A stretch of 64,000 bases of DNA from a virus: positions 62,001 to 126,000 of the IMG/VR virus record IMGVR_UViG_3300020187_000009; one strand, 5' to 3'. The notes beneath the pieces are model-generated. The model had not been told where the DNA came from, ran no database searches, and was given only the letters and a program-made list of their open reading frames with translations. Below are positions 1 to 64,000 of this stretch, piece by piece. The position numbers were made by a program, and so were the translations under genes. Within the stretch, counting starts at the first letter, position 1. Each line of letters starts with the position of its first letter.

Positions 1-549
1 GCTATTTTAACCGATAATAATTTAGAGGGTGTTAGTCCTGAGAGAATTAGAGATGAGTTTAAAAAATCAATTGAATCCGCAAAGAAGACAAAAGACTACC
101 TAAAAATGGTAAGCGAGTTTAACCTCTGGCCAGTAATGTTTCCTAATCTACAAGTTAGCGAGAATTTTATAGAGTCAAGCCTATGGTTAGTACAGTTAGC
201 AACAATATTTGGTAACAACGACCGTGAGTTGATTAAAAAAGAGATGAATCGAATGACTTTCTCTAGTGATGAAGTAAATTGCGTCATATTCTTAAAAAGT
301 CTATTAACATTTAAACCTGAAGGAGTTTTTGATTTATACAAAGAATTCGAAAGAACGGTATTGGATAAAAACAACATTATTGTATTCTCAAAGATAAATA
401 GATTAGATCTTAAGCTAATAAGAGCATTCTTAAAATACAAACCAAGTACTGACGGAAACAAGGTAATAAAAGAGTTTGGTGTAAAAGGTCCTCAAATAGC
501 ACAAAAAATTAAAGAAATAGAAACAAAAATTTTTAAACAATCAATATGA
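1..549 (+). CDS. CCA-adding tRNA nucleotidyltransferase, C-terminal part (cut by window start)
   Basis: The reading frame is open from base 1 to the TGA at 547-549, so the N-terminal catalytic domain lies outside the window. The visible 182 residues include a segment like SPERIRDEFKKS followed by LWPVMFP, which matches the junction after the catalytic and neck domains of class II CCA-adding enzymes/poly(A) polymerases, and a C-terminal GVKGPQIAQKI helix typical of the tail of that family. The enzyme would add or repair the 3' CCA of tRNAs. This fits the context: both tRNA genes in this window lack an encoded CCA. The catalytic residues cannot be seen. Confidence 0.6.
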   Translation, partial: AILTDNNLEGVSPERIRDEFKKSIESAKKTKDYLKMVSEFNLWPVMFPNLQVSENFIESSLWLVQLATIFGNNDRELIKKEMNRMTFSSDEVNCVIFLKSLLTFKPEGVFDLYKEFERTVLDKNNIIVFSKINRLDLKLIRAFLKYKPSTDGNKVIKEFGVKGPQIAQKIKEIETKIFKQSI

Positions 550-825
550 CGTGGAAGTTTATTAGGTGCATATTCTAGAACAACTACAGGAAATGGCAAG
601 GCACATGCTTCTATGATAGAATCTACTAAAGGAACTACAAAACCGAGAAGAGTTATTAGAACTAATACTACACCAATTAATAACAATACCACAAAACCGA
701 GAAGAGTTATTAGAGAGAATCTGGTAGTTCCTGTGATTAGAAACAATAATGGAAATAGTAATATAAGACCTACTAATACAACACCTGTAAGATCGACGCG
801 ATCAAGAAAAAACAACGATATATAA
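546..825 (+). CDS. Small basic protein; start codon appears displaced by one base
   Basis: From ATG 613 the frame gives 70 residues rich in Thr, Asn and Arg with the phrase TKPRRVIR repeated twice. The same frame stays open upstream to base 550 and reads RGSLLGAYSRTTTGNGKAHAS, which looks coding. An ATG at 546-548 would supply MRGSLLGAYS if the single A at 549 were absent. So either translation starts at 613, or the true start is 546 and the gene carries a +1 insertion (mutation, assembly error or recoding). The function is unknown. The gene overlaps the end of the CCA-adding enzyme gene and ends three bases before the next start. Confidence 0.5.
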
Positions 826-828
826 ACC

Positions 829-1584
829 ATGAAGCACATTAAACTATTTGAACAATTTACAAACAAAGCTAAATCAATAAATGAAGAAGCTGGATCATAT
901 AAACCGGGAAACATATCAATACCCGATACATATGATATTAAATGGACTACTACTGATTTAGACCTAGGTGAAGGAATCTTCGCTAAGAAATATGACTTTG
1001 AGTTTGAAATGACAATGGAAGATTCCGCTGTTTTTGGCGAGAAAATTAAACAAACCGTTGTTATGTCTATGTCAGATGATTCTACTGGAGTTTTTGCTTT
1101 AGGAGATGATGTTGAAAAGTTTTCTGGTATCCCAGAAGAAGAAGTTAAAAAGGATGTTGCTGCAGGAAAAGAATCTGAAAACGATGCCATAATTTATGGA
1201 TTAGTTAATATAATGAATGGAGGTAAAGATCAGTACTTTTGGACAAACGGTACAAGATTAAGTGGCGCTGCAAAAAACGTAAGTTCTATGTCCGCTGTAA
1301 TTGAACAAATTGCTCATGAAGTAGGAGTTACTCTTACTCGTCTAATTCTAGTAAAGACAATTGCACAGAAACTAAAGATCGATATTACAAATGAAGATTG
1401 GGTAACACATGATTATGGGTCTGGTGAATATATGTGGCCGGCAGTAGGCGATACTAAAGATGATAAAAATCCTATTGTCATGATCGACCAAGAGACATTT
1501 GCTACTGCGGGATCTGCTATGATATCTATGCTTACAGATGGTTTCTTTGAAATGGCATCTAACTATTTACCAGATTTAAAATAA
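829..1584 (+). CDS. Predicted capsid-targeted internal protein (251 aa)
   Basis: The N-terminus MKHIKLFEQFTNKAKSINEE followed by AG resembles the T4 capsid-targeting sequence (MKTYQEFIAEA type), which directs internal proteins into the prohead and is cut after Glu by the prohead protease. Nearly the same N-terminus occurs on at least six other proteins in this window (28463, 31597, 31886, 33954, 34609, 21998). Residues 22-251 would be the mature protein. They show no motif I can assign; HEVGVTLTRLIL near residue 163 begins like a zinc-peptidase helix but lacks the second His. Packaging is inference from the N-terminus. Confidence 0.6.
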   Translation: MKHIKLFEQFTNKAKSINEEAGSYKPGNISIPDTYDIKWTTTDLDLGEGIFAKKYDFEFEMTMEDSAVFGEKIKQTVVMSMSDDSTGVFALGDDVEKFSGIPEEEVKKDVAAGKESENDAIIYGLVNIMNGGKDQYFWTNGTRLSGAAKNVSSMSAVIEQIAHEVGVTLTRLILVKTIAQKLKIDITNEDWVTHDYGSGEYMWPAVGDTKDDKNPIVMIDQETFATAGSAMISMLTDGFFEMASNYLPDLK

Positions 1585-1592
1585 AAAGTTAT

Positions 1593-1958
1593 TTGATTAA
1601 ATATTCAACAAGACTCGTTTTCATTCTAAGGAATGTAGTTATTAAGATTCCAGTAAGTAGAAAAGGATATTTACAAGGACTTAATGAAAAGAAGATTTGG
1701 GATAAGTACCGCGATACTATCTCTTTGGCGGAGCTAAAATGGGCGTGGATGGGTATCGTTTGTCAGAAAAGATATAATACAGTCTCATCAATACCAAATA
1801 ATGTGGTTATTCGTATCAAGGAATTGATTCCCGAGTTTGGTTTTAATAACTGCGATCTTCATAATCCTGAGAACTGGGGAATAGATGGTAAGACATATAT
1901 CCTACTTGATTATGGAGTGACTGCATATATTGCAAGCTTATATAAACAAGAAAACTAA
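1593..1958 (+). CDS. Small protein-kinase-like protein (121 aa, TTG start)
   Basis: The start is TTG at 1593, nine bases after the previous stop; no ATG lies nearby. The N-terminal half holds VFILRNVVIKIPVSRKGY, like a kinase beta-strand carrying the ATP-binding Lys. The C-terminal half holds DLHNPENWGIDGKTYILLDYG, which follows the D-x3-x-N ... D-[YF]-G order of kinase catalytic and metal-binding loops. At 121 residues it is less than half a normal kinase, so it may be a minimal or degenerate relative. Function is unproven. Its stop codon lies inside a long inverted repeat (1954-2056). Confidence 0.45.
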   Translation: MIKYSTRLVFILRNVVIKIPVSRKGYLQGLNEKKIWDKYRDTISLAELKWAWMGIVCQKRYNTVSSIPNNVVIRIKELIPEFGFNNCDLHNPENWGIDGKTYILLDYGVTAYIASLYKQEN

Positions 1959-2056
1959 ATGTGTTATGCGTAGAGTATAGAAATGGCGAGTTCAGTATTC
2001 CTCCCAACCCTACACCTATGAAAAGGAGGTCGAACTCTACCCATAACACATTTAGT
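1954..2056 (+). ncRNA. Long imperfect hairpin, candidate structured RNA
   Basis: Bases 1954-1968 are perfectly complementary to 2042-2056 (15 bp). After one mismatch, 1970-1976 pairs with 2034-2040 (7 bp). An inner CCTCC (2000-2004) can pair with GGAGG (2025-2029), and 1988-1993 can pair with 2032-2037, which competes with the 7-bp stem. No U-tract follows, so it is not a standard terminator. The 5' arm includes the stop codon of the kinase-like gene, and the tRNA-Ala gene starts 52 bases later. It may be a transcript-end stabiliser, a processing signal upstream of the tRNA, or a small RNA. Confidence 0.5.
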
Positions 2057-2107
2057 TTTAATTGGATATATAACATCTAGTCAAGATTAAGACTTTAAGA
2101 TAATCAG

Positions 2108-2409
2108 GGGGAATTAGCTCAGCTGGCTAGAGCGCTTGCCTTGCACGCAAGAGGTCATCGGTGATTACGCGCCGCTTTAAGTAGTGATACTTATCGAATA
2201 ATTGGATGAATTGCTGGAAATCTAAGTCAGAAATGATATGACAATCAGCAGCCAAGCTTAAGATACATCTTAAGAAGGTTCAGAGACTAGTGGAGAGATA
2301 AAGTTCTCTTAATAACCACATTAGCGTCCAACATCTCTATGAGATGATGATATAGTCCGACACTCTAACGAAAGTCAGAGATTACAGATGTCGACTCCGA
2401 TATTCTCCA
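2108..2409 (+). tRNA. tRNA-Ala(TGC), interrupted in the T-loop by a group I intron
   Basis: The exons are 2108-2162 and 2391-2409. Joined, they give a full cloverleaf. The acceptor arm GGGGAAT pairs with ATTCTCC (one G-U). The D-stem is GCTC/GAGC, the anticodon stem CTTGC/GCAAG with loop CTTGCAC (anticodon TGC, Ala), and the T-stem ATCGG/CCGAT with loop TTCGACT. The discriminator is A73 at 2409 and no CCA is encoded, consistent with the CCA-adding enzyme at the window start. The split falls after the first T of the T-loop, so the tRNA can be functional only if the intron splices out. A terminator follows immediately. Confidence 0.92.
2163..2390 (+). mobile_element. Group I self-splicing intron (228 nt) in tRNA-Ala
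   Basis: The classic core elements appear in order: P (AATTGCTGGAAA, 2209-2220), Q (AATCAGCAGCCAAG, 2243-2256), R (GTTCAGAGACTA, 2278-2289) and S (ATGATATAGTCC, 2347-2358). GCTG in P pairs with CAGC in Q (P4), and GACTA in R pairs with TAGTC in S (P7). The 5' exon ends CGGT and the intron supplies GCCG at 2171-2174, forming P1 with the required U-G pair at the splice site. The intron ends in G (2390). It has no internal ORF. The HNH gene just downstream may be its mobility partner. Confidence 0.92.
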
Positions 2410-2412
2410 CTT

Positions 2413-2445
2413 AAAAGATCTACATTAATTTGTAGGTCTTTTTTT
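2413..2445 (+). terminator. Intrinsic terminator after tRNA-Ala
   Basis: An 11-bp stem (2414-2424 with 2431-2441, one G-U pair) is followed by a run of T. It sits 4 bases after the tRNA discriminator and separates the tRNA transcript from the HNH gene. Confidence 0.85.
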
Positions 2446-2456
2446 GTTTAAAAAAT

Positions 2457-2485
2457 ATGGTTCGATTAGAAGATTCTCCACAAAG
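2457..2485 (+). repeat. Partial copy of the tRNA-Ala 3' end
   Basis: GGTTCGATT followed by GATTCTCCAC recalls the T-arm and acceptor end of the tRNA gene, whose intact 3' exon holds TCGACT and ATTCTCCAC (2391-2410). The T-stem is not preserved, so this is a remnant and not a tRNA. It lies between the terminator and the HNH start codon, as if the endonuclease gene entered with or beside a duplicated tRNA end. Confidence 0.4.
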
Positions 2486-2501
2486 ATGAGATATATATAA
2501 T

Positions 2502-3266
2502 ATGGAAGAAGTAATAAAATGTAACGAGTGCGGAGAAATCTTTGAGAACAAGAAGATTAAAGCGAATCATGTTAGGTGGAAACACAGAGATCAGTCAGAT
2601 TGGAAGAAAAAGATGTCTAATACTATTAGTAAATCTTATAATGATAAACACGGTAAGCATATAAAAGAAACAGTAGAATGTTCATGTGAAAAATGTTCAA
2701 ATTCAGTTGACATAGAATACAGACCTGGTAAAAAGAAAGAAAAGAATTTCTGTTCAAGATCTTGTGCTAATTATAGAGGTAAAAGATCAGAAGAAACTAA
2801 GAAAAAGATAGCAGAATCTCTATCTAGAAATAACACACGCAATTGCACCTGTAAAAACTGCTCTAAAGAATTTGAACACACGAGAGATAAAATGTATTGT
2901 AGTTCTGAATGTATAAAAGAATTTAAAAGAAGAAACAGAACTGAGCTACAGAATTATAGAGCAGACGCTTCTTTTAATTTTAACGTATTTGATTATCCAG
3001 AAGAATTTAATTTAGATCTAATTAATGAACATGGGTTTTATTCAGCTTCAAACAGAGGAAACAATCTAAATGGTATTAGTAGAGATCACATGTACAGTTG
3101 TAAAATGGGTCTAATTAATAATATTGATCCTAAGATTTTAGGCCACCCTGCTAACTGCAGATTAATGAGGCATAATGATAATGTATCAAAGAATGCTGAA
3201 TCTTCAATAACAATAGAAGAGCTTCTAAAAAGAATTAACGCTTGGGATAAAAAATATCAAAAATAA
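2502..3266 (+). CDS. HNH endonuclease with zinc-finger arrays, probable homing endonuclease
   Basis: The 254-residue protein starts with a C2H2-like finger (CNECGEIF...H...H, residues ~7-28). Two Cys-rich treble-clef units follow (CSCEKCSNS...FCSRSC near 63-89 and CTCKNCSKEF...YCSSEC near 116-138). An HNH-like core ends the protein: ISRDHMYSCKMG, then HPANCRLMRHNDNVSKN near residues 193-229. DNA-binding fingers plus HNH is typical of phage homing endonucleases. Its place directly after the intron-bearing tRNA suggests it acts on this tRNA locus, though it is encoded outside the intron. The specific target is inference. Confidence 0.8.
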   Translation: MEEVIKCNECGEIFENKKIKANHVRWKHRDQSDWKKKMSNTISKSYNDKHGKHIKETVECSCEKCSNSVDIEYRPGKKKEKNFCSRSCANYRGKRSEETKKKIAESLSRNNTRNCTCKNCSKEFEHTRDKMYCSSECIKEFKRRNRTELQNYRADASFNFNVFDYPEEFNLDLINEHGFYSASNRGNNLNGISRDHMYSCKMGLINNIDPKILGHPANCRLMRHNDNVSKNAESSITIEELLKRINAWDKKYQK

Positions 3267-3322
3267 ATCACTCCAGATTTTTTTATGTCGTTTATTTTGT
3301 TTATATTTATACTATAATTAAA
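3267..3322 (+). promoter_or_regulatory. Promoter module, class III (TTATGTC type)
   Basis: This is one of about 18 copies in the window. It contains AAATCACT, a T-run, TTATGTC and the downstream box TTGTTTATATTTATACTATAATTAAA (split here to note the core TATACTATAATTAA). It lies in tandem upstream of the class I module at 3350, separated by a small hairpin (AAAGAGA/TCTCTTT, 3324-3340). Confidence 0.65.
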
Positions 3323-3349
3323 ACAAAGAGAAACTCTCTTTAATAAGAA

Positions 3350-3428
3350 TTGTTAATAACTTTTTGAAAATAATTCACTAAAAGTTTTTCCGATTCATTT
3401 TAAATGATTATATTTAACTATAATTAAA
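3350..3428 (+). promoter_or_regulatory. Promoter module, class I (CCGATTCATTTTAAATG type)
   Basis: TTGTTAATAACTTTTTGAAA, then CACTAAAAGTTTTTCCGATT, then GATTATATTTAACTATAATT. It ends 15 bases before the ATG at 3443 and is nearly identical to the modules at 4399 and 4678. Confidence 0.75.
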
Positions 3429-3442
3429 AAACAATACACTAA

Positions 3443-3658
3443 ATGACAAGCGTAACAGAATTATTAAAAGAGTTTAAGTACGATTTAAAATCGATGGATA
3501 TTCAAGGAATGAGCGACAGTCCAGATTATAAAAACCTAGAATGGTTTACTACTAAGTTGGAGAGAGCTATTAAAGCAGACGAACAGTCTAATAGATACGC
3601 AGAGCAGGAGATGAAAGAATTTAATTCTCACCTTAACATTCAATCATATACACTATAA
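3443..3658 (+). CDS. Hypothetical protein, 71 aa
   Basis: I do not recognise this acidic, mostly helical small protein. It is the first gene after a promoter module, and the following gene starts two bases after its stop. That position and size are typical of an early phage gene aimed at the host, but no motif shows a target. Confidence 0.7.
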   Translation: MTSVTELLKEFKYDLKSMDIQGMSDSPDYKNLEWFTTKLERAIKADEQSNRYAEQEMKEFNSHLNIQSYTL

Positions 3659-3660
3659 TT

Positions 3661-4062
3661 ATGGCAATACCTAAAATATACAAGTACGGAATAGAAATTA
3701 CTAAACCATGGTCAAATGAGATGTATTCATTTAACGATGGCCTTAAAGAGTTAATGATAGATCAAATTAATCTTGCCATTCAAGTTTTAGAAACAAAAGA
3801 AGAAGCAAATAAATTGGCAAAGATAATTAACCCTTACGGATATGGAGAAGGATATGTTTTAGAAGATATGAAAGCCGACATGTTAAAGAACGCAGAATAT
3901 TTCGAAAACTACTGGCTTTCTGAAATATGGAACGATTTAATCACAAATGGCTACGCAACACCAATCTTTGGAGATGTACAAGAATCATACAACATTATTG
4001 GATTTGAAACAAAAGAAGAAGTACTAGAACTTCGCAAACAATTTAGTATAAGCAATGGATAA
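3661..4062 (+). CDS. Hypothetical protein, 133 aa
   Basis: I do not recognise it. The sequence is soluble and mixed alpha/beta in character, without Cys clusters or membrane segments. It is cotranscribed with 3443 and overlaps the SWIM-like gene at 4055 by 8 bases. Confidence 0.7.
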   Translation: MAIPKIYKYGIEITKPWSNEMYSFNDGLKELMIDQINLAIQVLETKEEANKLAKIINPYGYGEGYVLEDMKADMLKNAEYFENYWLSEIWNDLITNGYATPIFGDVQESYNIIGFETKEEVLELRKQFSISNG

Positions 4063-4396
4063 GATAGTTTTACAACCAGATCGATTTTATGGTACTGTAT
4101 TTGCACTAGTAAATCTAACAGGCAAGTCATATGTATGTCCAGGTTGGCACGAGGTGCCAGTAGGAACCACTAGAGAACAGATAGAGTTTGATATGAGTAA
4201 ACAACCATTAAAACAAGAGACTGTTCCAGAAGTAAGGCAAGTGCCTCTACGGGAATGGAAAGTTGAGGCTTCTAAGCCTGGTAATTTCTACAATGTTAGC
4301 GATATTGGAGGGTCTTGGGACTGTAGCTGTCCAGCAAAGATGTTTAACCGAGGAGACTGTAAGCACATTAAGTTAATAAAAACAAAACAAAGATAA
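4055..4396 (+). CDS. SWIM-like zinc-finger protein, 113 aa
   Basis: Near residues 91-106 the protein has WDCSCPAKMFNRGDCKH, matching the C-x-C-xn-C-x-H pattern of SWIM zinc fingers that bind DNA or protein partners. The N-terminal 80 residues are unassigned. The gene is third and last in the operon started by the promoter at 3350; another promoter module follows at 4399. A DNA-binding or regulatory early function is plausible but not shown. Confidence 0.65.
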   Translation: MDKIVLQPDRFYGTVFALVNLTGKSYVCPGWHEVPVGTTREQIEFDMSKQPLKQETVPEVRQVPLREWKVEASKPGNFYNVSDIGGSWDCSCPAKMFNRGDCKHIKLIKTKQR

Positions 4397-4398
4397 TA

Positions 4399-4478
4399 TT
4401 GTTAATAACTTTTTAAAAATAATTCACCAAAAGTTTTCCCGATTCATTTTAAATGATTATATTTATACTATAATTAAA
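4399..4478 (+). promoter_or_regulatory. Promoter module, class I
   Basis: It begins TTGTTAATAACTTTTTAAAA, has the CCGATTCATTTTAAATG centre and ends in TATACTATAATTAAA. It sits 12 bases before the ATG at 4490. Confidence 0.75.
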
Positions 4479-4489
4479 TAACAAAAATT

Positions 4490-4675
4490 ATGAACGTACA
4501 CGCTGAAACACAAATCAAAATCGAATTCGCACATGGAATGGAAATCACACCTACAATAGTATTCGAAGGAGCCGAATTGGAAAGTAAAACATTTAGTAAC
4601 AAGACGCATCAGATAGAAGAGCTGCTTGATTACATTACATACAATGAAAATGGAGGCTGCGACGTATATCTTTAA
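4490..4675 (+). CDS. Hypothetical protein, 61 aa
   Basis: I do not recognise this small soluble protein. It is monocistronic, lying between two nearly identical promoter modules, which suggests expression tuned separately from its neighbours. Confidence 0.65.
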   Translation: MNVHAETQIKIEFAHGMEITPTIVFEGAELESKTFSNKTHQIEELLDYITYNENGGCDVYL

Positions 4676-4677
4676 TA

Positions 4678-4757
4678 TTGTTAATAACTTTTTGAAAATA
4701 ATTCACTAAAAGTTTTTCCGATTCATTTTAAATGATTATATTTAACTATAATTAAAA
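4678..4757 (+). promoter_or_regulatory. Promoter module, class I
   Basis: A near-identical copy of the module at 3350 (same ATTTAACTATAATTAAAAA ending). It drives the long run of small genes that starts at 4768. Confidence 0.75.
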
Positions 4758-4767
4758 AAACAAAAAT

Positions 4768-5091
4768 ATGTCAAACATTTTAACATTCGTACTCAGAAAC
4801 TCCATGGGAGACTCAACAAACAATGGTCTAACTTCAAGAGAGGACTCTATTATTCTACACCACGGTGATGGCGTTGATTTAGCAGATTTAACACTAATCC
4901 CAGATGATGAATTGGTTTTAGTAGAAAGACAATTGTTTGGAAAAGAAGCTTGGTACGCGGTTCCTGCTGGAATATACAAGAGTAACAAACGTTCAATGTT
5001 CGGTGGTAATTGGATTTACACTTCGGATTCTAGATTTCCTGGCAATGCACCAATTTCAGTTCACGACAGAGTAGAATCTAATAACTATTAA
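4768..5091 (+). CDS. Hypothetical protein, 107 aa
   Basis: I do not recognise it. It is soluble and predicted to be rich in beta-strand, with an acidic centre (DGVDLADLTLIPDDEL). It is the first gene after the module at 4678. Confidence 0.7.
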   Translation: MSNILTFVLRNSMGDSTNNGLTSREDSIILHHGDGVDLADLTLIPDDELVLVERQLFGKEAWYAVPAGIYKSNKRSMFGGNWIYTSDSRFPGNAPISVHDRVESNNY

Positions 5092-5092
5092 T

Positions 5093-5266
5093 ATGAAAAA
5101 AATTAAATCAAAATTACTAACATACCTATTTACAGATTGGGTAAAAACTGAGAAGGACGTTGAAACACTGTTGCTCACAAGAGATATGATAACTAAGCGT
5201 AAAGACGAAATATCTGGACACACGCCAATTTTAGGCTTTAAATCGTACAACCAAACCAATTACTAA
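5093..5266 (+). CDS. Hypothetical small basic protein, 57 aa
   Basis: ATG 5093 to TAA 5266. It begins MKKIKSKLLTYLFTDWVKTE, and ends in a Tyr/Asn-rich tail. The start overlaps the previous stop region (TAATATG) and the next gene begins three bases later, so spacing supports a real gene. Function unknown. Confidence 0.6.
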   Translation: MKKIKSKLLTYLFTDWVKTEKDVETLLLTRDMITKRKDEISGHTPILGFKSYNQTNY

Positions 5267-5268
5267 GA

Positions 5269-5493
5269 ATGATTAGAAAAAAACTACACAAACACCAAGA
5301 GGGTCCAATTATTATAGATCTTACAGGTCCAGATGGAAATGCATTCGCATTACTAGCACACGCTAAGAAATTCTCACAGGATTTAGATAAACCATACGAA
5401 GAGTTACTCAAGCAAATGCAAAGTGGAGATTATGAAAATTTAATTAAAGTTTTTGATGAAGCATTCGGAGACTTTGTAATACTAGAAAGATAA
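5269..5493 (+). CDS. Hypothetical protein, 74 aa
   Basis: I do not recognise it. The centre (GPDGNAFALLAHAKKFSQ) looks like an amphipathic helix; the C-terminus is acidic. It is tightly spaced with both neighbours. Confidence 0.65.
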   Translation: MIRKKLHKHQEGPIIIDLTGPDGNAFALLAHAKKFSQDLDKPYEELLKQMQSGDYENLIKVFDEAFGDFVILER

Positions 5494-5496
5494 ATT

Positions 5497-5829
5497 ATGT
5501 CATTAAAATTAAAAGCACTAGGGCTGGTAGAAACAACTTCAAAAACTCAAAAGAAAAACGGCACTGTATGCTATTATGATCCAATCGCTGATTGCGATTA
5601 TTTAAGCTATGCAAGTGGATATGTTCGAAGAGCTTATACTAAACCTGCTTACTATTATTCTGGACTACACCGAACTATTTATCAATTGAATCCTCAGAAA
5701 AAAGGAAGAAGATTCTGGAATGAAACGGAATATGAAGTTACTGAAAGAATATTAATACACAATCCAAAATATAGACTAGAACTTATTTCTAGGTCTGTAT
5801 CTAATTATCGTAAACACCTAAACAAATAA
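5497..5829 (+). CDS. Hypothetical protein, 110 aa
   Basis: Unrecognised, basic and Tyr-rich (16 Tyr), with a C-terminal run of Arg, Lys and aromatic residues. Such composition is common in small nucleic-acid-binding phage proteins, but no defined domain is visible. Confidence 0.65.
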   Translation: MSLKLKALGLVETTSKTQKKNGTVCYYDPIADCDYLSYASGYVRRAYTKPAYYYSGLHRTIYQLNPQKKGRRFWNETEYEVTERILIHNPKYRLELISRSVSNYRKHLNK

Positions 5830-5833
5830 ATAT

Positions 5834-6025
5834 ATGCAATTATCAGAATTAAAAACATATGCTGAAGGAATGTCAGTAAAACACGCTCATCTAGAAGATG
5901 ATATTAGAGATTTTTATTTTTTAGCAATCCAAGAAGTAGAATCAGGAGAATCAGAAACTAATGAATGTGAACTAGCGTTTAACGACATTGAATTATTAAT
6001 TAAAGAAGTAGGCAATAATGAATAA
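5834..6025 (+). CDS. Hypothetical acidic protein, 63 aa
   Basis: Strongly acidic and helical. It overlaps the next gene by 8 bases (ATGAATAA junction). Function unknown. Confidence 0.65.
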   Translation: MQLSELKTYAEGMSVKHAHLEDDIRDFYFLAIQEVESGESETNECELAFNDIELLIKEVGNNE

Positions 6026-6236
6026 TAAAGAGAACTTAACATCAGCAGAAGCTAAAATTTTAAAGGGACTTAACATTCGAGCAATGTTAATTATTCAAAT
6101 TGAAGAAAGCCTAATGAATAACAAGCTACCCATGGACAAAACATTACTTTATGAAATGTCTGATGAGAAACTATCAGGTTTACTAGAGCTACTTGAAAAT
6201 ATGGAAAATAGCAGGAAAAATGAAACAAACGGATAG
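6018..6236 (+). CDS. Hypothetical protein, 72 aa
   Basis: A helical, Met/Leu/Glu-rich small protein that I do not recognise. Its end overlaps the likely start of the next gene at 6220. Confidence 0.65.
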   Translation: MNNKENLTSAEAKILKGLNIRAMLIIQIEESLMNNKLPMDKTLLYEMSDEKLSGLLELLENMENSRKNETNG

Positions 6237-6519
6237 AAGCCGCATAGAATATACAAGATTTGGAGAGAAGATGAGTAACTTAGAAGTAGCAATTGATTGT
6301 TTAGAATGGGTAGCTACCGATTTTCAACTTAATCCAAAACATGAAGATTATTGTGGTTTTATAAACATAGACCCTTGTGATTTTTCAGATCCTACTTGGA
6401 CTGAGTTTTTTTTAACTCTTAGGTTAACCCACAAATATTTCCAAGTAGTATTTGAACATTTTGGGTTAGAGCTAGAATCCGCACAAGAAACTGAAGTTGT
6501 AATAATAAATAAAAAATAA
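6220..6519 (+). CDS. Hypothetical acidic protein, 99 aa
   Basis: I choose ATG 6220 (MKQTDRSRIEY), which overlaps the upstream stop by 17 bases. ATG 6193 would overlap more deeply, and ATG 6271 (MSNLEVAID) is an alternative. The protein is acidic with several aromatic residues and two Cys. No family recognised. Confidence 0.6.
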   Translation: MKQTDRSRIEYTRFGEKMSNLEVAIDCLEWVATDFQLNPKHEDYCGFINIDPCDFSDPTWTEFFLTLRLTHKYFQVVFEHFGLELESAQETEVVIINKK

Positions 6520-6520
6520 T

Positions 6521-6835
6521 ATGAGTACTATTAAAATAACAGGAAATCCTATTAGGCATAGAATATGGAAATACCTTCTAGAAAAATCGCAAACTTCAAT
6601 TAAGGCTCACGAAAACACCGTAATTGATATAACATCTGTAAATATGTATACTCCGTCGCTAATAGTAATTAAATTTTTAATCAGCAACACCGGTAAAAAG
6701 TATGAATTAATATTTCAAGGAAAATACAGCGAAACTTATAAAAAAATAACTACAGGAGGAGAGGCACTAGAGGATCTTTTAGATACTAAAATGATGGTCA
6801 GAACAGGATGGGAAAATGCATTTGAAATAAATTAA
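6521..6835 (+). CDS. Hypothetical protein, 104 aa
   Basis: A soluble mixed alpha/beta protein, unrecognised. It starts two bases after the previous stop. Confidence 0.65.
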   Translation: MSTIKITGNPIRHRIWKYLLEKSQTSIKAHENTVIDITSVNMYTPSLIVIKFLISNTGKKYELIFQGKYSETYKKITTGGEALEDLLDTKMMVRTGWENAFEIN

Positions 6836-6839
6836 GAAT

Positions 6840-6977
6840 ATGGGAAATTGGAATAGACAAAAAGAACAAGGAAGGTCAAGGGAATCAGTAGAGTCTAGTT
6901 ATAAGATAATTGGATTAGCAGTAACGTTTGTTATTGTAACACTAATCGGAGTATATGTTATTAGCATCATATCGTAA
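6840..6977 (+). CDS. Small single-span membrane protein, 45 aa
   Basis: ATG 6840 to TAA 6977. A polar N-terminal half (MGNWNRQKEQGRSRESVESS) leads into one hydrophobic segment IIGLAVTFVIVTLIGVYVIS at the C-terminus. This is the pattern of a small phage inner-membrane protein, but the role is unknown. Spacing to both neighbours (4 and 9 bases) supports it. Confidence 0.6.
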   Translation: MGNWNRQKEQGRSRESVESSYKIIGLAVTFVIVTLIGVYVISIIS

Positions 6978-6986
6978 CTAAATAAC

Positions 6987-7196
6987 ATGATACTAGATTA
7001 CTCAAAATTAAACACAGAATACATTACATGGTCCATTGAACATGGTGATGGTAGAAATAAAGAGGATCAAAGATTTGGTCAACACTTATGTGCTAAATAC
7101 GACAACATGAAAGATTTCACTGATGTGTTTTATAAAGAATCATGTGAAGAAGCGTATTCTATATTATTAAGAGACTTACATAAATTAGAAAAATAA
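6987..7196 (+). CDS. Hypothetical protein, 69 aa
   Basis: Acidic small protein rich in Tyr, Asp and Glu; not recognised. The final A of its stop is the A of the next ATG. Confidence 0.65.
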   Translation: MILDYSKLNTEYITWSIEHGDGRNKEDQRFGQHLCAKYDNMKDFTDVFYKESCEEAYSILLRDLHKLEK

Positions 7197-7534
7197 TGGG
7201 ATTATTAAGCAAAATATCATGGAAAACTCGTAGATGGAACATTAAGTTCAATCTATTAGACATTTACTTACATGACGGAGATCACTGTTGGGGATTTACA
7301 TTCTTTGAAATAGTAAAAGACTACAGACCATATTCATTATTGTCTTTTGAATTTAGGTTACCAAACGGAGCAGATATTAAATATTTTAATGTTACAAATT
7401 GGGATTTCTTATTTCTAAGTACTCCACTTTGGAAATGGTTTGATAATGAAAGTGATCGTGTTTTATGGGGAGGTACTGAACCAACCGGAATCCAAGGTAT
7501 TCTTTATAAAATAGCGGATAAAATATACAAATAA
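7196..7534 (+). CDS. Hypothetical protein, 112 aa
   Basis: Aromatic-rich (many Trp and Phe), with alternating hydrophobic residues suggesting a beta-rich soluble fold. No motif I can name. Translationally coupled to 6987 by a 1-base overlap. Confidence 0.65.
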   Translation: MGLLSKISWKTRRWNIKFNLLDIYLHDGDHCWGFTFFEIVKDYRPYSLLSFEFRLPNGADIKYFNVTNWDFLFLSTPLWKWFDNESDRVLWGGTEPTGIQGILYKIADKIYK

Positions 7535-7543
7535 ACAAAGAAG

Positions 7544-7828
7544 ATGAGCGAAATTAAAAAGAAATACAAAAAAGAAGACATAGATATATTAGACTCTATT
7601 ATAAAAGAAGGTAGACATGCTGCTGTTTTAGAGGTTAAAGTAGTTGGTTGCTCTAAAATACAGGATCACTTAATTTATCAATGTGTTTATATTCACGCTA
7701 AAAAACTATGTGAAACGTATATAATAGCACGTGACATAACAGATGCCATGAAAAGATTAGAGCCTTTTGTTGAGTCAGGTTCTCCTGAAGCGGTAGTAAA
7801 TCATATATTGGGAAGTGAAAGATACTAG
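7544..7828 (+). CDS. Hypothetical protein, 94 aa
   Basis: Begins with a Lys/Glu-rich helix (MSEIKKKYKKEDIDILDSI). The middle looks like a small beta-sheet with three Cys. No family recognised. Confidence 0.65.
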   Translation: MSEIKKKYKKEDIDILDSIIKEGRHAAVLEVKVVGCSKIQDHLIYQCVYIHAKKLCETYIIARDITDAMKRLEPFVESGSPEAVVNHILGSERY

Positions 7829-7867
7829 CAACCACTAGTAGATGGAAGCATACAAAACCAAAATGAT

Positions 7868-8341
7868 ATGAAAGTTCATTTAAAAAAGCTATCGCAAAAA
7901 GATATTGAAGAAAGAAAGGCAAATTATGATGTATTCGTTGAAGTAAAAGATAAAAATATGATAGGAGGAGTACAACCAAAGGTATTACTAACTCAAGAAG
8001 AGAATGGTAATTTAAAGATGGATGACGAAATGAGTAAGCTATTATTTGGAGAAACTCAAATGAATTGGAAACTTGTTAGAGAACGTGATGGGTTAACAAA
8101 ACAATCTAATGGTATTAAATGGTTAGAGTGGAATGAAAATGGTAGTTTTAAAGAACAATTTGAAGAAGGTGCAATTGGTAGAAGTTTACTTATGTCACCG
8201 TTCAATCAATCATTCACATGGCAAACCACAACGATAACAGAAATTATGGAACAGAGGGATGATTACATTAAATTTAAAACAGGAAACAGTACTTACGAAC
8301 TATCTAAGATATATCCTGAACTAGAAGGTAATCCAGTATAA
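7868..8341 (+). CDS. Hypothetical protein, 157 aa
   Basis: A soluble, Trp-containing protein without a clear motif. It is separated from the previous gene by about 40 bases, slightly more than usual here; no promoter is evident in the gap. Confidence 0.65.
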   Translation: MKVHLKKLSQKDIEERKANYDVFVEVKDKNMIGGVQPKVLLTQEENGNLKMDDEMSKLLFGETQMNWKLVRERDGLTKQSNGIKWLEWNENGSFKEQFEEGAIGRSLLMSPFNQSFTWQTTTITEIMEQRDDYIKFKTGNSTYELSKIYPELEGNPV

Positions 8342-8345
8342 AGAA

Positions 8346-8573
8346 ATGAAAGCAATATTAGAATTTAGTTTACCCGAAGATAAACGCGAGTTTATAATAG
8401 CAAATGAAGGAGAGCATATGCACTCCACGCTTTGTAGTATGGATCAATGGTTAAGAGGTAAGATTAAATACGCACCCGAAGATATAAGTGATGATTCTTA
8501 TGAAACATTTGAATTATGTAGAGAGCAGCTACATAATTTCCTTAATGAAAATAATATTAATTTAGATATATGA
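8346..8573 (+). CDS. Hypothetical protein, 75 aa
   Basis: An acidic helical protein including HMHSTLCSMDQWLRGKIKY, followed by FELCREQLHNFLNENN. Similar small acidic proteins are frequent in phages, but I cannot assign a role. It overlaps the next ATG by 4 bases (ATGA). Confidence 0.65.
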   Translation: MKAILEFSLPEDKREFIIANEGEHMHSTLCSMDQWLRGKIKYAPEDISDDSYETFELCREQLHNFLNENNINLDI

Positions 8574-8860
8574 AGCCAATTAGTTATAGAATAACCAGAG
8601 AAGAATATTATAATGAATTTGGTAAAGGTACCTCTCCTAGCTTTTATGTTCAAGAACTTAGGCCATTCTTATTCTTCTGGAAGAGATGGTTATATATTAA
8701 GCACGAACAAGGCGTTTACCAAGATTTTTATACGGAGAGAACTAGCTTCAATTCAATGCTTGACGCTAAAAACTTTATTAAAGAAGTATTAATAAATGAA
8801 GTATCTAGACAGAAAGTTTCGAAAATGGTGATTGAAACTTACGATAATAATTCTATATAA
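8570..8860 (+). CDS. Hypothetical protein, 96 aa
   Basis: Starts MKPISYRITREEYYNEFGKG. Phe/Tyr/Trp-rich, beta-then-alpha in appearance. Function unknown. Coupled to the previous gene by an ATGA overlap. Confidence 0.65.
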   Translation: MKPISYRITREEYYNEFGKGTSPSFYVQELRPFLFFWKRWLYIKHEQGVYQDFYTERTSFNSMLDAKNFIKEVLINEVSRQKVSKMVIETYDNNSI

Positions 8861-8878
8861 ACTATATGCGGATAGATA

Positions 8879-9004
8879 ATGAAACAATTTAAACTTATTA
8901 CAAAAGCAGGTACTTATGAAACCGATACTTTCTTTCAATTAGTGCTAGAAGTGCTCAAACACAGATTTTGGCATTTACGAACACATGGAAAGTGGATAGA
9001 TTAA
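8879..9004 (+). CDS. Hypothetical small protein, 41 aa
   Basis: ATG 8879 to TAA 9004: MKQFKLITKAGTYETDTFF and a basic His/Arg/Trp-rich end. The start lies 18 bases after a stop and the stop lies 11 bases before the likely next start at 9016, which is the usual spacing here. Not recognised. Confidence 0.5.
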   Translation: MKQFKLITKAGTYETDTFFQLVLEVLKHRFWHLRTHGKWID

Positions 9005-9015
9005 AACAAATTAAT

Positions 9016-9657
9016 ATGGAACCAGAATTAGACATATTTGATCAGTGGTCTAAAGAGAGATCTAAAAAGTCTTGGATAATAAGAAAAATACAATGGATTC
9101 CATTATGGTGGGATAATGAAGGAAGATATACTCTTAAGAATATCAAAACAGGATTTAAAAATATCTTTTATTGGTTACCTATCATTTGGAAAGATCGTAA
9201 TTGGGATTCTCATTACATCTTTGAGATAATGATGCACAAATTAAAAGCGCAGTCTAAATACATTGGGAGTAGAGATATTCATACAAGAGCAAAACGCGAT
9301 GTAGAAGTTATGATGACATGTGTTAGGTTAATGAAACTTGTACAAGATGAGACTTATAGTTCAGAATACTCTGACTACCACAAGACTAAACATTGGTTTA
9401 AACCAACCGAGAAAGAAGGTTATAGTTCATGGGAATCTAAATTACTTACCGAAGACTTTAACGAGTATTTTAAGAAATATCCATTAATATACAATAGAGT
9501 TGTTGGACATAGTGAAGGTCCATTTCCATTAGATGGGGAAGACCACTCAGAAATTAAACAAAGAGTAGCAATGAACATTGGTCATATAAACCACGAAAGA
9601 GCAAACGCTTTATTATTTAAAATAATGGCAGAAAACATTTCTAGATGGTGGGATTAA
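9016..9657 (+). CDS. Hypothetical protein, 213 aa
   Basis: I prefer ATG 9016 (MEPELDIFDQWSKERSKKS) over the upstream in-frame ATG 8968, which would overlap the small gene at 8879. The protein has a Trp-rich N-terminal third, then an MMHKLKAQSKYIG helix and conserved-looking acidic stretches (GEDHSEIKQRV). No catalytic motif is clear. The C-terminus overlaps the next gene. Confidence 0.65.
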   Translation: MEPELDIFDQWSKERSKKSWIIRKIQWIPLWWDNEGRYTLKNIKTGFKNIFYWLPIIWKDRNWDSHYIFEIMMHKLKAQSKYIGSRDIHTRAKRDVEVMMTCVRLMKLVQDETYSSEYSDYHKTKHWFKPTEKEGYSSWESKLLTEDFNEYFKKYPLIYNRVVGHSEGPFPLDGEDHSEIKQRVAMNIGHINHERANALLFKIMAENISRWWD

Positions 9658-9881
9658 CAATAATAGGAATAGTATTTGTAATATTGTGGATTGGAATAAT
9701 TTATGAGATTAAAAATATGCCAACAATAGATAGGTTCGGAAACATAATTAAAGATAGGAAATCAAAAAGAACACTGAAGGTTAAGGTAATTAGGTTTTTA
9801 CAAAATAAATTTGTGCAAGATACAATACCATGGCTTATCTTAATAATATCAGTGTTAATTTTTTACAAAACAAGTAATTAA
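9645..9881 (+). CDS. Small membrane protein, 78 aa
   Basis: Two hydrophobic segments: LTIIGIVFVILWIGIIY at residues ~4-20 and DTIPWLILIISVLIFY near the C-terminus, joined by a basic, probably cytoplasmic loop. No signal for lysis or transport can be read from this alone. Overlaps the upstream gene by 13 bases. Confidence 0.65.
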   Translation: MVGLTIIGIVFVILWIGIIYEIKNMPTIDRFGNIIKDRKSKRTLKVKVIRFLQNKFVQDTIPWLILIISVLIFYKTSN

Positions 9882-9885
9882 TAAT

Positions 9886-10062
9886 ATGTTAGGTTTAAAA
9901 AGAAAGGAAGAAAAAGGATATATTGGTGGAGTATGTTCAGGAATTGCAGAATGGTCAGGTACTTCAGCAATTGCATGGAGAATTATATTTATATTAGTAC
10001 CTTACGGACTTTGGGTGTATCTTGCACTATTGATAATGCTTAAACAAAACAATGATGGATAG
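9886..10062 (+). CDS. PspC-domain membrane protein, 58 aa
   Basis: ATG 9886 to TAG 10062. The sequence reads LKRKEEKGYIGGVCSGIAEW, then a hydrophobic segment WRIIFILVPYGLWVYLALLIM. That is the PspC (phage shock protein C) domain: a G-G-V-C-x-G-[IL]-A motif followed by a membrane helix. In bacteria PspC senses envelope stress; a phage copy could dampen or mimic that response. The gene overlaps the next one by 11 bases. Confidence 0.85.
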   Translation: MLGLKRKEEKGYIGGVCSGIAEWSGTSAIAWRIIFILVPYGLWVYLALLIMLKQNNDG

Positions 10063-10390
10063 AATACAGAGATTACAGAATAATATTGCAGAATGGTCTG
10101 ATGCTTCATTTGGAAAAACTGATAGGACTATTGGAATCTTAAACCACTTGAAGGAAGAGGTTGAAGAAGTTATTGAGGCAAAAAATAATTATGAAGAAGA
10201 TCCTACCGGGCTAGCACAGCACAGAATGGCCAGCGAATTTGCAGATTGTTTAATACTTATATTAGATGCTGCAAGAAAAAGTGACTTAAACACGGATCTA
10301 TTATTACAGGCGTCTGAATATAAAATGACTATAAATAGAAATAGAGAATGGGGAGATCCTAATAAACAAGGATATCATAAACATAAATAA
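10052..10390 (+). CDS. MazG-like nucleotide pyrophosphohydrolase
   Basis: The 112-residue protein has the all-alpha NTP-PPase signature: E-E-V-E-E-V-I-E-A-K near residues 30-39 and E-F-A-D-C-L-I-L-I-L-D near 64-74, the two acidic helices that bind Mg2+. MazG-type enzymes hydrolyse (d)NTPs to (d)NMPs. In phages they are thought to clean the nucleotide pool or affect (p)ppGpp signalling. Two adjacent ATGs (10052, 10055) are possible starts. Confidence 0.8.
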   Translation: MMDRIQRLQNNIAEWSDASFGKTDRTIGILNHLKEEVEEVIEAKNNYEEDPTGLAQHRMASEFADCLILILDAARKSDLNTDLLLQASEYKMTINRNREWGDPNKQGYHKHK

Positions 10391-10391
10391 T

Positions 10392-10628
10392 ATGACAAAA
10401 GAAAAAATTATAGAAAGGCTTTTAGAAGATAAAAATATTACAGTTTCTGAGGCTATGTTGCTCTTAGCAAATGACCCAATTCCCATCAGTATACCGTATA
10501 TAGTACAAAATCCATCACGGCATGATACTACTGGAAACCCTCCAAACGTATGGTGCTCTACTCAAACATCAAATGTACCGGCTTTTGAATATCCAGATAC
10601 TAAATGGCCAAACACAGAAGAGAAATGA
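10392..10628 (+). CDS. Hypothetical protein, 78 aa
   Basis: A helical N-terminal half (MTKEKIIERLLEDKNITVSEA) is followed by a Pro/Asn/Thr-rich C-terminal half. Not recognised. Its TGA overlaps the next ATG (ATGA at 10625-10628). Confidence 0.65.
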   Translation: MTKEKIIERLLEDKNITVSEAMLLLANDPIPISIPYIVQNPSRHDTTGNPPNVWCSTQTSNVPAFEYPDTKWPNTEEK

Positions 10629-11197
10629 AAAACTTAATTGTAATATCACATCCCGATCAAAAATCATTCTGTTATAACGGGATTTACAAAACAATTTTAA
10701 ACACATTAAAAGATCGTAATGAAGATGTAGAAGTATTAGATCTCTATAGCGATGAATTCTCTAGACCAAGGACGGACTTAATTAAAAAGTATAAAGAACT
10801 TGTAACTTGGTCTGATAGGATTTATTTTGTATCTCCAGTGTGGTGGTTTAGATTAACTCCAAGAATGGAAATATTCTTTGATGAGGTCTTTACTCCAGGG
10901 TTTGCATACAATTTCATACCTATTATTGGTCCTTACGCATATCCTAAACCTCTATTAAATGATAAGAAAGTTAGGACATACATCACACATGGCGCACCAG
11001 GGCTTCCTGTTAAATTGATATATCTAAACTCAGTTAAATTGAGATTGGTTATGGGCGTATTCACATTTGTATTCGGTTGGAAATTGTCACGTTGGTTTAA
11101 AACCAAACAATTTTGGTCAGTCCCTTTCATATCTCAAGAAAAAAGAGAAAAGTATTTAGAAAGTGTACGTAGAGATATTTTAAAAGACCTAAAGTAA
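10625..11197 (+). CDS. Flavodoxin-fold NAD(P)H-quinone oxidoreductase-like protein
   Basis: I use ATG 10625, which overlaps the upstream stop. The 190-residue protein begins MKNLIVISHPDQKSFCYNG, has SPVWWFRLTPRMEIFFDEVF near residues 67-86 and ITHGAPG near 119. This is the layout of the Flavodoxin_2 family (NQO/MdaB/KefF-like), which binds FMN or FAD and reduces quinones. In a phage it may help redox balance of the infected cell. An inserted hydrophobic stretch (LVMGVFTFVFGWKL) is unusual. Confidence 0.75.
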   Translation: MKNLIVISHPDQKSFCYNGIYKTILNTLKDRNEDVEVLDLYSDEFSRPRTDLIKKYKELVTWSDRIYFVSPVWWFRLTPRMEIFFDEVFTPGFAYNFIPIIGPYAYPKPLLNDKKVRTYITHGAPGLPVKLIYLNSVKLRLVMGVFTFVFGWKLSRWFKTKQFWSVPFISQEKREKYLESVRRDILKDLK

Positions 11198-11257
11198 TTT
11201 ATGAAACTTTTAAACAAACAATCATATAACTTCATATAAATTTAAAAAACAAATATC

Positions 11258-11569
11258 ATGGAACAAACAATTGCCTTTATCTCAGGTGTACTACTATCAC
11301 TATTAATTGCCGGAATTTACAAAATGTTTAATATGTCTCGAACCGTAACGGATCTTGAATTAAAAATACAATACATGTTGGAATTAGAAGCAGAACAAAA
11401 TGACCTCTACGATACACTAGATACACTAGTGGATGACCTAAATACTAGATGCGATAGCATCGAAAACATATGTGATGATCTAGATGAACGAATAGAAGAA
11501 TGCGAATATGAGGTTCAAGAAGATCTGGAGTCAGTTCCGTTATGTAAATGCGCACTAGGCAAATCTTAA
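11258..11569 (+). CDS. Membrane-anchored coiled-coil protein, 103 aa
   Basis: An N-terminal transmembrane segment (IAFISGVLLSLLIAGIYKM, residues ~4-22) is followed by an acidic heptad-rich region with two short similar repeats (YDTLDTLVDDL...CDSIENICDDLDERIEEC) and a Cys-containing tail. It would face the periplasm or cytoplasm as a trimer or dimer. No family recognised; a spanin-like or host-membrane role is possible. Confidence 0.65.
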   Translation: MEQTIAFISGVLLSLLIAGIYKMFNMSRTVTDLELKIQYMLELEAEQNDLYDTLDTLVDDLNTRCDSIENICDDLDERIEECEYEVQEDLESVPLCKCALGKS

Positions 11570-11650
11570 TACCTGTATAATATTTAATATACTTTTGAAA
11601 CTTATTACTAAATCCTTATATAAATTAAACAAACAAATAAATAATTAAAC

Positions 11651-11830
11651 ATGGAAAATTCAATTTATGACCAAATGGTCGAGCTTCTAGAAGAAGTAAG
11701 TGCAGATGTTGTTAAGTTCTACGAGAGTGGAAACAAATCAGCAGGAACAAGAGTAAGAAAAGCAATGCAGTCTTTAAAAGCATTGGCTCAGGAACAACGT
11801 ACTGAGATTTCTGAAATTAACAAAAAGTAA
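11651..11830 (+). CDS. Histone H1-like (Hc1-type) protein, 59 aa
   Basis: ATG 11651 to TAA 11830. The sequence (MENSIYDQMVELLEEVSADV, then KFYESGNKSAGTRVRKAMQ) matches the short N-terminal type of the bacterial Hc1/H1-like family that is common in Bacteroidota and their phages. The Lys/Arg-rich helix is expected to bind DNA. The basic Lys/Ala-rich tail of longer homologues is missing. The gene has its own AT-rich leader and a strong terminator. Confidence 0.75.
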   Translation: MENSIYDQMVELLEEVSADVVKFYESGNKSAGTRVRKAMQSLKALAQEQRTEISEINKK

Positions 11831-11833
11831 AGA

Positions 11834-11857
11834 TTAGGGCCTTCGGGCCCTAATTTT
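11834..11857 (+). terminator. Intrinsic terminator with UUCG tetraloop
   Basis: TTAGGGCC (11834-11841), loop TTCG, then GGCCCTAA (11846-11853), followed by TTTT. It closes the Hc1-like gene. Confidence 0.9.
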
Positions 11858-11876
11858 AATAACTACAGAATTAAAA

Positions 11877-12080
11877 ATGACTATTGAAATTTGGATTAAA
11901 GAAGGAGATATAGAAAACCTAAAGGTTTTAATGTCTAGACAGTGGTTTTCAGACATTAATGAATACGAAGAGGTAGGATATAAACAAAGTAGTCATGTTG
12001 GATATATTTGCGTACACATAGGACTTAATGAATACACAATACTAAAGAATCATGATTTATTATATAAAAAAACTAATTAA
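11877..12080 (+). CDS. Hypothetical protein, 67 aa
   Basis: A small mixed alpha/beta protein (MTIEIWIKEGDIENLKVLMS). Not recognised. Its last base is the first base of the next start codon. Confidence 0.65.
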   Translation: MTIEIWIKEGDIENLKVLMSRQWFSDINEYEEVGYKQSSHVGYICVHIGLNEYTILKNHDLLYKKTN

Positions 12081-12574
12081 TGTTAGATAGAATTAAAGCC
12101 CCGTTTTTATACTGGTTAGAACTTTATAGTGAAATTAGAATCTGGTCTATCTTTAGAAGGGCAGCATTCGACAATCAAAAAATGCTAGATACTGAACATG
12201 GTCTTAGGGTTGACTGGTTAGGCAGGATTTATGGAGTTATTAATATACCCCAAGAAGTTGAAGGAGCAGCAGATCAAGTACAACAGGCATATGTACTTCA
12301 ACAAATTACAAAATACGGTGCTGTAATGGCTAAGATAGGATTAGCTGATATAGTATTTCCAGAGATAGAAAAAATTAAAGGGAGTCCTGCGTATCTAGTT
12401 GTTCTCTGGCCAGAATACGAATCACTTGCCTTTTGGATAATTGTAGGTAATTTGATCAGAACCTCAATTATTGGAATAACAACATACATCCTAATTAAAC
12501 TAATAGTTAATAACTATAGTTATTTAACAGAATTGTTTAATTTAACTAAGGATAGTATACAATCAATACTATAA
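12080..12574 (+). CDS. Membrane-associated hypothetical protein, 164 aa
   Basis: The N-terminal 60% is soluble with several Trp. A C-terminal pair of hydrophobic stretches follows (ESLAFWIIVGNLIRTSIIGITTYILIKLIV split around a Pro-free turn, residues ~112-141). Not assigned to any family. It is coupled by one-base overlaps to both neighbours. Confidence 0.65.
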   Translation: MLDRIKAPFLYWLELYSEIRIWSIFRRAAFDNQKMLDTEHGLRVDWLGRIYGVINIPQEVEGAADQVQQAYVLQQITKYGAVMAKIGLADIVFPEIEKIKGSPAYLVVLWPEYESLAFWIIVGNLIRTSIIGITTYILIKLIVNNYSYLTELFNLTKDSIQSIL

Positions 12575-13335
12575 TGGAAAAGATCGAGAGAGTATATGAT
12601 GATTTAGGAAATAGATTTTATCAAGTAACATTAGACGGAAAGGTAATTGCAAAGTTACCTTCTGTTACTACTATTTTAGGCAATACTACGGATAAATCCG
12701 GTATTGACAGATGGAGAAAAAAGATTGGAGAAGAGGAAGCGGATAGAATCTCAAATCTATCTATGAATCGAGGTACCATCATGCATCGCTTAATTGAATT
12801 ATATAAGTCAGAAACTTCAGGTGAACCTAGTGAAAGGCTTGAAGTCTTAAAAAGAATATCAGAAACCGACGAAGAATGTATTCAATTTAATGGAGATCCT
12901 AACGGAGAAATATGGTTGAATAGTGCATGGGAAATGTTCTATAAGTTCTATAATAACCATTCTGATTATTTTGGAACTATTAAAAAAGTAATCGAATCTG
13001 AATCTTTTTTATGGACCACTAAAGGTGGAGGTTGGGCTGGAACTGTTGATAATATATCAGAACTAGTCGACAATAAAATCAAAGTCATTGATTATAAAAA
13101 CAGCCGCAAACCTAAGCGAGAATCCTGGATTACCGACTATTACATACAAACATCAGCATATTGGATGGCATATTGGGATAGGACTGGTATTAAGGCAGAC
13201 GGAGCGGAAATCTGGGTATCAAACGAAATAGATGATATTCCGCAAAAATTTACACTAACTGTAACAGATTTAGAATTCTATCTAAAACAATTCTTAAAGC
13301 GTAGAGAGATGTTTAGAGAGAAATTTGATATATAA
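12574..13335 (+). CDS. PD-(D/E)XK exonuclease (RecB/Cas4-like)
   Basis: In 253 residues the protein carries the full RecB-family core: RGTIMHRLIELY (motif with His, residues ~67-78), GGGWAGTVDNISEL (Asp of motif I, ~149-162), KVIDYKNSRK (D-x-K motif, ~169-178) and QTSAYWMAYW (motif with Gln and Tyr, ~192-201). Such enzymes degrade DNA ends; in phages they act in recombination, replication-linked processing or host DNA breakdown. It starts with the stop of the upstream gene. Confidence 0.82.
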   Translation: MEKIERVYDDLGNRFYQVTLDGKVIAKLPSVTTILGNTTDKSGIDRWRKKIGEEEADRISNLSMNRGTIMHRLIELYKSETSGEPSERLEVLKRISETDEECIQFNGDPNGEIWLNSAWEMFYKFYNNHSDYFGTIKKVIESESFLWTTKGGGWAGTVDNISELVDNKIKVIDYKNSRKPKRESWITDYYIQTSAYWMAYWDRTGIKADGAEIWVSNEIDDIPQKFTLTVTDLEFYLKQFLKRREMFREKFDI

Positions 13336-13336
13336 A
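13327..13336 (+). promoter_or_regulatory. Late-promoter-like box GATATATAAA
   Basis: The box overlaps the nuclease stop codon and ends 22 bases before ATG 13359, the spacing seen for the same box at 21696, 29640, 32973 and 37032. It resembles the T4 late promoter TATAAATA. Confidence 0.45.
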
Positions 13337-13358
13337 TAAGTCAAACAAATAAACAATT

Positions 13359-13658
13359 ATGAATAAATTAAACTCATTTTTAGCAGATCACGGATCAAAA
13401 GTAATTATAATACTTTTGATTTTAACCTATTTCAAGTCATGCTCTATTAACTCTGATGTTGATAGAATCAAAAAAGATTTAAGAGCAACTGAGTCAGAGA
13501 TCGACACATTAACAACATCTTTAAGTTCTAAAATCATCACAGAAAGTAAAATGATTGAATTGATTAAAGAGACTCCAGCTTGGAAAACTTTAAGAATAGA
13601 AGAAATATCAGACAAAGAGCGTATTTCAATAAACGCATTAGAAGAAAAAGAAGACTAA
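13359..13658 (+). CDS. Membrane-anchored coiled-coil protein, 99 aa (possible inner-membrane spanin)
   Basis: One transmembrane segment (VIIILLILTYFKSC, residues ~15-28) is followed by a long charged coiled-coil outward region and an acidic end. This is the layout of an inner-membrane spanin, and the amidase endolysin lies 1.5 kb downstream, but no partner outer-membrane lipoprotein was found, so the call is only a suggestion. Confidence 0.6.
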   Translation: MNKLNSFLADHGSKVIIILLILTYFKSCSINSDVDRIKKDLRATESEIDTLTTSLSSKIITESKMIELIKETPAWKTLRIEEISDKERISINALEEKED

Positions 13659-13861
13659 TGAATAGCGAGACTAAGTCTCAAGGATTTGGAGACGACTTTG
13701 AAAAGCTTGCAAAAGCAATGCGCCTTGATAAACTTGCACAAATGGCAGCAGGCGCTATGGGTAAGGAAGACTGCGGATGTAAAGGCCGTAAGGAAGATCT
13801 AAACAATCCAGATCTTTTAGTCAATAAGGTATTTTATAAAAATAAAAATAAAGATGAATAA
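13658..13861 (+). CDS. Hypothetical protein with CGC motif, 67 aa
   Basis: ATG 13658 shares its A with the preceding TAA. Features are FEKLAKAMRLDKLAQMAAGA, an amphipathic helix, and EDCGCKGRKEDLNNPD, a short Cys motif. Very similar small proteins with a D-C-G-C-x-x-R-K-E-x-L-N pattern are common in T4-like and Bacteroidota phages, but their function is not known to me. Confidence 0.6.
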   Translation: MNSETKSQGFGDDFEKLAKAMRLDKLAQMAAGAMGKEDCGCKGRKEDLNNPDLLVNKVFYKNKNKDE

Positions 13862-14828
13862 TAATCTAGTAAAGAATTTTGTCATAGGAACGTTTGTGTC
13901 TCTGTACTTATTAGTTAGTATAGTATCTACAATACATGTAATTAACTTCTTCGAATTGTCAAACCCGTATTGGTTGGCAGTTACATTGGCAATCGGATTT
14001 GAAGTAGGAGCTGCTGCTTCGCTAGCATCGCTTGTTATTTTAGACAAAATGAATAAAACTCTAGTATGGGCTCTATTTATTACAATTACACTAATGCAAA
14101 TGCAAGGTAATATGTACCATGCATTTACGAACTTAGAAAACTTTCAAAGCTGGTCGGAATTATTTAACTTAATTGAAGAAGAGCCTCTATACCAGAAAAG
14201 AATTCTTTCTTTAGTATCAGGAGCAATACTGCCACTAGTAGCTCTAGGATTTATAAAATCATTAGTAGACTATATTAAACCACAGGATGACAGCGAATTT
14301 ACACCAGAAGACAGTAGTTTTTCTAGTATTGGTGCGAAAGATACAAGCGAACCTGATCCTATTCCAGAAAAAGAATGGGACGAAGATCATGAATTAGACA
14401 GGGTAATGAATGACATGTCAGATTTTGATGAGTTTGGTGAGGATGATTTTCCAGAATATGAATTAGAAGATGTCCTAGATCCTCCAAATGCAGCATTAGT
14501 AAACGCTGCTGAAAGTTACAAAGAAGAACTAGTAGAATCTAATAAAGATGATTTTCATGACTTAGATGTTACACTCAACGACGGATTAGCAGATATTGAT
14601 GTAATAGATCCTGTAATAATTGAACCATGGTCCGATATTACCAAATCTGAAGAGCCAGATTCTTATGAAAATAATCCAACTTCAGTTGGTGCTGTAGTTA
14701 AAGACATCACAGATAATCAAGAAGAAGGTGATCTTATGGAAATAGCAAAGAGAAAGCTAGCAATGGAGCAACTCCAACGTTTTGTAAAAGAAAAAAGAAA
14801 TGGTAAAGACTCTGCCGATAAAGCTTAG
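13854..14828 (+). CDS. Multi-span membrane protein with long acidic tail, 324 aa
   Basis: Four hydrophobic segments fill residues 1-145 (near 9-29, 40-63, 67-85 and 117-135). The remaining ~180 residues are strongly acidic (many Asp/Glu) and likely cytoplasmic, ending in a Lys/Glu helix. I do not recognise the family. Place in the operon before the endolysin makes a lysis or envelope role possible, but there is no direct evidence. Confidence 0.65.
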   Translation: MNNNLVKNFVIGTFVSLYLLVSIVSTIHVINFFELSNPYWLAVTLAIGFEVGAAASLASLVILDKMNKTLVWALFITITLMQMQGNMYHAFTNLENFQSWSELFNLIEEEPLYQKRILSLVSGAILPLVALGFIKSLVDYIKPQDDSEFTPEDSSFSSIGAKDTSEPDPIPEKEWDEDHELDRVMNDMSDFDEFGEDDFPEYELEDVLDPPNAALVNAAESYKEELVESNKDDFHDLDVTLNDGLADIDVIDPVIIEPWSDITKSEEPDSYENNPTSVGAVVKDITDNQEEGDLMEIAKRKLAMEQLQRFVKEKRNGKDSADKA

Positions 14829-15222
14829 CGAATTATACATCTCTAATAAAATAGAAAAAGATACTTTTTTAAAAATGCTGGGGGATTCACATCCTTCAGT
14901 TTTTGTCAGAATGTATAACATATCAAATAGTGTAATAGAGAGACAAGATTTCTTAGAACTAGACGATATTGAATATTCTCTTTCTGCTACAATAACTACT
15001 AAAACTTTTTTAATAGGAGAGGCTAGAGAACAATATAGTGTATGTAAATCCAAAAAAGCCATACAAACCCCACATTATATAATTAGAGCAATATTAACTT
15101 CTAAAACATCAGGTAATGATGTTCTTGATTTTAAACATACTACTTCAAGTAAAAACGAAGTTTATGATTTATTGCCATTAATAGAAAAACAAATAAATAC
15201 TTTATGGAAAATAAAAGATTAG
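14800..15222 (+). CDS. Hypothetical protein, 140 aa
   Basis: Overlaps the upstream gene by 29 bases and the endolysin by 19. The protein is soluble, with ITTKTFLIGEAREQYSVCKS in the middle. Compact alpha/beta, no known motif. Confidence 0.6.
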   Translation: MVKTLPIKLSELYISNKIEKDTFLKMLGDSHPSVFVRMYNISNSVIERQDFLELDDIEYSLSATITTKTFLIGEAREQYSVCKSKKAIQTPHYIIRAILTSKTSGNDVLDFKHTTSSKNEVYDLLPLIEKQINTLWKIKD

Positions 15223-16133
15223 TACTAAAGACAGGACATCAAGGAGATGACGTTAGGATTTTACAAGAATTGTTGTTTGTTAAACCAGCCGACGGCATAT
15301 TTGGCAATGCAACAAGACAGGCAGTAATTAAATATCAACGAACAAATAGCATGTCACCCGACGGTATTGTTGGTCCTTTAACTTGGAAATCTTTAAATCA
15401 TAACCCAGAAGAAACATTTGCTGATACTGACGAATTAACATCGGCAACATGGATCGAAAGATACCATTTACCAGAAGGAGAATATATTAAACAAGAAACA
15501 TCAAAAAAGTACATATTTATACACCATACTGCAGGAAGACATAACCCATTTAAGACAATTGATAACTGGGCTAAAGACTCTAGAGGTAGAATAGGAACTA
15601 ATTATTGTATTGGTGGAGTACCGACTAATGTTGATATTAATAAAGCAAGCACTAAAGATCTTGAAATGAATGGTAGGGTAGTTCAGGCAATCGACGATAA
15701 ATACTGGGGATATCATCTAGGACCTACAGGTTCGAGTTATATGACGAAGCACTCATTGTCAATTGAAATCAATGCAGCGGGATATTTAACAAAACGAGGA
15801 GATAGGTTCTATACATGGTTCAATGAGGAAGTTCATTCATCCCAAGTTTGTGAATTAGCACGTCCTTTTAGAGGACATAAATACTACCACAAATATACTA
15901 AAGCTCAATTAGAATCTCTAGAAGCTTTAATATATCACTTAAAAGATAAGCACGACATTAGTATTCATGATGGCATGTCGAAAATGAACTATGAAGAAAG
16001 ATATGAATTTAATGAAAAGGCATGGAGCGGTGGAATAACTGGAATACTGTCACATACAAACGTTAGAAAAGACAAGAGCGATGTTTTTCCTCAGCCAGAA
16101 TTAAACGCACTATTAGATTCTTTTAAATTGTAA
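15204..16133 (+). CDS. Endolysin: peptidoglycan-binding domain plus N-acetylmuramoyl-L-alanine amidase
   Basis: Residues ~8-66 form a PG_binding_1 repeat (GDDVRILQELL ... DGIFGNATRQAVIKYQ ... DGIVGPLTW). Residues ~95-260 form an Amidase_2 domain with KYIFIHHTAG (first zinc His), GTNYCIGG, and SLSIEINAAG, with a later His (GHKYYHKYT) as zinc ligand candidate. It would cut the MurNAc-L-Ala bond at lysis. No signal peptide is present, so it needs a holin. 309 residues is normal for this architecture. Confidence 0.88.
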   Translation: MENKRLVLKTGHQGDDVRILQELLFVKPADGIFGNATRQAVIKYQRTNSMSPDGIVGPLTWKSLNHNPEETFADTDELTSATWIERYHLPEGEYIKQETSKKYIFIHHTAGRHNPFKTIDNWAKDSRGRIGTNYCIGGVPTNVDINKASTKDLEMNGRVVQAIDDKYWGYHLGPTGSSYMTKHSLSIEINAAGYLTKRGDRFYTWFNEEVHSSQVCELARPFRGHKYYHKYTKAQLESLEALIYHLKDKHDISIHDGMSKMNYEERYEFNEKAWSGGITGILSHTNVRKDKSDVFPQPELNALLDSFKL

Positions 16134-16181
16134 ACTTTTACTAAAATGTTTATATAATCATTAAATATAAATAATAAAATT

Positions 16182-16391
16182 ATGAATGAAGTAGTACAAG
16201 AAGACAAAAAACAAGTAACATCTCCTTTCGATGACATAAAGGGTATGAATTTACCAGGTTCAGTAAATATTTTACTAAGTGCAGCAAATGCAGCACAAGG
16301 AGCAGGAGCATTAACAGTTAGAGATGCTGTTTTAGTTGCATCCGCAGGAGAGTTTTTGAGTAATTATGTAAATAATGAAACCTCTAAATAA
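16182..16391 (+). CDS. Hypothetical protein, 69 aa
   Basis: An Ala-rich amphipathic C-terminal half (NILLSAANAAQGAGALTVRD) follows a polar start. It is preceded by a separate AT-rich leader that includes TATAAATA at 16166-16173, so it may have its own promoter. Not recognised. Confidence 0.6.
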   Translation: MNEVVQEDKKQVTSPFDDIKGMNLPGSVNILLSAANAAQGAGALTVRDAVLVASAGEFLSNYVNNETSK

Positions 16392-16396
16392 TAGAT

Positions 16397-16786
16397 ATGA
16401 AAATAAATGTATCAGCTGGTGAAATCTTAGATAAGTATTCTATCTTAGACATTAAAATGTTAAAAATAAAAAACGATACAAAATTAAAAAACGTACGTAA
16501 TGAATTTTCAGTGTTGACCCCGAAAGTTGACACAATCTATTCAAACTGCTCCAATGCAGAAAATCTTAAATCATTATACTCTGATTTACATAACATCAAC
16601 ATTACTCTGTGGAATGTTGAAGATCTAATTAGAAAATGTGAGGTGTCTGAATCTTTTGGAGAAGATTTTATAGAACTAGCAAGATCGGTATATCACTTTA
16701 ACGACGAAAGATCTCAAGTTAAAAGAGAAATCAATAAATTGACTAATTCTAATCTAATTGAGGAGAAGTCATATTCTGAATACTAA
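16397..16786 (+). CDS. DUF6165-like protein
   Basis: The start KINVSAGEILDKYSILDIKM resembles the V-S-x-G-E-[IL]-x-D-K-x-[TS]-I-L-x-I-K signature of the DUF6165 family. The rest is a helical hairpin with NITLWNVEDLIRKCE and FNDERSQVKREIN, also in line with the family. Members are found beside glycosyltransferases, as here; the biochemical role is not known to me. It overlaps the giant glycosyltransferase start by one base. Confidence 0.7.
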   Translation: MKINVSAGEILDKYSILDIKMLKIKNDTKLKNVRNEFSVLTPKVDTIYSNCSNAENLKSLYSDLHNINITLWNVEDLIRKCEVSESFGEDFIELARSVYHFNDERSQVKREINKLTNSNLIEEKSYSEY

Positions 16787-19665
16787 TGATCAAGTCTAAG
16801 TACAAGATTAGATTAGTACATTTATTACTATCAGACGATTTAGACCTCCATAGACAGGAAAAATCAATAGAACAACTCAAAGAACTCGAATTAAGAGGAA
16901 TAGAGTATGTTCAAGTCTGGAATGAAAGGTGGAAAGATAATCCTCCTAGAGAAAACTTTGCAAGACCGCAAATGTTTGATCAGGTACCTATCAATAAGGC
17001 ACATTACGGTTGTTTTAGAGCATTCGCCGACGGTGCTATTGATAATTTTGGAAAGGACATAGATTCTTTAATATTATGTGAAGGAGATGTTAGGTTAACT
17101 GAATCTCCAGATCAAGTAGTAGACAAAATAAACAGAGCATACGAAGCCACCCAAGAGCTTTGTATTGACTACTTCTCGCTAGGTAGTAAATATACATTAG
17201 AAGGAAATGTGTTACAGAGTATTGCTCTAGAGAAACATGGTGATATAGAAATTACTAACAAGATCATTGGTATTCAAATGATTATGTTCCCTCAAAGGAT
17301 TCGTAAGTATCTTCTAGACTGTTATGTTAATTCTAAATGGGACGGTGCTGACATCTTTCTTAATCAAAATTTTATGGATAAAAAGAAGATTGGCATTTTT
17401 TCTGATTCTCCAACTGGACAATGGGACGGAATAAGCACTATTGAAAACAGAGAACGTAATTTTAATAATTCCAATAAAAGGTTGATGTATATTGCACCAC
17501 ACCTATCTACTGGAGGCATGCCGCAATTTTTACTAAAAAGAGTAGAGACTCTTATCGATTGTTCAGATCTTGAAGTATATGTTGTTGAATTTAATAATTA
17601 CTCAGATCATTTTGTAGTTCAAAAAGATAAGTTAGAAGAATTACTAGGAGACAGGCTAATATCACTCAACACAGGAATAAGTATAGAACAACGAGAATCT
17701 CGCATACTTGATCTAATAGATTCAATTAAACCAGATATCATACATATCGAGGAGTGTCCTGAATCATTCGACGGTGGTAATAAGATGAGTACCAACACTT
17801 TAAATAAAATATACAGAAAGGATAGATCATATCAGATTATAGAAACTTGTCATAATATATGGATGAACAATGACAAGAAGGTATGGCATCCTAATTCTTA
17901 TATGTATTGTACACCATATCATCCAATTAATAATTTCAAGGACACTACTTCAAATGGAGAGGTAGTAGAATACCCTATTGAAGATCTTCAACAAGAAGCA
18001 ATGGTTCGTGCTAAGATTAAATTAGAGCTTGGCATACCTGCTGATAAGATCAATATTTTAAACGTAGGCCTTTGGACACCAGGAAAAAATCAAGGCGAAG
18101 GAGTAGAAATAGCAAGAATTGCAGAAGAACTCTATCCTAACACATTTCAATTTCATTTTGTAGGAAATCAAGCAGGAAACTTTGGTAGTTATTGGAGGCC
18201 TCTAATGGAAAACCTACCATCTAATGTTACTGTTTGGGGAGAGAGAAAGGACGTTGAACTTTTTTACCAAACATCGGATGCATTTATGTTTAATTCTACA
18301 TTGGAATGCAATCCACTCTCTTTACGTGAAGCAATTGCGCATCGTTTACCAACATTTACAAGAAACCTTCCTCAATATTTGGACATGTTTACTCCTTACA
18401 TTACTCCATTTACTAATGATCTAAAAGAAAATGCCGCTATATTATTCAGAGAGCTCATAGAACAAGGAGAAAATTTAGGAGATTTTATATTACCAAGCAA
18501 CGACATTGAACGCTTTCGTAAAGAAATGCTTCAACTATACTCAGAAACTCATAAAGTACCAGAAGTAAATAATAGTATCAATGCCAGAATATCAATATCA
18601 CTTAAGCGTTATTTTAAACTGCACGCTGGAGAGCTCCCTCCTGGAAACTTCCGTGCCAGATTTATTGACACTACTACTGACAGAATAGTTTATGAAACCT
18701 CAATTGAATCAGACAGATGGTATCAGCCCTCTCAACATTGGTTTACCCCTTGGAGAGTCGAAATACTACAGGACGATAAATTGGTATGGGAGTGGCAACT
18801 AGAAACTATGGATAATACCATTGGTGTTCAATTTGACAGTTCGAGCCTTGGAGACACACTAGCATGGATGGGCCAACTAGAGGATTTTAAAACCCATTGG
18901 GGCTGGAAGAATGTGTTTGTAAAAACTCATAAGAGTTGGTTATTTGACACTGAGTACTACGCCAGTCGCGGTATTCAGATTGTTAATGAATTTCCTAATG
19001 AGATATACACAATTAACCTTGGCGTATTTTATAGTCCTGAAGAACCTTGGAGACGTGCAGAACACAGAGTGGATTGGCGAAAAATACACTTAGCACAAAT
19101 AGCAAGTGACAGGCTTGGTATACCATTTAAGGAGGTCAGACCTAAATTGGCTCCACAATTCCAGAAATGGGATCAACTACCAAGTAGAAGGGACCCCATA
19201 ATTACATTTGCTACTAAAAGTACAGCAGGTGCTAAATATTGGAATCATCCAACGGGTTGGAGAGAATTGGTAGAAGGGATGGATGAATATCATTGGATCC
19301 ATTGTAGTATGGAGGGAACTGACTTAAAGGTTGAGCAGGCAGAATCAGAACTTGAGAATGTTGCACAATTAATTCATGCTTCTACCGCGTTTGTTGGAGT
19401 TAGTAGTGGACTGAGCTGGTTTGCTTGGGCGCTTGGTGCAAAAGTTTTCTTAATTAGTGGATTTACCCCAGAAGTTTGCGAATTTACGGATAATTGTATT
19501 AGGATTATTAATAAAACCTCCTGTAATAGTTGCTGGTCATGGGACGTATTTAATAAGGGAGACTGGAATTGGTGTCCAGCACATAAAGGCACTGAAAGAC
19601 AGTTTGAATGTACTAAAGAGATTGAACCTGAGTTTGTAATAGATATAATAAAGAAAAACATATGA
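16786..19665 (+). CDS. Fused glycosyltransferase: GT-A-like, GT4-like and TibC-like heptosyltransferase domains
   Basis: This 959-residue protein has three parts. Residues ~1-225 look like a GT25/GT-A-type domain (IRLVHLLLSDDLDLH; LILCEGDVR as metal-site candidate). Residues ~230-590 are GT-B/GT4-like (LMYIAPHLSTGGMPQFLL; NVGLWTPGKNQG; ECNPLSLREAIAHRLP). Residues ~600-959 match the autotransporter strand-loop-strand O-heptosyltransferase family (TibC/Aah), including four Cys (913, 916, 930, 942) placed like the TibC iron-finger. Such enzymes glycosylate Ser/Thr of repetitive surface proteins. Substrate in this phage is unknown; the fibre at 38006 is a candidate. Confidence 0.75.
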   Translation: MIKSKYKIRLVHLLLSDDLDLHRQEKSIEQLKELELRGIEYVQVWNERWKDNPPRENFARPQMFDQVPINKAHYGCFRAFADGAIDNFGKDIDSLILCEGDVRLTESPDQVVDKINRAYEATQELCIDYFSLGSKYTLEGNVLQSIALEKHGDIEITNKIIGIQMIMFPQRIRKYLLDCYVNSKWDGADIFLNQNFMDKKKIGIFSDSPTGQWDGISTIENRERNFNNSNKRLMYIAPHLSTGGMPQFLLKRVETLIDCSDLEVYVVEFNNYSDHFVVQKDKLEELLGDRLISLNTGISIEQRESRILDLIDSIKPDIIHIEECPESFDGGNKMSTNTLNKIYRKDRSYQIIETCHNIWMNNDKKVWHPNSYMYCTPYHPINNFKDTTSNGEVVEYPIEDLQQEAMVRAKIKLELGIPADKINILNVGLWTPGKNQGEGVEIARIAEELYPNTFQFHFVGNQAGNFGSYWRPLMENLPSNVTVWGERKDVELFYQTSDAFMFNSTLECNPLSLREAIAHRLPTFTRNLPQYLDMFTPYITPFTNDLKENAAILFRELIEQGENLGDFILPSNDIERFRKEMLQLYSETHKVPEVNNSINARISISLKRYFKLHAGELPPGNFRARFIDTTTDRIVYETSIESDRWYQPSQHWFTPWRVEILQDDKLVWEWQLETMDNTIGVQFDSSSLGDTLAWMGQLEDFKTHWGWKNVFVKTHKSWLFDTEYYASRGIQIVNEFPNEIYTINLGVFYSPEEPWRRAEHRVDWRKIHLAQIASDRLGIPFKEVRPKLAPQFQKWDQLPSRRDPIITFATKSTAGAKYWNHPTGWRELVEGMDEYHWIHCSMEGTDLKVEQAESELENVAQLIHASTAFVGVSSGLSWFAWALGAKVFLISGFTPEVCEFTDNCIRIINKTSCNSCWSWDVFNKGDWNWCPAHKGTERQFECTKEIEPEFVIDIIKKNI

Positions 19666-20540
19666 GAGCGGTAGTAACAGGAGGAGCTGGATTTATTGGA
19701 TCCCGATTAGTCGAACAATTGGTTAATAGGGGATGGGTAGTTTCAGTAATTGATAATTTTAGTACAGGAGAATGGAGCAATTTAGAGGGACTTGATTGTG
19801 AAGTACATGAAGCGTGTGTTACTTCAAATAATTTACCTGTAATAGAGCATGACGTATTATTTCACCTAGCCTCTCCAGTATCAGTACCTGAAAGTCATGA
19901 CAACCCGGAAAAGTACTATCTAGAAATAGCTGATGGTACTATTAATATAGCAAGATGGTCAATTGCATCTGGTGCAAGTAAAATTATATTAGCAAGCACT
20001 GCTGCTATCTACGGAGAATCTGATGATTTACCATTTGGCGAAATGCGAGCACAAAACTGCGAGAGCCCATACGCTAGGTCTAAATGGCTAGCTGAAATGA
20101 TTATCAGAGACATAACAATTGCAAATAGTAACACTACTGGTACTTCATTAAGATTCTTTAATGTTTTCGGCGAAGGACAGAGAAAGGATGGAGGATATCG
20201 TAGTGTGATACCTATCTTTAGAGAATTATGGGATGCTGGAGAACCACTAACTATTAATGGTGATGGTAAACAGACTCGAGATTTTATTTGGGTAGAAGAC
20301 GTGGTTAGAGCAATCGTCTCAGCCAGTACGAATACAAAAGGAACTTACAATGTATATAATGTCGGCAGTGGAGAAGAGACTAGTGTTAATCAGATAGCTG
20401 AATCCTTTGGTAGCGAAGTAAAATATTTACCAGAAATAGATGAACCTAAAAGAAGTCTTGCTTGTATTTCTAAGATATATGAAGATCTTAATTGGAAACC
20501 TACGCTTCCAATAGAAAACTGGATTGAAACAATTAGGTAA
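19662..20540 (+). CDS. NAD-dependent nucleotide-sugar epimerase/dehydratase
   Basis: A 292-residue extended SDR protein. It has the NAD-binding VTGGAGFIGSRLVE at residues 4-17, the HLASPVSVPES segment, the catalytic STAAIYGES and SPYARSKW (Tyr-x3-Lys), and RFFNVFGEGQ. The closest pattern is GalE/UDP-glucuronate epimerase-like enzymes that interconvert NDP-sugars. It overlaps the end of the glycosyltransferase gene, so it probably supplies a sugar donor to it. Confidence 0.88.
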   Translation: MRAVVTGGAGFIGSRLVEQLVNRGWVVSVIDNFSTGEWSNLEGLDCEVHEACVTSNNLPVIEHDVLFHLASPVSVPESHDNPEKYYLEIADGTINIARWSIASGASKIILASTAAIYGESDDLPFGEMRAQNCESPYARSKWLAEMIIRDITIANSNTTGTSLRFFNVFGEGQRKDGGYRSVIPIFRELWDAGEPLTINGDGKQTRDFIWVEDVVRAIVSASTNTKGTYNVYNVGSGEETSVNQIAESFGSEVKYLPEIDEPKRSLACISKIYEDLNWKPTLPIENWIETIR

Positions 20541-20684
20541 ATGCATCTATTAATTATAACATATACAACACATGTCGATTCTTTATGGTTGGATGACCCA
20601 CAGGATGCTATTATTAAAGCAATTCAAAATCCAGACATTTTGTCGATTATACAGGACAACAACATAATTTATATAAAAAAATGA
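20541..20684 (+). CDS. Hypothetical small protein, 47 aa
   Basis: ATG 20541 directly follows the epimerase stop and the TGA overlaps the next ATG (ATGA at 20681). Contents: MHLLIITYTTHVDSLWLDDP with an alternating Ile-rich end. Perfect junctions on both sides support translation; function unknown. Confidence 0.6.
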   Translation: MHLLIITYTTHVDSLWLDDPQDAIIKAIQNPDILSIIQDNNIIYIKK

Positions 20685-21274
20685 AATTAACATTTGCAGT
20701 TATATTTTCAATATTTAGTTTAATAATATACAGCCCACAACACGATAAAATTTATGTTGTGGAAACACCAATCTATACCGTAACATACTCGGCAACAAAA
20801 GAACAACCAATTGAGGTTCGATATCAAGTAGATACATGCGACAGTGGAACTGTTGATAGAAAGGGTAATTTTTGGATCGATAAAAAATATCATACATCAG
20901 ACAATAAGGATTACGTAGATAATGTTTGGGATAAAGGGCATATGGCTCCAGCCGGTACATTTAACTGTAGCAGAGAAATGATGAAAACTACATTTAGCTA
21001 TTTAAACTGTGCCCTGCAACACCAGTCATTAAATAGAGGACCATGGAAAGAACTTGAAAGATTTGAAAGAAAATTATCAGAATCTAATGGAACTGTGCAT
21101 GTCAAGATAAGAATTCACTTTAAAGATACTCCAGAAAACTGGTTAAGTACGGGAGCTCTAGTACCTATTGGATTTACAAAAACAATTCTGAGCAATGGTG
21201 AAGAGCTTAAATTTTACTTTCCAAACACTGATGTTTCTGGAGATAATTGGGAAACATTTAGAATAAATGATTAA
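20681..21274 (+). CDS. Exported DNA/RNA non-specific endonuclease
   Basis: The protein (197 aa) has an N-terminal hydrophobic segment (LTFAVIFSIFSLIIY, residues 3-17) consistent with a signal peptide or anchor. The mature part has DKGHMAPA (84-91), the variant of the DRGH motif of the beta-beta-alpha-metal NUC family (Serratia nuclease type), followed by FSYLNCALQHQSLNRGPW with the metal-binding Asn. It probably digests DNA or RNA in the periplasm or outside the cell. Use against rival phage DNA or debris during lysis is speculation. Confidence 0.85.
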   Translation: MKLTFAVIFSIFSLIIYSPQHDKIYVVETPIYTVTYSATKEQPIEVRYQVDTCDSGTVDRKGNFWIDKKYHTSDNKDYVDNVWDKGHMAPAGTFNCSREMMKTTFSYLNCALQHQSLNRGPWKELERFERKLSESNGTVHVKIRIHFKDTPENWLSTGALVPIGFTKTILSNGEELKFYFPNTDVSGDNWETFRIND

Positions 21275-21289
21275 TTTAAAACATAATAA

Positions 21290-21679
21290 ATGGAATTAAT
21301 AAGCACGCATCCGGTAAAAAAATCAGATTTAGGATTTCATGGAAATCTATTTGGAGGCAAGCTTTTGAGTTGGACCGACGCAGCAGGTGCAGCATTTGCA
21401 TCTCAAATATGCGATACTCCGAGAATGGTAACTGTCACTATTGACAAATGCACTTTTGAGAAACCTGCAAAGGAAGGACATCTTCTTAAAATATACGGAG
21501 AGGTAGAAAGCATAGGTAACTCATCGCTAACGCTAAAGGTTGAGGCTAGGTCCCATAATGTATATGATGGTAGGCAAGCAATAATATTATCAACCAATAT
21601 GAAATTTGTTAGAATAGATGAGCAGGGTGAACCAATACCCATCAGTGATAGAGTAAAAGACAAATATAAAAAACATTAA
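21290..21679 (+). CDS. Acyl-CoA thioesterase, hotdog fold
   Basis: 129 residues with HGNLFGGKLLSWTDAAGAAFA at the N-terminus (the hotdog helix with the catalytic Asp) and MVTVTIDKCTFEKPAKEG. This is the YciA/acyl-CoA hydrolase family, which cleaves medium and long acyl-CoAs. A phage copy may redirect host lipid precursors. It lies in a run of metabolic genes (nuclease, thioesterase, Nudix). Confidence 0.85.
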   Translation: MELISTHPVKKSDLGFHGNLFGGKLLSWTDAAGAAFASQICDTPRMVTVTIDKCTFEKPAKEGHLLKIYGEVESIGNSSLTLKVEARSHNVYDGRQAIILSTNMKFVRIDEQGEPIPISDRVKDKYKKH

Positions 21680-21695
21680 CTAAAAAGATTATTTT

Positions 21696-21705
21696 GATAT
21701 ATAAA
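21696..21705 (+). promoter_or_regulatory. Late-promoter-like box GATATATAAA
   Basis: Located in the short intergenic gap and ending 23 bases before ATG 21729. Same box and similar distance as at 29640, 32973 and 37032. Confidence 0.5.
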
Positions 21706-21728
21706 GCATCAACATATCTAAAATCGTC

Positions 21729-22001
21729 ATGAGCAAAATTGAACAATTCGTAGAATTATTTTCAGAGTTTGATTTAGAAGTAGTTCTTACTCGGGAAATA
21801 AGACAAACCGCAAATATTAGTACTAGTGATAAAACAGTATCGGACTTAAATAAATCTTTAAAAAGATTAGAAAAAGAGTACAAGCAAGCTGTAAAATCAT
21901 TCAAGGCTAATAAAATTACAAAACATGAGCTTTATGAATTCGAATGGAGGCTATTCGAAATTCAAGAAGAAATTAGAAGAGTAAAAAATAGAGATTCATG
22001 A
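21729..22001 (+). CDS. Coiled-coil protein, 90 aa
   Basis: The second half is a charged heptad helix (LNKSLKRLEKEYKQAVKSFK...). The first half is acidic (IEQFVELFSEFDLEVVLTRE). No named domain. It overlaps the Nudix gene by four bases. Confidence 0.65.
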   Translation: MSKIEQFVELFSEFDLEVVLTREIRQTANISTSDKTVSDLNKSLKRLEKEYKQAVKSFKANKITKHELYEFEWRLFEIQEEIRRVKNRDS

Positions 22002-22477
22002 AAAAATTAAAGACATTAGATCAGTTTACTAATGAAGGTATAGTAAAAACTTCAGCTGGTCTAGCAATTATCTTTGATGGAAAGGTATTGTTAGGACATA
22101 CTACAGGCAGAAACTTTAAAACAGGTTACGGTATTCCAAAAGGTGGAATTGAGACTGGAGAAACTAACATTGAAGCAGCGATTAGAGAAGTTAAAGAGGA
22201 AGTAGGAGTAAATGTATCAAAAAAAATGATTACTTCTAATTCATATCAGTTTGAGGTTAACTCTCAGTGGGGCAGAAAACTAGTACATTATTTTATTGTT
22301 AAAATTAATGATCTATCAGAAATAGGACTTAAAGAACTTAAAGTACCAAATTCAAGACTACAGTTAGAAGAAATTAACGATGCTAGATTTTTAGATTTAA
22401 AGTCAGCAAAGAGCTTAATAATGAAGAGTCAGGTAACAGTAATAGACAATTTACAAAAATTAGGACTATTAAAATGA
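21998..22477 (+). CDS. Nudix hydrolase with capsid-targeting-like N-terminus
   Basis: Residues 49-71 contain a full Nudix box (G-x5-E-x7-R-E-V-x-E-E-x-G-V: from GGIETGE to REVKEEVGV). Such enzymes hydrolyse nucleoside diphosphates linked to another moiety (8-oxo-dGTP, ADP-ribose, NAD or RNA caps). The first 14 residues MKKLKTLDQFTNEG match the N-terminal pattern of the predicted capsid-targeted proteins in this window, with a possible cut after Glu13. If so, the enzyme would be packaged and injected. Substrate unknown. Confidence 0.85.
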   Translation: MKKLKTLDQFTNEGIVKTSAGLAIIFDGKVLLGHTTGRNFKTGYGIPKGGIETGETNIEAAIREVKEEVGVNVSKKMITSNSYQFEVNSQWGRKLVHYFIVKINDLSEIGLKELKVPNSRLQLEEINDARFLDLKSAKSLIMKSQVTVIDNLQKLGLLK

Positions 22478-22770
22478 AAGAAATTATATCAACGTATATA
22501 GGAGAATGGGGATGGCTAACGATACTAGCCATTCTTACTTTTGCATTTAAAGATACTGTTGCTAATATATTTATAGGAATTCAATTTTTATGGGGAAGCG
22601 ACTTTAATATTGATGATTTAGTCTATATTAATGGTAATAAAAAAGCAAGAATTGTTCGACAAAGTATTTGGAAGACCACTTTTTATGTATATGGACATAA
22701 ACGTAAGTTTGTAGTACCAAATAATATGGTCTGGAGGCTTAATCTAGAAAAAGAATTACAAAAATTGTAA
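22474..22770 (+). CDS. Miniature MscS-like mechanosensitive channel protein, 98 aa
   Basis: Residues ~12-40 form one pore-helix-like membrane segment (LTILAILTFAFKDTVANIFI). It is followed by SDFNIDDLVYINGNKKARIV, TTFYVY and RKFVVPNNMVW, which align with the beta-domain of MscS (F-x-x-G-D-x-[IV]...T-T-x...[IV]-P-N). The usual first membrane helices and the C-terminal cage are missing. It could form a minimal channel or interfere with host MscS. It overlaps the Nudix gene by four bases. Confidence 0.72.
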   Translation: MKEIISTYIGEWGWLTILAILTFAFKDTVANIFIGIQFLWGSDFNIDDLVYINGNKKARIVRQSIWKTTFYVYGHKRKFVVPNNMVWRLNLEKELQKL

Positions 22771-22798
22771 AATAACTATCAAAATTAACTAATATTAT

Positions 22799-22825
22799 AA
22801 CCTGGACGCTAGTTCAGGTTTTTTT
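22799..22825 (+). terminator. Intrinsic terminator
   Basis: AACCTG (22799-22804) pairs with CAGGTT (22815-22820), followed by a T-run. It ends the operon that includes the Nudix and MscS-like genes. Confidence 0.8.
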
Positions 22826-22833
22826 ATGTGAAA

Positions 22834-22916
22834 TTGTTAATAACTTTTTTGAAAATAATTGGCCAAACATTTTTTTGTTTGGCTTTTTTTGTTTATATTA
22901 GTACTGTAACTAAAAC
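22834..22916 (+). promoter_or_regulatory. Promoter module with a built-in terminator hairpin
   Basis: It starts TTGTTAATAACTTTTTTGAA and ends in GTTTATATTAGTACTGTAAC like other modules, but its centre is replaced by GCCAAAC (22862-22868) and GTTTGGC (22877-22883) plus a T-run. That hairpin could terminate incoming transcripts and separate them from the new start. Confidence 0.65.
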
Positions 22917-22925
22917 AAATCAAAC

Positions 22926-23141
22926 ATGAATAAAATTAACACTGAAGAAATGCTAAAACAAAATATTCCACTTATCATTGCAGAAGGGATGATAGTGAAA
23001 GAAGAATTAGAACGGCAAGGAGCAAAAGAATTAACAGCTCACAGCGATTTAGGAGTAGCTTTAACGGCTAAACAAATGGATTTGGTATGTGAGTATAAAG
23101 AAGTAATTAAAACGCTTAAACAATTAAAAAAAGAGATATGA
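22926..23141 (+). CDS. Hypothetical protein, 71 aa
   Basis: A helical acidic/basic small protein (LIIAEGMIVKEELERQGAKE...). Single gene between two promoter modules. Function unknown. Confidence 0.65.
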   Translation: MNKINTEEMLKQNIPLIIAEGMIVKEELERQGAKELTAHSDLGVALTAKQMDLVCEYKEVIKTLKQLKKEI

Positions 23142-23182
23142 TGATAAAAATCCCAAGTGGCAAACAGAATACAACTTTCTGT

Positions 23183-23247
23183 AAAATACTTCAATAAAAG
23201 TTTTTCCGATTCATAAAAAATGATTATATTTACTTATAACAAATTAA
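23183..23247 (+). promoter_or_regulatory. Promoter module, class I, shortened
   Basis: The centre AAAAGTTTTTCCGATTCAT and the downstream GATTATATTTACTTATAAC are kept; the TTGTTAATAAC part is degenerate. It precedes ATG 23258. Confidence 0.6.
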
Positions 23248-23257
23248 AACATACACC

Positions 23258-23479
23258 ATGAACCACGAATTAAATAGAGAAATTGCAGAAAACATTATGA
23301 ACACGAAGGAGTACCTTACAAAAGAGGAGTACGACTTTTGTTTCGCTCACACTGATGAGGTTAGAATTGATACTTCATATATTGGAGATTATTCTAAGTA
23401 CGGAGATTATTTAAATCTTAGACTCTATTCAGAGCATGAACACCATGAGGCTCAATACCAAATGGAGATTGGTTGTTAA
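23258..23479 (+). CDS. Hypothetical protein, 73 aa
   Basis: Acidic, Tyr- and His-rich small protein (YSEHEHHEAQYQME). Unrecognised. The next start lies one base after its stop. Confidence 0.65.
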   Translation: MNHELNREIAENIMNTKEYLTKEEYDFCFAHTDEVRIDTSYIGDYSKYGDYLNLRLYSEHEHHEAQYQMEIGC

Positions 23480-23480
23480 T

Positions 23481-23978
23481 ATGAGATATTCAAGTAGCGA
23501 CAGGGGATTTATTAAAGCATGGGGAGACACTCTTTATTTAGGGTATCATGATCTACCATTAGAGGGTGCGACTCAATCTAGAGAACAGGTAATGTTAGAT
23601 ATGGAAGAACTCGATAGTGTTCCAGAAAATGGAGATGAATGGGAGGAGATACTTGATTGGTTAGTTGATGGTGGTTCTAGAAGTGGAGTTCCTCTTTGGA
23701 ATAAGACGACCCTTACTCAGTTCTATAAAGAAATTGCAGAGAAGTCCCCTTTGAAAGAGGACTTAATAGTATATAGAACTTCAGAAAAGGAATTGCCTGG
23801 TTTAAATTCATATACAGTAGACAAGGGAGCCTATTTGAATTGACATGTTGATAATTCAGTCGAAAGAGCCTATAAGATTCCTAAAGGAGAAACAATTATA
23901 TATGCAAGTGGTCTAGCTGATGAAGGAGAAATGATATGGGCACCAACTGAGGATCAATTAAAAGAATACAAAGTATGA
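23481..23978 (+). pseudogene. ADP-ribosyltransferase-like gene interrupted by an in-frame TGA
   Basis: ATG 23481 opens a frame that meets TGA at 23841-23843, then stays open for 44 more codons to TGA 23976-23978. That second stop overlaps the ATG of the next gene (ATGA), the normal junction in this genome. The joined protein (~165 residues) has an Arg-bearing strand (LIVYRTSEKE), SYTVDKGAYL, IIYASGLADEGEMIWAP near the end, which follows the R-S/T-E-x-E order of arginine-type ADP-ribosyltransferases. The TGA may be a nonsense mutation, a sequencing error, or readthrough (context TGA-C). Identification of the fold is tentative. Confidence 0.55.
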
Positions 23979-24256
23979 ATTTACCAACCGATTATACAAA
24001 ACTAAATGCTAAGCAGAAAAAGCTAGTTAGAGAATTGTATATTAAAGAACAAGATAATAAATGTTGGGCATGTGGTGAATCATTAAGTGGATCACCTAGA
24101 CAAGATATAATGGAAGCTAAGATCAATTATAGATTATTCCCACCAGGTTTCTTAAAGAATCCTATTCATCTACAGCATGATCACGACACTAATATGACCG
24201 AAGGTGTAGTACATGCAAAATGCAACGCCGTTCTTTGGGAATATTTCGGTAAGTAA
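23975..24256 (+). CDS. Endonuclease VII-like HNH nuclease, 93 aa
   Basis: The sequence has CWACGESL (a zinc-binding C-x2-C near residues 30-33), then IHLQHDHDTNMTEGVVHAKC, the HDHD...G-V-V-x-x-x-C-N pattern of the Endonuclease_7/HNH family (second Cys pair partly replaced). T4 endonuclease VII resolves branched DNA before packaging. Here the resolvase C-terminal domain is absent, so it may be a simple HNH nickase or a homing relative. Confidence 0.72.
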   Translation: MNLPTDYTKLNAKQKKLVRELYIKEQDNKCWACGESLSGSPRQDIMEAKINYRLFPPGFLKNPIHLQHDHDTNMTEGVVHAKCNAVLWEYFGK

Positions 24257-24261
24257 ACAAA

Positions 24262-24280
24262 TATAGAATTCGATATATAA
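24262..24280 (+). repeat. Left copy of 19-bp direct repeat flanking the GIY-YIG gene
   Basis: TATAGAATTCGATATATAA, identical to 25192-25210. It contains an EcoRI-like site and the late-promoter-like box (24272-24281). Confidence 0.85.
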
Positions 24281-24281
24281 A
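24272..24281 (+). promoter_or_regulatory. Late-promoter-like box GATATATAAA
   Basis: Within the left direct repeat, 112 bases before ATG 24393. It would transcribe the structured leader of the homing endonuclease. Confidence 0.45.
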
Positions 24282-24285
24282 TCCT

Positions 24286-24390
24286 AATCTTCACGTCTTT
24301 CCTATTTAAGATATGTTTGTGGTGAACTTTCTTTGGAAAGCGTGGAGATTTTTTAAGATATATACTATAACCACAAATATATCTTAAATA
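24286..24390 (+). promoter_or_regulatory. Structured leader of the GIY-YIG gene with two interleaved inverted repeats
   Basis: Arm A (24286-24302) pairs with A' (24335-24350), which is followed by a T-run, so it can act as a terminator. Arm B (24303-24323) pairs with B' (24370-24390, 21 bp, one mismatch), ending two bases before the start codon. The order A-B-A'-B' means the two hairpins exclude each other or form a pseudoknot. B' pairing would bury the start region. T4 homing genes are also known to be silenced by hairpins over the start. Confidence 0.6.
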
Positions 24391-24392
24391 CA

Positions 24393-25196
24393 ATGATCAA
24401 TAACCCAACAAACCAACCCTATTTTTACGTAATTACCAACAAAGCAAATGGACGCTATTATTATGGTTCAGGCATATCTGATGGATATGAAGGTTCTGGT
24501 AAAGTACTCAAAAGAGCTTATAAAAAATATGGTAAAGAATCATTCGAAGGAAAGATTCTAAGGCTATTCAATACAAGAGAGGATGCTTTCGAATTCGAAG
24601 GTAGATTTCTATCACTCTATAAATTAGATCAGGATCCAATTGCATATAATGTATGTCGAAACGCTAATGGCGGGTATATCTCTGATGAAGCCTATGTAAA
24701 GAACTCTAAGTTTATGAAAGAATATAGACAAACTAAAGAGGGCTCATTAGGTGGTCTTAAAAATCCACGTGCTAATCAAACAATATATGAATTCTACAAT
24801 ATAGATACTAGAGAATATCGGAAGGCGACTCAACATGAGATGAATCAAAGGGTTGGGGGTACTGGAGCTTCGATGTTTGGTTATGTTGTACGAGGATCTT
24901 ATAACATATATAAGGGTTGGATATTATTCTCGAACTTTGAGCTATTTGGTACGAGAGATAAGTTAAAGGCACAGACATCTAAGAATATATCTAATGCCAA
25001 TAAAGGTAAAAAGAGGCCTAAAACATCAGCCTTGAAGAAAGGAGTTAAATTATCTGAAGAACATAAACTCAACATAAGTAAGGGTATGCATGGACGTACT
25101 CAGGTAAAAGTAACATGTCCACACTGTGGTAAAGTTGGAGGAGCAACATTAATGACCAGATATCACTTTGAAAAATGTAAACATAAACAATTATAG
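24393..25196 (+). CDS. GIY-YIG homing endonuclease
   Basis: The N-terminus has YFYVITNKANGRYYYGSG (residues 10-27), the GIY-YIG strands, then a KYGKESFEGKILRLF segment and FEFEGRFLSLY with the catalytic Glu. After ~100 residues there are DNA-binding modules: a NUMOD-like part (YEFYNIDTREYRKATQHEMN), a NUMOD3-like SNANKGKKRP and SEEHKLNISKGMHG, and a C-terminal zinc finger CPHCGK...H...C. It is free-standing and flanked by 19-bp direct repeats, so it probably entered this site as a mobile gene. Confidence 0.9.
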   Translation: MINNPTNQPYFYVITNKANGRYYYGSGISDGYEGSGKVLKRAYKKYGKESFEGKILRLFNTREDAFEFEGRFLSLYKLDQDPIAYNVCRNANGGYISDEAYVKNSKFMKEYRQTKEGSLGGLKNPRANQTIYEFYNIDTREYRKATQHEMNQRVGGTGASMFGYVVRGSYNIYKGWILFSNFELFGTRDKLKAQTSKNISNANKGKKRPKTSALKKGVKLSEEHKLNISKGMHGRTQVKVTCPHCGKVGGATLMTRYHFEKCKHKQL

Positions 25197-25210
25197 AATT
25201 CGATATATAA
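25192..25210 (+). repeat. Right copy of 19-bp direct repeat flanking the GIY-YIG gene
   Basis: Identical to 24262-24280. It begins inside the endonuclease stop codon region and supplies the box GATATATAAT (25202-25211) to the phosphatase gene at 25239. Confidence 0.85.
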
Positions 25211-25211
25211 T
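25202..25211 (+). promoter_or_regulatory. Late-promoter-like box GATATATAAT
   Basis: Ends 27 bases before ATG 25239. Part of the right direct repeat. Confidence 0.5.
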
Positions 25212-25238
25212 AAATAGTAAAAAATATTGATTACGAGC

Positions 25239-25790
25239 ATGCTAAAAGAAAAATACACAACTGATAAAATCTTAATTTTCGACATCGATGACACTATTTT
25301 TATCGGAAGCGCAAAAATCATAGTAACCGACTCTAAAACCGGTAAAACTTTCTCACTAACTCCAGAAGAATTTAATGATTATGAGAAAAATCCAAAGCAT
25401 ATAATTAATTTTGACCAATTCAAATCTTTAGAGATTATGAAGGCTGGAAAGTTAATCGACAAGTATTTTAGTATTCTTAAAAAGAATTATAATAAAGGAA
25501 TTGCTATCGGAGTAATAACAGCACGTGATGATCAAAATATGATTTATGAATGGCTAAGGTATCATGTAGGATTTCATATTGATAAGAAATTAATTTGGGC
25601 AGTTAACGACCCAGTACATGGCCTAAAGGGAAATATACAAGAAAGAAAACAAGATGCAATGAAATGGTTCATTGAACAGGGATACACTGATATCACTTTC
25701 TTCGATGATGATAAAAACAACATAAAATTAATAAAACAACTAGAGAAGGAATTAGGAGTTAATCTGAAGACCCATCTAGCTAAAAAGTAA
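25239..25790 (+). CDS. HAD-superfamily phosphatase, 183 aa
   Basis: I take ATG 25239 over the TTG four codons earlier. HAD motifs are clear: ILIFDIDDTIF (motif I, residues ~12-22), GVITARDDQN (motif II Thr), and DITFFDDDKNNIK (motif IV). A 60-residue cap-like insertion separates motifs I and II. This resembles the phosphatase half of T4 polynucleotide kinase and phage 5'-nucleotidase-like proteins. The substrate may be a nucleotide or a nucleic acid 3' end. Confidence 0.78.
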   Translation: MLKEKYTTDKILIFDIDDTIFIGSAKIIVTDSKTGKTFSLTPEEFNDYEKNPKHIINFDQFKSLEIMKAGKLIDKYFSILKKNYNKGIAIGVITARDDQNMIYEWLRYHVGFHIDKKLIWAVNDPVHGLKGNIQERKQDAMKWFIEQGYTDITFFDDDKNNIKLIKQLEKELGVNLKTHLAKK

Positions 25791-25794
25791 GAAC

Positions 25795-27402
25795 ATGAGT
25801 ACATTTAACGACATCAGAACTAGATTTGAAATGGCAATGGATAAGAAAGCCATCAATGAGGCTAAAAAAGTGGTTTGGAAAGAAACAATGAAAAAAGCTT
25901 ATTTTAATCTATATCCTGAAGGTAAAGGAGGAAGATGGATTAATCCAAGCGGAACTGGAGAAATCATGAGAGCTTATTTTATAGGTGATAATCCTGAGGA
26001 AGAAATTGAGAAATTCTTAGAACTAAACGGAGTTAAAGCCGAATATTATGGTGGATATCTTAAAACTTCAAATGCTTCTGGTAGTTTCGATTCTTGGGAA
26101 ATTACAATGAACACTAATTGTAATTGGTTTGGAAAAACCCTAGAATCTGGAGAAACTTACTATATAATTAACGCAAGAAAAACTTCATCAACAACTTCGG
26201 GAGACACTGTAGCCGCTATCGGCGATAAAGATACAACTCCGAATAAACTTGAAATTACCGATATTCAATATCCGACGAAATTACAGGCAATAGATGCTAC
26301 TAAACAATCTATAAAGGCTAAAATTAATGATCAGGATTGCGTTGCATTCATGAATGAATTAATTGATGTTGTTAATAATTTCAAAACAACAACTGTCAAA
26401 GAGGCTAAGGATTTAGCAAACAAAAACACTTCTTATACAATTACACATGATTTCTCAAAATATACAGATATTATTGATAGAGTATCAGTATTAAATATTG
26501 CTAAAGATTTTGGAGAAGTCCTAGGAGGTATATTAATGTTTAATCTAACTGATAAACATGGAGCTGGTCTGTTATTTCCTGAAGCATCTAATGAAGCTGT
26601 TGTCGATTTTAGATTTGATAAAATGGATGTTTCTTCAAAGGCTGGTAAAAAAGGAGCAACTCCCTCAGCGTCAGGTTACTTGAATAAACTGAATGACGCT
26701 ATAGAAATGAAAGACTGGAAGCTTAATAAAAAAGAGGCTAACTTCATTGAAAACTTTAGCAAAGTTATTTTAGCTAAACAGAGCGAAGCTAGTAATACAA
26801 GATATTGTAAAAGAACTAGAGGTTCAGGTACGTTTAGTAGTACTGTAACTCTATTAAATAATTTTAAGATAAAATCTTGGAACTATTGGGCTTCACAAAG
26901 TGGAATGCCAACTCAAAATATCGGAAGGGACGATATTATTCATTCGTTTGTTCAATTAAAAAAGGATAAAAAACTCCACGCAACTTTAAACTCTTTTTCT
27001 AAAATGGTTGGAGGTTTAAAAGGTAACTCTGGAGAAAAATCATCAGCAGGAGCAAAAATGACTGCAAAGTTTTTGTCTACTAAAAACGAAGAAGAAGCTG
27101 TTAAAGTATTAGATGAGATATTAAAAATAGATAAAGCTCCAATATACGATGTGTTAGTAGGTACGGTAATTTATGGATCAACTAAAGAGTTAGTTCCATT
27201 ATTAAACAAAGAATTTGGTGAAACTATGTCTGGATTAATTAACATGGCATTTTCAGCTAAACAATTATATCTAGATATGAACATTAAAAAAGGATCTTTA
27301 ATATTCACAATGAAATCTATGAAAACATCTGAATTTGAAATTAAAGGATTAAATGGAGTAGATTCTTGGATTACAAAGGGTCTAGGCATATCAATGAAGT
27401 AG
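25795..27402 (+). CDS. Large protein with possible PD-(D/E)XK nuclease core, 535 aa
   Basis: The start MSTFNDIRTRFEMAMDKKAINEA ends in INEA-K (given here with the first residues), which could be a prohead-protease site. In the middle, FGEVLGGILMFN, then LLFPEASNEAVVDFRF and DVSSKAGKKGATPSASG follow the E...(V)-D-F...-S-x-K order of type II restriction-like nucleases. The remaining 270 residues are helical and unassigned. It opens the block of likely internal virion proteins. Both the nuclease and packaging ideas are inference. Confidence 0.45.
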   Translation: MSTFNDIRTRFEMAMDKKAINEAKKVVWKETMKKAYFNLYPEGKGGRWINPSGTGEIMRAYFIGDNPEEEIEKFLELNGVKAEYYGGYLKTSNASGSFDSWEITMNTNCNWFGKTLESGETYYIINARKTSSTTSGDTVAAIGDKDTTPNKLEITDIQYPTKLQAIDATKQSIKAKINDQDCVAFMNELIDVVNNFKTTTVKEAKDLANKNTSYTITHDFSKYTDIIDRVSVLNIAKDFGEVLGGILMFNLTDKHGAGLLFPEASNEAVVDFRFDKMDVSSKAGKKGATPSASGYLNKLNDAIEMKDWKLNKKEANFIENFSKVILAKQSEASNTRYCKRTRGSGTFSSTVTLLNNFKIKSWNYWASQSGMPTQNIGRDDIIHSFVQLKKDKKLHATLNSFSKMVGGLKGNSGEKSSAGAKMTAKFLSTKNEEEAVKVLDEILKIDKAPIYDVLVGTVIYGSTKELVPLLNKEFGETMSGLINMAFSAKQLYLDMNIKKGSLIFTMKSMKTSEFEIKGLNGVDSWITKGLGISMK

Positions 27403-27403
27403 C

Positions 27404-27571
27404 ATGAATTCAGAGGAATGGAAACATTATGTAGATGTTGGAGAAGTACCATATCATTTCTTTATATCTATGGTAAACACTATTAAAGAAGGAGGCAAAC
27501 TAAATAGCCAACATATTGCAGTATACTCTTCACATGCCCGAATCATCGAATTTTTATTGAAACAAAAATAA
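27404..27571 (+). CDS. Hypothetical protein, 55 aa
   Basis: ATG 27404 (one base after the preceding stop) to TAA 27571: MNSEEWKHYVDVGEVPYHFF and an Ile/His-rich end. Small, unrecognised. Confidence 0.55.
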   Translation: MNSEEWKHYVDVGEVPYHFFISMVNTIKEGGKLNSQHIAVYSSHARIIEFLLKQK

Positions 27572-27611
27572 AAACGTAAATATAAGTTCTATAATACAAA
27601 CAATATAAATT

Positions 27612-27821
27612 ATGGAAAGTATATTTAAAAAATTCTTGCTAGCAATAATAGCACTATCTGCAATATCTCTAATAATGGCATTACCAACACAGTGGTTATG
27701 GAACAATTTTCTACTGAATGCTGTAAATGGAGTTAACCCAATTGGATTCTGGCAAGCGCTGGGAATTAATGTATTGTCTTCAATTCTCTTTAAAGGCTCA
27801 AACAATAATTCTAAAGAATAA
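27612..27821 (+). CDS. Small membrane protein, 69 aa
   Basis: Two hydrophobic segments: FLLAIIALSAISLIMALP (residues ~7-24) and IGFWQALGINVLSSILF near the end. The sequence style (TQWLWNNFL...) resembles short phage membrane proteins of unknown role. Confidence 0.65.
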   Translation: MESIFKKFLLAIIALSAISLIMALPTQWLWNNFLLNAVNGVNPIGFWQALGINVLSSILFKGSNNNSKE

Positions 27822-27824
27822 AAA

Positions 27825-28145
27825 ATGGAAGCAGTATTAATACTTATAATGTCTTCGATTGCTGTTATTTTAGTAGTGTCTTCTATGTCTAACATGTCAA
27901 AAAACACAGTACCTGGACATAAGACTTATAAATTCATAAGTACATCAAGTGAGACATATCTAATCCGTGCAGGATTGCTCTCAGATGCAAAAAAAGAGGC
28001 TAAAAAGATTGAAAAGATGCACAGCGTCGAATGGGATTTAATCGATGAACTAGATGACAACGGAGATAAAATAAGAACTCTTTATAAAAAACCAAAAACA
28101 AAGAAGACACTGAGTTTATCAAATAAACAGGGTAACGTTAGTTAA
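27825..28145 (+). CDS. Membrane-anchored hypothetical protein, 106 aa
   Basis: One N-terminal membrane segment (VLILIMSSIAVILVVSSM) followed by a basic soluble domain with a KKEAKKIEKMHSVEWDLIDE stretch. Function unknown. Confidence 0.65.
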   Translation: MEAVLILIMSSIAVILVVSSMSNMSKNTVPGHKTYKFISTSSETYLIRAGLLSDAKKEAKKIEKMHSVEWDLIDELDDNGDKIRTLYKKPKTKKTLSLSNKQGNVS

Positions 28146-28212
28146 ATTAGATATATAGTATGTGAAATCATGTACGTTCACGCATAACCTCAAAAAAAGC
28201 TAACTAAAAACA

Positions 28213-28398
28213 ATGAAAGAACCTATTTCAGAAGGCAAAATCACAATCGAAGAAAAGCAAATTGCGACGGAGCCTATTGGAATAGAAGAAACGAAAGTTT
28301 ACGAGAAGAAAGCACAATACATCGTAAATCTAGAAGAACTTCTAGACACAACAGGCGAAGATGCACATTGGTATTTCGGAGTAGGTGGTCCAGCTTAA
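28213..28398 (+). CDS. Hypothetical acidic protein, 61 aa
   Basis: Glu/Lys-rich protein with a C-terminal DAHWYFGVGGPA. It has a long leader and a strong terminator immediately after, so it is probably its own transcript end. Not recognised. Confidence 0.6.
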   Translation: MKEPISEGKITIEEKQIATEPIGIEETKVYEKKAQYIVNLEELLDTTGEDAHWYFGVGGPA

Positions 28399-28409
28399 CC
28401 GCGGTATTA

Positions 28410-28438
28410 GGGTATCCCAAATGGGGTACCCTTTTTTT
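28410..28438 (+). terminator. Intrinsic terminator
   Basis: GGGTATCCC (28410-28418) pairs with GGGGTACCC (28423-28431, one G-U), followed by seven T. Confidence 0.9.
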
Positions 28439-28445
28439 ATAAATA
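28438..28445 (+). promoter_or_regulatory. T4-late-like box TATAAATA
   Basis: An exact match to the T4 late consensus, directly after the terminator T-run and 17 bases before ATG 28463 of a capsid-targeted protein. Confidence 0.5.
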
Positions 28446-28462
28446 AATAGAAATAAATTAAA

Positions 28463-29059
28463 ATGAAAAAAGTAAAATTATTTGAAGATTTCATTAGTGA
28501 AGAATCTAGCGGAGATATATTTAATCCAAAGCGTAATAAGAAAGTCAAGTTTGATCATAAGAAACATCCAGAATTAGCGGGTGAATTTTTTGATTTAATA
28601 TCTACAGCGTACTCTGTAATTGGAGGCCATGCTAAAATTAAATCGCCAGAAGATGTATTCGCTGATCCAGAATGGAATTACTGGGAGGGCATCGATATAC
28701 ATGGTGATAATGACTTCGATATTATAATGTTTGGTAAGAAAACAAGATTCGGTATTAAATACTCAGGAGTTGGGCATGATGGAACGCGAGATGCTAAAAG
28801 AAAATACATAGGAGAACGTGGAAAGGAATTAAATAATCTGGGATATTATATTGAAGTTTCAGGTAAACTAGCAGACATCTTAATGGACTCATATGACGTA
28901 CCTGTTGTTTCAGAACATGAAGTAGTTGAAAGTGTATTGGGTAAGAAAGTTAAATGGATTGGTAAAAAAGATGATGGAACTTCAGGTGCTGGCTGGTATT
29001 CAAGAAAGCTTGGAGGTTCTTTACATGATAAAATACTACTAGGAAGACCTAAAGTATAA
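28463..29059 (+). CDS. Predicted capsid-targeted internal protein, 198 aa
   Basis: Starts MKKVKLFEDFISEESSGD, matching the capsid-targeting-like N-terminus of this phage (cut expected after ISEE or ISE). The mature part has an acidic patch and HDGTRDAKRKYIGERGKELN, but no assigned fold. It lies at the head of the internal-protein block with its own late-type box. Confidence 0.6.
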   Translation: MKKVKLFEDFISEESSGDIFNPKRNKKVKFDHKKHPELAGEFFDLISTAYSVIGGHAKIKSPEDVFADPEWNYWEGIDIHGDNDFDIIMFGKKTRFGIKYSGVGHDGTRDAKRKYIGERGKELNNLGYYIEVSGKLADILMDSYDVPVVSEHEVVESVLGKKVKWIGKKDDGTSGAGWYSRKLGGSLHDKILLGRPKV

Positions 29060-29065
29060 AGTAAA

Positions 29066-29144
29066 TTGTTAACAACTTTATAAAATTAAATCACTAAACA
29101 GTTTTTTATATCAATTAAATTGTTTATATTTATACTATATAATA
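29066..29144 (+). promoter_or_regulatory. Promoter module, class II (TATATCA type)
   Basis: TTGTTAACAACTTTATAAAA, then AACAGTTTTTTATATCAATT and TTGTTTATATTTATACTATA. It ends 11 bases before ATG 29155. Confidence 0.7.
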
Positions 29145-29154
29145 ATAACAGATA

Positions 29155-29640
29155 ATGAAGATAGCATATTTACATGGACTAGAGTCCTCAATTGATCCCA
29201 AAGATCCTAAAATAATATTTTTAAACGATAATTTTGATGAAGTATATACTCCTTCGATAAATTACAAGGATAATTCAACCTTTAGTAGATTATTAAATGA
29301 TATTAGTAAAATGAAACCTGATATCATCGTGGGTTCTTCAATGGGCGGATATATTTCTTATTTAATAGGTTCTAAACTATCAATACCAACACTCTTATTT
29401 AATCCAGCAGTTGTTGGTAGAACATTCGAGCCTAATACCGATGACTCTATTGGTTCAACAGGAACAAAAAATTCAGTTTATTTTGGTAAATCTGACAAAA
29501 TTATTGATAGATATGCAGTTAAAAAATACTTAGAAACTGAAGGAGTAGGTACCTTTAAGTACTCTAAATACACTGGAGGACATAGAGTTCCTGCTGATGT
29601 ATTTATAGATGCAATTAAAAAGACAACAGGTATTAACTAG
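29155..29640 (+). CDS. Alpha/beta hydrolase (YqiA/UPF0227-like esterase)
   Basis: 161 residues. IAYLHGLESS is the oxyanion-hole strand, IIVGSSMGGYISYLIG (residues ~59-74) the nucleophile elbow with Ser62, FGKSDKIID the acidic turn and GGHRVP the catalytic His. This is the small YqiA-like esterase type. It may act on a thioester or carboxylester; the phage role is unknown. It is expressed from a module promoter, so probably earlier than the surrounding internal proteins. Confidence 0.8.
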   Translation: MKIAYLHGLESSIDPKDPKIIFLNDNFDEVYTPSINYKDNSTFSRLLNDISKMKPDIIVGSSMGGYISYLIGSKLSIPTLLFNPAVVGRTFEPNTDDSIGSTGTKNSVYFGKSDKIIDRYAVKKYLETEGVGTFKYSKYTGGHRVPADVFIDAIKKTTGIN

Positions 29641-29649
29641 ATATATAAT
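29640..29649 (+). promoter_or_regulatory. Late-promoter-like box GATATATAAT
   Basis: Overlaps the hydrolase stop codon and ends 25 bases before ATG 29675. Confidence 0.5.
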
Positions 29650-29674
29650 AAAGATAATAAAAAACAAACAACAA

Positions 29675-31582
29675 ATGAGTTTTATCAATTTTAATAATAG
29701 AAAAGAGGATTCTTCGCCGACGTATAGCGCCGATGTGATTAAAGAGGCTCTTAATCTTGTAGAGACTAAGAACACTAACAGGATTGAAAAAATGCTAGAA
29801 GGTGTTAATACACCTCTTTCCCTAAATGAAGCACTTACTTTTTTTACAACAGGTAAAATAAATGCTATGGTTGCATTAACAACAGCAGCTGTCGCTTTCG
29901 AAAGTGATCTTAACCTTCCAGCTGAAGAGCTAGAAAGCGATCTAGAAGATACTACACCAGAAGTTAAAGATGCTGATGGTAAAAAATACGTTAAGGCTGA
30001 AGACAGATCTGAAGAGACTGAAGAAGTTGAAGATGAGTTGGTTGATGGCGAAGATGGAGCTAAAGAAGTAGCTGAAGGTGATCTTAACCTTCCAGCTGAA
30101 GAGCTAGAAAGCGATCTAGAAGATACTACACCAGAAGTAGTTGACGCTGACGGTAAAAAATACGTTAAGGCTAAAGACAGATCTGAAGAGACTGAAGAAG
30201 TTGAAGATGATCTAGTTGATGGTGAAGATGGAGCTAAAGAAGTAGCTGAAGGTGATCTTAACCTTCCAGCTGAAGAGCTAGAAAGCGATCTAGAAGATAC
30301 TACACCAGAAGTTAAAGATGCTGATGGTAAAAAATACGTTAAGGCTAAAGACAGATCTGAAGAGACTGAAGAAGTTGAAGATGAGTTGGTTGATGGTGAA
30401 GATGGAGCTAAAGAAGTAGCTGAAGGTAAGATATCATGGGATTCTTTAATAGAAAAAATTAAAGGAACTAGCGAACATCATACCGATGACCCGAACGATA
30501 AATATATTGTTAAGCCATGTGATGAAGAAGGAACTCCATGGGCTGTTTGGGAAGGAGATGTTAGAGTAGAATGTTTTAAAACTGAGGAAGAAGCTGAAGC
30601 TTATGCTACAGAACAAAATAAAGAACAAGGATTAGATGAAGCTAAACCTGCTGGTCTTTCTAAAAAGGAAACTCTAAAAGTTGCACAGAAATTTGCAGAT
30701 GCTCTTACGAAATTAGATGGTATGAAATATACTGTTAGTTCTGATTATGAAGAAGATTCATTTGATTTAGATATTGAAGATCAAGACGATGTAGATCCTA
30801 GAATAACTGGAGAATACGCTGGAGGTTCATATAATATCAATGATGATGGTTCAGTAGTTAACATGGCAACATGGAATCGTAAAACGAATGTATCACCAGT
30901 TTATGGTAATATAGATGATGATGTTAAGACTATTATAAAGACTATTAAAAACTTAAAAGAATCAGTAGTTACTGAAGCTATTAAAGAGGTAACTCTTAGT
31001 AATGAGATATTAAATTTTTTAGAAGAACGCGGTGTAATAAAGGCATCAGATTCACAAAAAATTCATAAAGACTTAACAGCATTCTTAAAGAAAAACTTAA
31101 ATGAATCAGTAGTTACTGAAGCTAAAGATGATTTTATGGCAAAACATTCCGGAACTAATATTACCCTAAAGAAAGGTTATAAACACCACACTGAAGATGA
31201 ATTAACAGATTTATACAATAAGATTGGCGAATTAGTTAAAGATGATTTAAAGGTAAAGGATGTTACTATTGTTTTTGAAGCATTTTCTAGAATGGCTAGT
31301 GATACTGTAGAAAATGAATCAGTAGTTACTGAAGCTAAATTCTTTAGATTACCAAAACAATTAAATGCAATGTGGGAATTGAAAAACTCAGTTGATTATA
31401 TGGTTGGTAAGCACGATGCTGGTGATGATTATAAACCAGCCGATATGAAAACTATTGAGGAATTTATTAAGAAAATAAAGCAATCTGCTAAAGCATTTAA
31501 AGATGCAGAAGAAGTTAAAGGTACTGTATACGAAGAATTTGCTTCAGAAGTAAATGAAAGTAAAGTTACTAAAATTCAATAA
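29675..31582 (+). CDS. Predicted internal virion polyprotein with acidic repeats, 635 aa
   Basis: I use ATG 29675; an upstream in-frame ATG (29609) would overlap the hydrolase gene. Residues 78-251 are three nearly identical 58-residue acidic repeats, each ending KEVAEG. After a ~180-residue segment come three copies of ESVVTEA (residues 429-435, 477-483, 548-554), which fit the Glu-Ala/Gly cuts of prohead proteases. Cutting would release acidic peptides plus domains of about 48, 71 and 82 residues. T4 also yields acidic internal peptides from its scaffold. The scaffold or internal-protein role is inference. Confidence 0.65.
   Translation: MSFINFNNRKEDSSPTYSADVIKEALNLVETKNTNRIEKMLEGVNTPLSLNEALTFFTTGKINAMVALTTAAVAFESDLNLPAEELESDLEDTTPEVKDADGKKYVKAEDRSEETEEVEDELVDGEDGAKEVAEGDLNLPAEELESDLEDTTPEVVDADGKKYVKAKDRSEETEEVEDDLVDGEDGAKEVAEGDLNLPAEELESDLEDTTPEVKDADGKKYVKAKDRSEETEEVEDELVDGEDGAKEVAEGKISWDSLIEKIKGTSEHHTDDPNDKYIVKPCDEEGTPWAVWEGDVRVECFKTEEEAEAYATEQNKEQGLDEAKPAGLSKKETLKVAQKFADALTKLDGMKYTVSSDYEEDSFDLDIEDQDDVDPRITGEYAGGSYNINDDGSVVNMATWNRKTNVSPVYGNIDDDVKTIIKTIKNLKESVVTEAIKEVTLSNEILNFLEERGVIKASDSQKIHKDLTAFLKKNLNESVVTEAKDDFMAKHSGTNITLKKGYKHHTEDELTDLYNKIGELVKDDLKVKDVTIVFEAFSRMASDTVENESVVTEAKFFRLPKQLNAMWELKNSVDYMVGKHDAGDDYKPADMKTIEEFIKKIKQSAKAFKDAEEVKGTVYEEFASEVNESKVTKIQ
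29906..30427 (+). repeat. Three tandem 174-bp repeats inside the polyprotein gene
   Basis: Units start at 29906, 30080 and 30254 (GATCTTAACCTTCCAGCTGA at each) and are nearly identical at DNA level, with a few silent and conservative changes. Such repeats may expand or contract by recombination, or be collapsed in assembly. Confidence 0.9.
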
Positions 31583-31596
31583 ATATTGAATATAAA

Positions 31597-31872
31597 ATGA
31601 AATACATTAAATTATTTGAACAATTTTTAAACGAAGCAACTATACCAAAGGGTATGAAAAAGCAAGACTTTAAAGATGTTATTGACGGAGATCAGGTTGA
31701 GTTAATAGACAAAGGTGGTAAAAGATTTGGTTCAACTACCGAAGTTGATAATCATGAGGTTTTTTGGACTAACGGAAAGCAAAATCGTGAACTACTCCAA
31801 AAGATAGGTGAAATGGAGTTTATTAAACAACTCAAGAAAATCTACGACATTGACGTAAAAGAAGTAATGTAA
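31597..31872 (+). CDS. Predicted capsid-targeted internal protein, 91 aa
   Basis: MKYIKLFEQFLNEATIPKGM is a clear capsid-targeting-like start (cut after LNE). The mature ~77 residues are basic then mixed, with VIDGDQVELIDKGGKRFG. Size is like T4 internal proteins after processing. Confidence 0.65.
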   Translation: MKYIKLFEQFLNEATIPKGMKKQDFKDVIDGDQVELIDKGGKRFGSTTEVDNHEVFWTNGKQNRELLQKIGEMEFIKQLKKIYDIDVKEVM

Positions 31873-31885
31873 ATAAAGATAAATC

Positions 31886-32287
31886 ATGAAACATATTAAA
31901 TTATTTGAACAATTTATAAACGAAGCTAAAATGCTCTCATTTAAAGATGCGGGTATAACAGATATGATGGATTTAAGTAAAGCTATGGATGTACTTAGAG
32001 ATTCTAAAATTGATTGGAATCAAAAAGGACAGGCATTTGTTTTTGTTTCCTCAAAAGAACATGCATCTGCAATAAAAGCATTAGGGCTTGATGAATCAGT
32101 AGTTGCTGAAGGCTTAAGAAGCGATTTAAAGAAATATATTAAATCTAATCAAAAGCATTTAGATAATTTTGCAGATAACGAAGATTGGAACAGCTTGTAT
32201 ACTATGCTGCTGACTGATTTCGGAGTTGAAGACCACGAATCTAGTGAAGCCGATGAATTAAAGACTAATTTTAATATGGTATACTAG
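31886..32287 (+). CDS. Predicted capsid-targeted internal protein with one internal cut site, 133 aa
   Basis: Starts MKHIKLFEQFINEAKMLSFK (cut after INE) and contains ESVVAEG near residue 72, an internal site of the same type as in the two polyproteins. Processing would give two fragments of about 64 and 55 residues. Neither shows a known fold. Confidence 0.65.
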   Translation: MKHIKLFEQFINEAKMLSFKDAGITDMMDLSKAMDVLRDSKIDWNQKGQAFVFVSSKEHASAIKALGLDESVVAEGLRSDLKKYIKSNQKHLDNFADNEDWNSLYTMLLTDFGVEDHESSEADELKTNFNMVY

Positions 32288-32315
32288 ATCTTATTCTTAA
32301 CTTAATATAAAACTT

Positions 32316-32344
32316 AATGCAGCCTAACAGCTGCATTTTTTTTT
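32316..32344 (+). terminator. Intrinsic terminator
   Basis: AATGCAGC (32316-32323) pairs with GCTGCATT (32330-32337), with nine T at 32336-32344. It ends the first part of the internal-protein block. Confidence 0.88.
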
Positions 32345-32345
32345 G

Positions 32346-32408
32346 CAAAATAAATCACTCTATATTTTTTTATGTCAATCTTTTTGTTTATATTAGTACT
32401 ATAGTTAA
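32346..32408 (+). promoter_or_regulatory. Promoter module, class III
   Basis: AAATAAATCACT, a T-run, TTATGTCAATC and TTGTTTATATTAGTACTATA. It lies about 95 bases before ATG 32502, with an unassigned leader between. Confidence 0.65.
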
Positions 32409-32501
32409 AGCAATCAAATTTGAAACATCTGTTAAATTACTCATATAAGCTATGTAAAAAATCAACATTTAAATATATTAATTATAACCTAACGTAATAT
32501 T

Positions 32502-32981
32502 ATGAAAAGAATTGTAATGATGACATTGTTTCTTCCTTCTATGTTAATGAATAGTACCGAATTAAACGATATTTTACCTATCTATGAAACAGAATGCATA
32601 GATACTGTCGAGCAAATACAGCCACTTCTAGAAAAAGATTTAATAAATGCATTAATATATGTAGAATCTAGAGGTAATGATTCTGCAGTTGGAGATATAC
32701 ATCTCGGTGAACCCTCAGTTGGTGTATTACAAATAAGACCTGTTATGGTTAGAGAAGTAAATCGTATTTTAAAAAAAATGGGTTCAACTCAACGATATAA
32801 ATTAAAAGATAGATTTGATAGACAGAGCTCAATTGAAATGTTTTTATTTTGGAAAAACTACCATCATCCGGAAGGCGGTTTTGAAGAAATAGCTCGTTGT
32901 TGGAATGGTGGTCCAAGAGGTTTAAAAAATAAAAGAACTGAAAAGTATTGGGCTAAGGTTCAAAATCAATTAGATATATAA
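32502..32981 (+). CDS. Exported lytic transglycosylase-like protein, 159 aa
   Basis: An N-terminal signal-like segment (RIVMMTLFLPSMLMNS) is followed by LINALIYVESRGNDSAVGD, with the catalytic Glu of the SLT/GEWL fold (residue ~52), then SVGVLQIRPVMVREVN and IARCWNGGPRGLKN. It would cleave MurNAc-GlcNAc linkages in the cell wall. It could assist entry, exclude other phages or help lysis next to the amidase. It is separately promoted. Confidence 0.78.
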   Translation: MKRIVMMTLFLPSMLMNSTELNDILPIYETECIDTVEQIQPLLEKDLINALIYVESRGNDSAVGDIHLGEPSVGVLQIRPVMVREVNRILKKMGSTQRYKLKDRFDRQSSIEMFLFWKNYHHPEGGFEEIARCWNGGPRGLKNKRTEKYWAKVQNQLDI

Positions 32982-32982
32982 A
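32973..32982 (+). promoter_or_regulatory. Late-promoter-like box GATATATAAA
   Basis: Overlaps the transglycosylase stop and ends 25 bases before ATG 33008. Confidence 0.5.
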
Positions 32983-33007
32983 GTAATTAAATAATATTAA
33001 ATATAAG

Positions 33008-33952
33008 ATGGCAAAATATTTTGGAAACAAATTTGTTAAGGGCATAACTCAGTTTATACCAAATGATAACTACGGAGCGATGGATTTTATAGAATACCAT
33101 TGTAACAGTCTTGGAATTACTCGAGATCAATACATGCAAACATATGGAGTCCGCGAATCAGTAAATGAGGATGGAGACCACGAAGTTGGAATGGCACAGG
33201 GTCAATTAAATGCAATGTATAAATCTTTATCAAGCATTCAACAAAAGGTAGGAACTACTGAAAAAGACTTACCTGGATGGATTCAATCGCATATAACATC
33301 AGCATATGAATACTTAAAACAAGTAGATGATAACTTTCATGAATTAAAAGAAGCTGATTCTCTTTCTAATAGTAACATTGTTAACGTATGGGAAGCAACT
33401 CAAACGTTTCCGGAATACAACAACGGATTAGAACCAGGAGAATATAGAAAAGAGATTAAAAAAGTACTTATAAAATTAAAAAGTATAGCACAATATAATG
33501 ATTCAGATAGTTCAGGTATGTATGTTATTAAATCTGAACCAGACAACGCAAATAAAGATTTAACTACAGAAATTAAAAAAGTACTAAAGGGATTTGATGA
33601 TAATCTAGATTTAGATAATATCACCAGTAATATAGGCCAACCTAATAGAATCAGTGGAAACGACCAGGAAAAAGGAATTGTAACATATATCATTCCTAAA
33701 AAGGTTGATTGGTGGACGCTTAAGAGAGCCGATGGTATAGATAAACCGAGTAAAGAAACTAAGTTAACTCCTGAAATAATTGATTCAATTCTAGACAGAA
33801 TGGCTCAAGTTTCAACAACTCAGGACCAATTAGCTAATACAGAGTGGACTTCTTTAGAAGATTTACTTAAAGCTGCTGAAGATCATATGAGCGCCCGTAA
33901 TTATAAAAATATATATAAGGAATTTAAGAAAAAATACCCGAAAATAAATTAG
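33008..33952 (+). CDS. Probable structural/internal protein, 314 aa
   Basis: Residues ~55-110 contain DHEVGMAQGQLNAMYKSL followed by LPGWIQSHITSAYEYLKQV, a helical module I recall from many marine myovirus head-region proteins. A cut-like RESVNE-DG lies just before it. The rest is soluble and unassigned. It sits among capsid-targeted proteins and has a late-type box, so a virion role is likely but unproven. Confidence 0.55.
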   Translation: MAKYFGNKFVKGITQFIPNDNYGAMDFIEYHCNSLGITRDQYMQTYGVRESVNEDGDHEVGMAQGQLNAMYKSLSSIQQKVGTTEKDLPGWIQSHITSAYEYLKQVDDNFHELKEADSLSNSNIVNVWEATQTFPEYNNGLEPGEYRKEIKKVLIKLKSIAQYNDSDSSGMYVIKSEPDNANKDLTTEIKKVLKGFDDNLDLDNITSNIGQPNRISGNDQEKGIVTYIIPKKVDWWTLKRADGIDKPSKETKLTPEIIDSILDRMAQVSTTQDQLANTEWTSLEDLLKAAEDHMSARNYKNIYKEFKKKYPKIN

Positions 33953-33953
33953 T

Positions 33954-34604
33954 ATGAAAAAGGTAAAACTATTTGAAGAGTTTGTCAACGAAGAATCTAT
34001 TTCATTTGATAAATCGGGTGTTAAATCTAAATTAAAAGACAAGGTTAGAATTGCCAAAATAGCTGTTGAAAAATGGGGCGGTAGTTATACAAAGGTTTTA
34101 AAGAACGCTGAAGCAGCTCTTAAGTCTGGTAAATTACCTAATTATAAAGAACCCTTAATGGTTCAAGGTGATGACAAACAAGACGATTATGATATATTTC
34201 GAGGAAGAAATTCTGTTAAATTAGCAGAGAAGATTTCTAAAGTAATTAAGAAGTATAAAAAATATGAAGTTGATCAGTCTTCGACTGGAGCAGCTGGTGG
34301 ATGGTCTGGTACAATGAGTTCTACTGTTGGCGGAGAAATTCAAGGTAGAGCAAACTTTAATCCAGGTGGTAGGAGAACCTACTTAATAGCAGTAACATGT
34401 GGGAGTGGGATTGATTCAAAAATTAAAGATAAAATGTTCCAAGAATTATATGAGTTGTTTTTTGTGATGGATCAATATAATTCATTAGATGGTGGAGTAA
34501 TGTTTGACTATAGTGAAGGTACAAATTACGACACTATTGGATTAACTAATGATTCTTATCAATTTGGAAACGCTGCGTCACTATCAGACATAATGAATAA
34601 CTAA
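33954..34604 (+). CDS. Predicted capsid-targeted internal protein, 216 aa
   Basis: Starts MKKVKLFEEFVNEESISFDK, nearly the same as 28463. The mature part has a Gly/Ser/Thr-rich middle (SSTGAAGGWSGTMSS) and acidic C-terminus. Fold unknown. The start lies one base after the previous stop. Confidence 0.62.
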   Translation: MKKVKLFEEFVNEESISFDKSGVKSKLKDKVRIAKIAVEKWGGSYTKVLKNAEAALKSGKLPNYKEPLMVQGDDKQDDYDIFRGRNSVKLAEKISKVIKKYKKYEVDQSSTGAAGGWSGTMSSTVGGEIQGRANFNPGGRRTYLIAVTCGSGIDSKIKDKMFQELYELFFVMDQYNSLDGGVMFDYSEGTNYDTIGLTNDSYQFGNAASLSDIMNN

Positions 34605-34608
34605 ATAT

Positions 34609-34821
34609 ATGAAACATACTACAGATTTTAACGAGTTTATTAATGAATCTAAAGAATCAGACGCATTAGCAAAGGGAATTAATAAAGCAATAATTAAAAT
34701 CGACGATTCAATGTCATATGAGGATTTTGCTTTAGCAGTAGGTAAAGTATTAAAAGACGAATACGGGTCTCACAATTACAAGGGATTTATGGAAGTCTTA
34801 CATAAAAAATTAGGAATATAA
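34609..34821 (+). CDS. Predicted capsid-targeted internal protein, 70 aa
   Basis: Starts MKHTTDFNEFINESKESDAL, a diverged capsid-targeting-like sequence (cut after INE). The mature 56 residues are a small helical domain. Its stop shares a base with the next ATG. Confidence 0.6.
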   Translation: MKHTTDFNEFINESKESDALAKGINKAIIKIDDSMSYEDFALAVGKVLKDEYGSHNYKGFMEVLHKKLGI

Positions 34822-36971
34822 TGAAATATATTAAGACAATAGAGGAACGAAGAGAAGATGTTGGTAAATACAACACTGTTAAGAAAGTAATTTCTAAATT
34901 AGGTAGAAGACCATCTGAACAAGATCTTGCAACATTTATTAATAATAACTATTATGATGTTACTGAAGTGGAACGAGGAGAAGACGATCCATCGGCAAAT
35001 GATAAAATAGCAGATTTAGTAGGATTTTACAAGTTTGATATTGATGATTGGGAAATTGCATGGGCTGATGCTCAAAACGAATCAGCAGTTACTGAAGCTA
35101 AGAATACTATTGGTCTAGCGTTTAAAGACGAAGATGATTATAATGGTTTTGTAGAATTTATTAAAGACGAAAAAGGTTCAATTAAAAAAGATTTTGGATG
35201 GGATTCTAAGACTAAGTCATGGGAAGTTATAATGGACGTTAAAGTTCTAGATAACATTTATGGTGAAGGAACTCCTAGTAATAAAGAGTCTGGATGGTAC
35301 GGAGGATTACCTGGTGATTTTAAATCGGTAATAATCGAATCAGTAGTTACTGAAGCTAGATTTAATTATAAAGAAACCGGTCTTAGTGGTCAAAATTTGA
35401 AAGATGTAAAAGACGGAATTACTGGAATTAAGAATGCACTTAAAAGAGGTAATGAATCAGCGGTAATATCAAACTATGATTTAGTGCAACAAAGATTACA
35501 ACAGTATGGTGGACCTAAGGCAAGTGAGTTTCTTAAAAAAATAAAACAACTAGCTGGACTGGATGAATCAGTAGTTACTGAAGGTAAAATGCCAAATAAA
35601 TTCATTGGAAACGATGAAATAGTTTTTCTTAAAACAAAAGATAATTCAAGAGGAGCACACTATAACCTATATTACAAAGGACACGATATTAATCTTGGTG
35701 GTCAATCATTTAAGAGTGAAAAGGATCTAAAGAGTTTTGCAGATAATTATATCCTGTCAATTCAGTGGTATAATAAACTAAAGTATGAAGATGCAAAACC
35801 TTTACCAGAATCTGTAGTTACCGAAGCTAAAGCATATAAGTTAAAAGCTTCTGAATTTGGTTCAAATACATTCTCAGCGGCATATAATGTAAAAGGCGAA
35901 ACTACTTGGAGAGTTCATAGTACTTATGCTATCGATCAAGTATCTGGTGAAAACAACCCAGAAGAAAGAGATGTAGTTTTCTTTGAGGCAATGCCTATTA
36001 ATAATGACATATACATTAAGATCGGTGGAATCAATAATCTTAAAAGAACCAATGGCGCTACAGTAGGTAATAACTTTGGTACTACGATTGAAGAATGGAA
36101 AAAGGATCCAAAAGGAATTGCAAAAGAAGCTTCTGAATTTCTTACTGATGCAGCACACCTTAAATGGATAAACAAAAAAGCAAGAAGTGAAGGTCAAACA
36201 ATTAAATGGGCCTTGAATGACGATTATTCTAGTGTTATTGAAGATCTAGTTAATAAATCATTAGGTCTTAGTGAATCAGGAGTTACTACAATTGATCAGG
36301 ACATAGAAAGGTATAATGTTATTAATAAAAATTCAGGTAAAGTAGTAGACAATAATTTGCCAATACATTTAGCTAAGAAATTTGCTGCAAAAAAGAAAGA
36401 ATGGATTATCCAGAAAGTAGATGGATCGGTAGTTACTGAAGGTAAAACATCAGCAATATATACAGATCCTAAAACAGGAAAGGGATATGATTTACAATAT
36501 GTTTCTGGTAAAAAGAGATGGGAACTTGATGTAATGAAGAAAGATGCTAGCATATACTCTAATGCAATCACTACAATAAAAAGAGGTACTCTTGCTGAAA
36601 TTCAAGAATGGTTAGATGGATATAAAATAGATTCTAGCTGGACTAAAGGTTTAAGTGAATCATTAAGTTTAAAACATGTTCTTAAACTAGATCAATTCTT
36701 GAATGAATCAAAAAGCGATTTTCAAGTTTATCACAATCAATATTCATCTGCAATTGATGAGGTTGAGAAATATGCTAATAAGATGGGTTACGATCTAGAC
36801 AATGGAGAGTATGGAAATGCATACGTTGATGGATTCTTTAAACCAAAAGATGGACAGACTAAGAAAGATACTCTAGCATTATATAAAAACGGTAAAGAAC
36901 AAAAGAAGGCAGTACACGTTCAAATATATGGTATGGGAAATAAATATGAATTAAACATGTACATTAACTAG
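34821..36971 (+). CDS. Predicted internal virion polyprotein, 716 aa
   Basis: The chain is divided by repeated cut-like motifs: ESAVTEA (87-93), ESVVTEA (173-179), ESVVTEG (249-255), ESVVTEA (330-336), a degenerate ESGVTTI (485-491), GSVVTEG (535-541). Near the C-terminus KHVLKLDQFLNES (618-630) is an internal copy of the capsid-targeting N-terminus. Cuts after each Glu would release about seven pieces, mostly 75-95 residues, the size of small globular domains. The pieces are not alike, so this is a string of different proteins rather than a simple repeat. No fold is assigned. Confidence 0.7.
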   Translation: MKYIKTIEERREDVGKYNTVKKVISKLGRRPSEQDLATFINNNYYDVTEVERGEDDPSANDKIADLVGFYKFDIDDWEIAWADAQNESAVTEAKNTIGLAFKDEDDYNGFVEFIKDEKGSIKKDFGWDSKTKSWEVIMDVKVLDNIYGEGTPSNKESGWYGGLPGDFKSVIIESVVTEARFNYKETGLSGQNLKDVKDGITGIKNALKRGNESAVISNYDLVQQRLQQYGGPKASEFLKKIKQLAGLDESVVTEGKMPNKFIGNDEIVFLKTKDNSRGAHYNLYYKGHDINLGGQSFKSEKDLKSFADNYILSIQWYNKLKYEDAKPLPESVVTEAKAYKLKASEFGSNTFSAAYNVKGETTWRVHSTYAIDQVSGENNPEERDVVFFEAMPINNDIYIKIGGINNLKRTNGATVGNNFGTTIEEWKKDPKGIAKEASEFLTDAAHLKWINKKARSEGQTIKWALNDDYSSVIEDLVNKSLGLSESGVTTIDQDIERYNVINKNSGKVVDNNLPIHLAKKFAAKKKEWIIQKVDGSVVTEGKTSAIYTDPKTGKGYDLQYVSGKKRWELDVMKKDASIYSNAITTIKRGTLAEIQEWLDGYKIDSSWTKGLSESLSLKHVLKLDQFLNESKSDFQVYHNQYSSAIDEVEKYANKMGYDLDNGEYGNAYVDGFFKPKDGQTKKDTLALYKNGKEQKKAVHVQIYGMGNKYELNMYIN

Positions 36972-36998
36972 TTTACAACAAATTTAGTAGTATTATTT

Positions 36999-37027
36999 AA
37001 AGGACAGCAGAATATGCTGTCCTTTTT
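36999..37027 (+). terminator. Intrinsic terminator
   Basis: AAAGGACAGCA (36999-37009) pairs perfectly with TGCTGTCCTTT (37015-37025), followed by T. It ends the internal-protein operon. Confidence 0.92.
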
Positions 37028-37031
37028 CTTT

Positions 37032-37041
37032 GATATATAAA
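37032..37041 (+). promoter_or_regulatory. Late-promoter-like box GATATATAAA
   Basis: Directly after the terminator and ending 19 bases before ATG 37061, a clean promoter position for the fibre operon. Confidence 0.6.
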
Positions 37042-37060
37042 AGAAAAGCAATATACTATT

Positions 37061-37447
37061 ATGTCGTCTAAAAGTAATGAAGAATTAGTAAGCGAATTGA
37101 TCGAATCGTTTTCTAGCCTAAAACAGAGAATGGAAGATCCTAATTACATTCAGCTAGACACTTCTATCCAACAGTTAATCAAAAATCAGGAGGAGATGAA
37201 AGATAACATGACTGATCTTAAGTTAAGGTTATTAAACCCGTATGATGGTGCAATTGTTGAAATTAGAAAGAACACTGAGTTTAGACAATTTCACGAAAAG
37301 AAGCAAAAAGAAATTGAAAAGGTACTAGAAGATCACAGAGACCTTGTAAAATGGAAGAGTAGTTTTTCTAAAGCGTTTTGGGTTCTATTTACTACAGGAG
37401 CTGGTCTTATTGCGTATATCTTAACTAATATTTTAGCTAAAAAATAA
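37061..37447 (+). CDS. Coiled-coil protein with C-terminal membrane anchor, 128 aa
   Basis: About 95 residues of helical, charged sequence are followed by a single hydrophobic end (AFWVLFTTGAGLIAYILTNI). The family is not certain; similar short proteins with a C-terminal anchor occur near phage tail genes. Its stop overlaps the next ATG by one base. Confidence 0.65.
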   Translation: MSSKSNEELVSELIESFSSLKQRMEDPNYIQLDTSIQQLIKNQEEMKDNMTDLKLRLLNPYDGAIVEIRKNTEFRQFHEKKQKEIEKVLEDHRDLVKWKSSFSKAFWVLFTTGAGLIAYILTNILAKK

Positions 37448-38004
37448 TGGTATTCGAACGTATAACTCTTATTAATATATACGATGCCTTAAAGGAAATA
37501 GAGGCTAACGAAAGCAAAGTTAGCTCAGTTTTAATTAACATGGTATCTAAGCGTGGATCTAAAACTATACCTAGGTTTGATTCTATTGATTCATTAAAAA
37601 AGTTCATAGTAGATAACTATCCATTTATAAAACTAGACAATCCGGAATGCGAATGCTATACATGTGATGAAAGTGTTGCTAGCTTATTAAATTTTACGAT
37701 TACAAATGGAGAAGAAAAGATCTTTATTAATAATATTAGAGAGAATTTTCAATCTGCAAAAAGTAATAGAGTAAATGACATAACAACAAATACGTTAAAC
37801 ACATTGTTTAAATTAACGTCAACTCTTAATGGTATTTTTGTCAAATATGTTTGTTTTACATATATTAATCCGAATTCAACATATATTAATCCATGTGATT
37901 ATATAGATCAGACAAAGAATAAGGCATACGAAGATTTAATTGATAAATATTATATAAAAACCAAAAGACCTGATTTTCCAGGAATAAAAAAGAAGAACTG
38001 CTAA
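37447..38004 (+). CDS. Hypothetical protein, 185 aa
   Basis: Soluble, with a Cys cluster PECECYTCDESVASLL (residues ~61-76) that might bind metal. The second half is beta-rich. Directly precedes the tail fibre gene (2-base gap), so a tail or host-recognition role is possible. Not recognised. Confidence 0.65.
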   Translation: MVFERITLINIYDALKEIEANESKVSSVLINMVSKRGSKTIPRFDSIDSLKKFIVDNYPFIKLDNPECECYTCDESVASLLNFTITNGEEKIFINNIRENFQSAKSNRVNDITTNTLNTLFKLTSTLNGIFVKYVCFTYINPNSTYINPCDYIDQTKNKAYEDLIDKYYIKTKRPDFPGIKKKNC

Positions 38005-38005
38005 C

Positions 38006-39961
38006 ATGGCAAGAAAGACATTACAACAATACGCTATCTTATTTCAACAAAAGGGTATACCAGCATCTATGTATACTGGTATAAATGGACAATGGATGCC
38101 ACTTCTTCCGGGATTATTAGGAAGACCATTGTCGCATGATGAAATGGACTACAATTTAGAACTTTCAGACGAGACAATTAAAAACTATAAAGTAGCTAAT
38201 TTTATTGAATCTACACAGGTTGAAAAGTATCTAAAATTTACAGAAACTAATGGTACATATGAATGGACGTTAGATATTCCAAACGCTGACGGAACTTCTG
38301 GAACTTCTGGAACGTCAGGAGTTGATGGAACTTTTTTTGGGACACATGGAACAAGCGGAACAGACGGAAGCGACGGTGCTGCTGGAAACGACGGTACTGA
38401 TGGAACAAGCGGAACAGACGGTTCTGTCGGTGCTCCCGGATTACCTGGAGAGTTTTTTGGATCAAGTGGAACAAGCGGAACAGATGGTGCACAAGGAGAA
38501 CCGGGAATTGATGGAGCTTTTTTAGGTACTCATGGAACTTCAGGTACTGATGGAGAGCAGGGAGAGCAGGGAGAGCAGGGAGAGCCTGGAAAGCCTGGAG
38601 AGTTTTTTGGATCAAGTGGAACAAGCGGAACAAGCGGAACAGACGGAAGCGACGGTGCTAATGGAACAAGTGGTAAAACAGGAGTTGCAGGTACTTCAGG
38701 TAAAGATGGTACTTCAGGTACTTCAGGAGTTGATGGAACTTTTTTAGGTACTCATGGAACTTCTGGAATTGATGGAACTTCTGGAATTGATGGAACTTCT
38801 GGAATTGATGGAACTTCTGGAGTTGATGGAACTTCTGGAGTTGATGGAACTTCTGGAGTTGATGGAACTTCTGGAGTTGATGGAACTTCTGGAGTTGATG
38901 GAACAAGTGGAATCCTAACAGGCGGCGTAGCATATGGTCAGATGTTTGAAATAAATGGAGCACCAAGACTTCTTGCCCTTAACACGTATGAAGGTTGGAA
39001 TACTGAAACTCTTGGAGAAGTAAGTGAATTAAAGCATGTTGCAGGTACTGGATCTGCAGCTTCAACGTTTGCTCCTAATATTAGGTATGCAGGAGTATAT
39101 CAGATAAATGTTCAATTGTCTTTAGAAGTAGATACTAATAATACAGATGTTTGGTGCGTAATTGAATTAAATGGTCTTCCGATAGCTTCAACTGAAGTTA
39201 GACGCGAGTTTGATTCTGGTAAAATTGGTTCGTTTGGTATAACGGAGCTAGTTGACTTAGCGGTAGGTGATACATTAGGAGTTTACTTTAAAAGAACATC
39301 TCCAGGAGCTGCAGTTAATTTTACTCCTATTAACTTTTCGTTTGACGTAGTTAAGGTTGTTGGTGTAGGAACACCTGGAACTAGCGGAACTAGCGGAGGA
39401 TCTGGATCTCCGGCAGGAGGAACTAGTGGACAAATACTTGAAAAAATAGACAGTATTGACTATAACACACAATGGTCTACCATAAACAAGTTAACGGGAG
39501 TTCCAACTATAATGGTACTTACGGAGCCGCTTGAGGTAACAGGAGATACTGATGTAATATTCGATTCATGGATTGACCATGATAGCCTTGGTAACAACGT
39601 CCGAACCGTACTGAATGGTGGTAACTTTAGAGCCCTTAACCTTATGGAAGCTGGAGAGTACATGATAGAATATTCATTTAAAATTGAAACACCAAGTGGA
39701 ACAGTGCCTACAAATTCTGCAATGCAGCTAAAGGAACTTAATGCGGGCAATGTATTCTCAACTGATCTACACGCTGTATCATCTGACACAAATTCCGACA
39801 TCAGACATGGTAGATTCATTTTTAGGGCAATTGGTGTAGGTAGTTGGCTAGTATACATGAACTTTCAGAAAGATGCAACAGGTATAAATGATGGTGTTAA
39901 CTATGTAATTTCAGAGCTATATCTTACAGCAAGCCATTTTAAACATGGTTTTACTACGTAG
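38006..39961 (+). CDS. Collagen-like tail fibre protein, 651 aa
   Basis: Residues ~1-90 look like a phage fibre attachment part ([14 protein letters not shown]). Residues ~95-310 are a collagen-like region built of Gly-x-y triplets, mostly [11 protein letters not shown] and GVDG. Two globular beta-rich parts follow (~311-455 and ~480-651), joined by another [10 protein letters not shown] linker. The C-terminal part is probably the receptor-binding or trimerising head. The many exposed Ser/Thr residues are candidates for O-glycosylation by the downstream enzymes. Confidence 0.82.
38756..38899 (+). repeat. Eight tandem 18-bp units in the fibre gene
   Basis: Three GGAACTTCTGGAATTGAT units (38756-38809) are followed by five GGAACTTCTGGAGTTGAT units (38810-38899), encoding GTSGID and GTSGVD. 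The near-perfect DNA identity suggests recent expansion and easy length change. Confidence 0.93.
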
Positions 39962-40008
39962 CTGAAACATTCTTAATAATATACATATAATAGTTAAATA
40001 GCTATTGT

Positions 40009-41328
40009 ATGATTAAAACTTTACTTCCTACTGCAATAATATACGGAACTGGGAATAGTGGGTTTTCGCAAATTAAATCGGACGTATATTATGAAGAAAA
40101 CTTACAAGAGCTTGTAAATGTACACAGGCTTGAGTTTTCTAACGAGTCTGATATTAGATACCAAATATCGAAAGTTAATGCTGATTTAATTATAGTTATT
40201 GGAGAAAACTCACAGAGATTAATACAGCAGACACTTGACTATAGGGATACATTAATTAACAATGCAACTATTTTCTATCAAGAGGAGCCACCTCAGAATA
40301 TACTAGCAAATGATATAGTATGTCAATCGACTAATAGCAGTTGCAGAATCAATCAGAGTGTTTTCTGCAATACAGATTTACCATATTTTAGCGCTTTCAC
40401 TGGTACATACAAAACCGAAGAAAGGTTAACGCGGGCATATCAAGGATTGCTTAACCAGACCTATCCAAACTGGGAATGGATAATAGTTGACGACTCTCCT
40501 TTAGACCATAATAAGACATGGGAAATTGCAACGGAAATTGCAAAATCTGATAATCGAGTAAAAATATATCGAATTACTCCATCTAGTGGAGGGAATGTCG
40601 GAGAGGTAAAACATCGGGCAGCGAGTATCTGTAACGGAAATTGGTTATTTGAGCTAGATCATGACGATATGGCAATTTCTACTCTATTTGAAGATTGCGC
40701 ATTGGCTATTAAAAAACACCCAGATTCAGGATTTATTTACACTGATGTCTGTGAGCTTTATGAAAATGGAGAGATGAGAACGTATGGGTTAACCGCTCCT
40801 AATAGAGAATGGTATGGAAATCCTGACAATATGTTTAATTGGGGATATAGCGGACATGATTGGGTAGAGGCTGATGGACAAAGATATTTAACACATTACT
40901 ATCCTGAAATAAATCCAAAAACAATTAGGTTTAATATTGGTATGCCAAATCATGCTCGGCTTTGGAGAAAAGATGTGTATTCTAAAGTTGGAGGTCATAA
41001 TCGACAAGTATCAGTAGCCGATGATTATGAATTAATTGTAAAGACCTTTCTTGAAACGAAGTTTATACATATTCGAAAGATGCTGTATTTACAATTTAAT
41101 AATCATAACTCAACCGTTGATAATAACTCAACTGATATTAATAGAAGGTCTAGACTAATTAAGGATTACTATGATCCATTGATTCATAAAAGAATAGAAG
41201 AACTTGGTAAGCACGATAGCTGCTGGATTGATAAATTAAATAGAGCCGGAAAATTACAAAATGATATGACTGGTGTTTTAATGGGAGATAATGAACAAAT
41301 TTTAAATTATATAGTAGATGAAAAATAA
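40009..41328 (+). CDS. Glycosyltransferase family 2 with extra N-terminal domain, 439 aa
   Basis: Residues ~1-120 form a separate alpha/beta domain (LIVIGENSQRL). From ~128 the GT2 domain reads FSAFTGTYKTEERL, LLNQTYPNWEWIIVDDSPLD and NWLFELDHDDM, where DHDD is the metal-binding D-x-D motif. It transfers a sugar from an NDP donor. It starts 48 bases after the fibre gene and overlaps the next gene by 11 bases. Confidence 0.85.
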   Translation: MIKTLLPTAIIYGTGNSGFSQIKSDVYYEENLQELVNVHRLEFSNESDIRYQISKVNADLIIVIGENSQRLIQQTLDYRDTLINNATIFYQEEPPQNILANDIVCQSTNSSCRINQSVFCNTDLPYFSAFTGTYKTEERLTRAYQGLLNQTYPNWEWIIVDDSPLDHNKTWEIATEIAKSDNRVKIYRITPSSGGNVGEVKHRAASICNGNWLFELDHDDMAISTLFEDCALAIKKHPDSGFIYTDVCELYENGEMRTYGLTAPNREWYGNPDNMFNWGYSGHDWVEADGQRYLTHYYPEINPKTIRFNIGMPNHARLWRKDVYSKVGGHNRQVSVADDYELIVKTFLETKFIHIRKMLYLQFNNHNSTVDNNSTDINRRSRLIKDYYDPLIHKRIEELGKHDSCWIDKLNRAGKLQNDMTGVLMGDNEQILNYIVDEK

Positions 41329-42607
41329 TAAGCATACAATTAATATTGAAGAATGGGACCAGCTTTCAGAAAAGGAGCAAAAGAAAGTTACTAAAATTAT
41401 ATTTACAGGAACTAAAAAAGTAAGTGATGTAAAGGATAGGCCAAGTATGGCTTTTGCTACTATGTGTAAAAATGAGGAACATTGTATAGGTGTTACATTA
41501 GCACATGCCGGTAAGCACTGTGACTATGTAGTAGTAGCTGATAATGGTTCTACCGATGGCACATTTGATGTAGTAAGAAAATTCTTTGATGAATCAGGGT
41601 TGCCTGGTTCATGGCATGTTGATCCTTGGGATGGTTATGCAATTAATAAAACAAAGATGCTATCTTATGTAAAAGATAAAACTGAATACCTTTTACACCT
41701 AGATGCAGATGATCGGGTTTCTGAAGATTTTTATTTTACTAATGAAGACGCTGGTTTTGATTATTACATGATGACAATGTACCGTGGTTTATCTACATGG
41801 AAAGCAACTGTAGTTTATAAAAATGATCTTACTTGGAGATTTTTAGGAACGGCGCATACGATTGTTAAAGCTAATAAAGAAAATCTGACGCAAGGAGATC
41901 TTACCGAAAGAGGTCATTGTAATTGTGATGGTATTGGATCCCGCGCGTTTGATCCAAAAAAATATTGGTATGATGGTGAAAGATTAACAAAACAATTCTG
42001 GGATTGTTTAATAGATGATCCTGATGGTTTATTGACCAGATCTGCATTTTACGCAGGGCAAAGCTATATGGATTACCAAGTAGATGGTTGTACGGAAAAA
42101 GCACTACAGTGGTATAGATTGTTTTTAAGATTTAAAGATACGTGGATTGAAGAGCAGTATGAAGCTCAAATGAGATTAAGTAGAATCTTAATGAGATTAG
42201 ACGATCATGAAAATAGATTTGAAGAAATTAAAAATGAAATGGACAAAGCAATTGATATATTTAGCGATAGGGCAGAAGCTTATTATTTCTTTGGGGAATA
42301 TTGCTGTCAACAAAATAGACATGATTTAGCATATGATTATTTAAAGAAAGCAAAAGAATGCAACTTAGAATATGCTGAAAAAAACTATCAGTTATTTGTT
42401 AATAGAACTGTTTATGGAGTTTATACTAATAATTGGCTTTCTGTTGCGTGCTATTGGACAAATCGAATAGATGAAGGTAAAGGTTACATAAATGAAATTT
42501 TAGAAAATGATGAACATTGCGAAACCTTTAAGGATGTGTTAGATCATTATAAAACCAATCTAGAACATTTTAATAATTTAGAAAAAGAAATATTAAATAA
42601 TGCGTAA
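41318..42607 (+). CDS. Glycosyltransferase family 2 with TPR-like C-terminus, 429 aa
   Basis: The GT2 core (residues ~45-200) shows FATMCKNEEHCIGVTLAH, VVVADNGSTDGTFDVV and YLLHLDADDRVS (D-x-D). The C-terminal 200 residues have tetratricopeptide-like helices (AEAYYFFGEYCCQQNRHDLA, YDYLKKAKEC). The layout resembles SPBc2-like or SunS-like transferases that modify proteins. Together with the adjacent fibre gene this hints at fibre glycosylation. Confidence 0.83.
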   Translation: MKNNKHTINIEEWDQLSEKEQKKVTKIIFTGTKKVSDVKDRPSMAFATMCKNEEHCIGVTLAHAGKHCDYVVVADNGSTDGTFDVVRKFFDESGLPGSWHVDPWDGYAINKTKMLSYVKDKTEYLLHLDADDRVSEDFYFTNEDAGFDYYMMTMYRGLSTWKATVVYKNDLTWRFLGTAHTIVKANKENLTQGDLTERGHCNCDGIGSRAFDPKKYWYDGERLTKQFWDCLIDDPDGLLTRSAFYAGQSYMDYQVDGCTEKALQWYRLFLRFKDTWIEEQYEAQMRLSRILMRLDDHENRFEEIKNEMDKAIDIFSDRAEAYYFFGEYCCQQNRHDLAYDYLKKAKECNLEYAEKNYQLFVNRTVYGVYTNNWLSVACYWTNRIDEGKGYINEILENDEHCETFKDVLDHYKTNLEHFNNLEKEILNNA

Positions 42608-43844
42608 CGTAGATACATTGATTATTGGAGGTGGAATTACTGGATTATCAACAGCTGCGTTCTTAGGAAAAGATTCTGATTACCTAATTCTTGAGGGAGC
42701 TAGCGAATTAGGAGGCTACTGCAAAACCACGAAAAGAAATGGTTTTGTTTGGGATTATAGCGGACATTTCTTTCATTTTAGAAATAATGAAATAAAAAAG
42801 TATATGATGTCAGAAATGGCATGTGAAGTCGTAACCGTTAAAAAAATAACCGATATTGATTACAAAGGTACTGTTATTGATTTTCCATTTCAGTACAATA
42901 TTCACCAATTACCAAAAGAAGATTTCTTAGAATGTTTAAGGGACATGTATCATTTGGGTGATATAGATAATGAAAATTTTAAATCATTTGTTAATTCTAC
43001 ATCAGGTAAATCAATTTCTGAAAAGTTTCTAATACCATACAATGAAAAATTATATGCATGCGATCTTAATAAATTAGATGCGGATGCTATGGGTAGATTC
43101 TTTCCAAAGCCAATTAAGTTTGACGAACTTATGAAAAAAATAACAGTTCCTGACGACTATGAATCATATAATGGAACATTTATTTATCCAGTAGACGGTA
43201 GTTTTGAATTTATTAAATCTATATTAAAAAGAGTAGATGAAAATAAAATATGGTTAAATTCTAAGGCTAATAAAATCGACTCTGATAAAAAAATAGTCTA
43301 TACAGATAATGGAGAAGTTCATTATAATACTTTAATTAGTACTATGCCTTTCAATAAAATATTACCTATGGTTTCAGGTGATTCTACTTCAGAATTATCA
43401 TCAAATAAAGTAGCAGTTTTTAATTTAGGGTTCGATAAAGGTACCGATATAAAAACTCATTGGAGGTATTTTCCAGGTGACGAAATATTTTATCGTATAG
43501 GTTTTTATAATAATATTTTAGGTACTGATAAGTTAAGTTTGTACGTTGAAATCGGCGCACAGAGTGGTGAATTGTTAGAAGAAAAAGTATTATTAGATAA
43601 AATTATAAAGGATCTTAGTAAAGCTGGAGTAATTACAAATCATAATCTAATAGATCATCAATTCATTATTATGGATCCTGCGTATGTTCACATAACAAAA
43701 GAAAGTGAAAAATCATATAAAACATTTTGTAAAAATTTTAATAAAAAAGGAATATATTCTATAGGAAGGTATGGTTCGTGGACTTATTGTTCTATTGAAG
43801 ATAATATAATACAGGCTAGAGAATTAATTAATAATATTACATGA
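42600..43844 (+). CDS. FAD-dependent UDP-galactopyranose mutase-like / amine oxidase-like protein
   Basis: 414 residues. VDTLIIGGGITGLSTAAFLG (residues 4-23) is a dinucleotide-binding motif, followed by ELGGYCKTTKRNGF and YSGHFFHFRN, as in UDP-galactopyranose mutase and related protoporphyrinogen-oxidase-like flavoproteins. It could convert a UDP-sugar ring form for the glycan built by neighbouring enzymes. Overlaps the next gene by four bases. Confidence 0.78.
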   Translation: MRNVDTLIIGGGITGLSTAAFLGKDSDYLILEGASELGGYCKTTKRNGFVWDYSGHFFHFRNNEIKKYMMSEMACEVVTVKKITDIDYKGTVIDFPFQYNIHQLPKEDFLECLRDMYHLGDIDNENFKSFVNSTSGKSISEKFLIPYNEKLYACDLNKLDADAMGRFFPKPIKFDELMKKITVPDDYESYNGTFIYPVDGSFEFIKSILKRVDENKIWLNSKANKIDSDKKIVYTDNGEVHYNTLISTMPFNKILPMVSGDSTSELSSNKVAVFNLGFDKGTDIKTHWRYFPGDEIFYRIGFYNNILGTDKLSLYVEIGAQSGELLEEKVLLDKIIKDLSKAGVITNHNLIDHQFIIMDPAYVHITKESEKSYKTFCKNFNKKGIYSIGRYGSWTYCSIEDNIIQARELINNIT

Positions 43845-44632
43845 AGTCATACTTTTATAAAAACCCAAACGATTGTTCAATGAATTGGGGAGACATAATA
43901 GCTCCCGATATCATATCTCACTTTTCAAAAAGTACTAATATTCAAGAGACTAACGAAAATAATGATTCTCCAAAATTAGTAAGTGTTGGAAGCGTCATGA
44001 ACGCTGTAAAACCAAATGACATGGTTTGGGGTACTGGAATCATAACACCAGGTGTAATAGGAAATGCTGGACTAGCGCGAATCTTTGCAGTTAGAGGACC
44101 TAAAACTAGAGATGAACTATTAAAACATAAGATAGAATGTCCAGAAATATATGGAGATCCAGCACTTTTATATCCACAAATTTATACTCCAGAAAATATA
44201 GAGAAAACACATGAATGGGGAGTAATAGCTCATTATGTTGATAAATATCACCCAGGTGTGATCCAGTTACAAAAGAGAGGATTTAAAGTTATCAATATAT
44301 TAGCTGGTAAAAAGCAATTCGTGGATCAATTACACAGAGTAGAAAAGGTTTTAAGTTCAAGTCTACATGGATTAATAGCAGCAGACGCATATGGAATTCC
44401 TAATGCTAGGATTAGGTTTTCTAATAAAGTAGTAGGTGGAGACTTTAAATTTATGGATTACGCGCTTAGCGTAAATAGAAACGATTGGAGAGCTATTGAT
44501 GGAAATACAGATCAAATACAATATCCGGGTTATAATAGCGTAGAACTTTCTACACAAATTGAATGGGATTCTCAAAAACTATTAGATGCTGCACCATGGG
44601 TCCACAGTGACTATACTGGATTGTTTTATTAA
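43841..44632 (+). CDS. Polysaccharide pyruvyltransferase family protein, 263 aa
   Basis: Begins YFYKNPNDCSMNWGDIIAPD, with SVGSVMNAVKPNDMVWGTGI, VRGPKTRDEL, YGDPALLYP and SSSLHGLIAADAYGIP. These are the markers of the PS_pyruv_trans (CsaB-like) family, which adds pyruvate ketals to sugars. A near relative is fused at the end of the next gene. Confidence 0.85.
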   Translation: MKSYFYKNPNDCSMNWGDIIAPDIISHFSKSTNIQETNENNDSPKLVSVGSVMNAVKPNDMVWGTGIITPGVIGNAGLARIFAVRGPKTRDELLKHKIECPEIYGDPALLYPQIYTPENIEKTHEWGVIAHYVDKYHPGVIQLQKRGFKVINILAGKKQFVDQLHRVEKVLSSSLHGLIAADAYGIPNARIRFSNKVVGGDFKFMDYALSVNRNDWRAIDGNTDQIQYPGYNSVELSTQIEWDSQKLLDAAPWVHSDYTGLFY

Positions 44633-44664
44633 TCAGATAAATAGATTAAAATATAGTTACGAAG

Positions 44665-46746
44665 GTGGCAAGAGCAAATCACACAAGACATTTCGGAGAC
44701 AACTCTGATAAATCTAAAATAATAGAATTACATAAACAGCTTGCAGACAGCAAGTTAGTAGTTGCTACTTTAGGAGAAAGGGTTGCTGATAGAAATGCTG
44801 AAATCAATGATCTGCAAATTAAAATGGCTGCTAATAATGCTGAAATAAAAAAGCTAAGGACCGATCTAGAATCAATAGGTAGTTATAAAGATGCCAGGCT
44901 TAAAGAACTTGAGCTACAGAAGATAAAGGACGATATTTCCATAAAAAAATTACAGGCTGCGCTCCAAAAGAAAAAGACAGAAATCTTGAAAAAACAACAA
45001 GATGTAAAAACGACAACTGTAATTGAAAGTACTCTACCCGAAACACCTAAGAAGATAATAGCTAACAAAATAGCTCTATTTACTTCAATTAATGCAAATT
45101 ACGTAAAATACGCGGTAACAAGTTATGCATCGTACGAGAAACAAAATCCTGGAAAGTTTGATTTCTTTATTATTACTGCAGATAGATTAACAGATGCCGA
45201 AGATGCACTATGCGAAAGAAGTAATATTACTGTAATTTATCAAGACCTAAGTACTGTATTTAAAATTGGAAAAGATTGGCCCTATCCAAGTGAATGTTTT
45301 TGGATCTATAAAGGACCAGAGATATTTAATCAACTTGGTTATAAATATTCAATGAGTGTTGATGTTGATACCTATTGCGTACAACCATTAAACTTGAAGT
45401 GGCTTAACAACATTAAAATGATTGGTGCCGCAGAAAGAAGACAGGGAAGACTCTATCCAAATCAAAAAGTAACGTGCTATGGATTTCTAGAGCAGGTTGG
45501 TAAGGTTTCGGAAATAGAAAAACACTTCAATAGAAAATACAATCGAGAAATACTAGGAGTAAACAGCGGAGTACTATTCTTTAATAACCAATCATGTGTA
45601 GATAATAAGTTCTACGAGGGAATGGTATCCCTATTTAATAAGACTAAACAGCTTGGATATCCAAGAAAGGGTGATGATTCTCTACTAAGCATGTATTTAA
45701 TGCTCATGGATCCTGAATTATTAACCCATGTTGGGCCTGAATGGAACTATTATTATCTATATGAAGAGGACGAACAAAATGATATTCTTCAAACAATAAA
45801 CATCGCACATCTGCATCGACACAAACCATGGGATTTCTCCAGAATCGGGCATATTAGAAACCAAAACATTCTCAAAATACTGGAGAATTGGAAACAACTA
45901 ACATTAGATATGAAACATAAAGAACCCCAACTAGAACAATCAGTATGGTGGTACAGACCCCAGAAAGGATATAACTTTGGAGATGAAATAACTCCATGGC
46001 TAGTACAAAAGATCTTTGGAGTACATCTTAAAAAACCATGTAATCTTAGTGATCCAAATGTAGTACTTGGTGTAGGTTCTATTATGAGATTAGCCAATCC
46101 AAATACAACAGTTTGGGGATCAGGTATCCGTAATATTGATCAAGCTGATTTTGGTCAGGCAAAGGAATGGGTAGCAGTACGTGGAAGATTCTCCCAGAAA
46201 CAAATAGAAAACCTGGGATGGAAATGTCCAAAGGTATTCGGTGATCCTGGAATGCTCTTACCCCTATACTATAATCCCAAACCCCCTAAGAAATATAAGA
46301 TAGGAATTGTACCCCATCTGGTAGACTGGGAACAAATTAACCGAATGTGGGGCAATCTACCCGATGTAAAGATAATTGACCTTAATACAAATGATATCGA
46401 GAGTGTAGTAGATCAAATGATGGAGTGCGAACATATAGCATCGACAAGTCTACATGGTATAATTACAGCAGTAGCATATAAACTACCAGTAGTATGGCTT
46501 AGAGCCTCTGATATGATTAACGGAGACGACATTAAGTTCTACGATTTCTGGTCCTCTATAGACTATACAGTATTTACACGTTGGAACGATCAACCAAACA
46601 GTCATAAACCCCACTTCAACCCAATCCCAATCAATCAAATACAAGATCCACTCCAAATCCAACAACTAACACATCAACACGACCTACAGCAATTTAATAC
46701 TAAACGACTCCTAAAAGCAATACCCCTCAAGATTCAAAGGTCGTAG
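44665..46746 (+). CDS. Fusion: coiled coil, DxD glycosyltransferase and polysaccharide pyruvyltransferase, 693 aa
   Basis: The start is GTG 44665. Residues ~15-125 are a coiled coil. Residues ~138-415 are a GT-A domain (KIALFTSINANYVKYAVTSY, SMSVDVDTYC with D-x-D, NSGVLFFNN). Residues ~430-690 repeat the pyruvyltransferase pattern (YNFGDEITPWLV, GVGSIMRLANPNTTVWGSGI, VRGRFSQKQI, FGDPGMLLP, TSLHGIITAVAYKLPV). It is likely a multi-step glycan enzyme. Toward its 3' end the + strand becomes C-rich, leading into the gene-free region. Confidence 0.82.
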   Translation: MARANHTRHFGDNSDKSKIIELHKQLADSKLVVATLGERVADRNAEINDLQIKMAANNAEIKKLRTDLESIGSYKDARLKELELQKIKDDISIKKLQAALQKKKTEILKKQQDVKTTTVIESTLPETPKKIIANKIALFTSINANYVKYAVTSYASYEKQNPGKFDFFIITADRLTDAEDALCERSNITVIYQDLSTVFKIGKDWPYPSECFWIYKGPEIFNQLGYKYSMSVDVDTYCVQPLNLKWLNNIKMIGAAERRQGRLYPNQKVTCYGFLEQVGKVSEIEKHFNRKYNREILGVNSGVLFFNNQSCVDNKFYEGMVSLFNKTKQLGYPRKGDDSLLSMYLMLMDPELLTHVGPEWNYYYLYEEDEQNDILQTINIAHLHRHKPWDFSRIGHIRNQNILKILENWKQLTLDMKHKEPQLEQSVWWYRPQKGYNFGDEITPWLVQKIFGVHLKKPCNLSDPNVVLGVGSIMRLANPNTTVWGSGIRNIDQADFGQAKEWVAVRGRFSQKQIENLGWKCPKVFGDPGMLLPLYYNPKPPKKYKIGIVPHLVDWEQINRMWGNLPDVKIIDLNTNDIESVVDQMMECEHIASTSLHGIITAVAYKLPVVWLRASDMINGDDIKFYDFWSSIDYTVFTRWNDQPNSHKPHFNPIPINQIQDPLQIQQLTHQHDLQQFNTKRLLKAIPLKIQRS

Positions 46747-47096
46747 GGTCCGCTCGTGGAGGGGAATCCCCCACCCAAAACAACATTAATAATAAAGACC
46801 AAGATAGAGTTAAAGAAGGAGCTAAACAACTAAGTAACAAGGATAATAGAATAAGAATAGTATATAAGATAGAGCTAACCAAACTCCTCCCCATACCCCA
46901 ATACCCCCTAAAAAGATATACAGGAAGATCCAAGCTCACCCAGTCCACCCCCAATACACGCGCGCGTAGGGGCTGCAACCCCCAATGTTCAAAAGTTATC
47001 CATTTGAGCGGGTTACCTATTAAACCCCTCCATCCATACGCACACAGAACGCAGACGGGCCGGAGCCTATTGCCCACATGGTTTGCACCCGTTGCA

Positions 47097-47134
47097 CCGG
47101 AATTAATTGGGATCCAAAAGTATCCAATAACCGG
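47097..47134 (+). ncRNA. Hairpin in the convergent region
   Basis: CCGG (47097-47100) pairs with CCGG (47131-47134), and ATTGGGAT pairs with ATCCAAT inside with one bulge. Candidate structured RNA element; no U-tract. Confidence 0.4.
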
Positions 47135-47281
47135 AGTTACCCTGCTTACCGATCAAAATATTTCATTATCCGGTGATCCAGTAAGTAACCCCAACCCCTC
47201 ACACAGGCCAAAATGGCTTATAGTATACCAATAGGACCACACCAGTGTCAAGGATTGAGCCAAGAGGGTCCAAAACTCTTG

Positions 47282-47367
47282 GTACCCTGCTACAGATTTG
47301 AAACAATTCAACCTGGCTCACTACTAGGGTGAATACCATTCTTTCGTACCCTGCTACAGATTTGAAA
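47282..47367. repeat. Pair of 22-bp direct repeats
   Basis: GTACCCTGCTACAGATTTGA plus AA occurs at 47282-47303 and again at 47346-47367, 64 bases apart. A diverged third copy (GTTACCCTGCTTACCGATCA) starts at 47136. No gene spans them. Possible protein-binding or recombination sites. Confidence 0.8.
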
Positions 47368-47390
47368 TATCCACCTGACTGTGGTGCATA

Positions 47391-47416
47391 GAAAAGGGAG
47401 GACACCACGACCTCCC
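47391..47416 (-). terminator. Second hairpin terminator for leftward transcription
   Basis: GGGAGG (47396-47401) pairs with CCTCCC (47411-47416); on the minus strand it is followed by TTTTC. It backs up the stronger terminator at 47433. Confidence 0.6.
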
Positions 47417-47432
47417 AATTCCTTCTATAATT

Positions 47433-47459
47433 AAAAAGCTGGTTTAAACCTTATCCAGC
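47433..47459 (-). terminator. Intrinsic terminator of the ATPase gene
   Basis: On the minus strand GCTGG, a 12-base loop, CCAGC and TTTTT. It lies 13 bases beyond the stop of the leftward gene at 47472. Confidence 0.82.
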
Positions 47460-47471
47460 AGGTTGTAGTTC

Positions 47472-48587
47472 TTATTTGTCTACTATAATGGTAGGGGTTT
47501 CATTTAGGGCTTCTACTGTTTCTGCTTCTGATTGTAGGTTACCGAATAATCTGTCGAATGCATCTTCCTCAGTCTTTAGCTTTTCTACCTCTTCTTTAAC
47601 CATCTCCTCGTTGAGTAGGTCTCTTTTGTATCTTGCCTCATCGTATTGAACTCCATTATCGAAGTTAAAGAATAATTTCTTACCTACATCTCCTACTCGG
47701 TTCTTGCTGAATTCCATGTATCTTTGGCCTGAGTTTTCTGTACCTTTCCAGTCCATCTTCATCATTGCTGTGGTCATGTGCTTTAGCTTATTACTTCCAA
47801 CGAATGTACCACCTTTAGATAACTGTAGAATAGTTAGGAACGTAGTGTACTTTTTTAGTTTGTTGTTACCTTTATTCTGTAGGGTCATTTGAGTTAACCA
47901 CCACTTTTCAGTTTTACCTCTTGACATACCAGACTGCTCTTTTACGGTATCGTTTACTTCAGTATAGGAGTCAGTTAGTACTAGGTCCCAACCTTGATTA
48001 AGAGTGGCTTCCAAAACTTCTTTAGAGTTATCGTCAGTGTAGTCGCTAAGGAATAAGATAGGTAACTGTCCCCAATGTGGGAAACGTTTTAGGTAGCGCG
48101 CCATATCCAATTGGTTCATTTCAGCAGAGATAAACAAGACTTTACGTTTTGGATTACTCTTTTGTACGTTGTATATAGCTTCAAGTAGTACAGTTGTTTT
48201 ACCGACTCCTGGAGCTCCAGTGATCATGTTGTTAGTTCCTGGTAGGAAACCGCCTTCGTTTGAAAGAAAATTGTCGATTGAGGTTCCAGTAGACATTGGA
48301 ATGAATAACTCGTCAGAGAAAGCAAGATCGTCCAGTTTGGTAAGGTTAATCTTAAGGTCTCCTGCCTCTTTTCTCTTTTGTGAGTTCTCTTGAGCATAGT
48401 AACCCTCGTAGTCTTTGCGACCTGACCAGGTTCCACGATCTGAGATTGATAAGAGTTTTCCGTCGTTGAGGTATCTCTCTACTGCTCCATAGCGATCGTG
48501 ATTTGTTAGGATTTCGATTACCTCGTTTGTTTCAACACTGTTAAGGTGGATTAAGTCTGGGCGTACTCTTTGAATTTTGTATATCAT
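47472..48587 (-). CDS. RecA/DnaB-fold ATPase, probable replication or recombination helicase-like protein
   Basis: 371 residues. GAPGVGKT (124-131) is the Walker A motif, KVLFISAEMNQLDMARYL follows as in DnaB/RadA, and WDLVLTDSY is the Walker B strand. The C-terminus is acidic and helical. The first ~95 residues do not look like the DnaB N-terminal domain. So it may be a phage replicative helicase relative, a RadA-like recombination protein or another RecA-fold motor. It has its own promoter module and terminator on the minus strand. Confidence 0.75.
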   Translation of the reverse strand: MIYKIQRVRPDLIHLNSVETNEVIEILTNHDRYGAVERYLNDGKLLSISDRGTWSGRKDYEGYYAQENSQKRKEAGDLKINLTKLDDLAFSDELFIPMSTGTSIDNFLSNEGGFLPGTNNMITGAPGVGKTTVLLEAIYNVQKSNPKRKVLFISAEMNQLDMARYLKRFPHWGQLPILFLSDYTDDNSKEVLEATLNQGWDLVLTDSYTEVNDTVKEQSGMSRGKTEKWWLTQMTLQNKGNNKLKKYTTFLTILQLSKGGTFVGSNKLKHMTTAMMKMDWKGTENSGQRYMEFSKNRVGDVGKKLFFNFDNGVQYDEARYKRDLLNEEMVKEEVEKLKTEEDAFDRLFGNLQSEAETVEALNETPTIIVDK

Positions 48588-48599
48588 ATGTGGTGTATT

Positions 48600-48680
48600 A
48601 ATTAATTATAGTATAAATATAAACATTTTAATTCTATCCTGAAAACTTTTAGTGAAGTATTTTCAAGAAGTTATTAACAA
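48600..48680 (-). promoter_or_regulatory. Promoter module for the ATPase gene, class I variant
   Basis: Reading leftward: TTGTTAATAACTTCTTGAAA, AAAGTTTTCAGGATAGAATT, then GTTTATATTTATACTATAAT. It sits directly before the start at 48587. Confidence 0.72.
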
Positions 48681-48866
48681 TTAAAAGGCTTTAGTTCCTT
48701 TACACTTAAACTTCTCCTCATATACCTTTACGATATCTTTGAATTTTTGATCTACCTCTTGTGGACGGTAAACTTTTGCTTTTAATAGATCTCTAGACTT
48801 AGCGTCTTTGATCATGATTGTGTCATTTGATTGTTCGATGAGGTACTGTGCTACGATTATTTTCAT
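48681..48866 (-). CDS. Hypothetical protein, 61 aa
   Basis: A basic/acidic soluble protein (MKIIVAQYLIEQSNDTIMIK) ending KFKCKGTKAF. Monocistronic between two module promoters. Unrecognised. Confidence 0.65.
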   Translation of the reverse strand: MKIIVAQYLIEQSNDTIMIKDAKSRDLLKAKVYRPQEVDQKFKDIVKVYEEKFKCKGTKAF

Positions 48867-48878
48867 TTTGTTTTTCTT

Positions 48879-48959
48879 TTAATTATAGTATAAATATAAA
48901 CAATTTATTTGATATAGGAAACTGTTTGGTGAATTCTTTTTGAAAAGTTATTAACAATT
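48879..48959 (-). promoter_or_regulatory. Promoter module, class II
   Basis: Leftward: TTGTTAATAACTTTTCAAAA, CAAACAGTTTCCTATATCAA, TTGTTTATATTTATACTATA. Confidence 0.72.
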
Positions 48960-48961
48960 GA

Positions 48962-49249
48962 TTACATTGGGATAATCATAGAGATAGGAGCCTGCATGTT
49001 ACGACCTTTAGAATCTGTTATAACCAGCTTAGTTCTATTGATTTTCTTAATAGTGAACACTGTACTCTTATGTGAAGGGTGATCAACCATTACTGGCATA
49101 CCAACTGAAAGAGATTGTTTAATCGATCGGGATTTAATTGATCTAAGATTCTTTGATTCTTGGATTACAAGTTCGTTTAGGTCTCTTAATTCTTGAGAAG
49201 TTAAATCGGTTGTTTTGATGAGGTTCGCAATTTTTGTGTAGTTCGACAT
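48962..49249 (-). CDS. Hypothetical protein with small beta-barrel-like end, 95 aa
   Basis: The first half is helical (TSQELRDLNELVIQESKNLR). The second half (LSVGMPVMVDHPSHKSTVFT, IKKINRTKLVITDSKGRNMQ) looks like a KOW/SH3-like small beta-barrel, as in proteins that bind RNA or RNA polymerase. Such a host-polymerase modifier is plausible for an early monocistronic gene, but unproven. Confidence 0.62.
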   Translation of the reverse strand: MSNYTKIANLIKTTDLTSQELRDLNELVIQESKNLRSIKSRSIKQSLSVGMPVMVDHPSHKSTVFTIKKINRTKLVITDSKGRNMQAPISMIIPM

Positions 49250-49269
49250 AGTGTATGTTATTTAGTTAT

Positions 49270-49350
49270 TTAATTATAGTATAAATATAATCATTTAAAA
49301 TGAATCGGGAAAACTTTCGGTGATTTATTTTCAAAAAGTTATTAACAATT
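49270..49350 (-). promoter_or_regulatory. Promoter module, class I
   Basis: Leftward: TTGTTAATAACTTTTTGAAA, CCGAAAGTTTTCCCGATTCA, GATTATATTTATACTATAAT. Confidence 0.74.
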
Positions 49351-49534
49351 AATAACGGTAGGAATGAGCAATTTCTTCTATGTACATTAGATCATCGTCT
49401 AATTGTTTAGTGCTAGCAACCATTTCCTCGGCGGCTTTATAAGAATAGGCTCCAGTTGCAACTGCTTTCGCAACTTTCCATGCATCTTCTCCTGTTAGGT
49501 TTTTAGGTTTTTCGAATAATTCTAATTGTGTCAT
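49349..49534 (-). CDS. Hypothetical protein, 61 aa
   Basis: MTQLELFEKPKNLTGEDAWK, followed by a helical region and acidic end. Monocistronic. Not recognised. Confidence 0.65.
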   Translation of the reverse strand: MTQLELFEKPKNLTGEDAWKVAKAVATGAYSYKAAEEMVASTKQLDDDLMYIEEIAHSYRY

Positions 49535-49548
49535 GGTGTTTGTTATTT

Positions 49549-49630
49549 AATTAATTATAGTATAAATATAATCATTTTTATTGACATAAAAAAACTTTTG
49601 TGCACTTATTTTCAAAAAAGTTATTAACAA
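49549..49630 (-). promoter_or_regulatory. Promoter module, class III
   Basis: Leftward: TTGTTAATAACTTTTTTGAA, GCACAAAAGTTTTTTTATGT, GATTATATTTATACTATAAT. It follows the terminator at 49631. Confidence 0.74.
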
Positions 49631-49657
49631 TAAAAGAGCTACCCGAAGGTAGCTCTT
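49631..49657 (-). terminator. Intrinsic terminator after tRNA-Arg
   Basis: On the minus strand AAGAGCTACC, TTCG loop, GGTAGCTCTT, then TTTA. 10-bp perfect stem. It ends the leftward transcript carrying the tRNA. Confidence 0.9.
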
Positions 49658-49781
49658 AAGAGGGACTTAGAACATGAGACTTAAGCTTTGTCTAGAATTA
49701 AGTGCTGCTCTATTCATACTCCCTAATGATCCTGTGTGTCTGTTATAGTTTATGATAGTTATATTAGTTAATCAATTTCAG

Positions 49782-49853
49782 TGACCCCACCAAGATTCGA
49801 ACTTGGAATATAGGTTTAGAAAACCCAGGTTATATCCCTTTAACTATGGGGCC
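49782..49853 (-). tRNA. tRNA-Arg(TCT)
   Basis: On the minus strand the acceptor GGCCCCA pairs with TGGGGTC (one G-U), the D-stem is GTTA/TAAC, the anticodon stem TGGGT/ACCTA with loop TTTCTAA (anticodon TCT), and the T-arm CCAAG-TTCGAAT-CTTGG. Discriminator A at 49782; no encoded CCA. AGA is a frequent codon in this AT-rich phage, so the tRNA fits its codon use. Confidence 0.92.
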
Positions 49854-49895
49854 ATCAATCTAGTTATGCTACTGGTCCGTCCCTTAAAATGTTCA

Positions 49896-49925
49896 TTAAA
49901 AAGGGCCCCAATAAAGGGACCCTTT
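49896..49925 (-). terminator. Intrinsic terminator of the DUF932-like gene
   Basis: On the minus strand AAAGGGTCCC, a 6-base loop, GGGGCCCTTT (one T-G pair), then TT. Lies 19 bases past the stop at 49944. Confidence 0.82.
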
Positions 49926-49943
49926 AGAATTCATAATCAATTG

Positions 49944-51074
49944 TTAGTTAAGTAGAGCTCCTACTTGCGCACTAGCATCTAACTTCGCAGCGAATGGACT
50001 TGGCATTTCGTTTGATAAATTCCAATTGGAACCTAAGATGTTTCCAGCTCTAACCATTAAGTTAGTGTTGTCAGCATCAGTCATATCGAATGCTAGTTCT
50101 TCTGCAGCATGTGTACCAACGTGTGTGATACCATTAACAAGAGACCATATTGATTGATTGGAACGTGCTCGTTTCTTTTGATCGGCTGATAGGTTATTAA
50201 CATCTGTTCCTAGTTGAGAGTATGCTAATTGGTTTTCAGTTAGTGGAATATATGAATCAGCTCTTTCTCCAACGTGCTTTTTGATAATGTTATGACCTCT
50301 CTCTAATTCCCATAGAGATGCTGGAGTATCAATAGCTCGTTTAACAGTGTTGGTAAAGTCGGTTGGGACAAAACCATTCTTACGTAATTCAGACATATGT
50401 TGGTAGAAGTTCTCCATAGATTCAGGGGTTAAGTTCTGTAACTTGTAGTTATCTTCAGCAAAGTTGGTGGTTAAACCATTAGAACACCATAGTCGATTAA
50501 CGTAAGGTGAAACCTCGATACCAGTTAGTGGACCGTTTTTCATAGTTAAACCAGCAGTAAATACCTCATCATTAAGTCCAACTTCGAATTGGGCTTTAGG
50601 ATTAAAAGCATTTATTGTTACACTTCCATCAGGAGATATTCCCCAATTTGAAATTGAGAAACCATGTTGGTCTACTAATTGATCAGCGATACCAAGGAAT
50701 CGGTCATGACTAATCATTTCAGTAGCAGTCTTAGAGAACCCAACAACCTTACGTTGTATTGGAGAAACTATCATCGTTAAATCATTCATCTGGGCTGCCA
50801 TCGCATTTTTCATTTGATTAATGAATTTTGCTTTAGTAGTAGAATCGAATAGTCTTTCGAATTTATTAGCAAATGTCTGAGACATTCCAATGATTTGCAT
50901 TAAGCTCTTAAATGCGACTGAAGTCATCTCTAAACGTTTACCATCAAACTCTAGAGTTTTGTCATCGATGATATTTATTTGTCTAACTGGAACGGTCTTA
51001 CGTAAAGCTTGAGCGTTCATTGTTTGTTTTCTGCGATCTGTTAAGACCTGTGCTGATAGTGTTTGTATTGACAT
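49944..51074 (-). CDS. DUF932-like phage/plasmid protein, 376 aa
   Basis: The protein includes VSPIQRKVVGFSKTATEMIS near residue 103, then a repeated alpha/beta region, and SPYVNRLWCSNGLTTNFAED near 191-210, which resembles the V-C-x-N-G signature of the DUF932 family (TIGR03299-type) found on phages and plasmids. The biochemical role of the family is not known to me. It has an AT-rich leader and a terminator, so it is monocistronic. Confidence 0.6.
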   Translation of the reverse strand: MSIQTLSAQVLTDRRKQTMNAQALRKTVPVRQINIIDDKTLEFDGKRLEMTSVAFKSLMQIIGMSQTFANKFERLFDSTTKAKFINQMKNAMAAQMNDLTMIVSPIQRKVVGFSKTATEMISHDRFLGIADQLVDQHGFSISNWGISPDGSVTINAFNPKAQFEVGLNDEVFTAGLTMKNGPLTGIEVSPYVNRLWCSNGLTTNFAEDNYKLQNLTPESMENFYQHMSELRKNGFVPTDFTNTVKRAIDTPASLWELERGHNIIKKHVGERADSYIPLTENQLAYSQLGTDVNNLSADQKKRARSNQSIWSLVNGITHVGTHAAEELAFDMTDADNTNLMVRAGNILGSNWNLSNEMPSPFAAKLDASAQVGALLN

Positions 51075-51129
51075 AAATTAAGATTTATTTATTATTATAT
51101 GAGATTAATTGAATTTGTTTCAGTATGTA

Positions 51130-51444
51130 TTAGGCTAATTCAGGATTAAGTTCTGAATTAACCTTTAAGAACTCTTCAGAAGTACCTAACTCGGTAGGCT
51201 TATTCCATTGGATATCGTGATGTGAATATTCGAAGCGCTCATAATCATTGTTATGCTCTGCGCACATTTTAGAAAATACTGCTTCCGCGTCTCTACAGTA
51301 CATTAATATATCAGAATCTAGTTCGATACTGAATAGGTGAGACCCTTTGTTTTTCCAATGTTGTGGACAACTTCCAGTTCCGTCCCAATCGTGAGCTCCG
51401 TAATTTTCTTGGTACTGCGTTGTAATGATGATAGTGTTTTTCAT
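51130..51444 (-). CDS. Hypothetical protein, 104 aa
   Basis: MKNTIIITTQYQENYGAHDW and later KMCAEHNNDYERFEYSHHDI; acidic and aromatic with several His. Similar short proteins are found in T4-like phages, but I cannot name a function. Monocistronic. Confidence 0.65.
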   Translation of the reverse strand: MKNTIIITTQYQENYGAHDWDGTGSCPQHWKNKGSHLFSIELDSDILMYCRDAEAVFSKMCAEHNNDYERFEYSHHDIQWNKPTELGTSEEFLKVNSELNPELA

Positions 51445-51456
51445 GTGGTATGTTTT

Positions 51457-51536
51457 TTAATTATAGTATAAATATAAACAATTTCTTTGATATAGGAAAC
51501 TGTTTGGTGAATTATTTTCAAAAAGTTATTAACAAT
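51457..51536 (-). promoter_or_regulatory. Promoter module, class II
   Basis: Leftward: TTGTTAATAACTTTTTGAAA, CAAACAGTTTCCTATATCAA, TTGTTTATATTTATACTATA. Nearly identical to 48879. Confidence 0.74.
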
Positions 51537-51700
51537 TACGAGACAGCCAACTGACGGTTAACGAAATATGTAAGTTTACCTGCAAAGAAATTGATCCTGT
51601 CGATATTAAGATCATCGACAGCATTAGATAACTGTGCTTGATAATATTCAATCTTAGTAGAGTAATCAGGAGTAGAACGGTCGTAAGTGTAATTTTTCAT
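51536..51700 (-). CDS. Hypothetical small protein, 54 aa
   Basis: Start ATG at 51700, stop TAA at 51536. MKNYTYDRSTPDYSTKIEYY and a helical second half. It fits exactly between two promoter modules, the same layout as its neighbours, which supports it. Confidence 0.62.
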   Translation of the reverse strand: MKNYTYDRSTPDYSTKIEYYQAQLSNAVDDLNIDRINFFAGKLTYFVNRQLAVS

Positions 51701-51716
51701 GGTGTTATTTAGTTAT

Positions 51717-51796
51717 TTAATTATAGTATAAATATAATCATTTAAAATGAATCGGAAAAACTTTTAGTGATTTATTTTCAAAAAGTTATTAACAAT
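51717..51796 (-). promoter_or_regulatory. Promoter module, class I
   Basis: Leftward: TTGTTAATAACTTTTTGAAA, CTAAAAGTTTTTCCGATTCA, GATTATATTTATACTATAAT. Confidence 0.74.
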
Positions 51797-52025
51797 TTTT
51801 ACTATCTAATCTAGTTGCAGCTTCGTTAACCAGCATTCCAGCAATAAATGATCCTGATATAATAATAGCCATTATAGGATTCTCCATAGAGTATAGTAAC
51901 CCAGTAAAGAACATTTTAATTAGGAACGGTATTGCTATTGCAGCTGTAAATAAGATTGCGATTACAGCTAGCGCGAGTTGGCCAACTCGTAATTTAAGGA
52001 TAGACTTCTTAAGGATAGACTTCAT
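51789..52025 (-). CDS. Small membrane protein, 78 aa
   Basis: A basic start (MKSILKKSILKLRVGQ) leads into two hydrophobic segments (LALAVIAILFTAAIAIPFLI and NPIMAIIISGSFIAGMLV). Monocistronic; role unknown. Confidence 0.65.
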   Translation of the reverse strand: MKSILKKSILKLRVGQLALAVIAILFTAAIAIPFLIKMFFTGLLYSMENPIMAIIISGSFIAGMLVNEAATRLDSKNC

Positions 52026-52036
52026 ATTGTATGTTT

Positions 52037-52116
52037 TTTAATTATAGTTAAATATAATCATTTTAATTCAATCGGAAAAACTTTTAGTGATTTATTTTCA
52101 AAAAGTTATTAACAAT
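52037..52116 (-). promoter_or_regulatory. Promoter module, class I
   Basis: Leftward: TTGTTAATAACTTTTTGAAA, CTAAAAGTTTTTCCGATTGA, GATTATATTTAACTATAATT. It is the last leftward module before the divergence point. Confidence 0.72.
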
Positions 52117-52286
52117 CATATTCACCCTCGAAAATAGTGCGTCAATACAAATATAAACAAAATCCATGAAACAAAAAAATAAAATGGCAACTATTTTTGT
52201 GAAACTTTCACAGGAACGGACCTATAATATAAGCCATAGATAGGCAAGTAGAGAGCCTCCCCCTATATCTATAGACCGAAGCGGAA
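52117..52286. other. Divergent intergenic region between leftward and rightward modules
   Basis: Transcription diverges here. It holds a G+A-poor A-run (ACAAAAAAATAAAATGGC) and a potential stem region with CCATAGATAGGC and CTATATCTATAG. No gene is visible. It is a candidate for a replication origin or a shared regulatory site, without direct proof. Confidence 0.4.
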
Positions 52287-52360
52287 AAGTTTTTTAAAAA
52301 TAAATCACTAAAAGTTTTTTTATGTCATGGATTTTGTTTATATTAGTACTATAATTAAAA
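52287..52360 (+). promoter_or_regulatory. Promoter module, class III
   Basis: AAATAAATCACTAAAAGTTT, TTTATGTCATGG, TTGTTTATATTAGTACTATA. First rightward module, before ATG 52371. Confidence 0.72.
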
Positions 52361-52370
52361 AACATACAAT

Positions 52371-52658
52371 ATGAAAAGCGAGAAACACTACGAGGCATGG
52401 CCACTTGCCGAATCAAAACAATTTATCGAATCCTATTTAAAAGGAGTTACCCGAATAGACCAATCAGTTCTATGTAAGCAGATAGCGGTAGATCTTGGAA
52501 GATCCACAGCAGCTGTTAAGCTCAGGGTATTAGAAGTCAAGAGAATCCTTGATAGGACTAATGAATATCCTATCATAACTCCTAATATGGAATTAGCCGT
52601 TGATTGGGCAATAAGCGAATTAGGATATTCAAAGAATAGAATTTTAAATTTATGCTAA
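52371..52658 (+). CDS. Helix-turn-helix/SANT-like protein, 95 aa
   Basis: Residues ~17-60 (QSVLCKQIAVDLGRSTAAVK and the helix after it) have the spacing of a Myb/SANT or helix-turn-helix DNA-binding unit, as in phage regulators. The C-terminus is short. A transcription-control role fits its place beside the divergence point, but the target is unknown. Confidence 0.6.
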   Translation: MKSEKHYEAWPLAESKQFIESYLKGVTRIDQSVLCKQIAVDLGRSTAAVKLRVLEVKRILDRTNEYPIITPNMELAVDWAISELGYSKNRILNLC

Positions 52659-52720
52659 AATAAGTGCACAAAAGTTTTTTTATGTCAAATAAAATGATTA
52701 TATTTATACTATAATTAAAA
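52656..52720 (+). promoter_or_regulatory. Promoter module, class III
   Basis: AAATAAGTGCACAAAAGTTT, TTTATGTCAAAT, GATTATATTTATACTATAAT. Precedes ATG 52731. Confidence 0.74.
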
Positions 52721-52730
52721 AACAAACAAC

Positions 52731-53087
52731 ATGAACATTTCAATTACACTAGCAGAAGAACAGCTAATTAAAGAAGCCCTAACTGATCTACAGGACGCTC
52801 TAGTAGGTCAAGGCGTTAAGCACAATACTATCTCTGATATTCTTAATAAGATTAATAATGCCGGAATAATTAAGTCAGAGCGCACACCTAGAGTCTTTGT
52901 TAATAAGCAATATATGTTTACATTCGAAGGAGGAGGTTGGAATACTATATGGGCTAAAACCAAAAAGGGAGCTATTAAAGCAGCTCTAATAGAATATAAA
53001 GGGAGTCCTAATTTAAACCCCCGCCTGGACTCATTTCATATAGCAACTGAAAGGGGATTAGAATCAGCAATGTCACTCTTTTACTAA
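52731..53087 (+). CDS. Hypothetical protein, 118 aa
   Basis: An N-terminal helical half (LAEEQLIKEALTDLQDALVG) and a middle with RVFVNKQYMFTFEGGGWNTI and AKTKKGAIKAALIEYKG. Looks soluble; not assigned. Confidence 0.65.
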   Translation: MNISITLAEEQLIKEALTDLQDALVGQGVKHNTISDILNKINNAGIIKSERTPRVFVNKQYMFTFEGGGWNTIWAKTKKGAIKAALIEYKGSPNLNPRLDSFHIATERGLESAMSLFY

Positions 53088-53170
53088 TGATACTACTAAT
53101 CAAACTGGCATTTATCGCAGCAGTAGCATTTGTTGTTATAAACAGGATCTTCCACTATTGGGACAAGTAA
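53087..53170 (+). CDS. Tiny membrane peptide, 27 aa
   Basis: ATG 53087 shares its A with the preceding TAA and ends TAA 53170. LLIKLAFIAAVAFVVINRIF is a single membrane helix with a charged tail (HYWDK). Very short, but the coupled start and clean hydrophobic design support translation. Confidence 0.45.
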   Translation: MILLIKLAFIAAVAFVVINRIFHYWDK

Positions 53171-53250
53171 TTGTTAATAACTTTTTTGAAAATAAGTGCA
53201 CAAAAGTTTTTTTATGTCAATAAAAATGATTATATTTATACTATAATTAA
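53171..53250 (+). promoter_or_regulatory. Promoter module, class III
   Basis: TTGTTAATAACTTTTTTGAA, GCACAAAAGTTTTTTTATGT, GATTATATTTATACTATAAT. Precedes ATG 53271. Confidence 0.76.
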
Positions 53251-53270
53251 ATAACTAAATAACATACACC

Positions 53271-53717
53271 ATGAAGAACAAAAACATTATCAACAGGACA
53301 GGAATCCAATCAGTAGACATCATTAATAACCTCCACTATCCTACCGGAGCAGGTAAATTCAGATTTATAACTAAATGTCAAGCGGGTTATATGACCTGTA
53401 ACGACGCAAGAGACTTCGATGATCAAAGATTATACGAAAACCCAGCAGGAGTATTAAGTAGCTATAAGAAAGGAGCCCTACATACAGTAGAATATAAGCC
53501 AGTTGGATCCGATACATACTTCACAGTATTCGCGAAAAGGGGAAATAAGATCCTTATAATGGACGAAGCAATCATGATGGGATTAGATATAGGAACAGTT
53601 AACCAATTATGGTTCAACACAAACCTATATAACCAAGACCAATATAGAGCAGTTAATAGCAAGACTTGGGCTGACAAAGTATTCGTTATGAACCAACCCC
53701 AAATGGAATTAGCATAA
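53271..53717 (+). CDS. Hypothetical protein, 148 aa
   Basis: Soluble alpha/beta protein with a FITKCQAGYMTCNDARDFDD stretch. Unrecognised. Shares one base with the next start. Confidence 0.62.
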   Translation: MKNKNIINRTGIQSVDIINNLHYPTGAGKFRFITKCQAGYMTCNDARDFDDQRLYENPAGVLSSYKKGALHTVEYKPVGSDTYFTVFAKRGNKILIMDEAIMMGLDIGTVNQLWFNTNLYNQDQYRAVNSKTWADKVFVMNQPQMELA

Positions 53718-54319
53718 TGATCCCATTTAAAGATATAGATACTAAACTACTTGACGGGTTGGAACGGGTTAACTACTCAGACCTTCCCCAGTTAAAGATC
53801 TGTCCCCATATATTAGATTATGTTACACAAGATATAGCGTACCACCTAGAGAGTGGCAGACCCCATAACTACATTCGAGAAAGAATTAACAAACATATAC
53901 TATGGGATCTAAGCAACAAGAGGTGGACCCCAAATGGCGTAATAAATCAGAAATTTCTAGGACAGAGCATATGGACCAGGGAGGCACTACTTCAATATCT
54001 ACATAATAAGACCCAAAAGGGTAGTAACAACGAGAAGGGTATCCAGCTAGAACATACTAACGAACGCATATGGTACACTAACCAACTACAGGCTCTAGAC
54101 ACTAGTAGTCCAAACCTACTAGGCACTATAAAGACACTGCTCCAAACAACACTCTGCGTAGTAGTAACTCCCGAGTTCCATAGATTACTACCTAGTGGAA
54201 CTACTGATCCACTAGATCCCTGGTTAAGATACAGACCCCAAGCTCCCCAGCTACTCTGGATCGATTGGCACAAGGAGCGTCAATGGAGCATACGGAACAT
54301 CAGATCTATAGTTATATAG
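53717..54319 (+). CDS. HNH-like putative nuclease, 200 aa
   Basis: Near the middle IQLEHTNERIWYTNQL (His candidate), then CVVVTPEFHRLLP and DPWLRYRP follow the EH...(K/T)-x-E-H-x-x-L...RY pattern of one HNH restriction-like family. The usual H-x-N spacing is not complete. Codon use here becomes C-rich (many CCC), unlike the upstream genes, and leads into the next gene-free region. Confidence 0.45.
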   Translation: MIPFKDIDTKLLDGLERVNYSDLPQLKICPHILDYVTQDIAYHLESGRPHNYIRERINKHILWDLSNKRWTPNGVINQKFLGQSIWTREALLQYLHNKTQKGSNNEKGIQLEHTNERIWYTNQLQALDTSSPNLLGTIKTLLQTTLCVVVTPEFHRLLPSGTTDPLDPWLRYRPQAPQLLWIDWHKERQWSIRNIRSIVI

Positions 54320-54366
54320 CACACCGATCCCCGAGCACCCCCAGTAATTGATGACCCCCAATCCCT

Positions 54367-54478
54367 CTACCCCTTGGAGTACCCGCCACCCCATTTTCTA
54401 ACCCATGAAACAAAAGGGGAAACCTTACATATAACAGAGTATAAGGGTCTGAGGGAGATAAGGTACCCAAAGGGGTAG
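54367..54478 (+). ncRNA. Candidate structured RNA, inverted repeat 1
   Basis: CTACCCCTT (54367-54375) pairs with AAGGGGTAG (54470-54478), and GTACC (54379-54383) with GGTAC (54462-54466). The ~110-nt span contains further short stems. No terminator-like U-tract follows. Confidence 0.45.
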
Positions 54479-54506
54479 AAGGCCCCCTAGCACCCCACTC
54501 CACAGA

Positions 54507-54611
54507 CCCACAGGGCCAATCCTCCCCTCATGGGGACACTACAACAAAGGGGGATCACACCCAACCCATGGACTCCACTCCATCCTGGCCTATAGGGATT
54601 GGCCCTGTGGG
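54507..54611 (+). ncRNA. Candidate structured RNA, inverted repeat 2
   Basis: 54507-54522 is perfectly complementary to 54596-54611 (16 bp, GC-rich). Inside are a CCCC-TCA-TGGGG hairpin and a second stem (CCATGGACTCCACTCCAT). The layout is a three-way-junction-like fold of about 105 nt. Also palindromic at DNA level. Confidence 0.55.
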
Positions 54612-55492
54612 CAAGGTCGACCCAGTATAATATTTGCGATTAACTTTAAGTCATAGACATAACATTAATAATAGCTATGGTCAGCAAAAAGTGTTAAAGA
54701 TGTGCGCATACTATTCACGGTCCGGGACAGCACTCCAGGCCTTTGAAGAGACAGAGTACTCAGTATCCTATATAGTACCCTACGGGACGAAACAATGTTG
54801 CCCCTATCCAAAAATATTCCCGGAACCGGATAGAGGTATCTGGAGCCTTAAAGAGGAATGGACATGTATACTCTAATTACCTCACAGAAATAAGAGTACA
54901 TAGAGTACCATTACCTCGATGTGTGAGTGTTAACCTCGAAGAGGTACACTCTATTCAACAGGTCTAGTTGGTTGGTACAACCCACAAGGGTACATTGGAG
55001 TACTCCCATTTGGGTAGGTGGTCGACCCCTAGTGGGGAATTCCCCAATTTGGGAGGGTGAGTGTGCGCGAATGCATGCTCTATTAAAGGGAGTTTTATTT
55101 CTTATAGAGACTACAACAACTCATAGAGGATTTAAAATGGAATTCTTAGAGTTCTGGAGAGTGTTAAACGGATTATAACTACACATTGATTCTAATTAAT
55201 CTATTAAAAGAGAGTTAGAGAATTGTGACTGGTTAGTAACCCCATTGACCTAACTGCCTCGGAAGGGACTCAAAGAATCATGGTACTCCCCAATAGAAAA
55301 TGCTGGTACCCTCCAACCTTCAGGGTACTAATAATACTGCGGGTTACCCCATCCATGAACCTGAGTGTAATAAAATAAATAGGATATATAGTGTTCGATG
55401 TTGTAGAAACAAAAATTTCCCCTAAGGTCCTCTCCAAATTCTCTGAAACAAATAGAATAAAGCTTCTATAAGATCTATAAAACATCAAAATC

Positions 55493-55702
55493 ATGGCAAC
55501 ATTTAAATCAAGAAGTAAAGAGCAGACTCTAATGAACTGCATGAATCATAATCCAGCAACAAGTAGATGGCAGGATTGGGCACCAGAAGGCGGTTGTAAA
55601 AACAAGGTAATGGTTGGATCCGAAGTAGCAAAGGTTCTTTGTTCAACCTGCACTTTAAAAACTACAATTGAGCCTGGGGAATATCGCAAAGATTTAAGAT
55701 AG
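55493..55702 (+). CDS. Small zinc-ribbon-like protein, 69 aa
   Basis: Cys residues are arranged as CMNH...C then CSTC, which could bind one zinc. The remainder is basic (MATFKSRSKEQTLMN). Unrecognised beyond the Cys pattern. First gene after the long gene-free region. Confidence 0.62.
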   Translation: MATFKSRSKEQTLMNCMNHNPATSRWQDWAPEGGCKNKVMVGSEVAKVLCSTCTLKTTIEPGEYRKDLR

Positions 55703-55800
55703 TTAGTTAAAAATTTTCCGAAATTTCCTTAGAACCCATTGAGACAATGAAACAATTCGTTCAATCTATCTATAATAATATAATAACTAATAATAAAAAA

Positions 55801-56064
55801 ATGAGTATTCTTAACGAAGCAGATCAAATTGTAAATAACCGCAGTGAAGAGGCAGATCGTAACTATGGTCCATTCTCAGAGGGTATGGAGCGTGCAGCAA
55901 TGATTTTTAATGGCATGACTGGGCACGATGTTTCTGGTGGTGACATGTTTAAGGCGCTAGTAGCACTTAAATTCTCACGTGAGAGTTACAATCATAAACG
56001 TGATAATCTATTAGATGCTGTCGCATATATTCAAGGTTTAGAAAACTGGGAAAACGGACTATAA
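55801..56064 (+). CDS. DUF6378-like protein, 87 aa
   Basis: I choose ATG 55801 (MSILNEADQIVNNRSEEADR) over ATG 55747. The core reads ADRNYGPFSEGMERAAMIFN, then FKALVALKFSRES and RDNLLDAVAYIQGLENW. This is the pattern of the phage DUF6378 family (helical, likely NTP-PPase-like), with the acidic/Lys-Asp helix at the end. Biochemical role is not established to my knowledge. Confidence 0.65.
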   Translation: MSILNEADQIVNNRSEEADRNYGPFSEGMERAAMIFNGMTGHDVSGGDMFKALVALKFSRESYNHKRDNLLDAVAYIQGLENWENGL

Positions 56065-56078
56065 CTTATTAGTGCATT

Positions 56079-57116
56079 ATGAAAAATATCCAAGATCTTA
56101 AAGGTAAGAAAATAGCAATTGATGATGTAGTCACAACATACAGCCAAAAAAAGGCATCACATAAGAGTGCGTGGTCTTATCTTCTACAGGCTCAATTGAA
56201 ACATCATGGATTAGACGTTGATGTCTTAGATAAATCCGGAAATATACATGATTATGATGTATGGTTAATTGCGATGCCAATGGAGTTTCAAGGAACTTAT
56301 AATCTATTTGGAGGAGCTGGAGACGAACCAGCTGCCAGAATTGCTAGATTCTTAGATTTCAATGGCGATATATTTTGTTTGAATAGAGAAATGCCAGATG
56401 TTGGCGAGTTCGTGAGAAGCAGATCAAAGAGCTGTACTGAAAATTGGAAAGCTCTTGACGATTTAGCAATCAGCGAGAAATGTAAAAACCTAAAAACAAT
56501 AAACCTAAAAACAGATACAGGAACTTTTGTATTAGGAGACAGTCACTCAGTATCGGTAATGCCATTAGGATCTGATATTAGTAGAAACGACGGAAAAACA
56601 TTATTTGGCGCGTTAAAAGAAGGATTTAGTACATATATACCAGAAGGAACAACCCATTTGATATCCTATTTTGGCAATATCGACGTTCGACATCATATGT
56701 GCAGGCAAGCTGATCCAGTAATGTCTATCCGCAGAATTGCAATGGACTATATAGACCATCTTAAATCTCTAGATGTTCCTAATATAACTGTGCATAAATT
56801 ATTACCTATAGAATTTGAAGGTAGAAGAATTCCTAAAACAGGATGGTATAAAAAAGCTCCATTCTTTGGAACAAGAGAAGAAAGAGCAAACCTAGTTAAA
56901 ATATTTAACAGAACTATACAGGATTTAGGAGAATCTGCAGGATTTACAATATTAGGATGGCCTGATCATTGGTATTCTGAAAACCCAGAATCTTTTGCAA
57001 AAAACTATATGGAAAAGCCTGGTTCGGTACATCTAAGTAGAGAATTCTATTATTGGGATTGGAATACTGGAAATAAAAACTCGAACCTCATTCAAAAGAC
57101 AGCCAGCCTGTTTTAG
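56079..57116 (+). CDS. SGNH/GDSL-hydrolase-like protein, 345 aa
   Basis: VLGDSHSVSVMPLGSD (residues ~152-167) carries a GDSH nucleophile block. YFGNIDVRHHMCRQ (near 198-211) fits block III, with Asn as oxyanion residue. GSVHLSREFYYWD near the C-terminus supplies a His. The order resembles SGNH hydrolases (esterases that remove acyl groups, also from glycans). The first 120 residues form a separate alpha/beta domain. A related function, such as glycan deacetylation, is possible. Confidence 0.6.
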   Translation: MKNIQDLKGKKIAIDDVVTTYSQKKASHKSAWSYLLQAQLKHHGLDVDVLDKSGNIHDYDVWLIAMPMEFQGTYNLFGGAGDEPAARIARFLDFNGDIFCLNREMPDVGEFVRSRSKSCTENWKALDDLAISEKCKNLKTINLKTDTGTFVLGDSHSVSVMPLGSDISRNDGKTLFGALKEGFSTYIPEGTTHLISYFGNIDVRHHMCRQADPVMSIRRIAMDYIDHLKSLDVPNITVHKLLPIEFEGRRIPKTGWYKKAPFFGTREERANLVKIFNRTIQDLGESAGFTILGWPDHWYSENPESFAKNYMEKPGSVHLSREFYYWDWNTGNKNSNLIQKTASLF

Positions 57117-57235
57117 CCCCCACCAAACTGTATATATATCACTCAGCACACCTAAAGTGAAAATATTTTTTAATATCTTGAAACTTTTTTAAACTGTGTT
57201 GTATAACTATTATAAACAAAAAATAAAGGTTTAAA

Positions 57236-58414
57236 ATGAAGCAAAAAATTAAAGTTGGGATCATTGGAACAGGAAATTGCGCCAAGTCCCTAGTAGAAGG
57301 AGTTCAGTACTATACTGAAAACAAAGAAGCAACCACCGGTATGATGAAATTCGATATTGGAGGTTATACTGCAGAAGATATCGAATTCGTAGTTGGATTT
57401 GATATCGATGAGAGAAAGGTTAATCTGCCATTAGGCGAAGCACTAAAGCAAAAACCTAACTGTTCTTGGAATATTGTTGAAGATATTAAATCAACAGCAC
57501 CTGTATTTGAAGGTCCTGTAATTGATGGATATGCACAACTAATGGACCGTTACCCAGAATCAAATAGATTTTTAATATCTGAAGAATTAAGAAATTCAAC
57601 TGATATGGGTAGAGTTTCATGGACCTCTAAATTAGAGAGATCTTGGAAAGATTCAATCATTGCGAAATTAAAAGAACTTGAAGTAGAGGTATTAATAAAC
57701 TACTTACCTGTAGGTTCTCAAAAAACTACTGAATTTTGGGCTGAAATCTGCCTAGAAACTGGAATTTCCTTTGTAAACTGTATTCCAGTATTTATTGCTT
57801 CTGACCCAGCATGGGAACAGAGATTTATTGATGCTGGTATTCCAATTATTGGAGATGATATGCGCTCGCAGTTTGGAGCATCGATTCTTTCTCAAATGCT
57901 ACAGGAGCTAGCTTTTGAAAGAGGACACCATGTTAAAGCACACATTCAGCGTAATGTTGGAGGTAACACAGATTTCTTAAACATGGAAGACAAAACAAGA
58001 TTAGCTTCTAAGAAGATTTCTAAAGAAAACGTAATTCGTGCTCAAAATGAAATTCGTGGAATCTCTACAGAGGATTCTTTCTTACATGCTGGGCCATCTG
58101 AATATATTTCATTTTATGGAGATAATAAAGTAGCAAACTTTAGACTTGAAATGGAAGGATTTGGAGGAGCACCTGTATTACTTGATGCTCAATTAAGTGT
58201 TCAAGATTCTCCAAACTCAGCAGGTGTTGTAATTGATGCTTTGCGATACGTAAAAGTAGCTCGTGAAATGGGAATAGTAGGAGCTCTTCGTGGACCATCT
58301 GCATTTACTCAAAAAACACCACCTCAACAAATGATGTTTAGGGATGCTGTTAAAGAATGCGACGCATTAGCAGTTCGTGAATTAACCAATGTAACTAAAA
58401 AGCAACTCAAATAA
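57236..58414 (+). CDS. Myo-inositol-1-phosphate synthase (Ino1-like), 392 aa
   Basis: VGIIGTGNCAKSLVEGVQYY is the NAD-binding turn. VLINYLPVGSQKTTEFWAEI, GDDMRSQFGASILSQMLQEL and HIQRNVGGNTDFLNMED are the hallmarks of archaeal/actinobacterial-type inositol-1-phosphate synthase, which converts glucose-6-phosphate to inositol-1-phosphate. It is a full-length gene with its own AT-rich promoter region (57170-57230) and terminator. An inositol-based glycan or lipid is implied; this is a rare auxiliary gene in phages. Confidence 0.88.
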   Translation: MKQKIKVGIIGTGNCAKSLVEGVQYYTENKEATTGMMKFDIGGYTAEDIEFVVGFDIDERKVNLPLGEALKQKPNCSWNIVEDIKSTAPVFEGPVIDGYAQLMDRYPESNRFLISEELRNSTDMGRVSWTSKLERSWKDSIIAKLKELEVEVLINYLPVGSQKTTEFWAEICLETGISFVNCIPVFIASDPAWEQRFIDAGIPIIGDDMRSQFGASILSQMLQELAFERGHHVKAHIQRNVGGNTDFLNMEDKTRLASKKISKENVIRAQNEIRGISTEDSFLHAGPSEYISFYGDNKVANFRLEMEGFGGAPVLLDAQLSVQDSPNSAGVVIDALRYVKVAREMGIVGALRGPSAFTQKTPPQQMMFRDAVKECDALAVRELTNVTKKQLK

Positions 58415-58433
58415 ACCTTTATTTATAGTTGTT

Positions 58434-58457
58434 AAGGGAGTCTTCGGACTCCCTTTT
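58434..58457 (+). terminator. Intrinsic terminator with TTCG loop
   Basis: AAGGGAGTC (58434-58442), TTCG, GACTCCCTT (58447-58455), then TT. It separates the inositol synthase from the downstream operon. Confidence 0.9.
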
Positions 58458-58485
58458 ATAGATCATAATAATATAATAATAAAAA

Positions 58486-58854
58486 ATGGATATATTTGCA
58501 TACGATTTTGATGGTGTAGTTTCAATCGGAATTACCCCTCGATGGAGTGATGATATCATTATTACAGGAAGATGTCAAGAAGAGGCGCCTTACGTTTTTG
58601 ATAAATTATCAGAGATGGGGGTTACTACTAAAGTTTATTTTAACCAAATGACACTAGCAGAAAGAGGAGACCATACTGTCAATGCTAGAACATACTCAGG
58701 AAAACATAAAGCTAAAACTATAAGTGAATTAGCCGAACAGGGCATTAACGTTGTTAGATTTTTTGAAGACGACCCTGTACAAAAGGCGATTATTGAAGAG
58801 AATCATCCAAACCTAGACGTGGTACATGTAGTATCAAACTTAGTACAAAAATAA
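58486..58854 (+). CDS. HAD-like protein, 122 aa
   Basis: FAYDFDGVVSIG (motif I, D-x-D), IIITGRCQEE (motif II), and VVRFFEDDPVQKAI (acidic motif IV). A minimal HAD fold with a short cap. May be a phosphatase; the substrate is unknown. It starts soon after the inositol synthase terminator. Confidence 0.72.
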   Translation: MDIFAYDFDGVVSIGITPRWSDDIIITGRCQEEAPYVFDKLSEMGVTTKVYFNQMTLAERGDHTVNARTYSGKHKAKTISELAEQGINVVRFFEDDPVQKAIIEENHPNLDVVHVVSNLVQK

Positions 58855-58861
58855 AATAAGA

Positions 58862-59530
58862 ATGCTAGACCCAAAACAAAGATCAATCTTAAAAAAGAGA
58901 TATGTTAAAGAATTAAATGCACAGGAAAGTGTAGATAAAGATATGATTTCAGAATCAATTAAAAACTACATCAAGCCAGAAGTAGATTATCTAAATAAAG
59001 TATGTTTAGATCTAGGTACTAATATAGGAGCTTTTACTAAAATAGCAATAGAAGGAGGAGCAAAGAGAGTGTATGGTATCGAATGCGACTTTAGAAACTA
59101 CAACATAGCTGCTAATAATTTTGCAGCTTCGATTCATGCTAATATAATTCATGCTGCAGTATCTGGATCTACAGAAGATACTCTTAAAATATACAAATCA
59201 AACGCTAAAAGTAACCATAGCTCAACATCTATTATTAAAAGAAGAGGTACCTTTAATGAATATGACGACGTTAAAAATTACCATATTGACCATCTGTTAG
59301 AAGAGATTAAGCCAGATATTATTAAAATTGACATCGAAGGAGCAGAGTATGATATAATAGAAAGCGTGCTCGAATATAAACCAAGTATATTGTTTATTGA
59401 ACTACATGGAAACCATGATCAAGCAAAGTCTGCAGTACAGAGGTTTACCGAAGCTTATAAAACATCAAACATAGAAGAGATCATTATATTTCAAAAAGTT
59501 GGAGGATATGATTGTCTATTTATAGATTAA
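58862..59530 (+). CDS. FkbM-family SAM-dependent methyltransferase, 222 aa
   Basis: VCLDLGTNIGAFTKIAIEGG (residues ~51-70) is the SAM-binding motif I, RVYGIECDFRNYNIAANNF motif II, and DIIKIDIEGAEYDIIESVLE the FkbM D-I-E-G-A-E motif. FkbM enzymes methylate sugars or small molecules. It may methylate the glycan encoded elsewhere in this window or a base precursor. Confidence 0.87.
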   Translation: MLDPKQRSILKKRYVKELNAQESVDKDMISESIKNYIKPEVDYLNKVCLDLGTNIGAFTKIAIEGGAKRVYGIECDFRNYNIAANNFAASIHANIIHAAVSGSTEDTLKIYKSNAKSNHSSTSIIKRRGTFNEYDDVKNYHIDHLLEEIKPDIIKIDIEGAEYDIIESVLEYKPSILFIELHGNHDQAKSAVQRFTEAYKTSNIEEIIIFQKVGGYDCLFID

Positions 59531-59544
59531 AATATTAATATAAT

Positions 59545-60597
59545 ATGGCAGATAATATGAGAGCTCTTGTTAACATGGAGGTTGTCGATCGAATAGGTTA
59601 TTTTTTTAACAAAGTTAATGAGAGATCTGAATTAAATTATGGATATAGAGATTCATATGACAGTGAAGGTGATGCAGCTCTTGGAGAAACTGTAGAGTAT
59701 TTTCATCCTCATATATTATATGATGATCGTATGAGATATATTATGGATAATATCGTGTTATCTGATATGTCGATGAATAATATTATTTGCAACACGATAA
59801 TATCCCACTTTTATGGAGCTAGAGGAATTCACCAGATTCTAACAAGAAACTCAGATCCAAAAACAGCTCTAGTAGATTTTGAAAGACTTTTAAAAGACAA
59901 GGAATACGAAACTGAAATCAGAAAGAATATTGATGACGCAATATCACTAGGACTTGGAGTATACGGAACAACTGAACTTAGAACCAGCCTATATGGAGCT
60001 TCAAATACTTGGGTTTCTGAAACCAGACAAACTGAACGTAATGCAGATAAGATTAACATATTACTTTGGGTTGCTGGATTTATACCTAGAGGAATTACTA
60101 GACGAATGGCTGGCGTTAACTCTTTATCGGAAATGTTCGATATATTAACAACAATTGAAGGAGTAGGATCCTATTATGGATATCATTGCTCAACTTCTAA
60201 TTCAGTTAACCCAAATATATCAATAAACCATGACGAAAGATTCTGTGTACCTGGACCTGGTGCTAGAATGGCGCTAGACATGATGTTTGGAGAGGGTTGT
60301 AAAGTACCACATGGTGATAGAGTAATTTGGTTTAGAGAAAACTATAAAGATCTTATTGGAGAAATTCCACTTAACGAAAATGAATGGAATAAGGTGGTTA
60401 ATGGAGTGAAGATATTTGCTGATGATCAGAACGAGCTCAAAACATATGGATGCGAAGTTGGTCTATGTCAGTTTGGAGTTTATACTAGACTAAGTAACAA
60501 TTCTAATTTAATTAACAAACGAAAAGTTGCTAGGGTTGATGAAAACATAATGCAATATTTTTTTAACAATAACTTCTCACAGGGTAGTTTGTTCTAA
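59545..60597 (+). CDS. Protein resembling alpha-glutamyl/putrescinyl thymine pyrophosphorylase, 350 aa
   Basis: The N-terminus (IGYFFNKVNERSELN) and the middle helical part lead to a helix-hairpin-helix-like IEGVGSYYGYHCSTS followed by FCVPGPGARMALDMMFGE. This order recalls the aGPT-PPlase families described by comparative genomics in phages with hypermodified thymines, which derive from a DNA-glycosylase-like fold. The match is from memory and partial. With thymidylate synthase and dUTPase nearby, a DNA base modification role is a fair hypothesis. Confidence 0.42.
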   Translation: MADNMRALVNMEVVDRIGYFFNKVNERSELNYGYRDSYDSEGDAALGETVEYFHPHILYDDRMRYIMDNIVLSDMSMNNIICNTIISHFYGARGIHQILTRNSDPKTALVDFERLLKDKEYETEIRKNIDDAISLGLGVYGTTELRTSLYGASNTWVSETRQTERNADKINILLWVAGFIPRGITRRMAGVNSLSEMFDILTTIEGVGSYYGYHCSTSNSVNPNISINHDERFCVPGPGARMALDMMFGEGCKVPHGDRVIWFRENYKDLIGEIPLNENEWNKVVNGVKIFADDQNELKTYGCEVGLCQFGVYTRLSNNSNLINKRKVARVDENIMQYFFNNNFSQGSLF

Positions 60598-61007
60598 TGA
60601 ACTTATTTTTAGATGATTCTAAATTACCTAAGGACGTATTAAATAATATGCTCCTTAGGATTGGTAATGATGCAAACATTTATTGTAATTTAGAATGGGA
60701 AATTGTAAAGGATTTTAGGGAATTTGTAAAATTTGTAGAAAATAACGGAATTCCTAAAGTAGTTTCATTCGCACATGATCTAGTCGATGAACATTACGAA
60801 ATAATGTGTGCATGTGGTTCTAGTGAAGATTTTCCAGAAACATTTAATGAAAAGACCGGATTAGATTGTGCAAAATGGCTAGTAGGACATCACATATTAA
60901 AGGGTGGAGCCTTTCCAAAAATACTAGTACACTCTATGAATCCGTATGGAAGCGAAAGAATTAAAAATTATATTAGCAAATATACGAAACAATTTGTAAA
61001 TTTATAA
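60597..61007 (+). CDS. Cyclic-phosphate-processing receiver (cREC)-like protein, 136 aa
   Basis: The start NLFLDDSKLPKDV and the end HSMNPYGSERIKNYISKY, with SFAHDLVDEH and GLDCAKWLV in the middle, are the signature of the cREC_REC receiver-like family proposed to take part in RNA-end repair or cyclic phosphate processing. Its start overlaps the upstream stop by one base. The actual substrate is unknown. Confidence 0.78.
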   Translation: MNLFLDDSKLPKDVLNNMLLRIGNDANIYCNLEWEIVKDFREFVKFVENNGIPKVVSFAHDLVDEHYEIMCACGSSEDFPETFNEKTGLDCAKWLVGHHILKGGAFPKILVHSMNPYGSERIKNYISKYTKQFVNL

Positions 61008-61032
61008 TACAATAATAAAGTAACACAATAAT

Positions 61033-61500
61033 ATGGCAAATATAGATAACGAATGTAAAGATCTAGAAGTACAAGACTTTTATGATCAGTCAACGACTCA
61101 TCTAGATGATATAATGACTCATCAGAAAGAGATGCAAGAAAAAACTTACGGTTTTAATTTTGAAGAGATGTCAATCAGGGACATCATGAATTTCTGGCAT
61201 GTTAACACACATGCTGTAGTAGATGAGATACACGAGATGACGGATGCACTTGGAGGTATCAAAGACGGTAGTGGAAACGCAGTATGGAAATATTGGAAAA
61301 AAGACTTTTCTAAATTTGAGACTATGAAAATTTCTGATATGTCTGAAGGAGACAAAAAAGAATTATATATGGAATGGGTAGATATTCTACACTTTTTTAT
61401 TAATTACGCTGCATCTATTGGACTTGACGCAAAGACCGCTTATAATTACTATTTTGCTAAAGCGGAAGAGAATAAAAACCGCCAAAAAAGAGGCTACTAA
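61033..61500 (+). CDS. All-alpha dimeric dUTPase-like protein, 155 aa
   Basis: VVDEIHEMTDALGG (residues ~57-70) and LYMEWVDILHFFINYAASIG (~115-134) carry the E-x2-E and E-x2-D metal-binding helices of the dUTPase_2/MazG superfamily. It would convert dUTP to dUMP, feeding thymidylate synthase at 62347. The gene overlaps the next start by one base. Confidence 0.75.
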   Translation: MANIDNECKDLEVQDFYDQSTTHLDDIMTHQKEMQEKTYGFNFEEMSIRDIMNFWHVNTHAVVDEIHEMTDALGGIKDGSGNAVWKYWKKDFSKFETMKISDMSEGDKKELYMEWVDILHFFINYAASIGLDAKTAYNYYFAKAEENKNRQKRGY

Positions 61501-61820
61501 TGCTAGCAGATAAAGATTTACGTAGAATAGACCAGGATATGGTGCGCCTTAAATATGTTCTAAATATACAAGAAGAGCTTCCAACATATCCTGATCATTT
61601 TGATGTGCTATGGGTAATTATTAATGAAGCAATTAAGAGACCAGACCGCCAAAAAGACACGTTCGGACAGTTAGGTTTTTTTAATTATCATTCATGCGGA
61701 AATGTCGAAAACGCAAAGCAATCAATACAGAAACTATTAGAACTAGGATGGATCGAGCCCGCAAAAACAAAAGCAGGGCACGAATCATACCGAATATTAC
61801 ATAACCCCTTTATTAAATAG
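61500..61820 (+). CDS. Hypothetical protein, 106 aa
   Basis: A helical protein with a possible winged-helix-like C-terminal half (AKQSIQKLLELGWIEPAKTK). Unrecognised; lies between dUTPase and thymidylate synthase. Confidence 0.65.
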   Translation: MLADKDLRRIDQDMVRLKYVLNIQEELPTYPDHFDVLWVIINEAIKRPDRQKDTFGQLGFFNYHSCGNVENAKQSIQKLLELGWIEPAKTKAGHESYRILHNPFIK

Positions 61821-61822
61821 AA

Positions 61823-62044
61823 ATGAACGAGAATTATAAACACCCAGACAAAGACCAGCTAATTAGCTCAATTCAACCAAAGAAACTAGTAGGATACTTT
61901 GGTGGAGATATTAATGAAATTAAACAATGGTCTGAGTTAAGCTCGAAGCAAGAATTAATTAATACGATTAAAGCATTTGAGCATGAGGGTCTAAATGAGT
62001 ATGTTGGAATACTTAAAGAATCTCTTTTAACCAAAAGAGATTAA
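61823..62044 (+). CDS. Hypothetical protein, 73 aa
   Basis: Small helical protein with KKLVGYFGGDINEIKQWSEL. Unrecognised; its stop overlaps the next start by one base. Confidence 0.62.
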   Translation: MNENYKHPDKDQLISSIQPKKLVGYFGGDINEIKQWSELSSKQELINTIKAFEHEGLNEYVGILKESLLTKRD

Positions 62045-62340
62045 TGAATCCATTTTCAAAAAAACACAATCATACACAACCGCCTGATATGAGGAATAAC
62101 CCTATCTCATTTAAACAGGGTGTAGAAACAGTAAAACACACATACACGCCAACATCTGATATGAGAACTAACCCGCTTTCTAAAACATGCGGTGGAGAAA
62201 ACATTACTATTATTAGAGGAGGATATAATACCGAATATACTAATATTAAAAATATAAGTGCGTATTTAGAAGCATGTATTAAAAACGATCCTACTATTAT
62301 TGGGTATATTTACAAGGGTAGGGTATCTATGATTAATTAA
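62044..62340 (+). CDS. Hypothetical protein, 98 aa
   Basis: Contains two related short segments, PPDMRNNPISFKQG and TSDMRTNPLSKTCG, suggesting an internal repeat. The C-terminus is beta-rich. Function unknown. Confidence 0.6.
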   Translation: MNPFSKKHNHTQPPDMRNNPISFKQGVETVKHTYTPTSDMRTNPLSKTCGGENITIIRGGYNTEYTNIKNISAYLEACIKNDPTIIGYIYKGRVSMIN

Positions 62341-62346
62341 TAAGAA

Positions 62347-63318
62347 ATGAATAGAATAGAAGAACAATACCGAGCGTTACTTGGAACCCTATTAGAAAAC
62401 TCAACAGAAAAATCAGATCGCACTGGAACTGGAACACTATCAGTATTCGGTCGCCAGATCAGACACAACATGAAGGATGGATTTCCTCTGCTAACTACCA
62501 AGAGGATGGCGGTTAAGACAATGTTAGTGGAGTTAAAATGGTTTCTAAGAGGTGATACTAACATTAAATATCTTGTTGATAATGGGTGTAACATCTGGAA
62601 TGGCGATGCTTATAAGAAATACTGTAAAGCACACCCCTCTGAATATCAAGATGATATGTTTACCCAAGAGGAATTCGTAGAGCATATTAAAGAAGATGAA
62701 TCATTCGCTAAAAATTGGGGTGAGTTAGGTCCTATCTATGGTAAACAATGGAGAGAATGGGGTTCTAGAAGTTCTTATAATAAAATCACAGGTGAAAATA
62801 ATATAATGAATCCTGGACATGATCAAATCGCAAACCTAATCAATGAACTTAAAACAAATCCAGATTCACGTAGACTTATGGTCAATGCTTGGAATGTTGG
62901 TGAGTTAGATCAAATGACACTTCCACCATGTCACTATGGATTCCAAGTTTATACACGATTAACTACTAGAGAAGAAAAGATTGTAAATCCTGGAAAATAC
63001 AGAGCAATCTCTTTAATGTGGAACCAAAGAAGTTGCGATTTATTTCTCGGACTTCCGTTTAATATTGCAAGCTATGCAGCACTTCTTTGTTTAATAGCAG
63101 AAGAGGTTAATATGGTTCCAGATCAATTAATTGGAAACTTAGGTGATGTTCACTTATATAAGAATCATATTGAACAAGCAAGAGAACAATTAACTAGGGA
63201 AATGTATGATTTACCAACAGTTGAATTTAGTAACGTAGATTTATTAGGTGGTGAATTCGATATTGAAGTAAAGGATTATAAATATCATCCAAGTATTAAA
63301 GCGCCTCTATCAAATTAA
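62347..63318 (+). CDS. thyA: Thymidylate synthase (ThyA family), 323 aa
   Basis: Conserved segments in order: SDRTGTGTLSVFGRQIRHNM, DGFPLLTTKRM, ELKWFLRGDTNIKYL, GPIYGKQWREWG, DQMTLPPCHYGFQVY (catalytic Cys), WNQRSCDLFLGLPFNIASYA, GDVHLYKNHIEQ. The Asn in LPFN favours dUMP over dCMP. It makes dTMP using methylene-tetrahydrofolate. dUMP hydroxymethylase, a close relative used by some modified-DNA phages, cannot be excluded by eye. An insertion around residues 138-158 is present. Confidence 0.92.
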   Translation: MNRIEEQYRALLGTLLENSTEKSDRTGTGTLSVFGRQIRHNMKDGFPLLTTKRMAVKTMLVELKWFLRGDTNIKYLVDNGCNIWNGDAYKKYCKAHPSEYQDDMFTQEEFVEHIKEDESFAKNWGELGPIYGKQWREWGSRSSYNKITGENNIMNPGHDQIANLINELKTNPDSRRLMVNAWNVGELDQMTLPPCHYGFQVYTRLTTREEKIVNPGKYRAISLMWNQRSCDLFLGLPFNIASYAALLCLIAEEVNMVPDQLIGNLGDVHLYKNHIEQAREQLTREMYDLPTVEFSNVDLLGGEFDIEVKDYKYHPSIKAPLSN

Positions 63319-63372
63319 AACAATGAAAGGGCAATATATAATTATAGACAGGAAATAAAGAAGAAGATTAAT

Positions 63373-64000
63373 ATGAAAGAGAAGAGAGATAAAGCAGAAG
63401 ATGCATGGCAGATTATGAGAATTCAAGGAGAATTTACAAAAGGGTTCGATACATTTAGCGAATTAGGACCTTGTATTTCAGTATTCGGTTCTGCAAGAAC
63501 TAAACAAGGAAGCAAATGGTATAATGAAGCACGTGAATTTGGCAAGCTAATTGCATGTGAAGGTTTTGGAGTTATTACAGGGGGTGGTCCAGGCATTATG
63601 GCAGCCGCAAATCATGGAGCGCATGAAGTTAGTGGTAAATCTATCGGTATCGGTATAGAATTACCGTTCGAGGCAGGTATGAATAAGTACGTAGATCTTG
63701 GTATTGAATGTAGATACTTTTTTACAAGAAAGGTTATGTTCTTAAAATACTCACAGGCATTCGTAGTATTTCCAGGAGGAGTTGGAACATTAGATGAAAC
63801 ATTTGAAGCGATAACATTAGCGCAATGTGGGCATAACATAAAATATCCAATAGTTCTTGTAGGTAAAGAATACTGGAGTGGTTTAATAGATTGGCTAAGA
63901 GGCACTGTTCTAAAAAATAATAAAATGAGTCCAGAAGATTTTGATTTATTTAGAATAGTAGACAGCGCAGAAGAAGCAAGAGATAAATTAATGGAATACC
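63373..64000 (+). CDS. LOG-family Rossmann-fold protein (cut by window end)
   Basis: ATG 63373; the frame stays open to the window end (209 residues seen). ISVFGSARTKQGSKWYNEAR, FGVITGGGPGIMAAANHGAH and FVVFPGGVGTLDETFEA match the TIGR00730/LOG family. Members with the PGGxGTxxE motif release the base from nucleoside monophosphates. In a phage it may serve nucleotide salvage. Confidence 0.87.
   Translation, partial: MKEKRDKAEDAWQIMRIQGEFTKGFDTFSELGPCISVFGSARTKQGSKWYNEAREFGKLIACEGFGVITGGGPGIMAAANHGAHEVSGKSIGIGIELPFEAGMNKYVDLGIECRYFFTRKVMFLKYSQAFVVFPGGVGTLDETFEAITLAQCGHNIKYPIVLVGKEYWSGLIDWLRGTVLKNNKMSPEDFDLFRIVDSAEEARDKLMEY

Follow-up and report, generated by a model that had tools for sequence, protein, structure and literature searches.

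A 716-residue protein of a T4-like phage as a likely precursor of several small internal head proteins

RNA viruses are well known for polyprotein processing. In phage T4, by comparison, one gene encodes one internal protein, from which a propeptide is removed: the internal proteins carry a 10- to 19-residue capsid-targeting peptide, and the prohead protease gp21 cuts after L/I-X-E (PMC9026906). C-terminal processing is expected for T4 gp21 as well, and the core proteins gp22 and gp67, which are cut by gp21, have several sites per chain, the resulting pieces being scaffold fragments that are mostly discarded (PMC9026906). The giant phages SPN3US and phiKZ have a gp21-type prohead protease and head cargo. 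Their ejection proteins bear long propeptides and are in some cases cut at several places (PMC5694885, PMC7411985); as reported, these additional cuts fall within the propeptides, leaving one mature product per gene. Finally, polyvalent proteins (Iyer et al. 2017, PMC5512222) combine many domains in one chain, are strongly mosaic, are predicted to travel with phage DNA and were likened to polyproteins by their authors; they contain recognizable enzyme domains and often an embedded peptidase.

We analyzed a stretch of 64,000 nucleotides (the window), corresponding to bases 62001-126000 of a 148,784-base IMG/VR record, which encodes a 716-aa protein, P0001, in which a motif close to ESVVTE(A/G) recurs. 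We consider it likely that P0001 is the precursor of several small internal head proteins of a T4-like phage, cut by an S77 protease, although the cutting, as well as packaging, ejection and effector roles, is inferred. As for T4 IPI, IPII, IPIII and Alt, this system comprises small diverse proteins with an N-terminal peptide ending in [ILV]xE↓A/S/G (the arrow marks the putative scissile bond throughout), an S77 protease and a cargo that varies among relatives (PMC9026906). The targeting peptides resemble those of T4 in position, in length (13 vs 10-19 residues) and in their xE↓A/S/G end (PMC9026906). Unlike in T4, however, several modules are found per chain, joined by a repeated internal linker and shuffled between phages, and, while gp22 and gp67 also have several sites, the pieces here look like separate exchangeable domains. 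P0001 meets the description of polyvalent proteins as having 2 to 15 different domains in one mosaic chain, but no domain of polyvalent type (zincin peptidase, ART, helicase, etc.) and no embedded peptidase was found in it, and its linker points instead to a prohead protease acting in trans. Each of these known systems shares a part of what is seen here. In the open-access literature that we searched, we found no account of a chain in which exchangeable domains are linked by recurring sites of the prohead-protease type, an absence that is not proof.

Segments and motif copies of P0001

P0001 consists of a nine-residue N-terminal peptide followed by eight segments, with the following features (window coordinates).

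34821..36971, + strand: P0001, 716-aa polyprotein (ORF; no Pfam or confident PHROG match)
34821..34847, +: MKYIKTIEE↓, degenerate N-terminal capsid-targeting peptide
34848..35096, +: module 1, residues 10-92, recurring in 10 or more other contexts
35079..35096, +: site 1, ESAVTE↓A
35097..35354, +: module 2, residues 93-178, in other orders in L017, L018, L027 and L028
35337..35354, +: site 2, ESVVTE↓A
35355..35582, +: module 3, residues 179-254, helical by prediction
35565..35582, +: site 3, ESVVTE↓G
35583..35825, +: module 4, residues 255-335, in L017 at ~55% identity
35808..35825, +: site 4, ESVVTE↓A
35826..36290, +: module 5, residues 336-490, ending in a degenerate ESGVTT
36291..36440, +: short segment, residues 491-540, with site 5 at its end
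36423..36440, +: site 5, GSVVTE↓G
36441..36707, +: module 6, residues 541-629, ending in the capsid-targeting-like LKHVLKLDQFLNE↓S
36708..36971, +: module 7, residues 630-716

A sequence-only reading had described a 716-aa ORF with the motif at residues 87, 173, 249, 330 and 535, separating stretches that are not repeats of one another. Both claims held. The motif copies starting at these residues are ESAVTEA, ESVVTEA, ESVVTEG, ESVVTEA and GSVVTEG, respectively, the last having G in place of E at its first position, and at the DNA level all five form a single five-copy, 28-nt family. Four of them match the pattern ES[VIATL][VI][TN]E, for which 20,000 composition shuffles gave a mean of 0.0012 matches and a maximum of 1. 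Self-BLAST returned only short matches (E ≥ 0.045), several of which are the motif itself. Two elements extend the earlier list: the degenerate copy ESGVTT at residue 485, and the buried capsid-targeting-like peptide LKHVLKLDQFLNE↓S at residues 617-629, an internal copy in addition to the degenerate N-terminal peptide MKYIKTIEE↓R; in many neighboring genes the targeting peptide is clear. Because its P1 residue is Thr, ESGVTT is probably not cut, and with one linker decayed in this way not every joint is maintained.

Support is uneven along the chain. Module 5 recurs at 89-93% identity in L015, L016, L017, L018, L022 and L023, and module 7 is found both within a 462-aa protein of phage Melnitz and, at L056:10321-10626, as a stand-alone 102-aa protein with a full targeting peptide (MKKVKLFEEYVSE↓S...). 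This stand-alone form, together with the worn copy of its peptide that P0001 retains, LKHVLKLDQFLNE↓S, points to an origin by fusion of internal-protein genes. Modules 3-4 and residues 489-618 are poorly supported, since scans with these single segments returned no relatives from viral contigs.

We modeled residues 1-340 and 327-716 with AlphaFold2, using the alignments A3 and A6 since the full-length 34-row alignment, like two smaller ones, misaligned fragments. With thin alignments, mean confidence was 50.8 and 51.5, respectively. All P0001 sites lie in low-confidence stretches between better-predicted segments (module 7, ~73-90; module 3, ~61-87; module 1, ~58-72). A single continuous fold burying the motif, which would have spoken against the sequence-only reading, is not what the models show, but this is weak support: given the low mean confidence and thin alignments, the models cannot prove separate domains. 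They were also too weak for fold searches, which gave no reliable match for either model against the PDB or for one against a viral library. Almost no assignments came from scanning P0001, its sister proteins and ~30 relatives against Pfam and PHROG; P0001 had no match, and in relatives the only domain above its cut-off was DUF5824. No module has a fold or function recognized by Pfam, PHROG or fold searches.

Head genes, sister polyproteins and targeting-peptide genes

The genome is T4-like, encoding a portal protein (phrog_213, 1.3e-71), a Gp23 and an S77 prohead protease. The major capsid protein Gp23 is P0003 (Pfam 6.7e-43; contig 26879-28264), whose top named relatives include those of Prevotella Lak phages and Tenacibaculum phage PTm1, making a Bacteroidota host likely but not shown. 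A gene for the protease is present: the 615-aa P0002 matches Peptidase_S77 (Pfam 2.4e-13) and the head maturation protease family phrog_207 (3.2e-41), and corresponds to an S77 prohead protease of the gp21 type, with a scaffold-like region fused to it. S77 is found in 15 of 24 long related records, the same 15 that match gp23; one of these gp23 matches is a sub-threshold fragment at a contig end, and all 14 records with a confident gp23 also encode S77. Related records with neither may be fragments. A 236-kb relative contains, besides its main prohead protease, a second short S77 match in a 132-aa frame (G014:C1:156418-156672).

The C-terminal tail of P0002 carries a linker-like site, MITE↓SK. 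A site of the form [VIL]xE↓[SAK] occurs in the tail of 13/13 protease homologues (MVNE↓S, MITE↓AK, MVTE↓KK, etc. in 12), most proteases of this group having V at P3 there, too. In this group, KLYE↓[DEN] or a close variant of it is retained in gp23.

P0001 is not the only protein of its kind in the genome, in which ~15 ORFs start with a peptide of the form MKHIKLFEQFINE↓A.

Window 29609..31582, +: P0005, second polyprotein, 657 aa, ESVVTEA at residues 451, 499 and 570 (true start perhaps 29675)
Contig 29066-30814: third polyprotein, 582 aa, several motif copies, one gene after gp23
Window 31886..32287, +: 133-aa protein with a single motif copy: MKHIKLFEQFINE↓A, a module, DESVVAE↓G, a second module
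Window 28463..29059, +: capsid-targeting-peptide protein, MKKVKLFEDFISE↓
Window 31597..31872, +: capsid-targeting-peptide protein, MKYIKLFEQFLNE↓A
Window 33954..34604, +: capsid-targeting-peptide protein, MKKVKLFEEFVNE↓
Window 34609..34821, +: capsid-targeting-peptide protein, MKHTTDFNEFINE↓S, its stop overlapping the P0001 start
Window 21998..22477, +: Nudix hydrolase with capsid-targeting peptide MKKLKTLDQFTNE↓G
Contig 58443-59927, 61395-62549 and 950-2791: apparent targeting-peptide enzymes besides Nudix

An acidic stretch of ~58 residues is present three times in P0005 and once, 93% identical, in the protease-scaffold protein (contig 24337-26184). The recognizable enzymes with apparent targeting peptides are the Nudix hydrolase, a RimK-type ATP-grasp protein and a poly(A) polymerase or CCA-adding-type protein, a cytidylyltransferase-like protein being a weaker candidate; if they are packaged, the phage would inject nucleotide, NAD or tRNA repair enzymes at time zero. 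The 582-aa polyprotein ends, in its C-terminal third, with a long KGTSGKD(E)GTSG repeat, which resembles, in its letters, a GTSG collagen-like protein encoded at window 38006-39961.

Linker equivalence, module shuffling and linker DNA

When aligned at the putative bond, the linkers read [VILF]-x-E-S-V-[VI]-[TN]-E↓[AGSK]-K and the targeting peptides L-F-E-Q-F-[ILV]-N-E↓[AGSK]. P1 is Glu in 93/98 sites, even though Glu was not required in the search, and it is followed by a small residue or Lys; P3 in the linkers is mostly V, as against L/I in the published T4 consensus. The targeting half, MKHIKLF, is absent from the linkers, which share only the cut-adjacent half. Moreover, the same module starts right after the Glu whether it stands behind an internal linker, ESVVTE↓, or an N-terminal peptide, MKHIKLFEQFINE↓. 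We found this equivalence, with the two settings aligning exactly at the putative scissile bond, in 18 different N-terminal contexts. Examples are MATFEEFLNE↓RNITLKRRYTENHP vs ESVVTE↓SKITLKRRYTENHP, MKKVKLFEQFIQEVKLELNE↓GIFDSIADPIKALH vs ESVVTE↓GIFDSIADPIKALH and, in P0001 itself, MKYIKTIEE↓RREDVGKYNTVKKV vs ESTVSE↓KREDVGKYNTVKKV. In the last case, the module concerned is module 1, which ESTVSE↓ precedes in L025 and MKHISLFEQFTAIAVELVNE↓ precedes in L017. That the same module starts in both settings, which is shown, is the strongest evidence that the linker is an internal counterpart of the cut site; that it is cut remains inferred.

The modules are also shown to be shuffled. IMG/VR holds several dozen such proteins: three protein scans gave 54 loci (L numbers), and, with near-duplicates removed, we retained 28 polyproteins, this genome's three among them, which measure 348 to 1315 aa and have two to nine sites each. 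A scan with the linker DNA returned at least 118 stretches, and in 74/78 new loci, on contigs of up to 236 kb, the motif is in an open frame. All-against-all comparison revealed shared blocks of ~80-160 aa, up to 98% identical, that occur in differing order and in different proteins and end at the motif. Modules of ~86 aa are found again at 91-98% identity, their ends lying at -6 to -8 and +1 relative to the site. Residues 196-281 of the 582-aa protein, for instance, reappear in L068 (149-234, 98%), L053 (218-303, 95%), L063 (612-697, 94%) and L064 (524-611, 91%), while module 1 of P0001 is present twice within L017. Among the 28 polyproteins, 237/620 internal alignment ends fall at the motif, a sixfold excess over the 38.7 ± 11 (maximum 78) expected when motif positions are rotated at random in 2000 trials. 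Since alignment ends are not independent, this ratio counts more than any p-value.

Among named phages, tblastn with P0001 matched only Melnitz phages, by module 7 alone, and P0005, L134, L090 and L068 as queries matched nothing; nor did the 21-base linker pattern match host genomes (genome_contigs). No cultured phage carrying the complete architecture was found. In the cultured Melnitz-3 (L069, MZ577098, 3110-10696), Methylophilales phage genes adjoining replication genes have modules in common with this system and targeting-like N termini (MQGFKTFLSE↓A and MKKFSEIIE↓A). At another locus, L088:536-4549, the module at residues ~599-699 matches stretches within annotated portal, prohead protease, head morphogenesis or major capsid proteins of haloarchaeal viruses and a Roseobacter phage, and coil-containing proteins of Vibrio phages; its presence in annotated head proteins fits a head location.

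Conservation of the linker extends to its DNA. Among polyproteins retrieved by protein similarity, its six codons show 96% mean identity, vs 81% (maximum 85%) in 200 codon resamplings, with the Val codons being GTA then GTT at 95-96% each. The conserved stretch is ~21 bp long, with no conservation beyond its edges, and the variants ESVVNE and ES[ATLI]V retain identical codons. A near-palindrome in this DNA, TCAGTAGTTACTGA, was considered as a recombinase site causing the codon bias, and rejected because variants that break the palindrome keep the same codons. We explain the uniformity by common descent and exchange at the seam rather than by selection for a palindrome. The linker may serve as a seam for module exchange; that the seam drives recombination is an inference.

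The putative precursor and alternative explanations

In the mechanism we propose, P0001 would be translated as one chain, from an open frame whose start overlaps with the end of the targeting-peptide gene before it, and would enter the prohead core via its degenerate N-terminal peptide, the internal peptide near residue 617 or the affinity of its modules. The gp21-type S77 protease would then cut after Glu in E-S-V-[VI]-[TN]-E↓[A/G/S/K] linkers and in FLNE↓S, as inferred from the site pattern, the linker-peptide equivalence and the gene content. Six or seven independent domains would be freed at a fixed ratio, would stay with the packaged DNA and, by inference from T4, would probably be ejected with it to act on the host. 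The linker would have arisen as the internal version of a capsid-targeting peptide's cut end, and its near-constant ~21 bp would act as a homology seam at which phages exchange modules, gaining, losing and reordering them. Cleavage, entry into the head, ejection, any effector function and exchange at the seam are all inferred, no proteomic data showing either cutting or presence in virions.

The idea of a prohead-cut polyprotein of internal proteins put forward in the earlier reading is supported, with cleavage itself inferred from sequence; the protease it requires is encoded here and co-occurs with gp23 in relatives, and the comparison with related phages was clearly positive, segments being shuffled and linkers kept. 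"Designed" protease sites was the wrong wording, the linker being a reused DNA seam, and "effectors" is unproven, no module having a known function.

The best-surviving alternative, which we regard as unlikely, is that the chain stays uncut, as a multidomain internal or early protein whose linker is a recombination seam and flexible joint. In its favor, the linker is conserved as DNA, the codon bias persisting in variants with other amino acids, and phage N4 packages its virion RNA polymerase, a multidomain protein, without processing it (PMC5512222). However, a pure DNA seam would not require Glu at P1 (93/98), coincide in register with the cut end of targeting peptides or match the tail of the protease itself. 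Less probable still is that the linker is a docking peptide for scaffold or protease, allowing multivalent packaging, instead of or besides being a cut site. T4 targeting peptides do act by core binding (PMC9026906), and several copies could raise affinity, but the linkers are without the targeting half and share the cut-adjacent half alone. The lack of virion data and of any known module function would allow a modular cytoplasmic, non-virion protein with an accidental resemblance to targeting peptides, but this is also very improbable. P0001 sits among several capsid-targeting-peptide genes, its 582-aa sister is found one gene after gp23, module 7 also occurs by itself behind a full targeting peptide, and there are 18 linker-peptide equivalences.

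If the precursor reading is right, a tailed DNA phage appears to use polyprotein processing for proteins carried in the head. By a narrow margin, we would also favor a bolder version taken as a whole, in which a widespread T4-like clade has an open-ended cargo cassette with a 21-bp seam encoding the prohead protease site: domains would be spliced in, packaged at a fixed ratio, freed in the capsid and injected at time zero, the arsenal being shuffled like beads inside single genes. A shared seam, at once cut site and recombination homology, suggests a mechanism for the fast turnover of T4-type internal proteins. ESVVTE↓AK would further be a sequence tag for reading hidden head cargo from metagenomes, module by module, which could expose anti-defense candidates acting in the first moments of infection.

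The protein encoded at window 829-1584 has a targeting-like N terminus, MKHIKLFEQFTNK↓A, in which the P1 Glu is replaced by Lys; by analogy with the T4 rule, it might be packaged yet uncut. In addition, other proteins contain a peptide (NIGGMGxVxLPxxxxGSGDxPxG) that resembles the N-terminal arm of gp23 as left by its presumed cut, in many cases directly behind xE (L009:4631-5215, L033:9797, L050:4056, L053:10315, L063:11645, L068:12318, L090:10017 and L140:3869); this is possibly a second head-related tag.

Follow-up and report, generated by a model that had tools for sequence, protein, structure and literature searches.

A collagen-like phage fibre gene followed by sugar-enzyme genes: a candidate operon for fibre glycosylation

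What are sugar enzymes doing beside a phage fibre gene? The question is raised by an uncultured phage known from a 148,784-bp IMG/VR virus record, of which bases 62001-126000 form the window (64,000 nucleotides). A gene for a collagen-like protein is followed there by five genes that could together build a sugar chain; the product might be meant for the host surface, for the phage DNA, for some other part of the virion, or for the fibre itself. The answer preferred here, in which confidence is about evenly balanced, is that the operon builds a glycan and attaches it to the phage's own collagen-like fibre by direct O-glycosylation.

The fibre gene and its neighbours

The original prediction placed between 38006 and 46746 a Ser/Thr-rich collagen-like fibre, two GT2 enzymes, a mutase-like flavoprotein, a pyruvyltransferase, and a fusion of a coiled coil with a glycosyltransferase and a second pyruvyltransferase. 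Six open reading frames (ORFs) lie there, all on the + strand (Table 1), and the family assignments have held: both GT2 enzymes exceed the Pfam cut-off; the flavoprotein matches NAD_binding_8/Amino_oxidase and can be narrowed to a UDP-galactopyranose mutase (UGM) homologue; PS_pyruv_trans (PF04230) is found in the 263-aa protein (35.6 bits) and C-terminally in the 693-aa fusion (39.9 bits; cut-off 25.3), which also carries a GT8 domain. The overlaps said to join the genes occur at three junctions (11, 8 and 4 bp); the fibre and GT2-A genes are separated by 47 bp, and 32 bp lie upstream of the fusion gene. The + strand shows no terminator-like site in the interval from fibre to GT2-A, so co-transcription of the fibre with the operon is possible.

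Table 1. Genes of the fibre locus and two further genes of the same genome
Feature	Position	Strand	Location	Basis
Collagen-like fibre, 651 aa; proposed acceptor	38006..39961	+	fibre locus	Pfam Collagen 2.3e-24; PHROG; triplet composition
GT2-A glycosyltransferase, 439 aa, extra ~120-aa N-terminal region	40009..41328	+	fibre locus	Pfam Glycos_transf_2 1e-14
GT2-B, 429 aa, GT2 domain and TPR-like C-terminus; proposed priming protein glycosyltransferase	41318..42607	+	fibre locus	Pfam Glycos_transf_2 1.5e-6
UDP-galactopyranose mutase (UGM) homologue, 414 aa	42600..43844	+	fibre locus	PDB profile, Foldseek, site residues
PF04230 pyruvyltransferase-family enzyme, 263 aa	43841..44632	+	fibre locus	Pfam 1.2e-8 (above cut-off)
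Fusion, 693 aa, GTG start: coiled-coil-like N-terminus / GT8 / PF04230	44665..46746	+	fibre locus	PF01501 8.9e-6, PF04230 6e-10
Myo-inositol-1-phosphate synthase	57236-58414		own genome	
5-hmdU DNA kinase domain protein	59545-60597		own genome	

The fibre scores 85.4 bits against the Pfam Collagen model (cut-off 27.2) and contains 63 G-X-Y triplets, counting runs of six or more; Ser or Thr occupies 54% of the X and 35% of the Y positions, and Gly-Thr-Ser/Gly-X-Asp repeats extend over approximately residues 90-310. These repeats largely account for its PHROG tail-fibre matches, and a PDB sequence search with the C-terminus gave no match. A precedent is BclA of Bacillus, a glycosylated collagen-like protein; B. 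anthracis also has a prolyl 4-hydroxylase (PMC8968730). The phage fibre has the Thr/Ser-rich G-X-Y region of the BclA-type proteins, in which such collagen carries glycans; for the phage fibre, glycan attachment is predicted. It differs from them in being a phage fibre, linked to a donor-making UGM, a GT2 pair and PF04230 domains.

A probable T4 gp23-like capsid protein elsewhere in the record matches more than 1,400 phages, mainly T4-like; the best matches are the Prevotella Lak phages and a metagenomic phage of 462 kb. Of 57 long ORFs, 3 have a Shine-Dalgarno-like motif in front, compared with 12% of random positions (the ORF starts are mechanical); this low frequency would fit a Bacteroidota host.

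The sugar enzymes

The flavoprotein is a UGM homologue by profile, by modelled fold and by its contact residues. With a profile of 12 sequences, a PDB search reaches UGMs of fungi and trypanosomes at about 1e-32 (fungal 4e-32), and bacterial UGMs at about 1e-5. The AlphaFold model, of a pLDDT of only 68.9, matches Aspergillus fumigatus UGM (Foldseek 1.4e-26, TMq 0.82). Residues contacting substrate and flavin were matched by eye in alignments: H56, Q98, N191, Y290 and R299 are invariant and align with A. fumigatus H63, Q107, N207, Y317 and R327; R166, also invariant, aligns with the equivalent Arg of Trypanosoma cruzi UGM, one residue off A. fumigatus R182; where A. fumigatus has F66 and Y104, the phage protein has H59 and F95. 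Since the protein is a UGM homologue, UDP-galactofuranose is the predicted donor.

The two GT2 enzymes point in different directions. A GT2-A profile finds chondroitin synthase domains nearest in the PDB (2e-17); that these solved relatives make polysaccharides counts against a fibre target. The GT2-B profile finds TPR proteins over its C-terminal region, and its nearest solved glycosyltransferases are the protein glycosyltransferases GmaR (1.2e-9) and SunS (4e-6). GmaR acts on flagellin and SunS on a peptide. With a GT2 domain related to theirs and a TPR region, GT2-B is predicted to transfer sugar to protein side chains.

The last two genes supply the pyruvyltransferase-family domains. In the fusion, GT8 covers approximately residues 126-418 and PF04230 432-693; the coiled-coil-like N-terminus rests on many weak coiled-coil family matches. 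Scanned alone, the GT8 domain is marginal (25.9 bits, cut-off 24.3); the motifs DVDTYC (the DxD motif of GT8), GVNSGVLFFN and HLHRHKPW are present, and a PDB sequence search with this domain gave no match. CsaB binds phosphoenolpyruvate (PEP) with R148, H308 and K328 (PMC10435577). Both phage domains retain the equivalent Arg, His and Lys, the Lys position being matched by eye; in 26 phage homologues of the 263-aa enzyme R85 and H176 are invariant and K203 nearly so. The phage enzymes thus share with the ketal pyruvyltransferases CsaB and Pvg1p both the family and the PEP-site residues; they differ in that CsaB R306 aligns with Ser, and that one copy is fused to GT8. The model of the stand-alone enzyme is confident (pLDDT 91.5) and GT-B-like; it resembles Pvg1p (Foldseek 9.3e-3, VIA-align Z 11.4) slightly less than UDP-sugar 2-epimerases (Z up to 13.2), and a PDB search with the pyruvyltransferase profile gave a chance match only. 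The assignment is therefore carried by family and motifs, not by fold: the two domains belong to the PF04230 ketal pyruvyltransferase family, and their donor, acceptor and activity are predicted.

The activities, sugar identities and order of steps that we infer from these families run as follows. The whole process would take place in the cytoplasm. UGM would convert UDP-galactopyranose to UDP-galactofuranose; GT2-B would prime Ser and Thr in the repeats (Gly-Thr-Ser and Gly-Thr-Asp); further sugars would come from GT2-A and the GT8 domain, with galactofuranose probably used by one of the two; finally, pyruvate ketals placed by the two PF04230 domains would make the glycan negatively charged. 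The fibre would be likely to gain in hydration, stiffness and resistance to proteases, and recognition would be altered.

A recurrent cassette in other phages

The GT2-A, GT2-B and UGM genes form a recurrent phage cassette, new here, that often has collagen-like fibre genes on one side and tail-sheath genes on the other. Viral contigs queried with UGM yielded 38 loci (numbered L); 18 of these, on other metagenomic phage contigs, have the complete trio, and about 13 more have GT2-B and UGM, with matching short overlaps in most. The order GT2-A, GT2-B, UGM persists in other phage lineages at ~50-92% protein identity. As order and short overlaps recur in this way, the arrangement is more than chance, and a purely incidental glycosyltransferase cluster can be ruled out. 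Neither GT2-A nor GT2-B was found at E <1e-20 around any of 80 bacterial UGM loci. A tree of 61 UGMs unites 20 of the 21 sequences from phages in a single group, which also includes one sequence from a bacterial bin; an annotated phage collection holds relatives in only two gut metagenomic records, the best ~50% identical. The phages Atu_ph04 and DSL-LC01 also encode UGM, but the available parts of those reports present it among cell-wall metabolism genes, with neither a GT2 cassette nor a fibre link (PMC6630229, PMC10611076).

The surroundings of the core vary. A DUF6445 protein precedes GT2-A in L014, L018-L020, L022-L024, L077-L079, L081-L082, L086-L088 and L090; in loci of this type the genes after UGM are commonly of GT4/GT9 or tail-sheath type, and several loci have a collagen-like gene upstream. 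Counted as 90% identity clusters, and with the window included, the UGM lineages whose captured stretch includes an upstream collagen-like gene number six; in several lineages the core adjoins tail-sheath genes. The Phage_sheath_1 profile found no match in the window's own genome; a 966-aa sheath-like protein at 103-3003 of L007 was recognised by eye only. Of the 18 cassette contigs, 14 have a Collagen match above the Pfam cut-off; of 18 control phage contigs, chosen as having PF04230 and no cassette, 3 have one (Fisher p 3e-4, with contigs that are not independent and controls that are not lineage-matched); among contigs of at least 80 kb, likewise not independent, p is 0.009. This supports, but does not prove, a link between cassette and collagen. 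On the other side of the account, the core lies away from fibres in L011-L013 and L015-L017.

Some relatives add an oxygenase that resembles HIF prolyl hydroxylases. In L014, L079, L081, L082, L086 and L088 a PF13640-type 2-oxoglutarate oxygenase forms one fusion protein with GT2-B, and in L011 such an oxygenase lies between GT2-B and UGM; the L014 domain has the HIF prolyl hydroxylases as its nearest PDB relatives (1.3e-5). A search for a PF13640 oxygenase in the record that holds the window was negative, which counts against the preferred reading.

The pyruvyltransferases are a local addition, outside the conserved core: PF04230 was not found in any of the other 18 contigs with the cassette, and a search for related loci with the 693-aa fusion as sole query found none, relatives surfacing through the UGM and PF04230 queries. 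The family is common in other phages (43 loci, often adjoining or fused to glycosyltransferases), so that a phage PF04230 enzyme is not new in itself: in L048 and L052 a GT8 gene precedes a pair of PF04230 genes, in the company of NeuB and cytidylyltransferase-like genes, and L044 encodes a 1,914-aa GT4/GT9-PF04230 fusion. What stands out here is the joining of PF04230 to the UGM cassette and a fibre.

The acceptor of the glycan

The strongest competing perspective supposes that the enzymes remodel the host surface: lipopolysaccharide, capsule or a surface glycoprotein would gain galactofuranose and pyruvate, masking receptors and excluding other phages. Both UGM and PF04230 enzymes typically belong to polysaccharide pathways of bacteria, and related PF04230 genes in other phages adjoin NeuB, cytidylyltransferase or DAHP/Kdo-8-P-synthase-family genes. 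This is also the customary reading of phage glycosyltransferases beside fibre genes: in T4-like pelagimyophages and jumbo phages, which share that arrangement with the present locus, the available portions of the reports speak of O-antigen or capsule modification, but mention neither a UGM/GT2 cassette nor pyruvyltransferases (PMC7029224, PMC7824862). Nevertheless host remodelling seems rather unlikely here. Capsule or O-antigen assembly calls for membrane priming, flipping or polymerising enzymes in the locus; yet no operon protein has a hydrophobic segment of membrane type, and a family scan of the operon genes found no flippase, polymerase or lipid-carrier priming enzyme. The kinship of GT2-B with protein glycosyltransferases and the synteny with fibre and sheath genes likewise speak against it.

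A second alternative, that the glycosyltransferases protect the phage DNA against restriction by acting on its hydroxymethylated bases, is improbable. It draws on a cluster in the phage's own genome (at 56-63 kb: a 5-hmdU kinase domain, myo-inositol-1-phosphate synthase, thymidylate synthase, of which the genome has two homologues, and an FkbM methyltransferase), and on L012 and L013, where the cassette lies between thymidylate synthase and NTP-pyrophosphohydrolase homologues. In the window, however, the cassette is next to the fibre and at least 10 kb from the kinase cluster; the kinase domain, the one family searched for, gave no match in the 18 other cassette contigs, which are fragments, whereas the same search is positive in the window's record; and the kin of GT2-B act on protein.

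Slightly less probable still is a target elsewhere in the virion (other collagen-like fibres, or the capsid), with an incidental fibre neighbour: the record does hold three further collagen-like genes at 135-149 kb and an extra GT2 gene directly 3' of the probable gp23-like capsid gene, and L011, with a 92% identical UGM, encodes collagen elsewhere on its contig and none on the captured stretch, but same-strand adjacency in the window and collagen synteny in other lineages oppose it.

Glycosylation of the adjacent fibre is favoured because the core is syntenic with collagen-like fibre and tail-sheath genes, GT2-B is fused in relatives to a prolyl-hydroxylase-like oxygenase, its kin modify proteins, and no membrane or lipid-carrier step is evident; same-strand adjacency with short overlaps, the UGM identity and the glycosylated bacterial collagens lend further support. 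Mycobacteriophages provide a parallel in which phage genes glycosylate the phage's own structural proteins, as is proposed here (Freeman et al. 2023, as cited in PMC12619734); in what is available of that account the targets are capsid and tail tube, established by experiment, whereas here other enzymes would modify a collagen-like fibre. The original prediction had left the choice between a fibre with pyruvylated sugars and a remodelled host capsule; the comparative evidence leans to a glycosylated fibre, and its pyruvylation, which rests on family membership and PEP-site residues in genes outside the core, is plausible.

A wider proposal is advanced tentatively, as more doubtful than fibre glycosylation itself: that large uncultured phages carry a mobile, phage-specific collagen-processing system, with an oxygenase in several lineages, a GT2-TPR primer, a GT2 extender and a UGM that together place galactofuranose on the fibre, here capped by GT8 and pyruvyltransferase. 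Such a system would mirror, in viruses, the hydroxylation and glycosylation of collagen, and the phage fibre would bear a glycan of galactofuranose and pyruvate.

If the fibre is indeed the acceptor, phages possess sugar enzymes, and in relatives a hydroxylase, dedicated to decorating their own collagens; compact enzymes for glycosylated recombinant collagens would then be on offer. Some fibre-adjacent phage glycosyltransferases, usually read as modifiers of the host surface, would instead be virion-modifying enzymes, with consequences for how receptor binding, host range and immune recognition are predicted.

Apparent mobility of the cassette, and its surroundings

The closest relative of the UDP-galactopyranose mutase homologue (UGM) in the window, at 92%, lies in L011 (5184-16369), a stretch that also encodes a ClpA/ClpB-like ATPase and ClpP, 2OG oxygenases, a DUF6445 protein, a GT2-methyltransferase fusion and UvdE. 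So near a relative in this setting suggests a recent move of the GT2-A/GT2-B/UGM cassette. In the UGM tree, the only bacterial-bin member of the phage clade is L095, from a Chitinophaga MAG contig; a prophage, a phage contig placed in the wrong bin and a bacterial donor are all candidate explanations. Directly after the operon, about 720 bases (window 46747-47470) hold no convincing gene; they contain two 25-base direct repeats, at 47279 and 47343, 64 bases apart.

Features of the record and of other phage loci
Source	Position	Feature
Window	16786-20540	959-aa protein, GT4 and GT9 (heptosyltransferase) domains, then NDP-sugar epimerase
Window	34821-36971	716-aa protein
Window	57236	Myo-inositol-1-phosphate synthase
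Window	58862	FkbM methyltransferase
Window	59545	5-hmdU DNA kinase helical domain
Window	61033	NTP-pyrophosphohydrolase-like protein
Window	62347	Thymidylate synthase
Window	63373	DprA-like protein
L009 (129 kb of record)	3333-4172	Divergent second thymidylate synthase homologue
L006 (record 26879-29021)	6879-9021	GT2 gene immediately 3' of probable gp23-like major capsid gene
L048	4290-10631	Cytidylyltransferase-like, GT8, two PF04230 genes, NeuB; structural genes nearby
L052	4792-10395	As L048
L044	5250-10994	Single 1,914-aa protein, GT4/GT9-like and PF04230 parts

Other glycan genes

The 959-aa GT4/GT9 protein has a sub-threshold TibC-like match, and its gene precedes that of the epimerase; homologues adjoin the cassette in L018, L019, L077-L082, L088 and L090. 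Elsewhere in the record, the position of a GT2 gene directly downstream of the probable capsid gene makes glycosylation of the capsid conceivable. Among the phage PF04230 loci, the cluster shared by L048 and L052 possibly specifies a nonulosonic acid glycan, on host or virion; the giant protein of L044 has a 1,475-aa counterpart in L045.

Possible protease sites and DNA modification

Upstream of the fibre, the 716-aa protein repeats the motif ES[AV]VTE[AG] between its segments, and proteins nearby begin MK..K.FE.F.NE; by its sequence it looks like a polyprotein or a set of prohead-protease sites. At the other end of the window, 56079-63999, together with the L009 gene, may constitute a cluster for DNA hypermodification, in which a 5-hmdU kinase with an inositol-phosphate synthase as neighbour is an unusual pairing.
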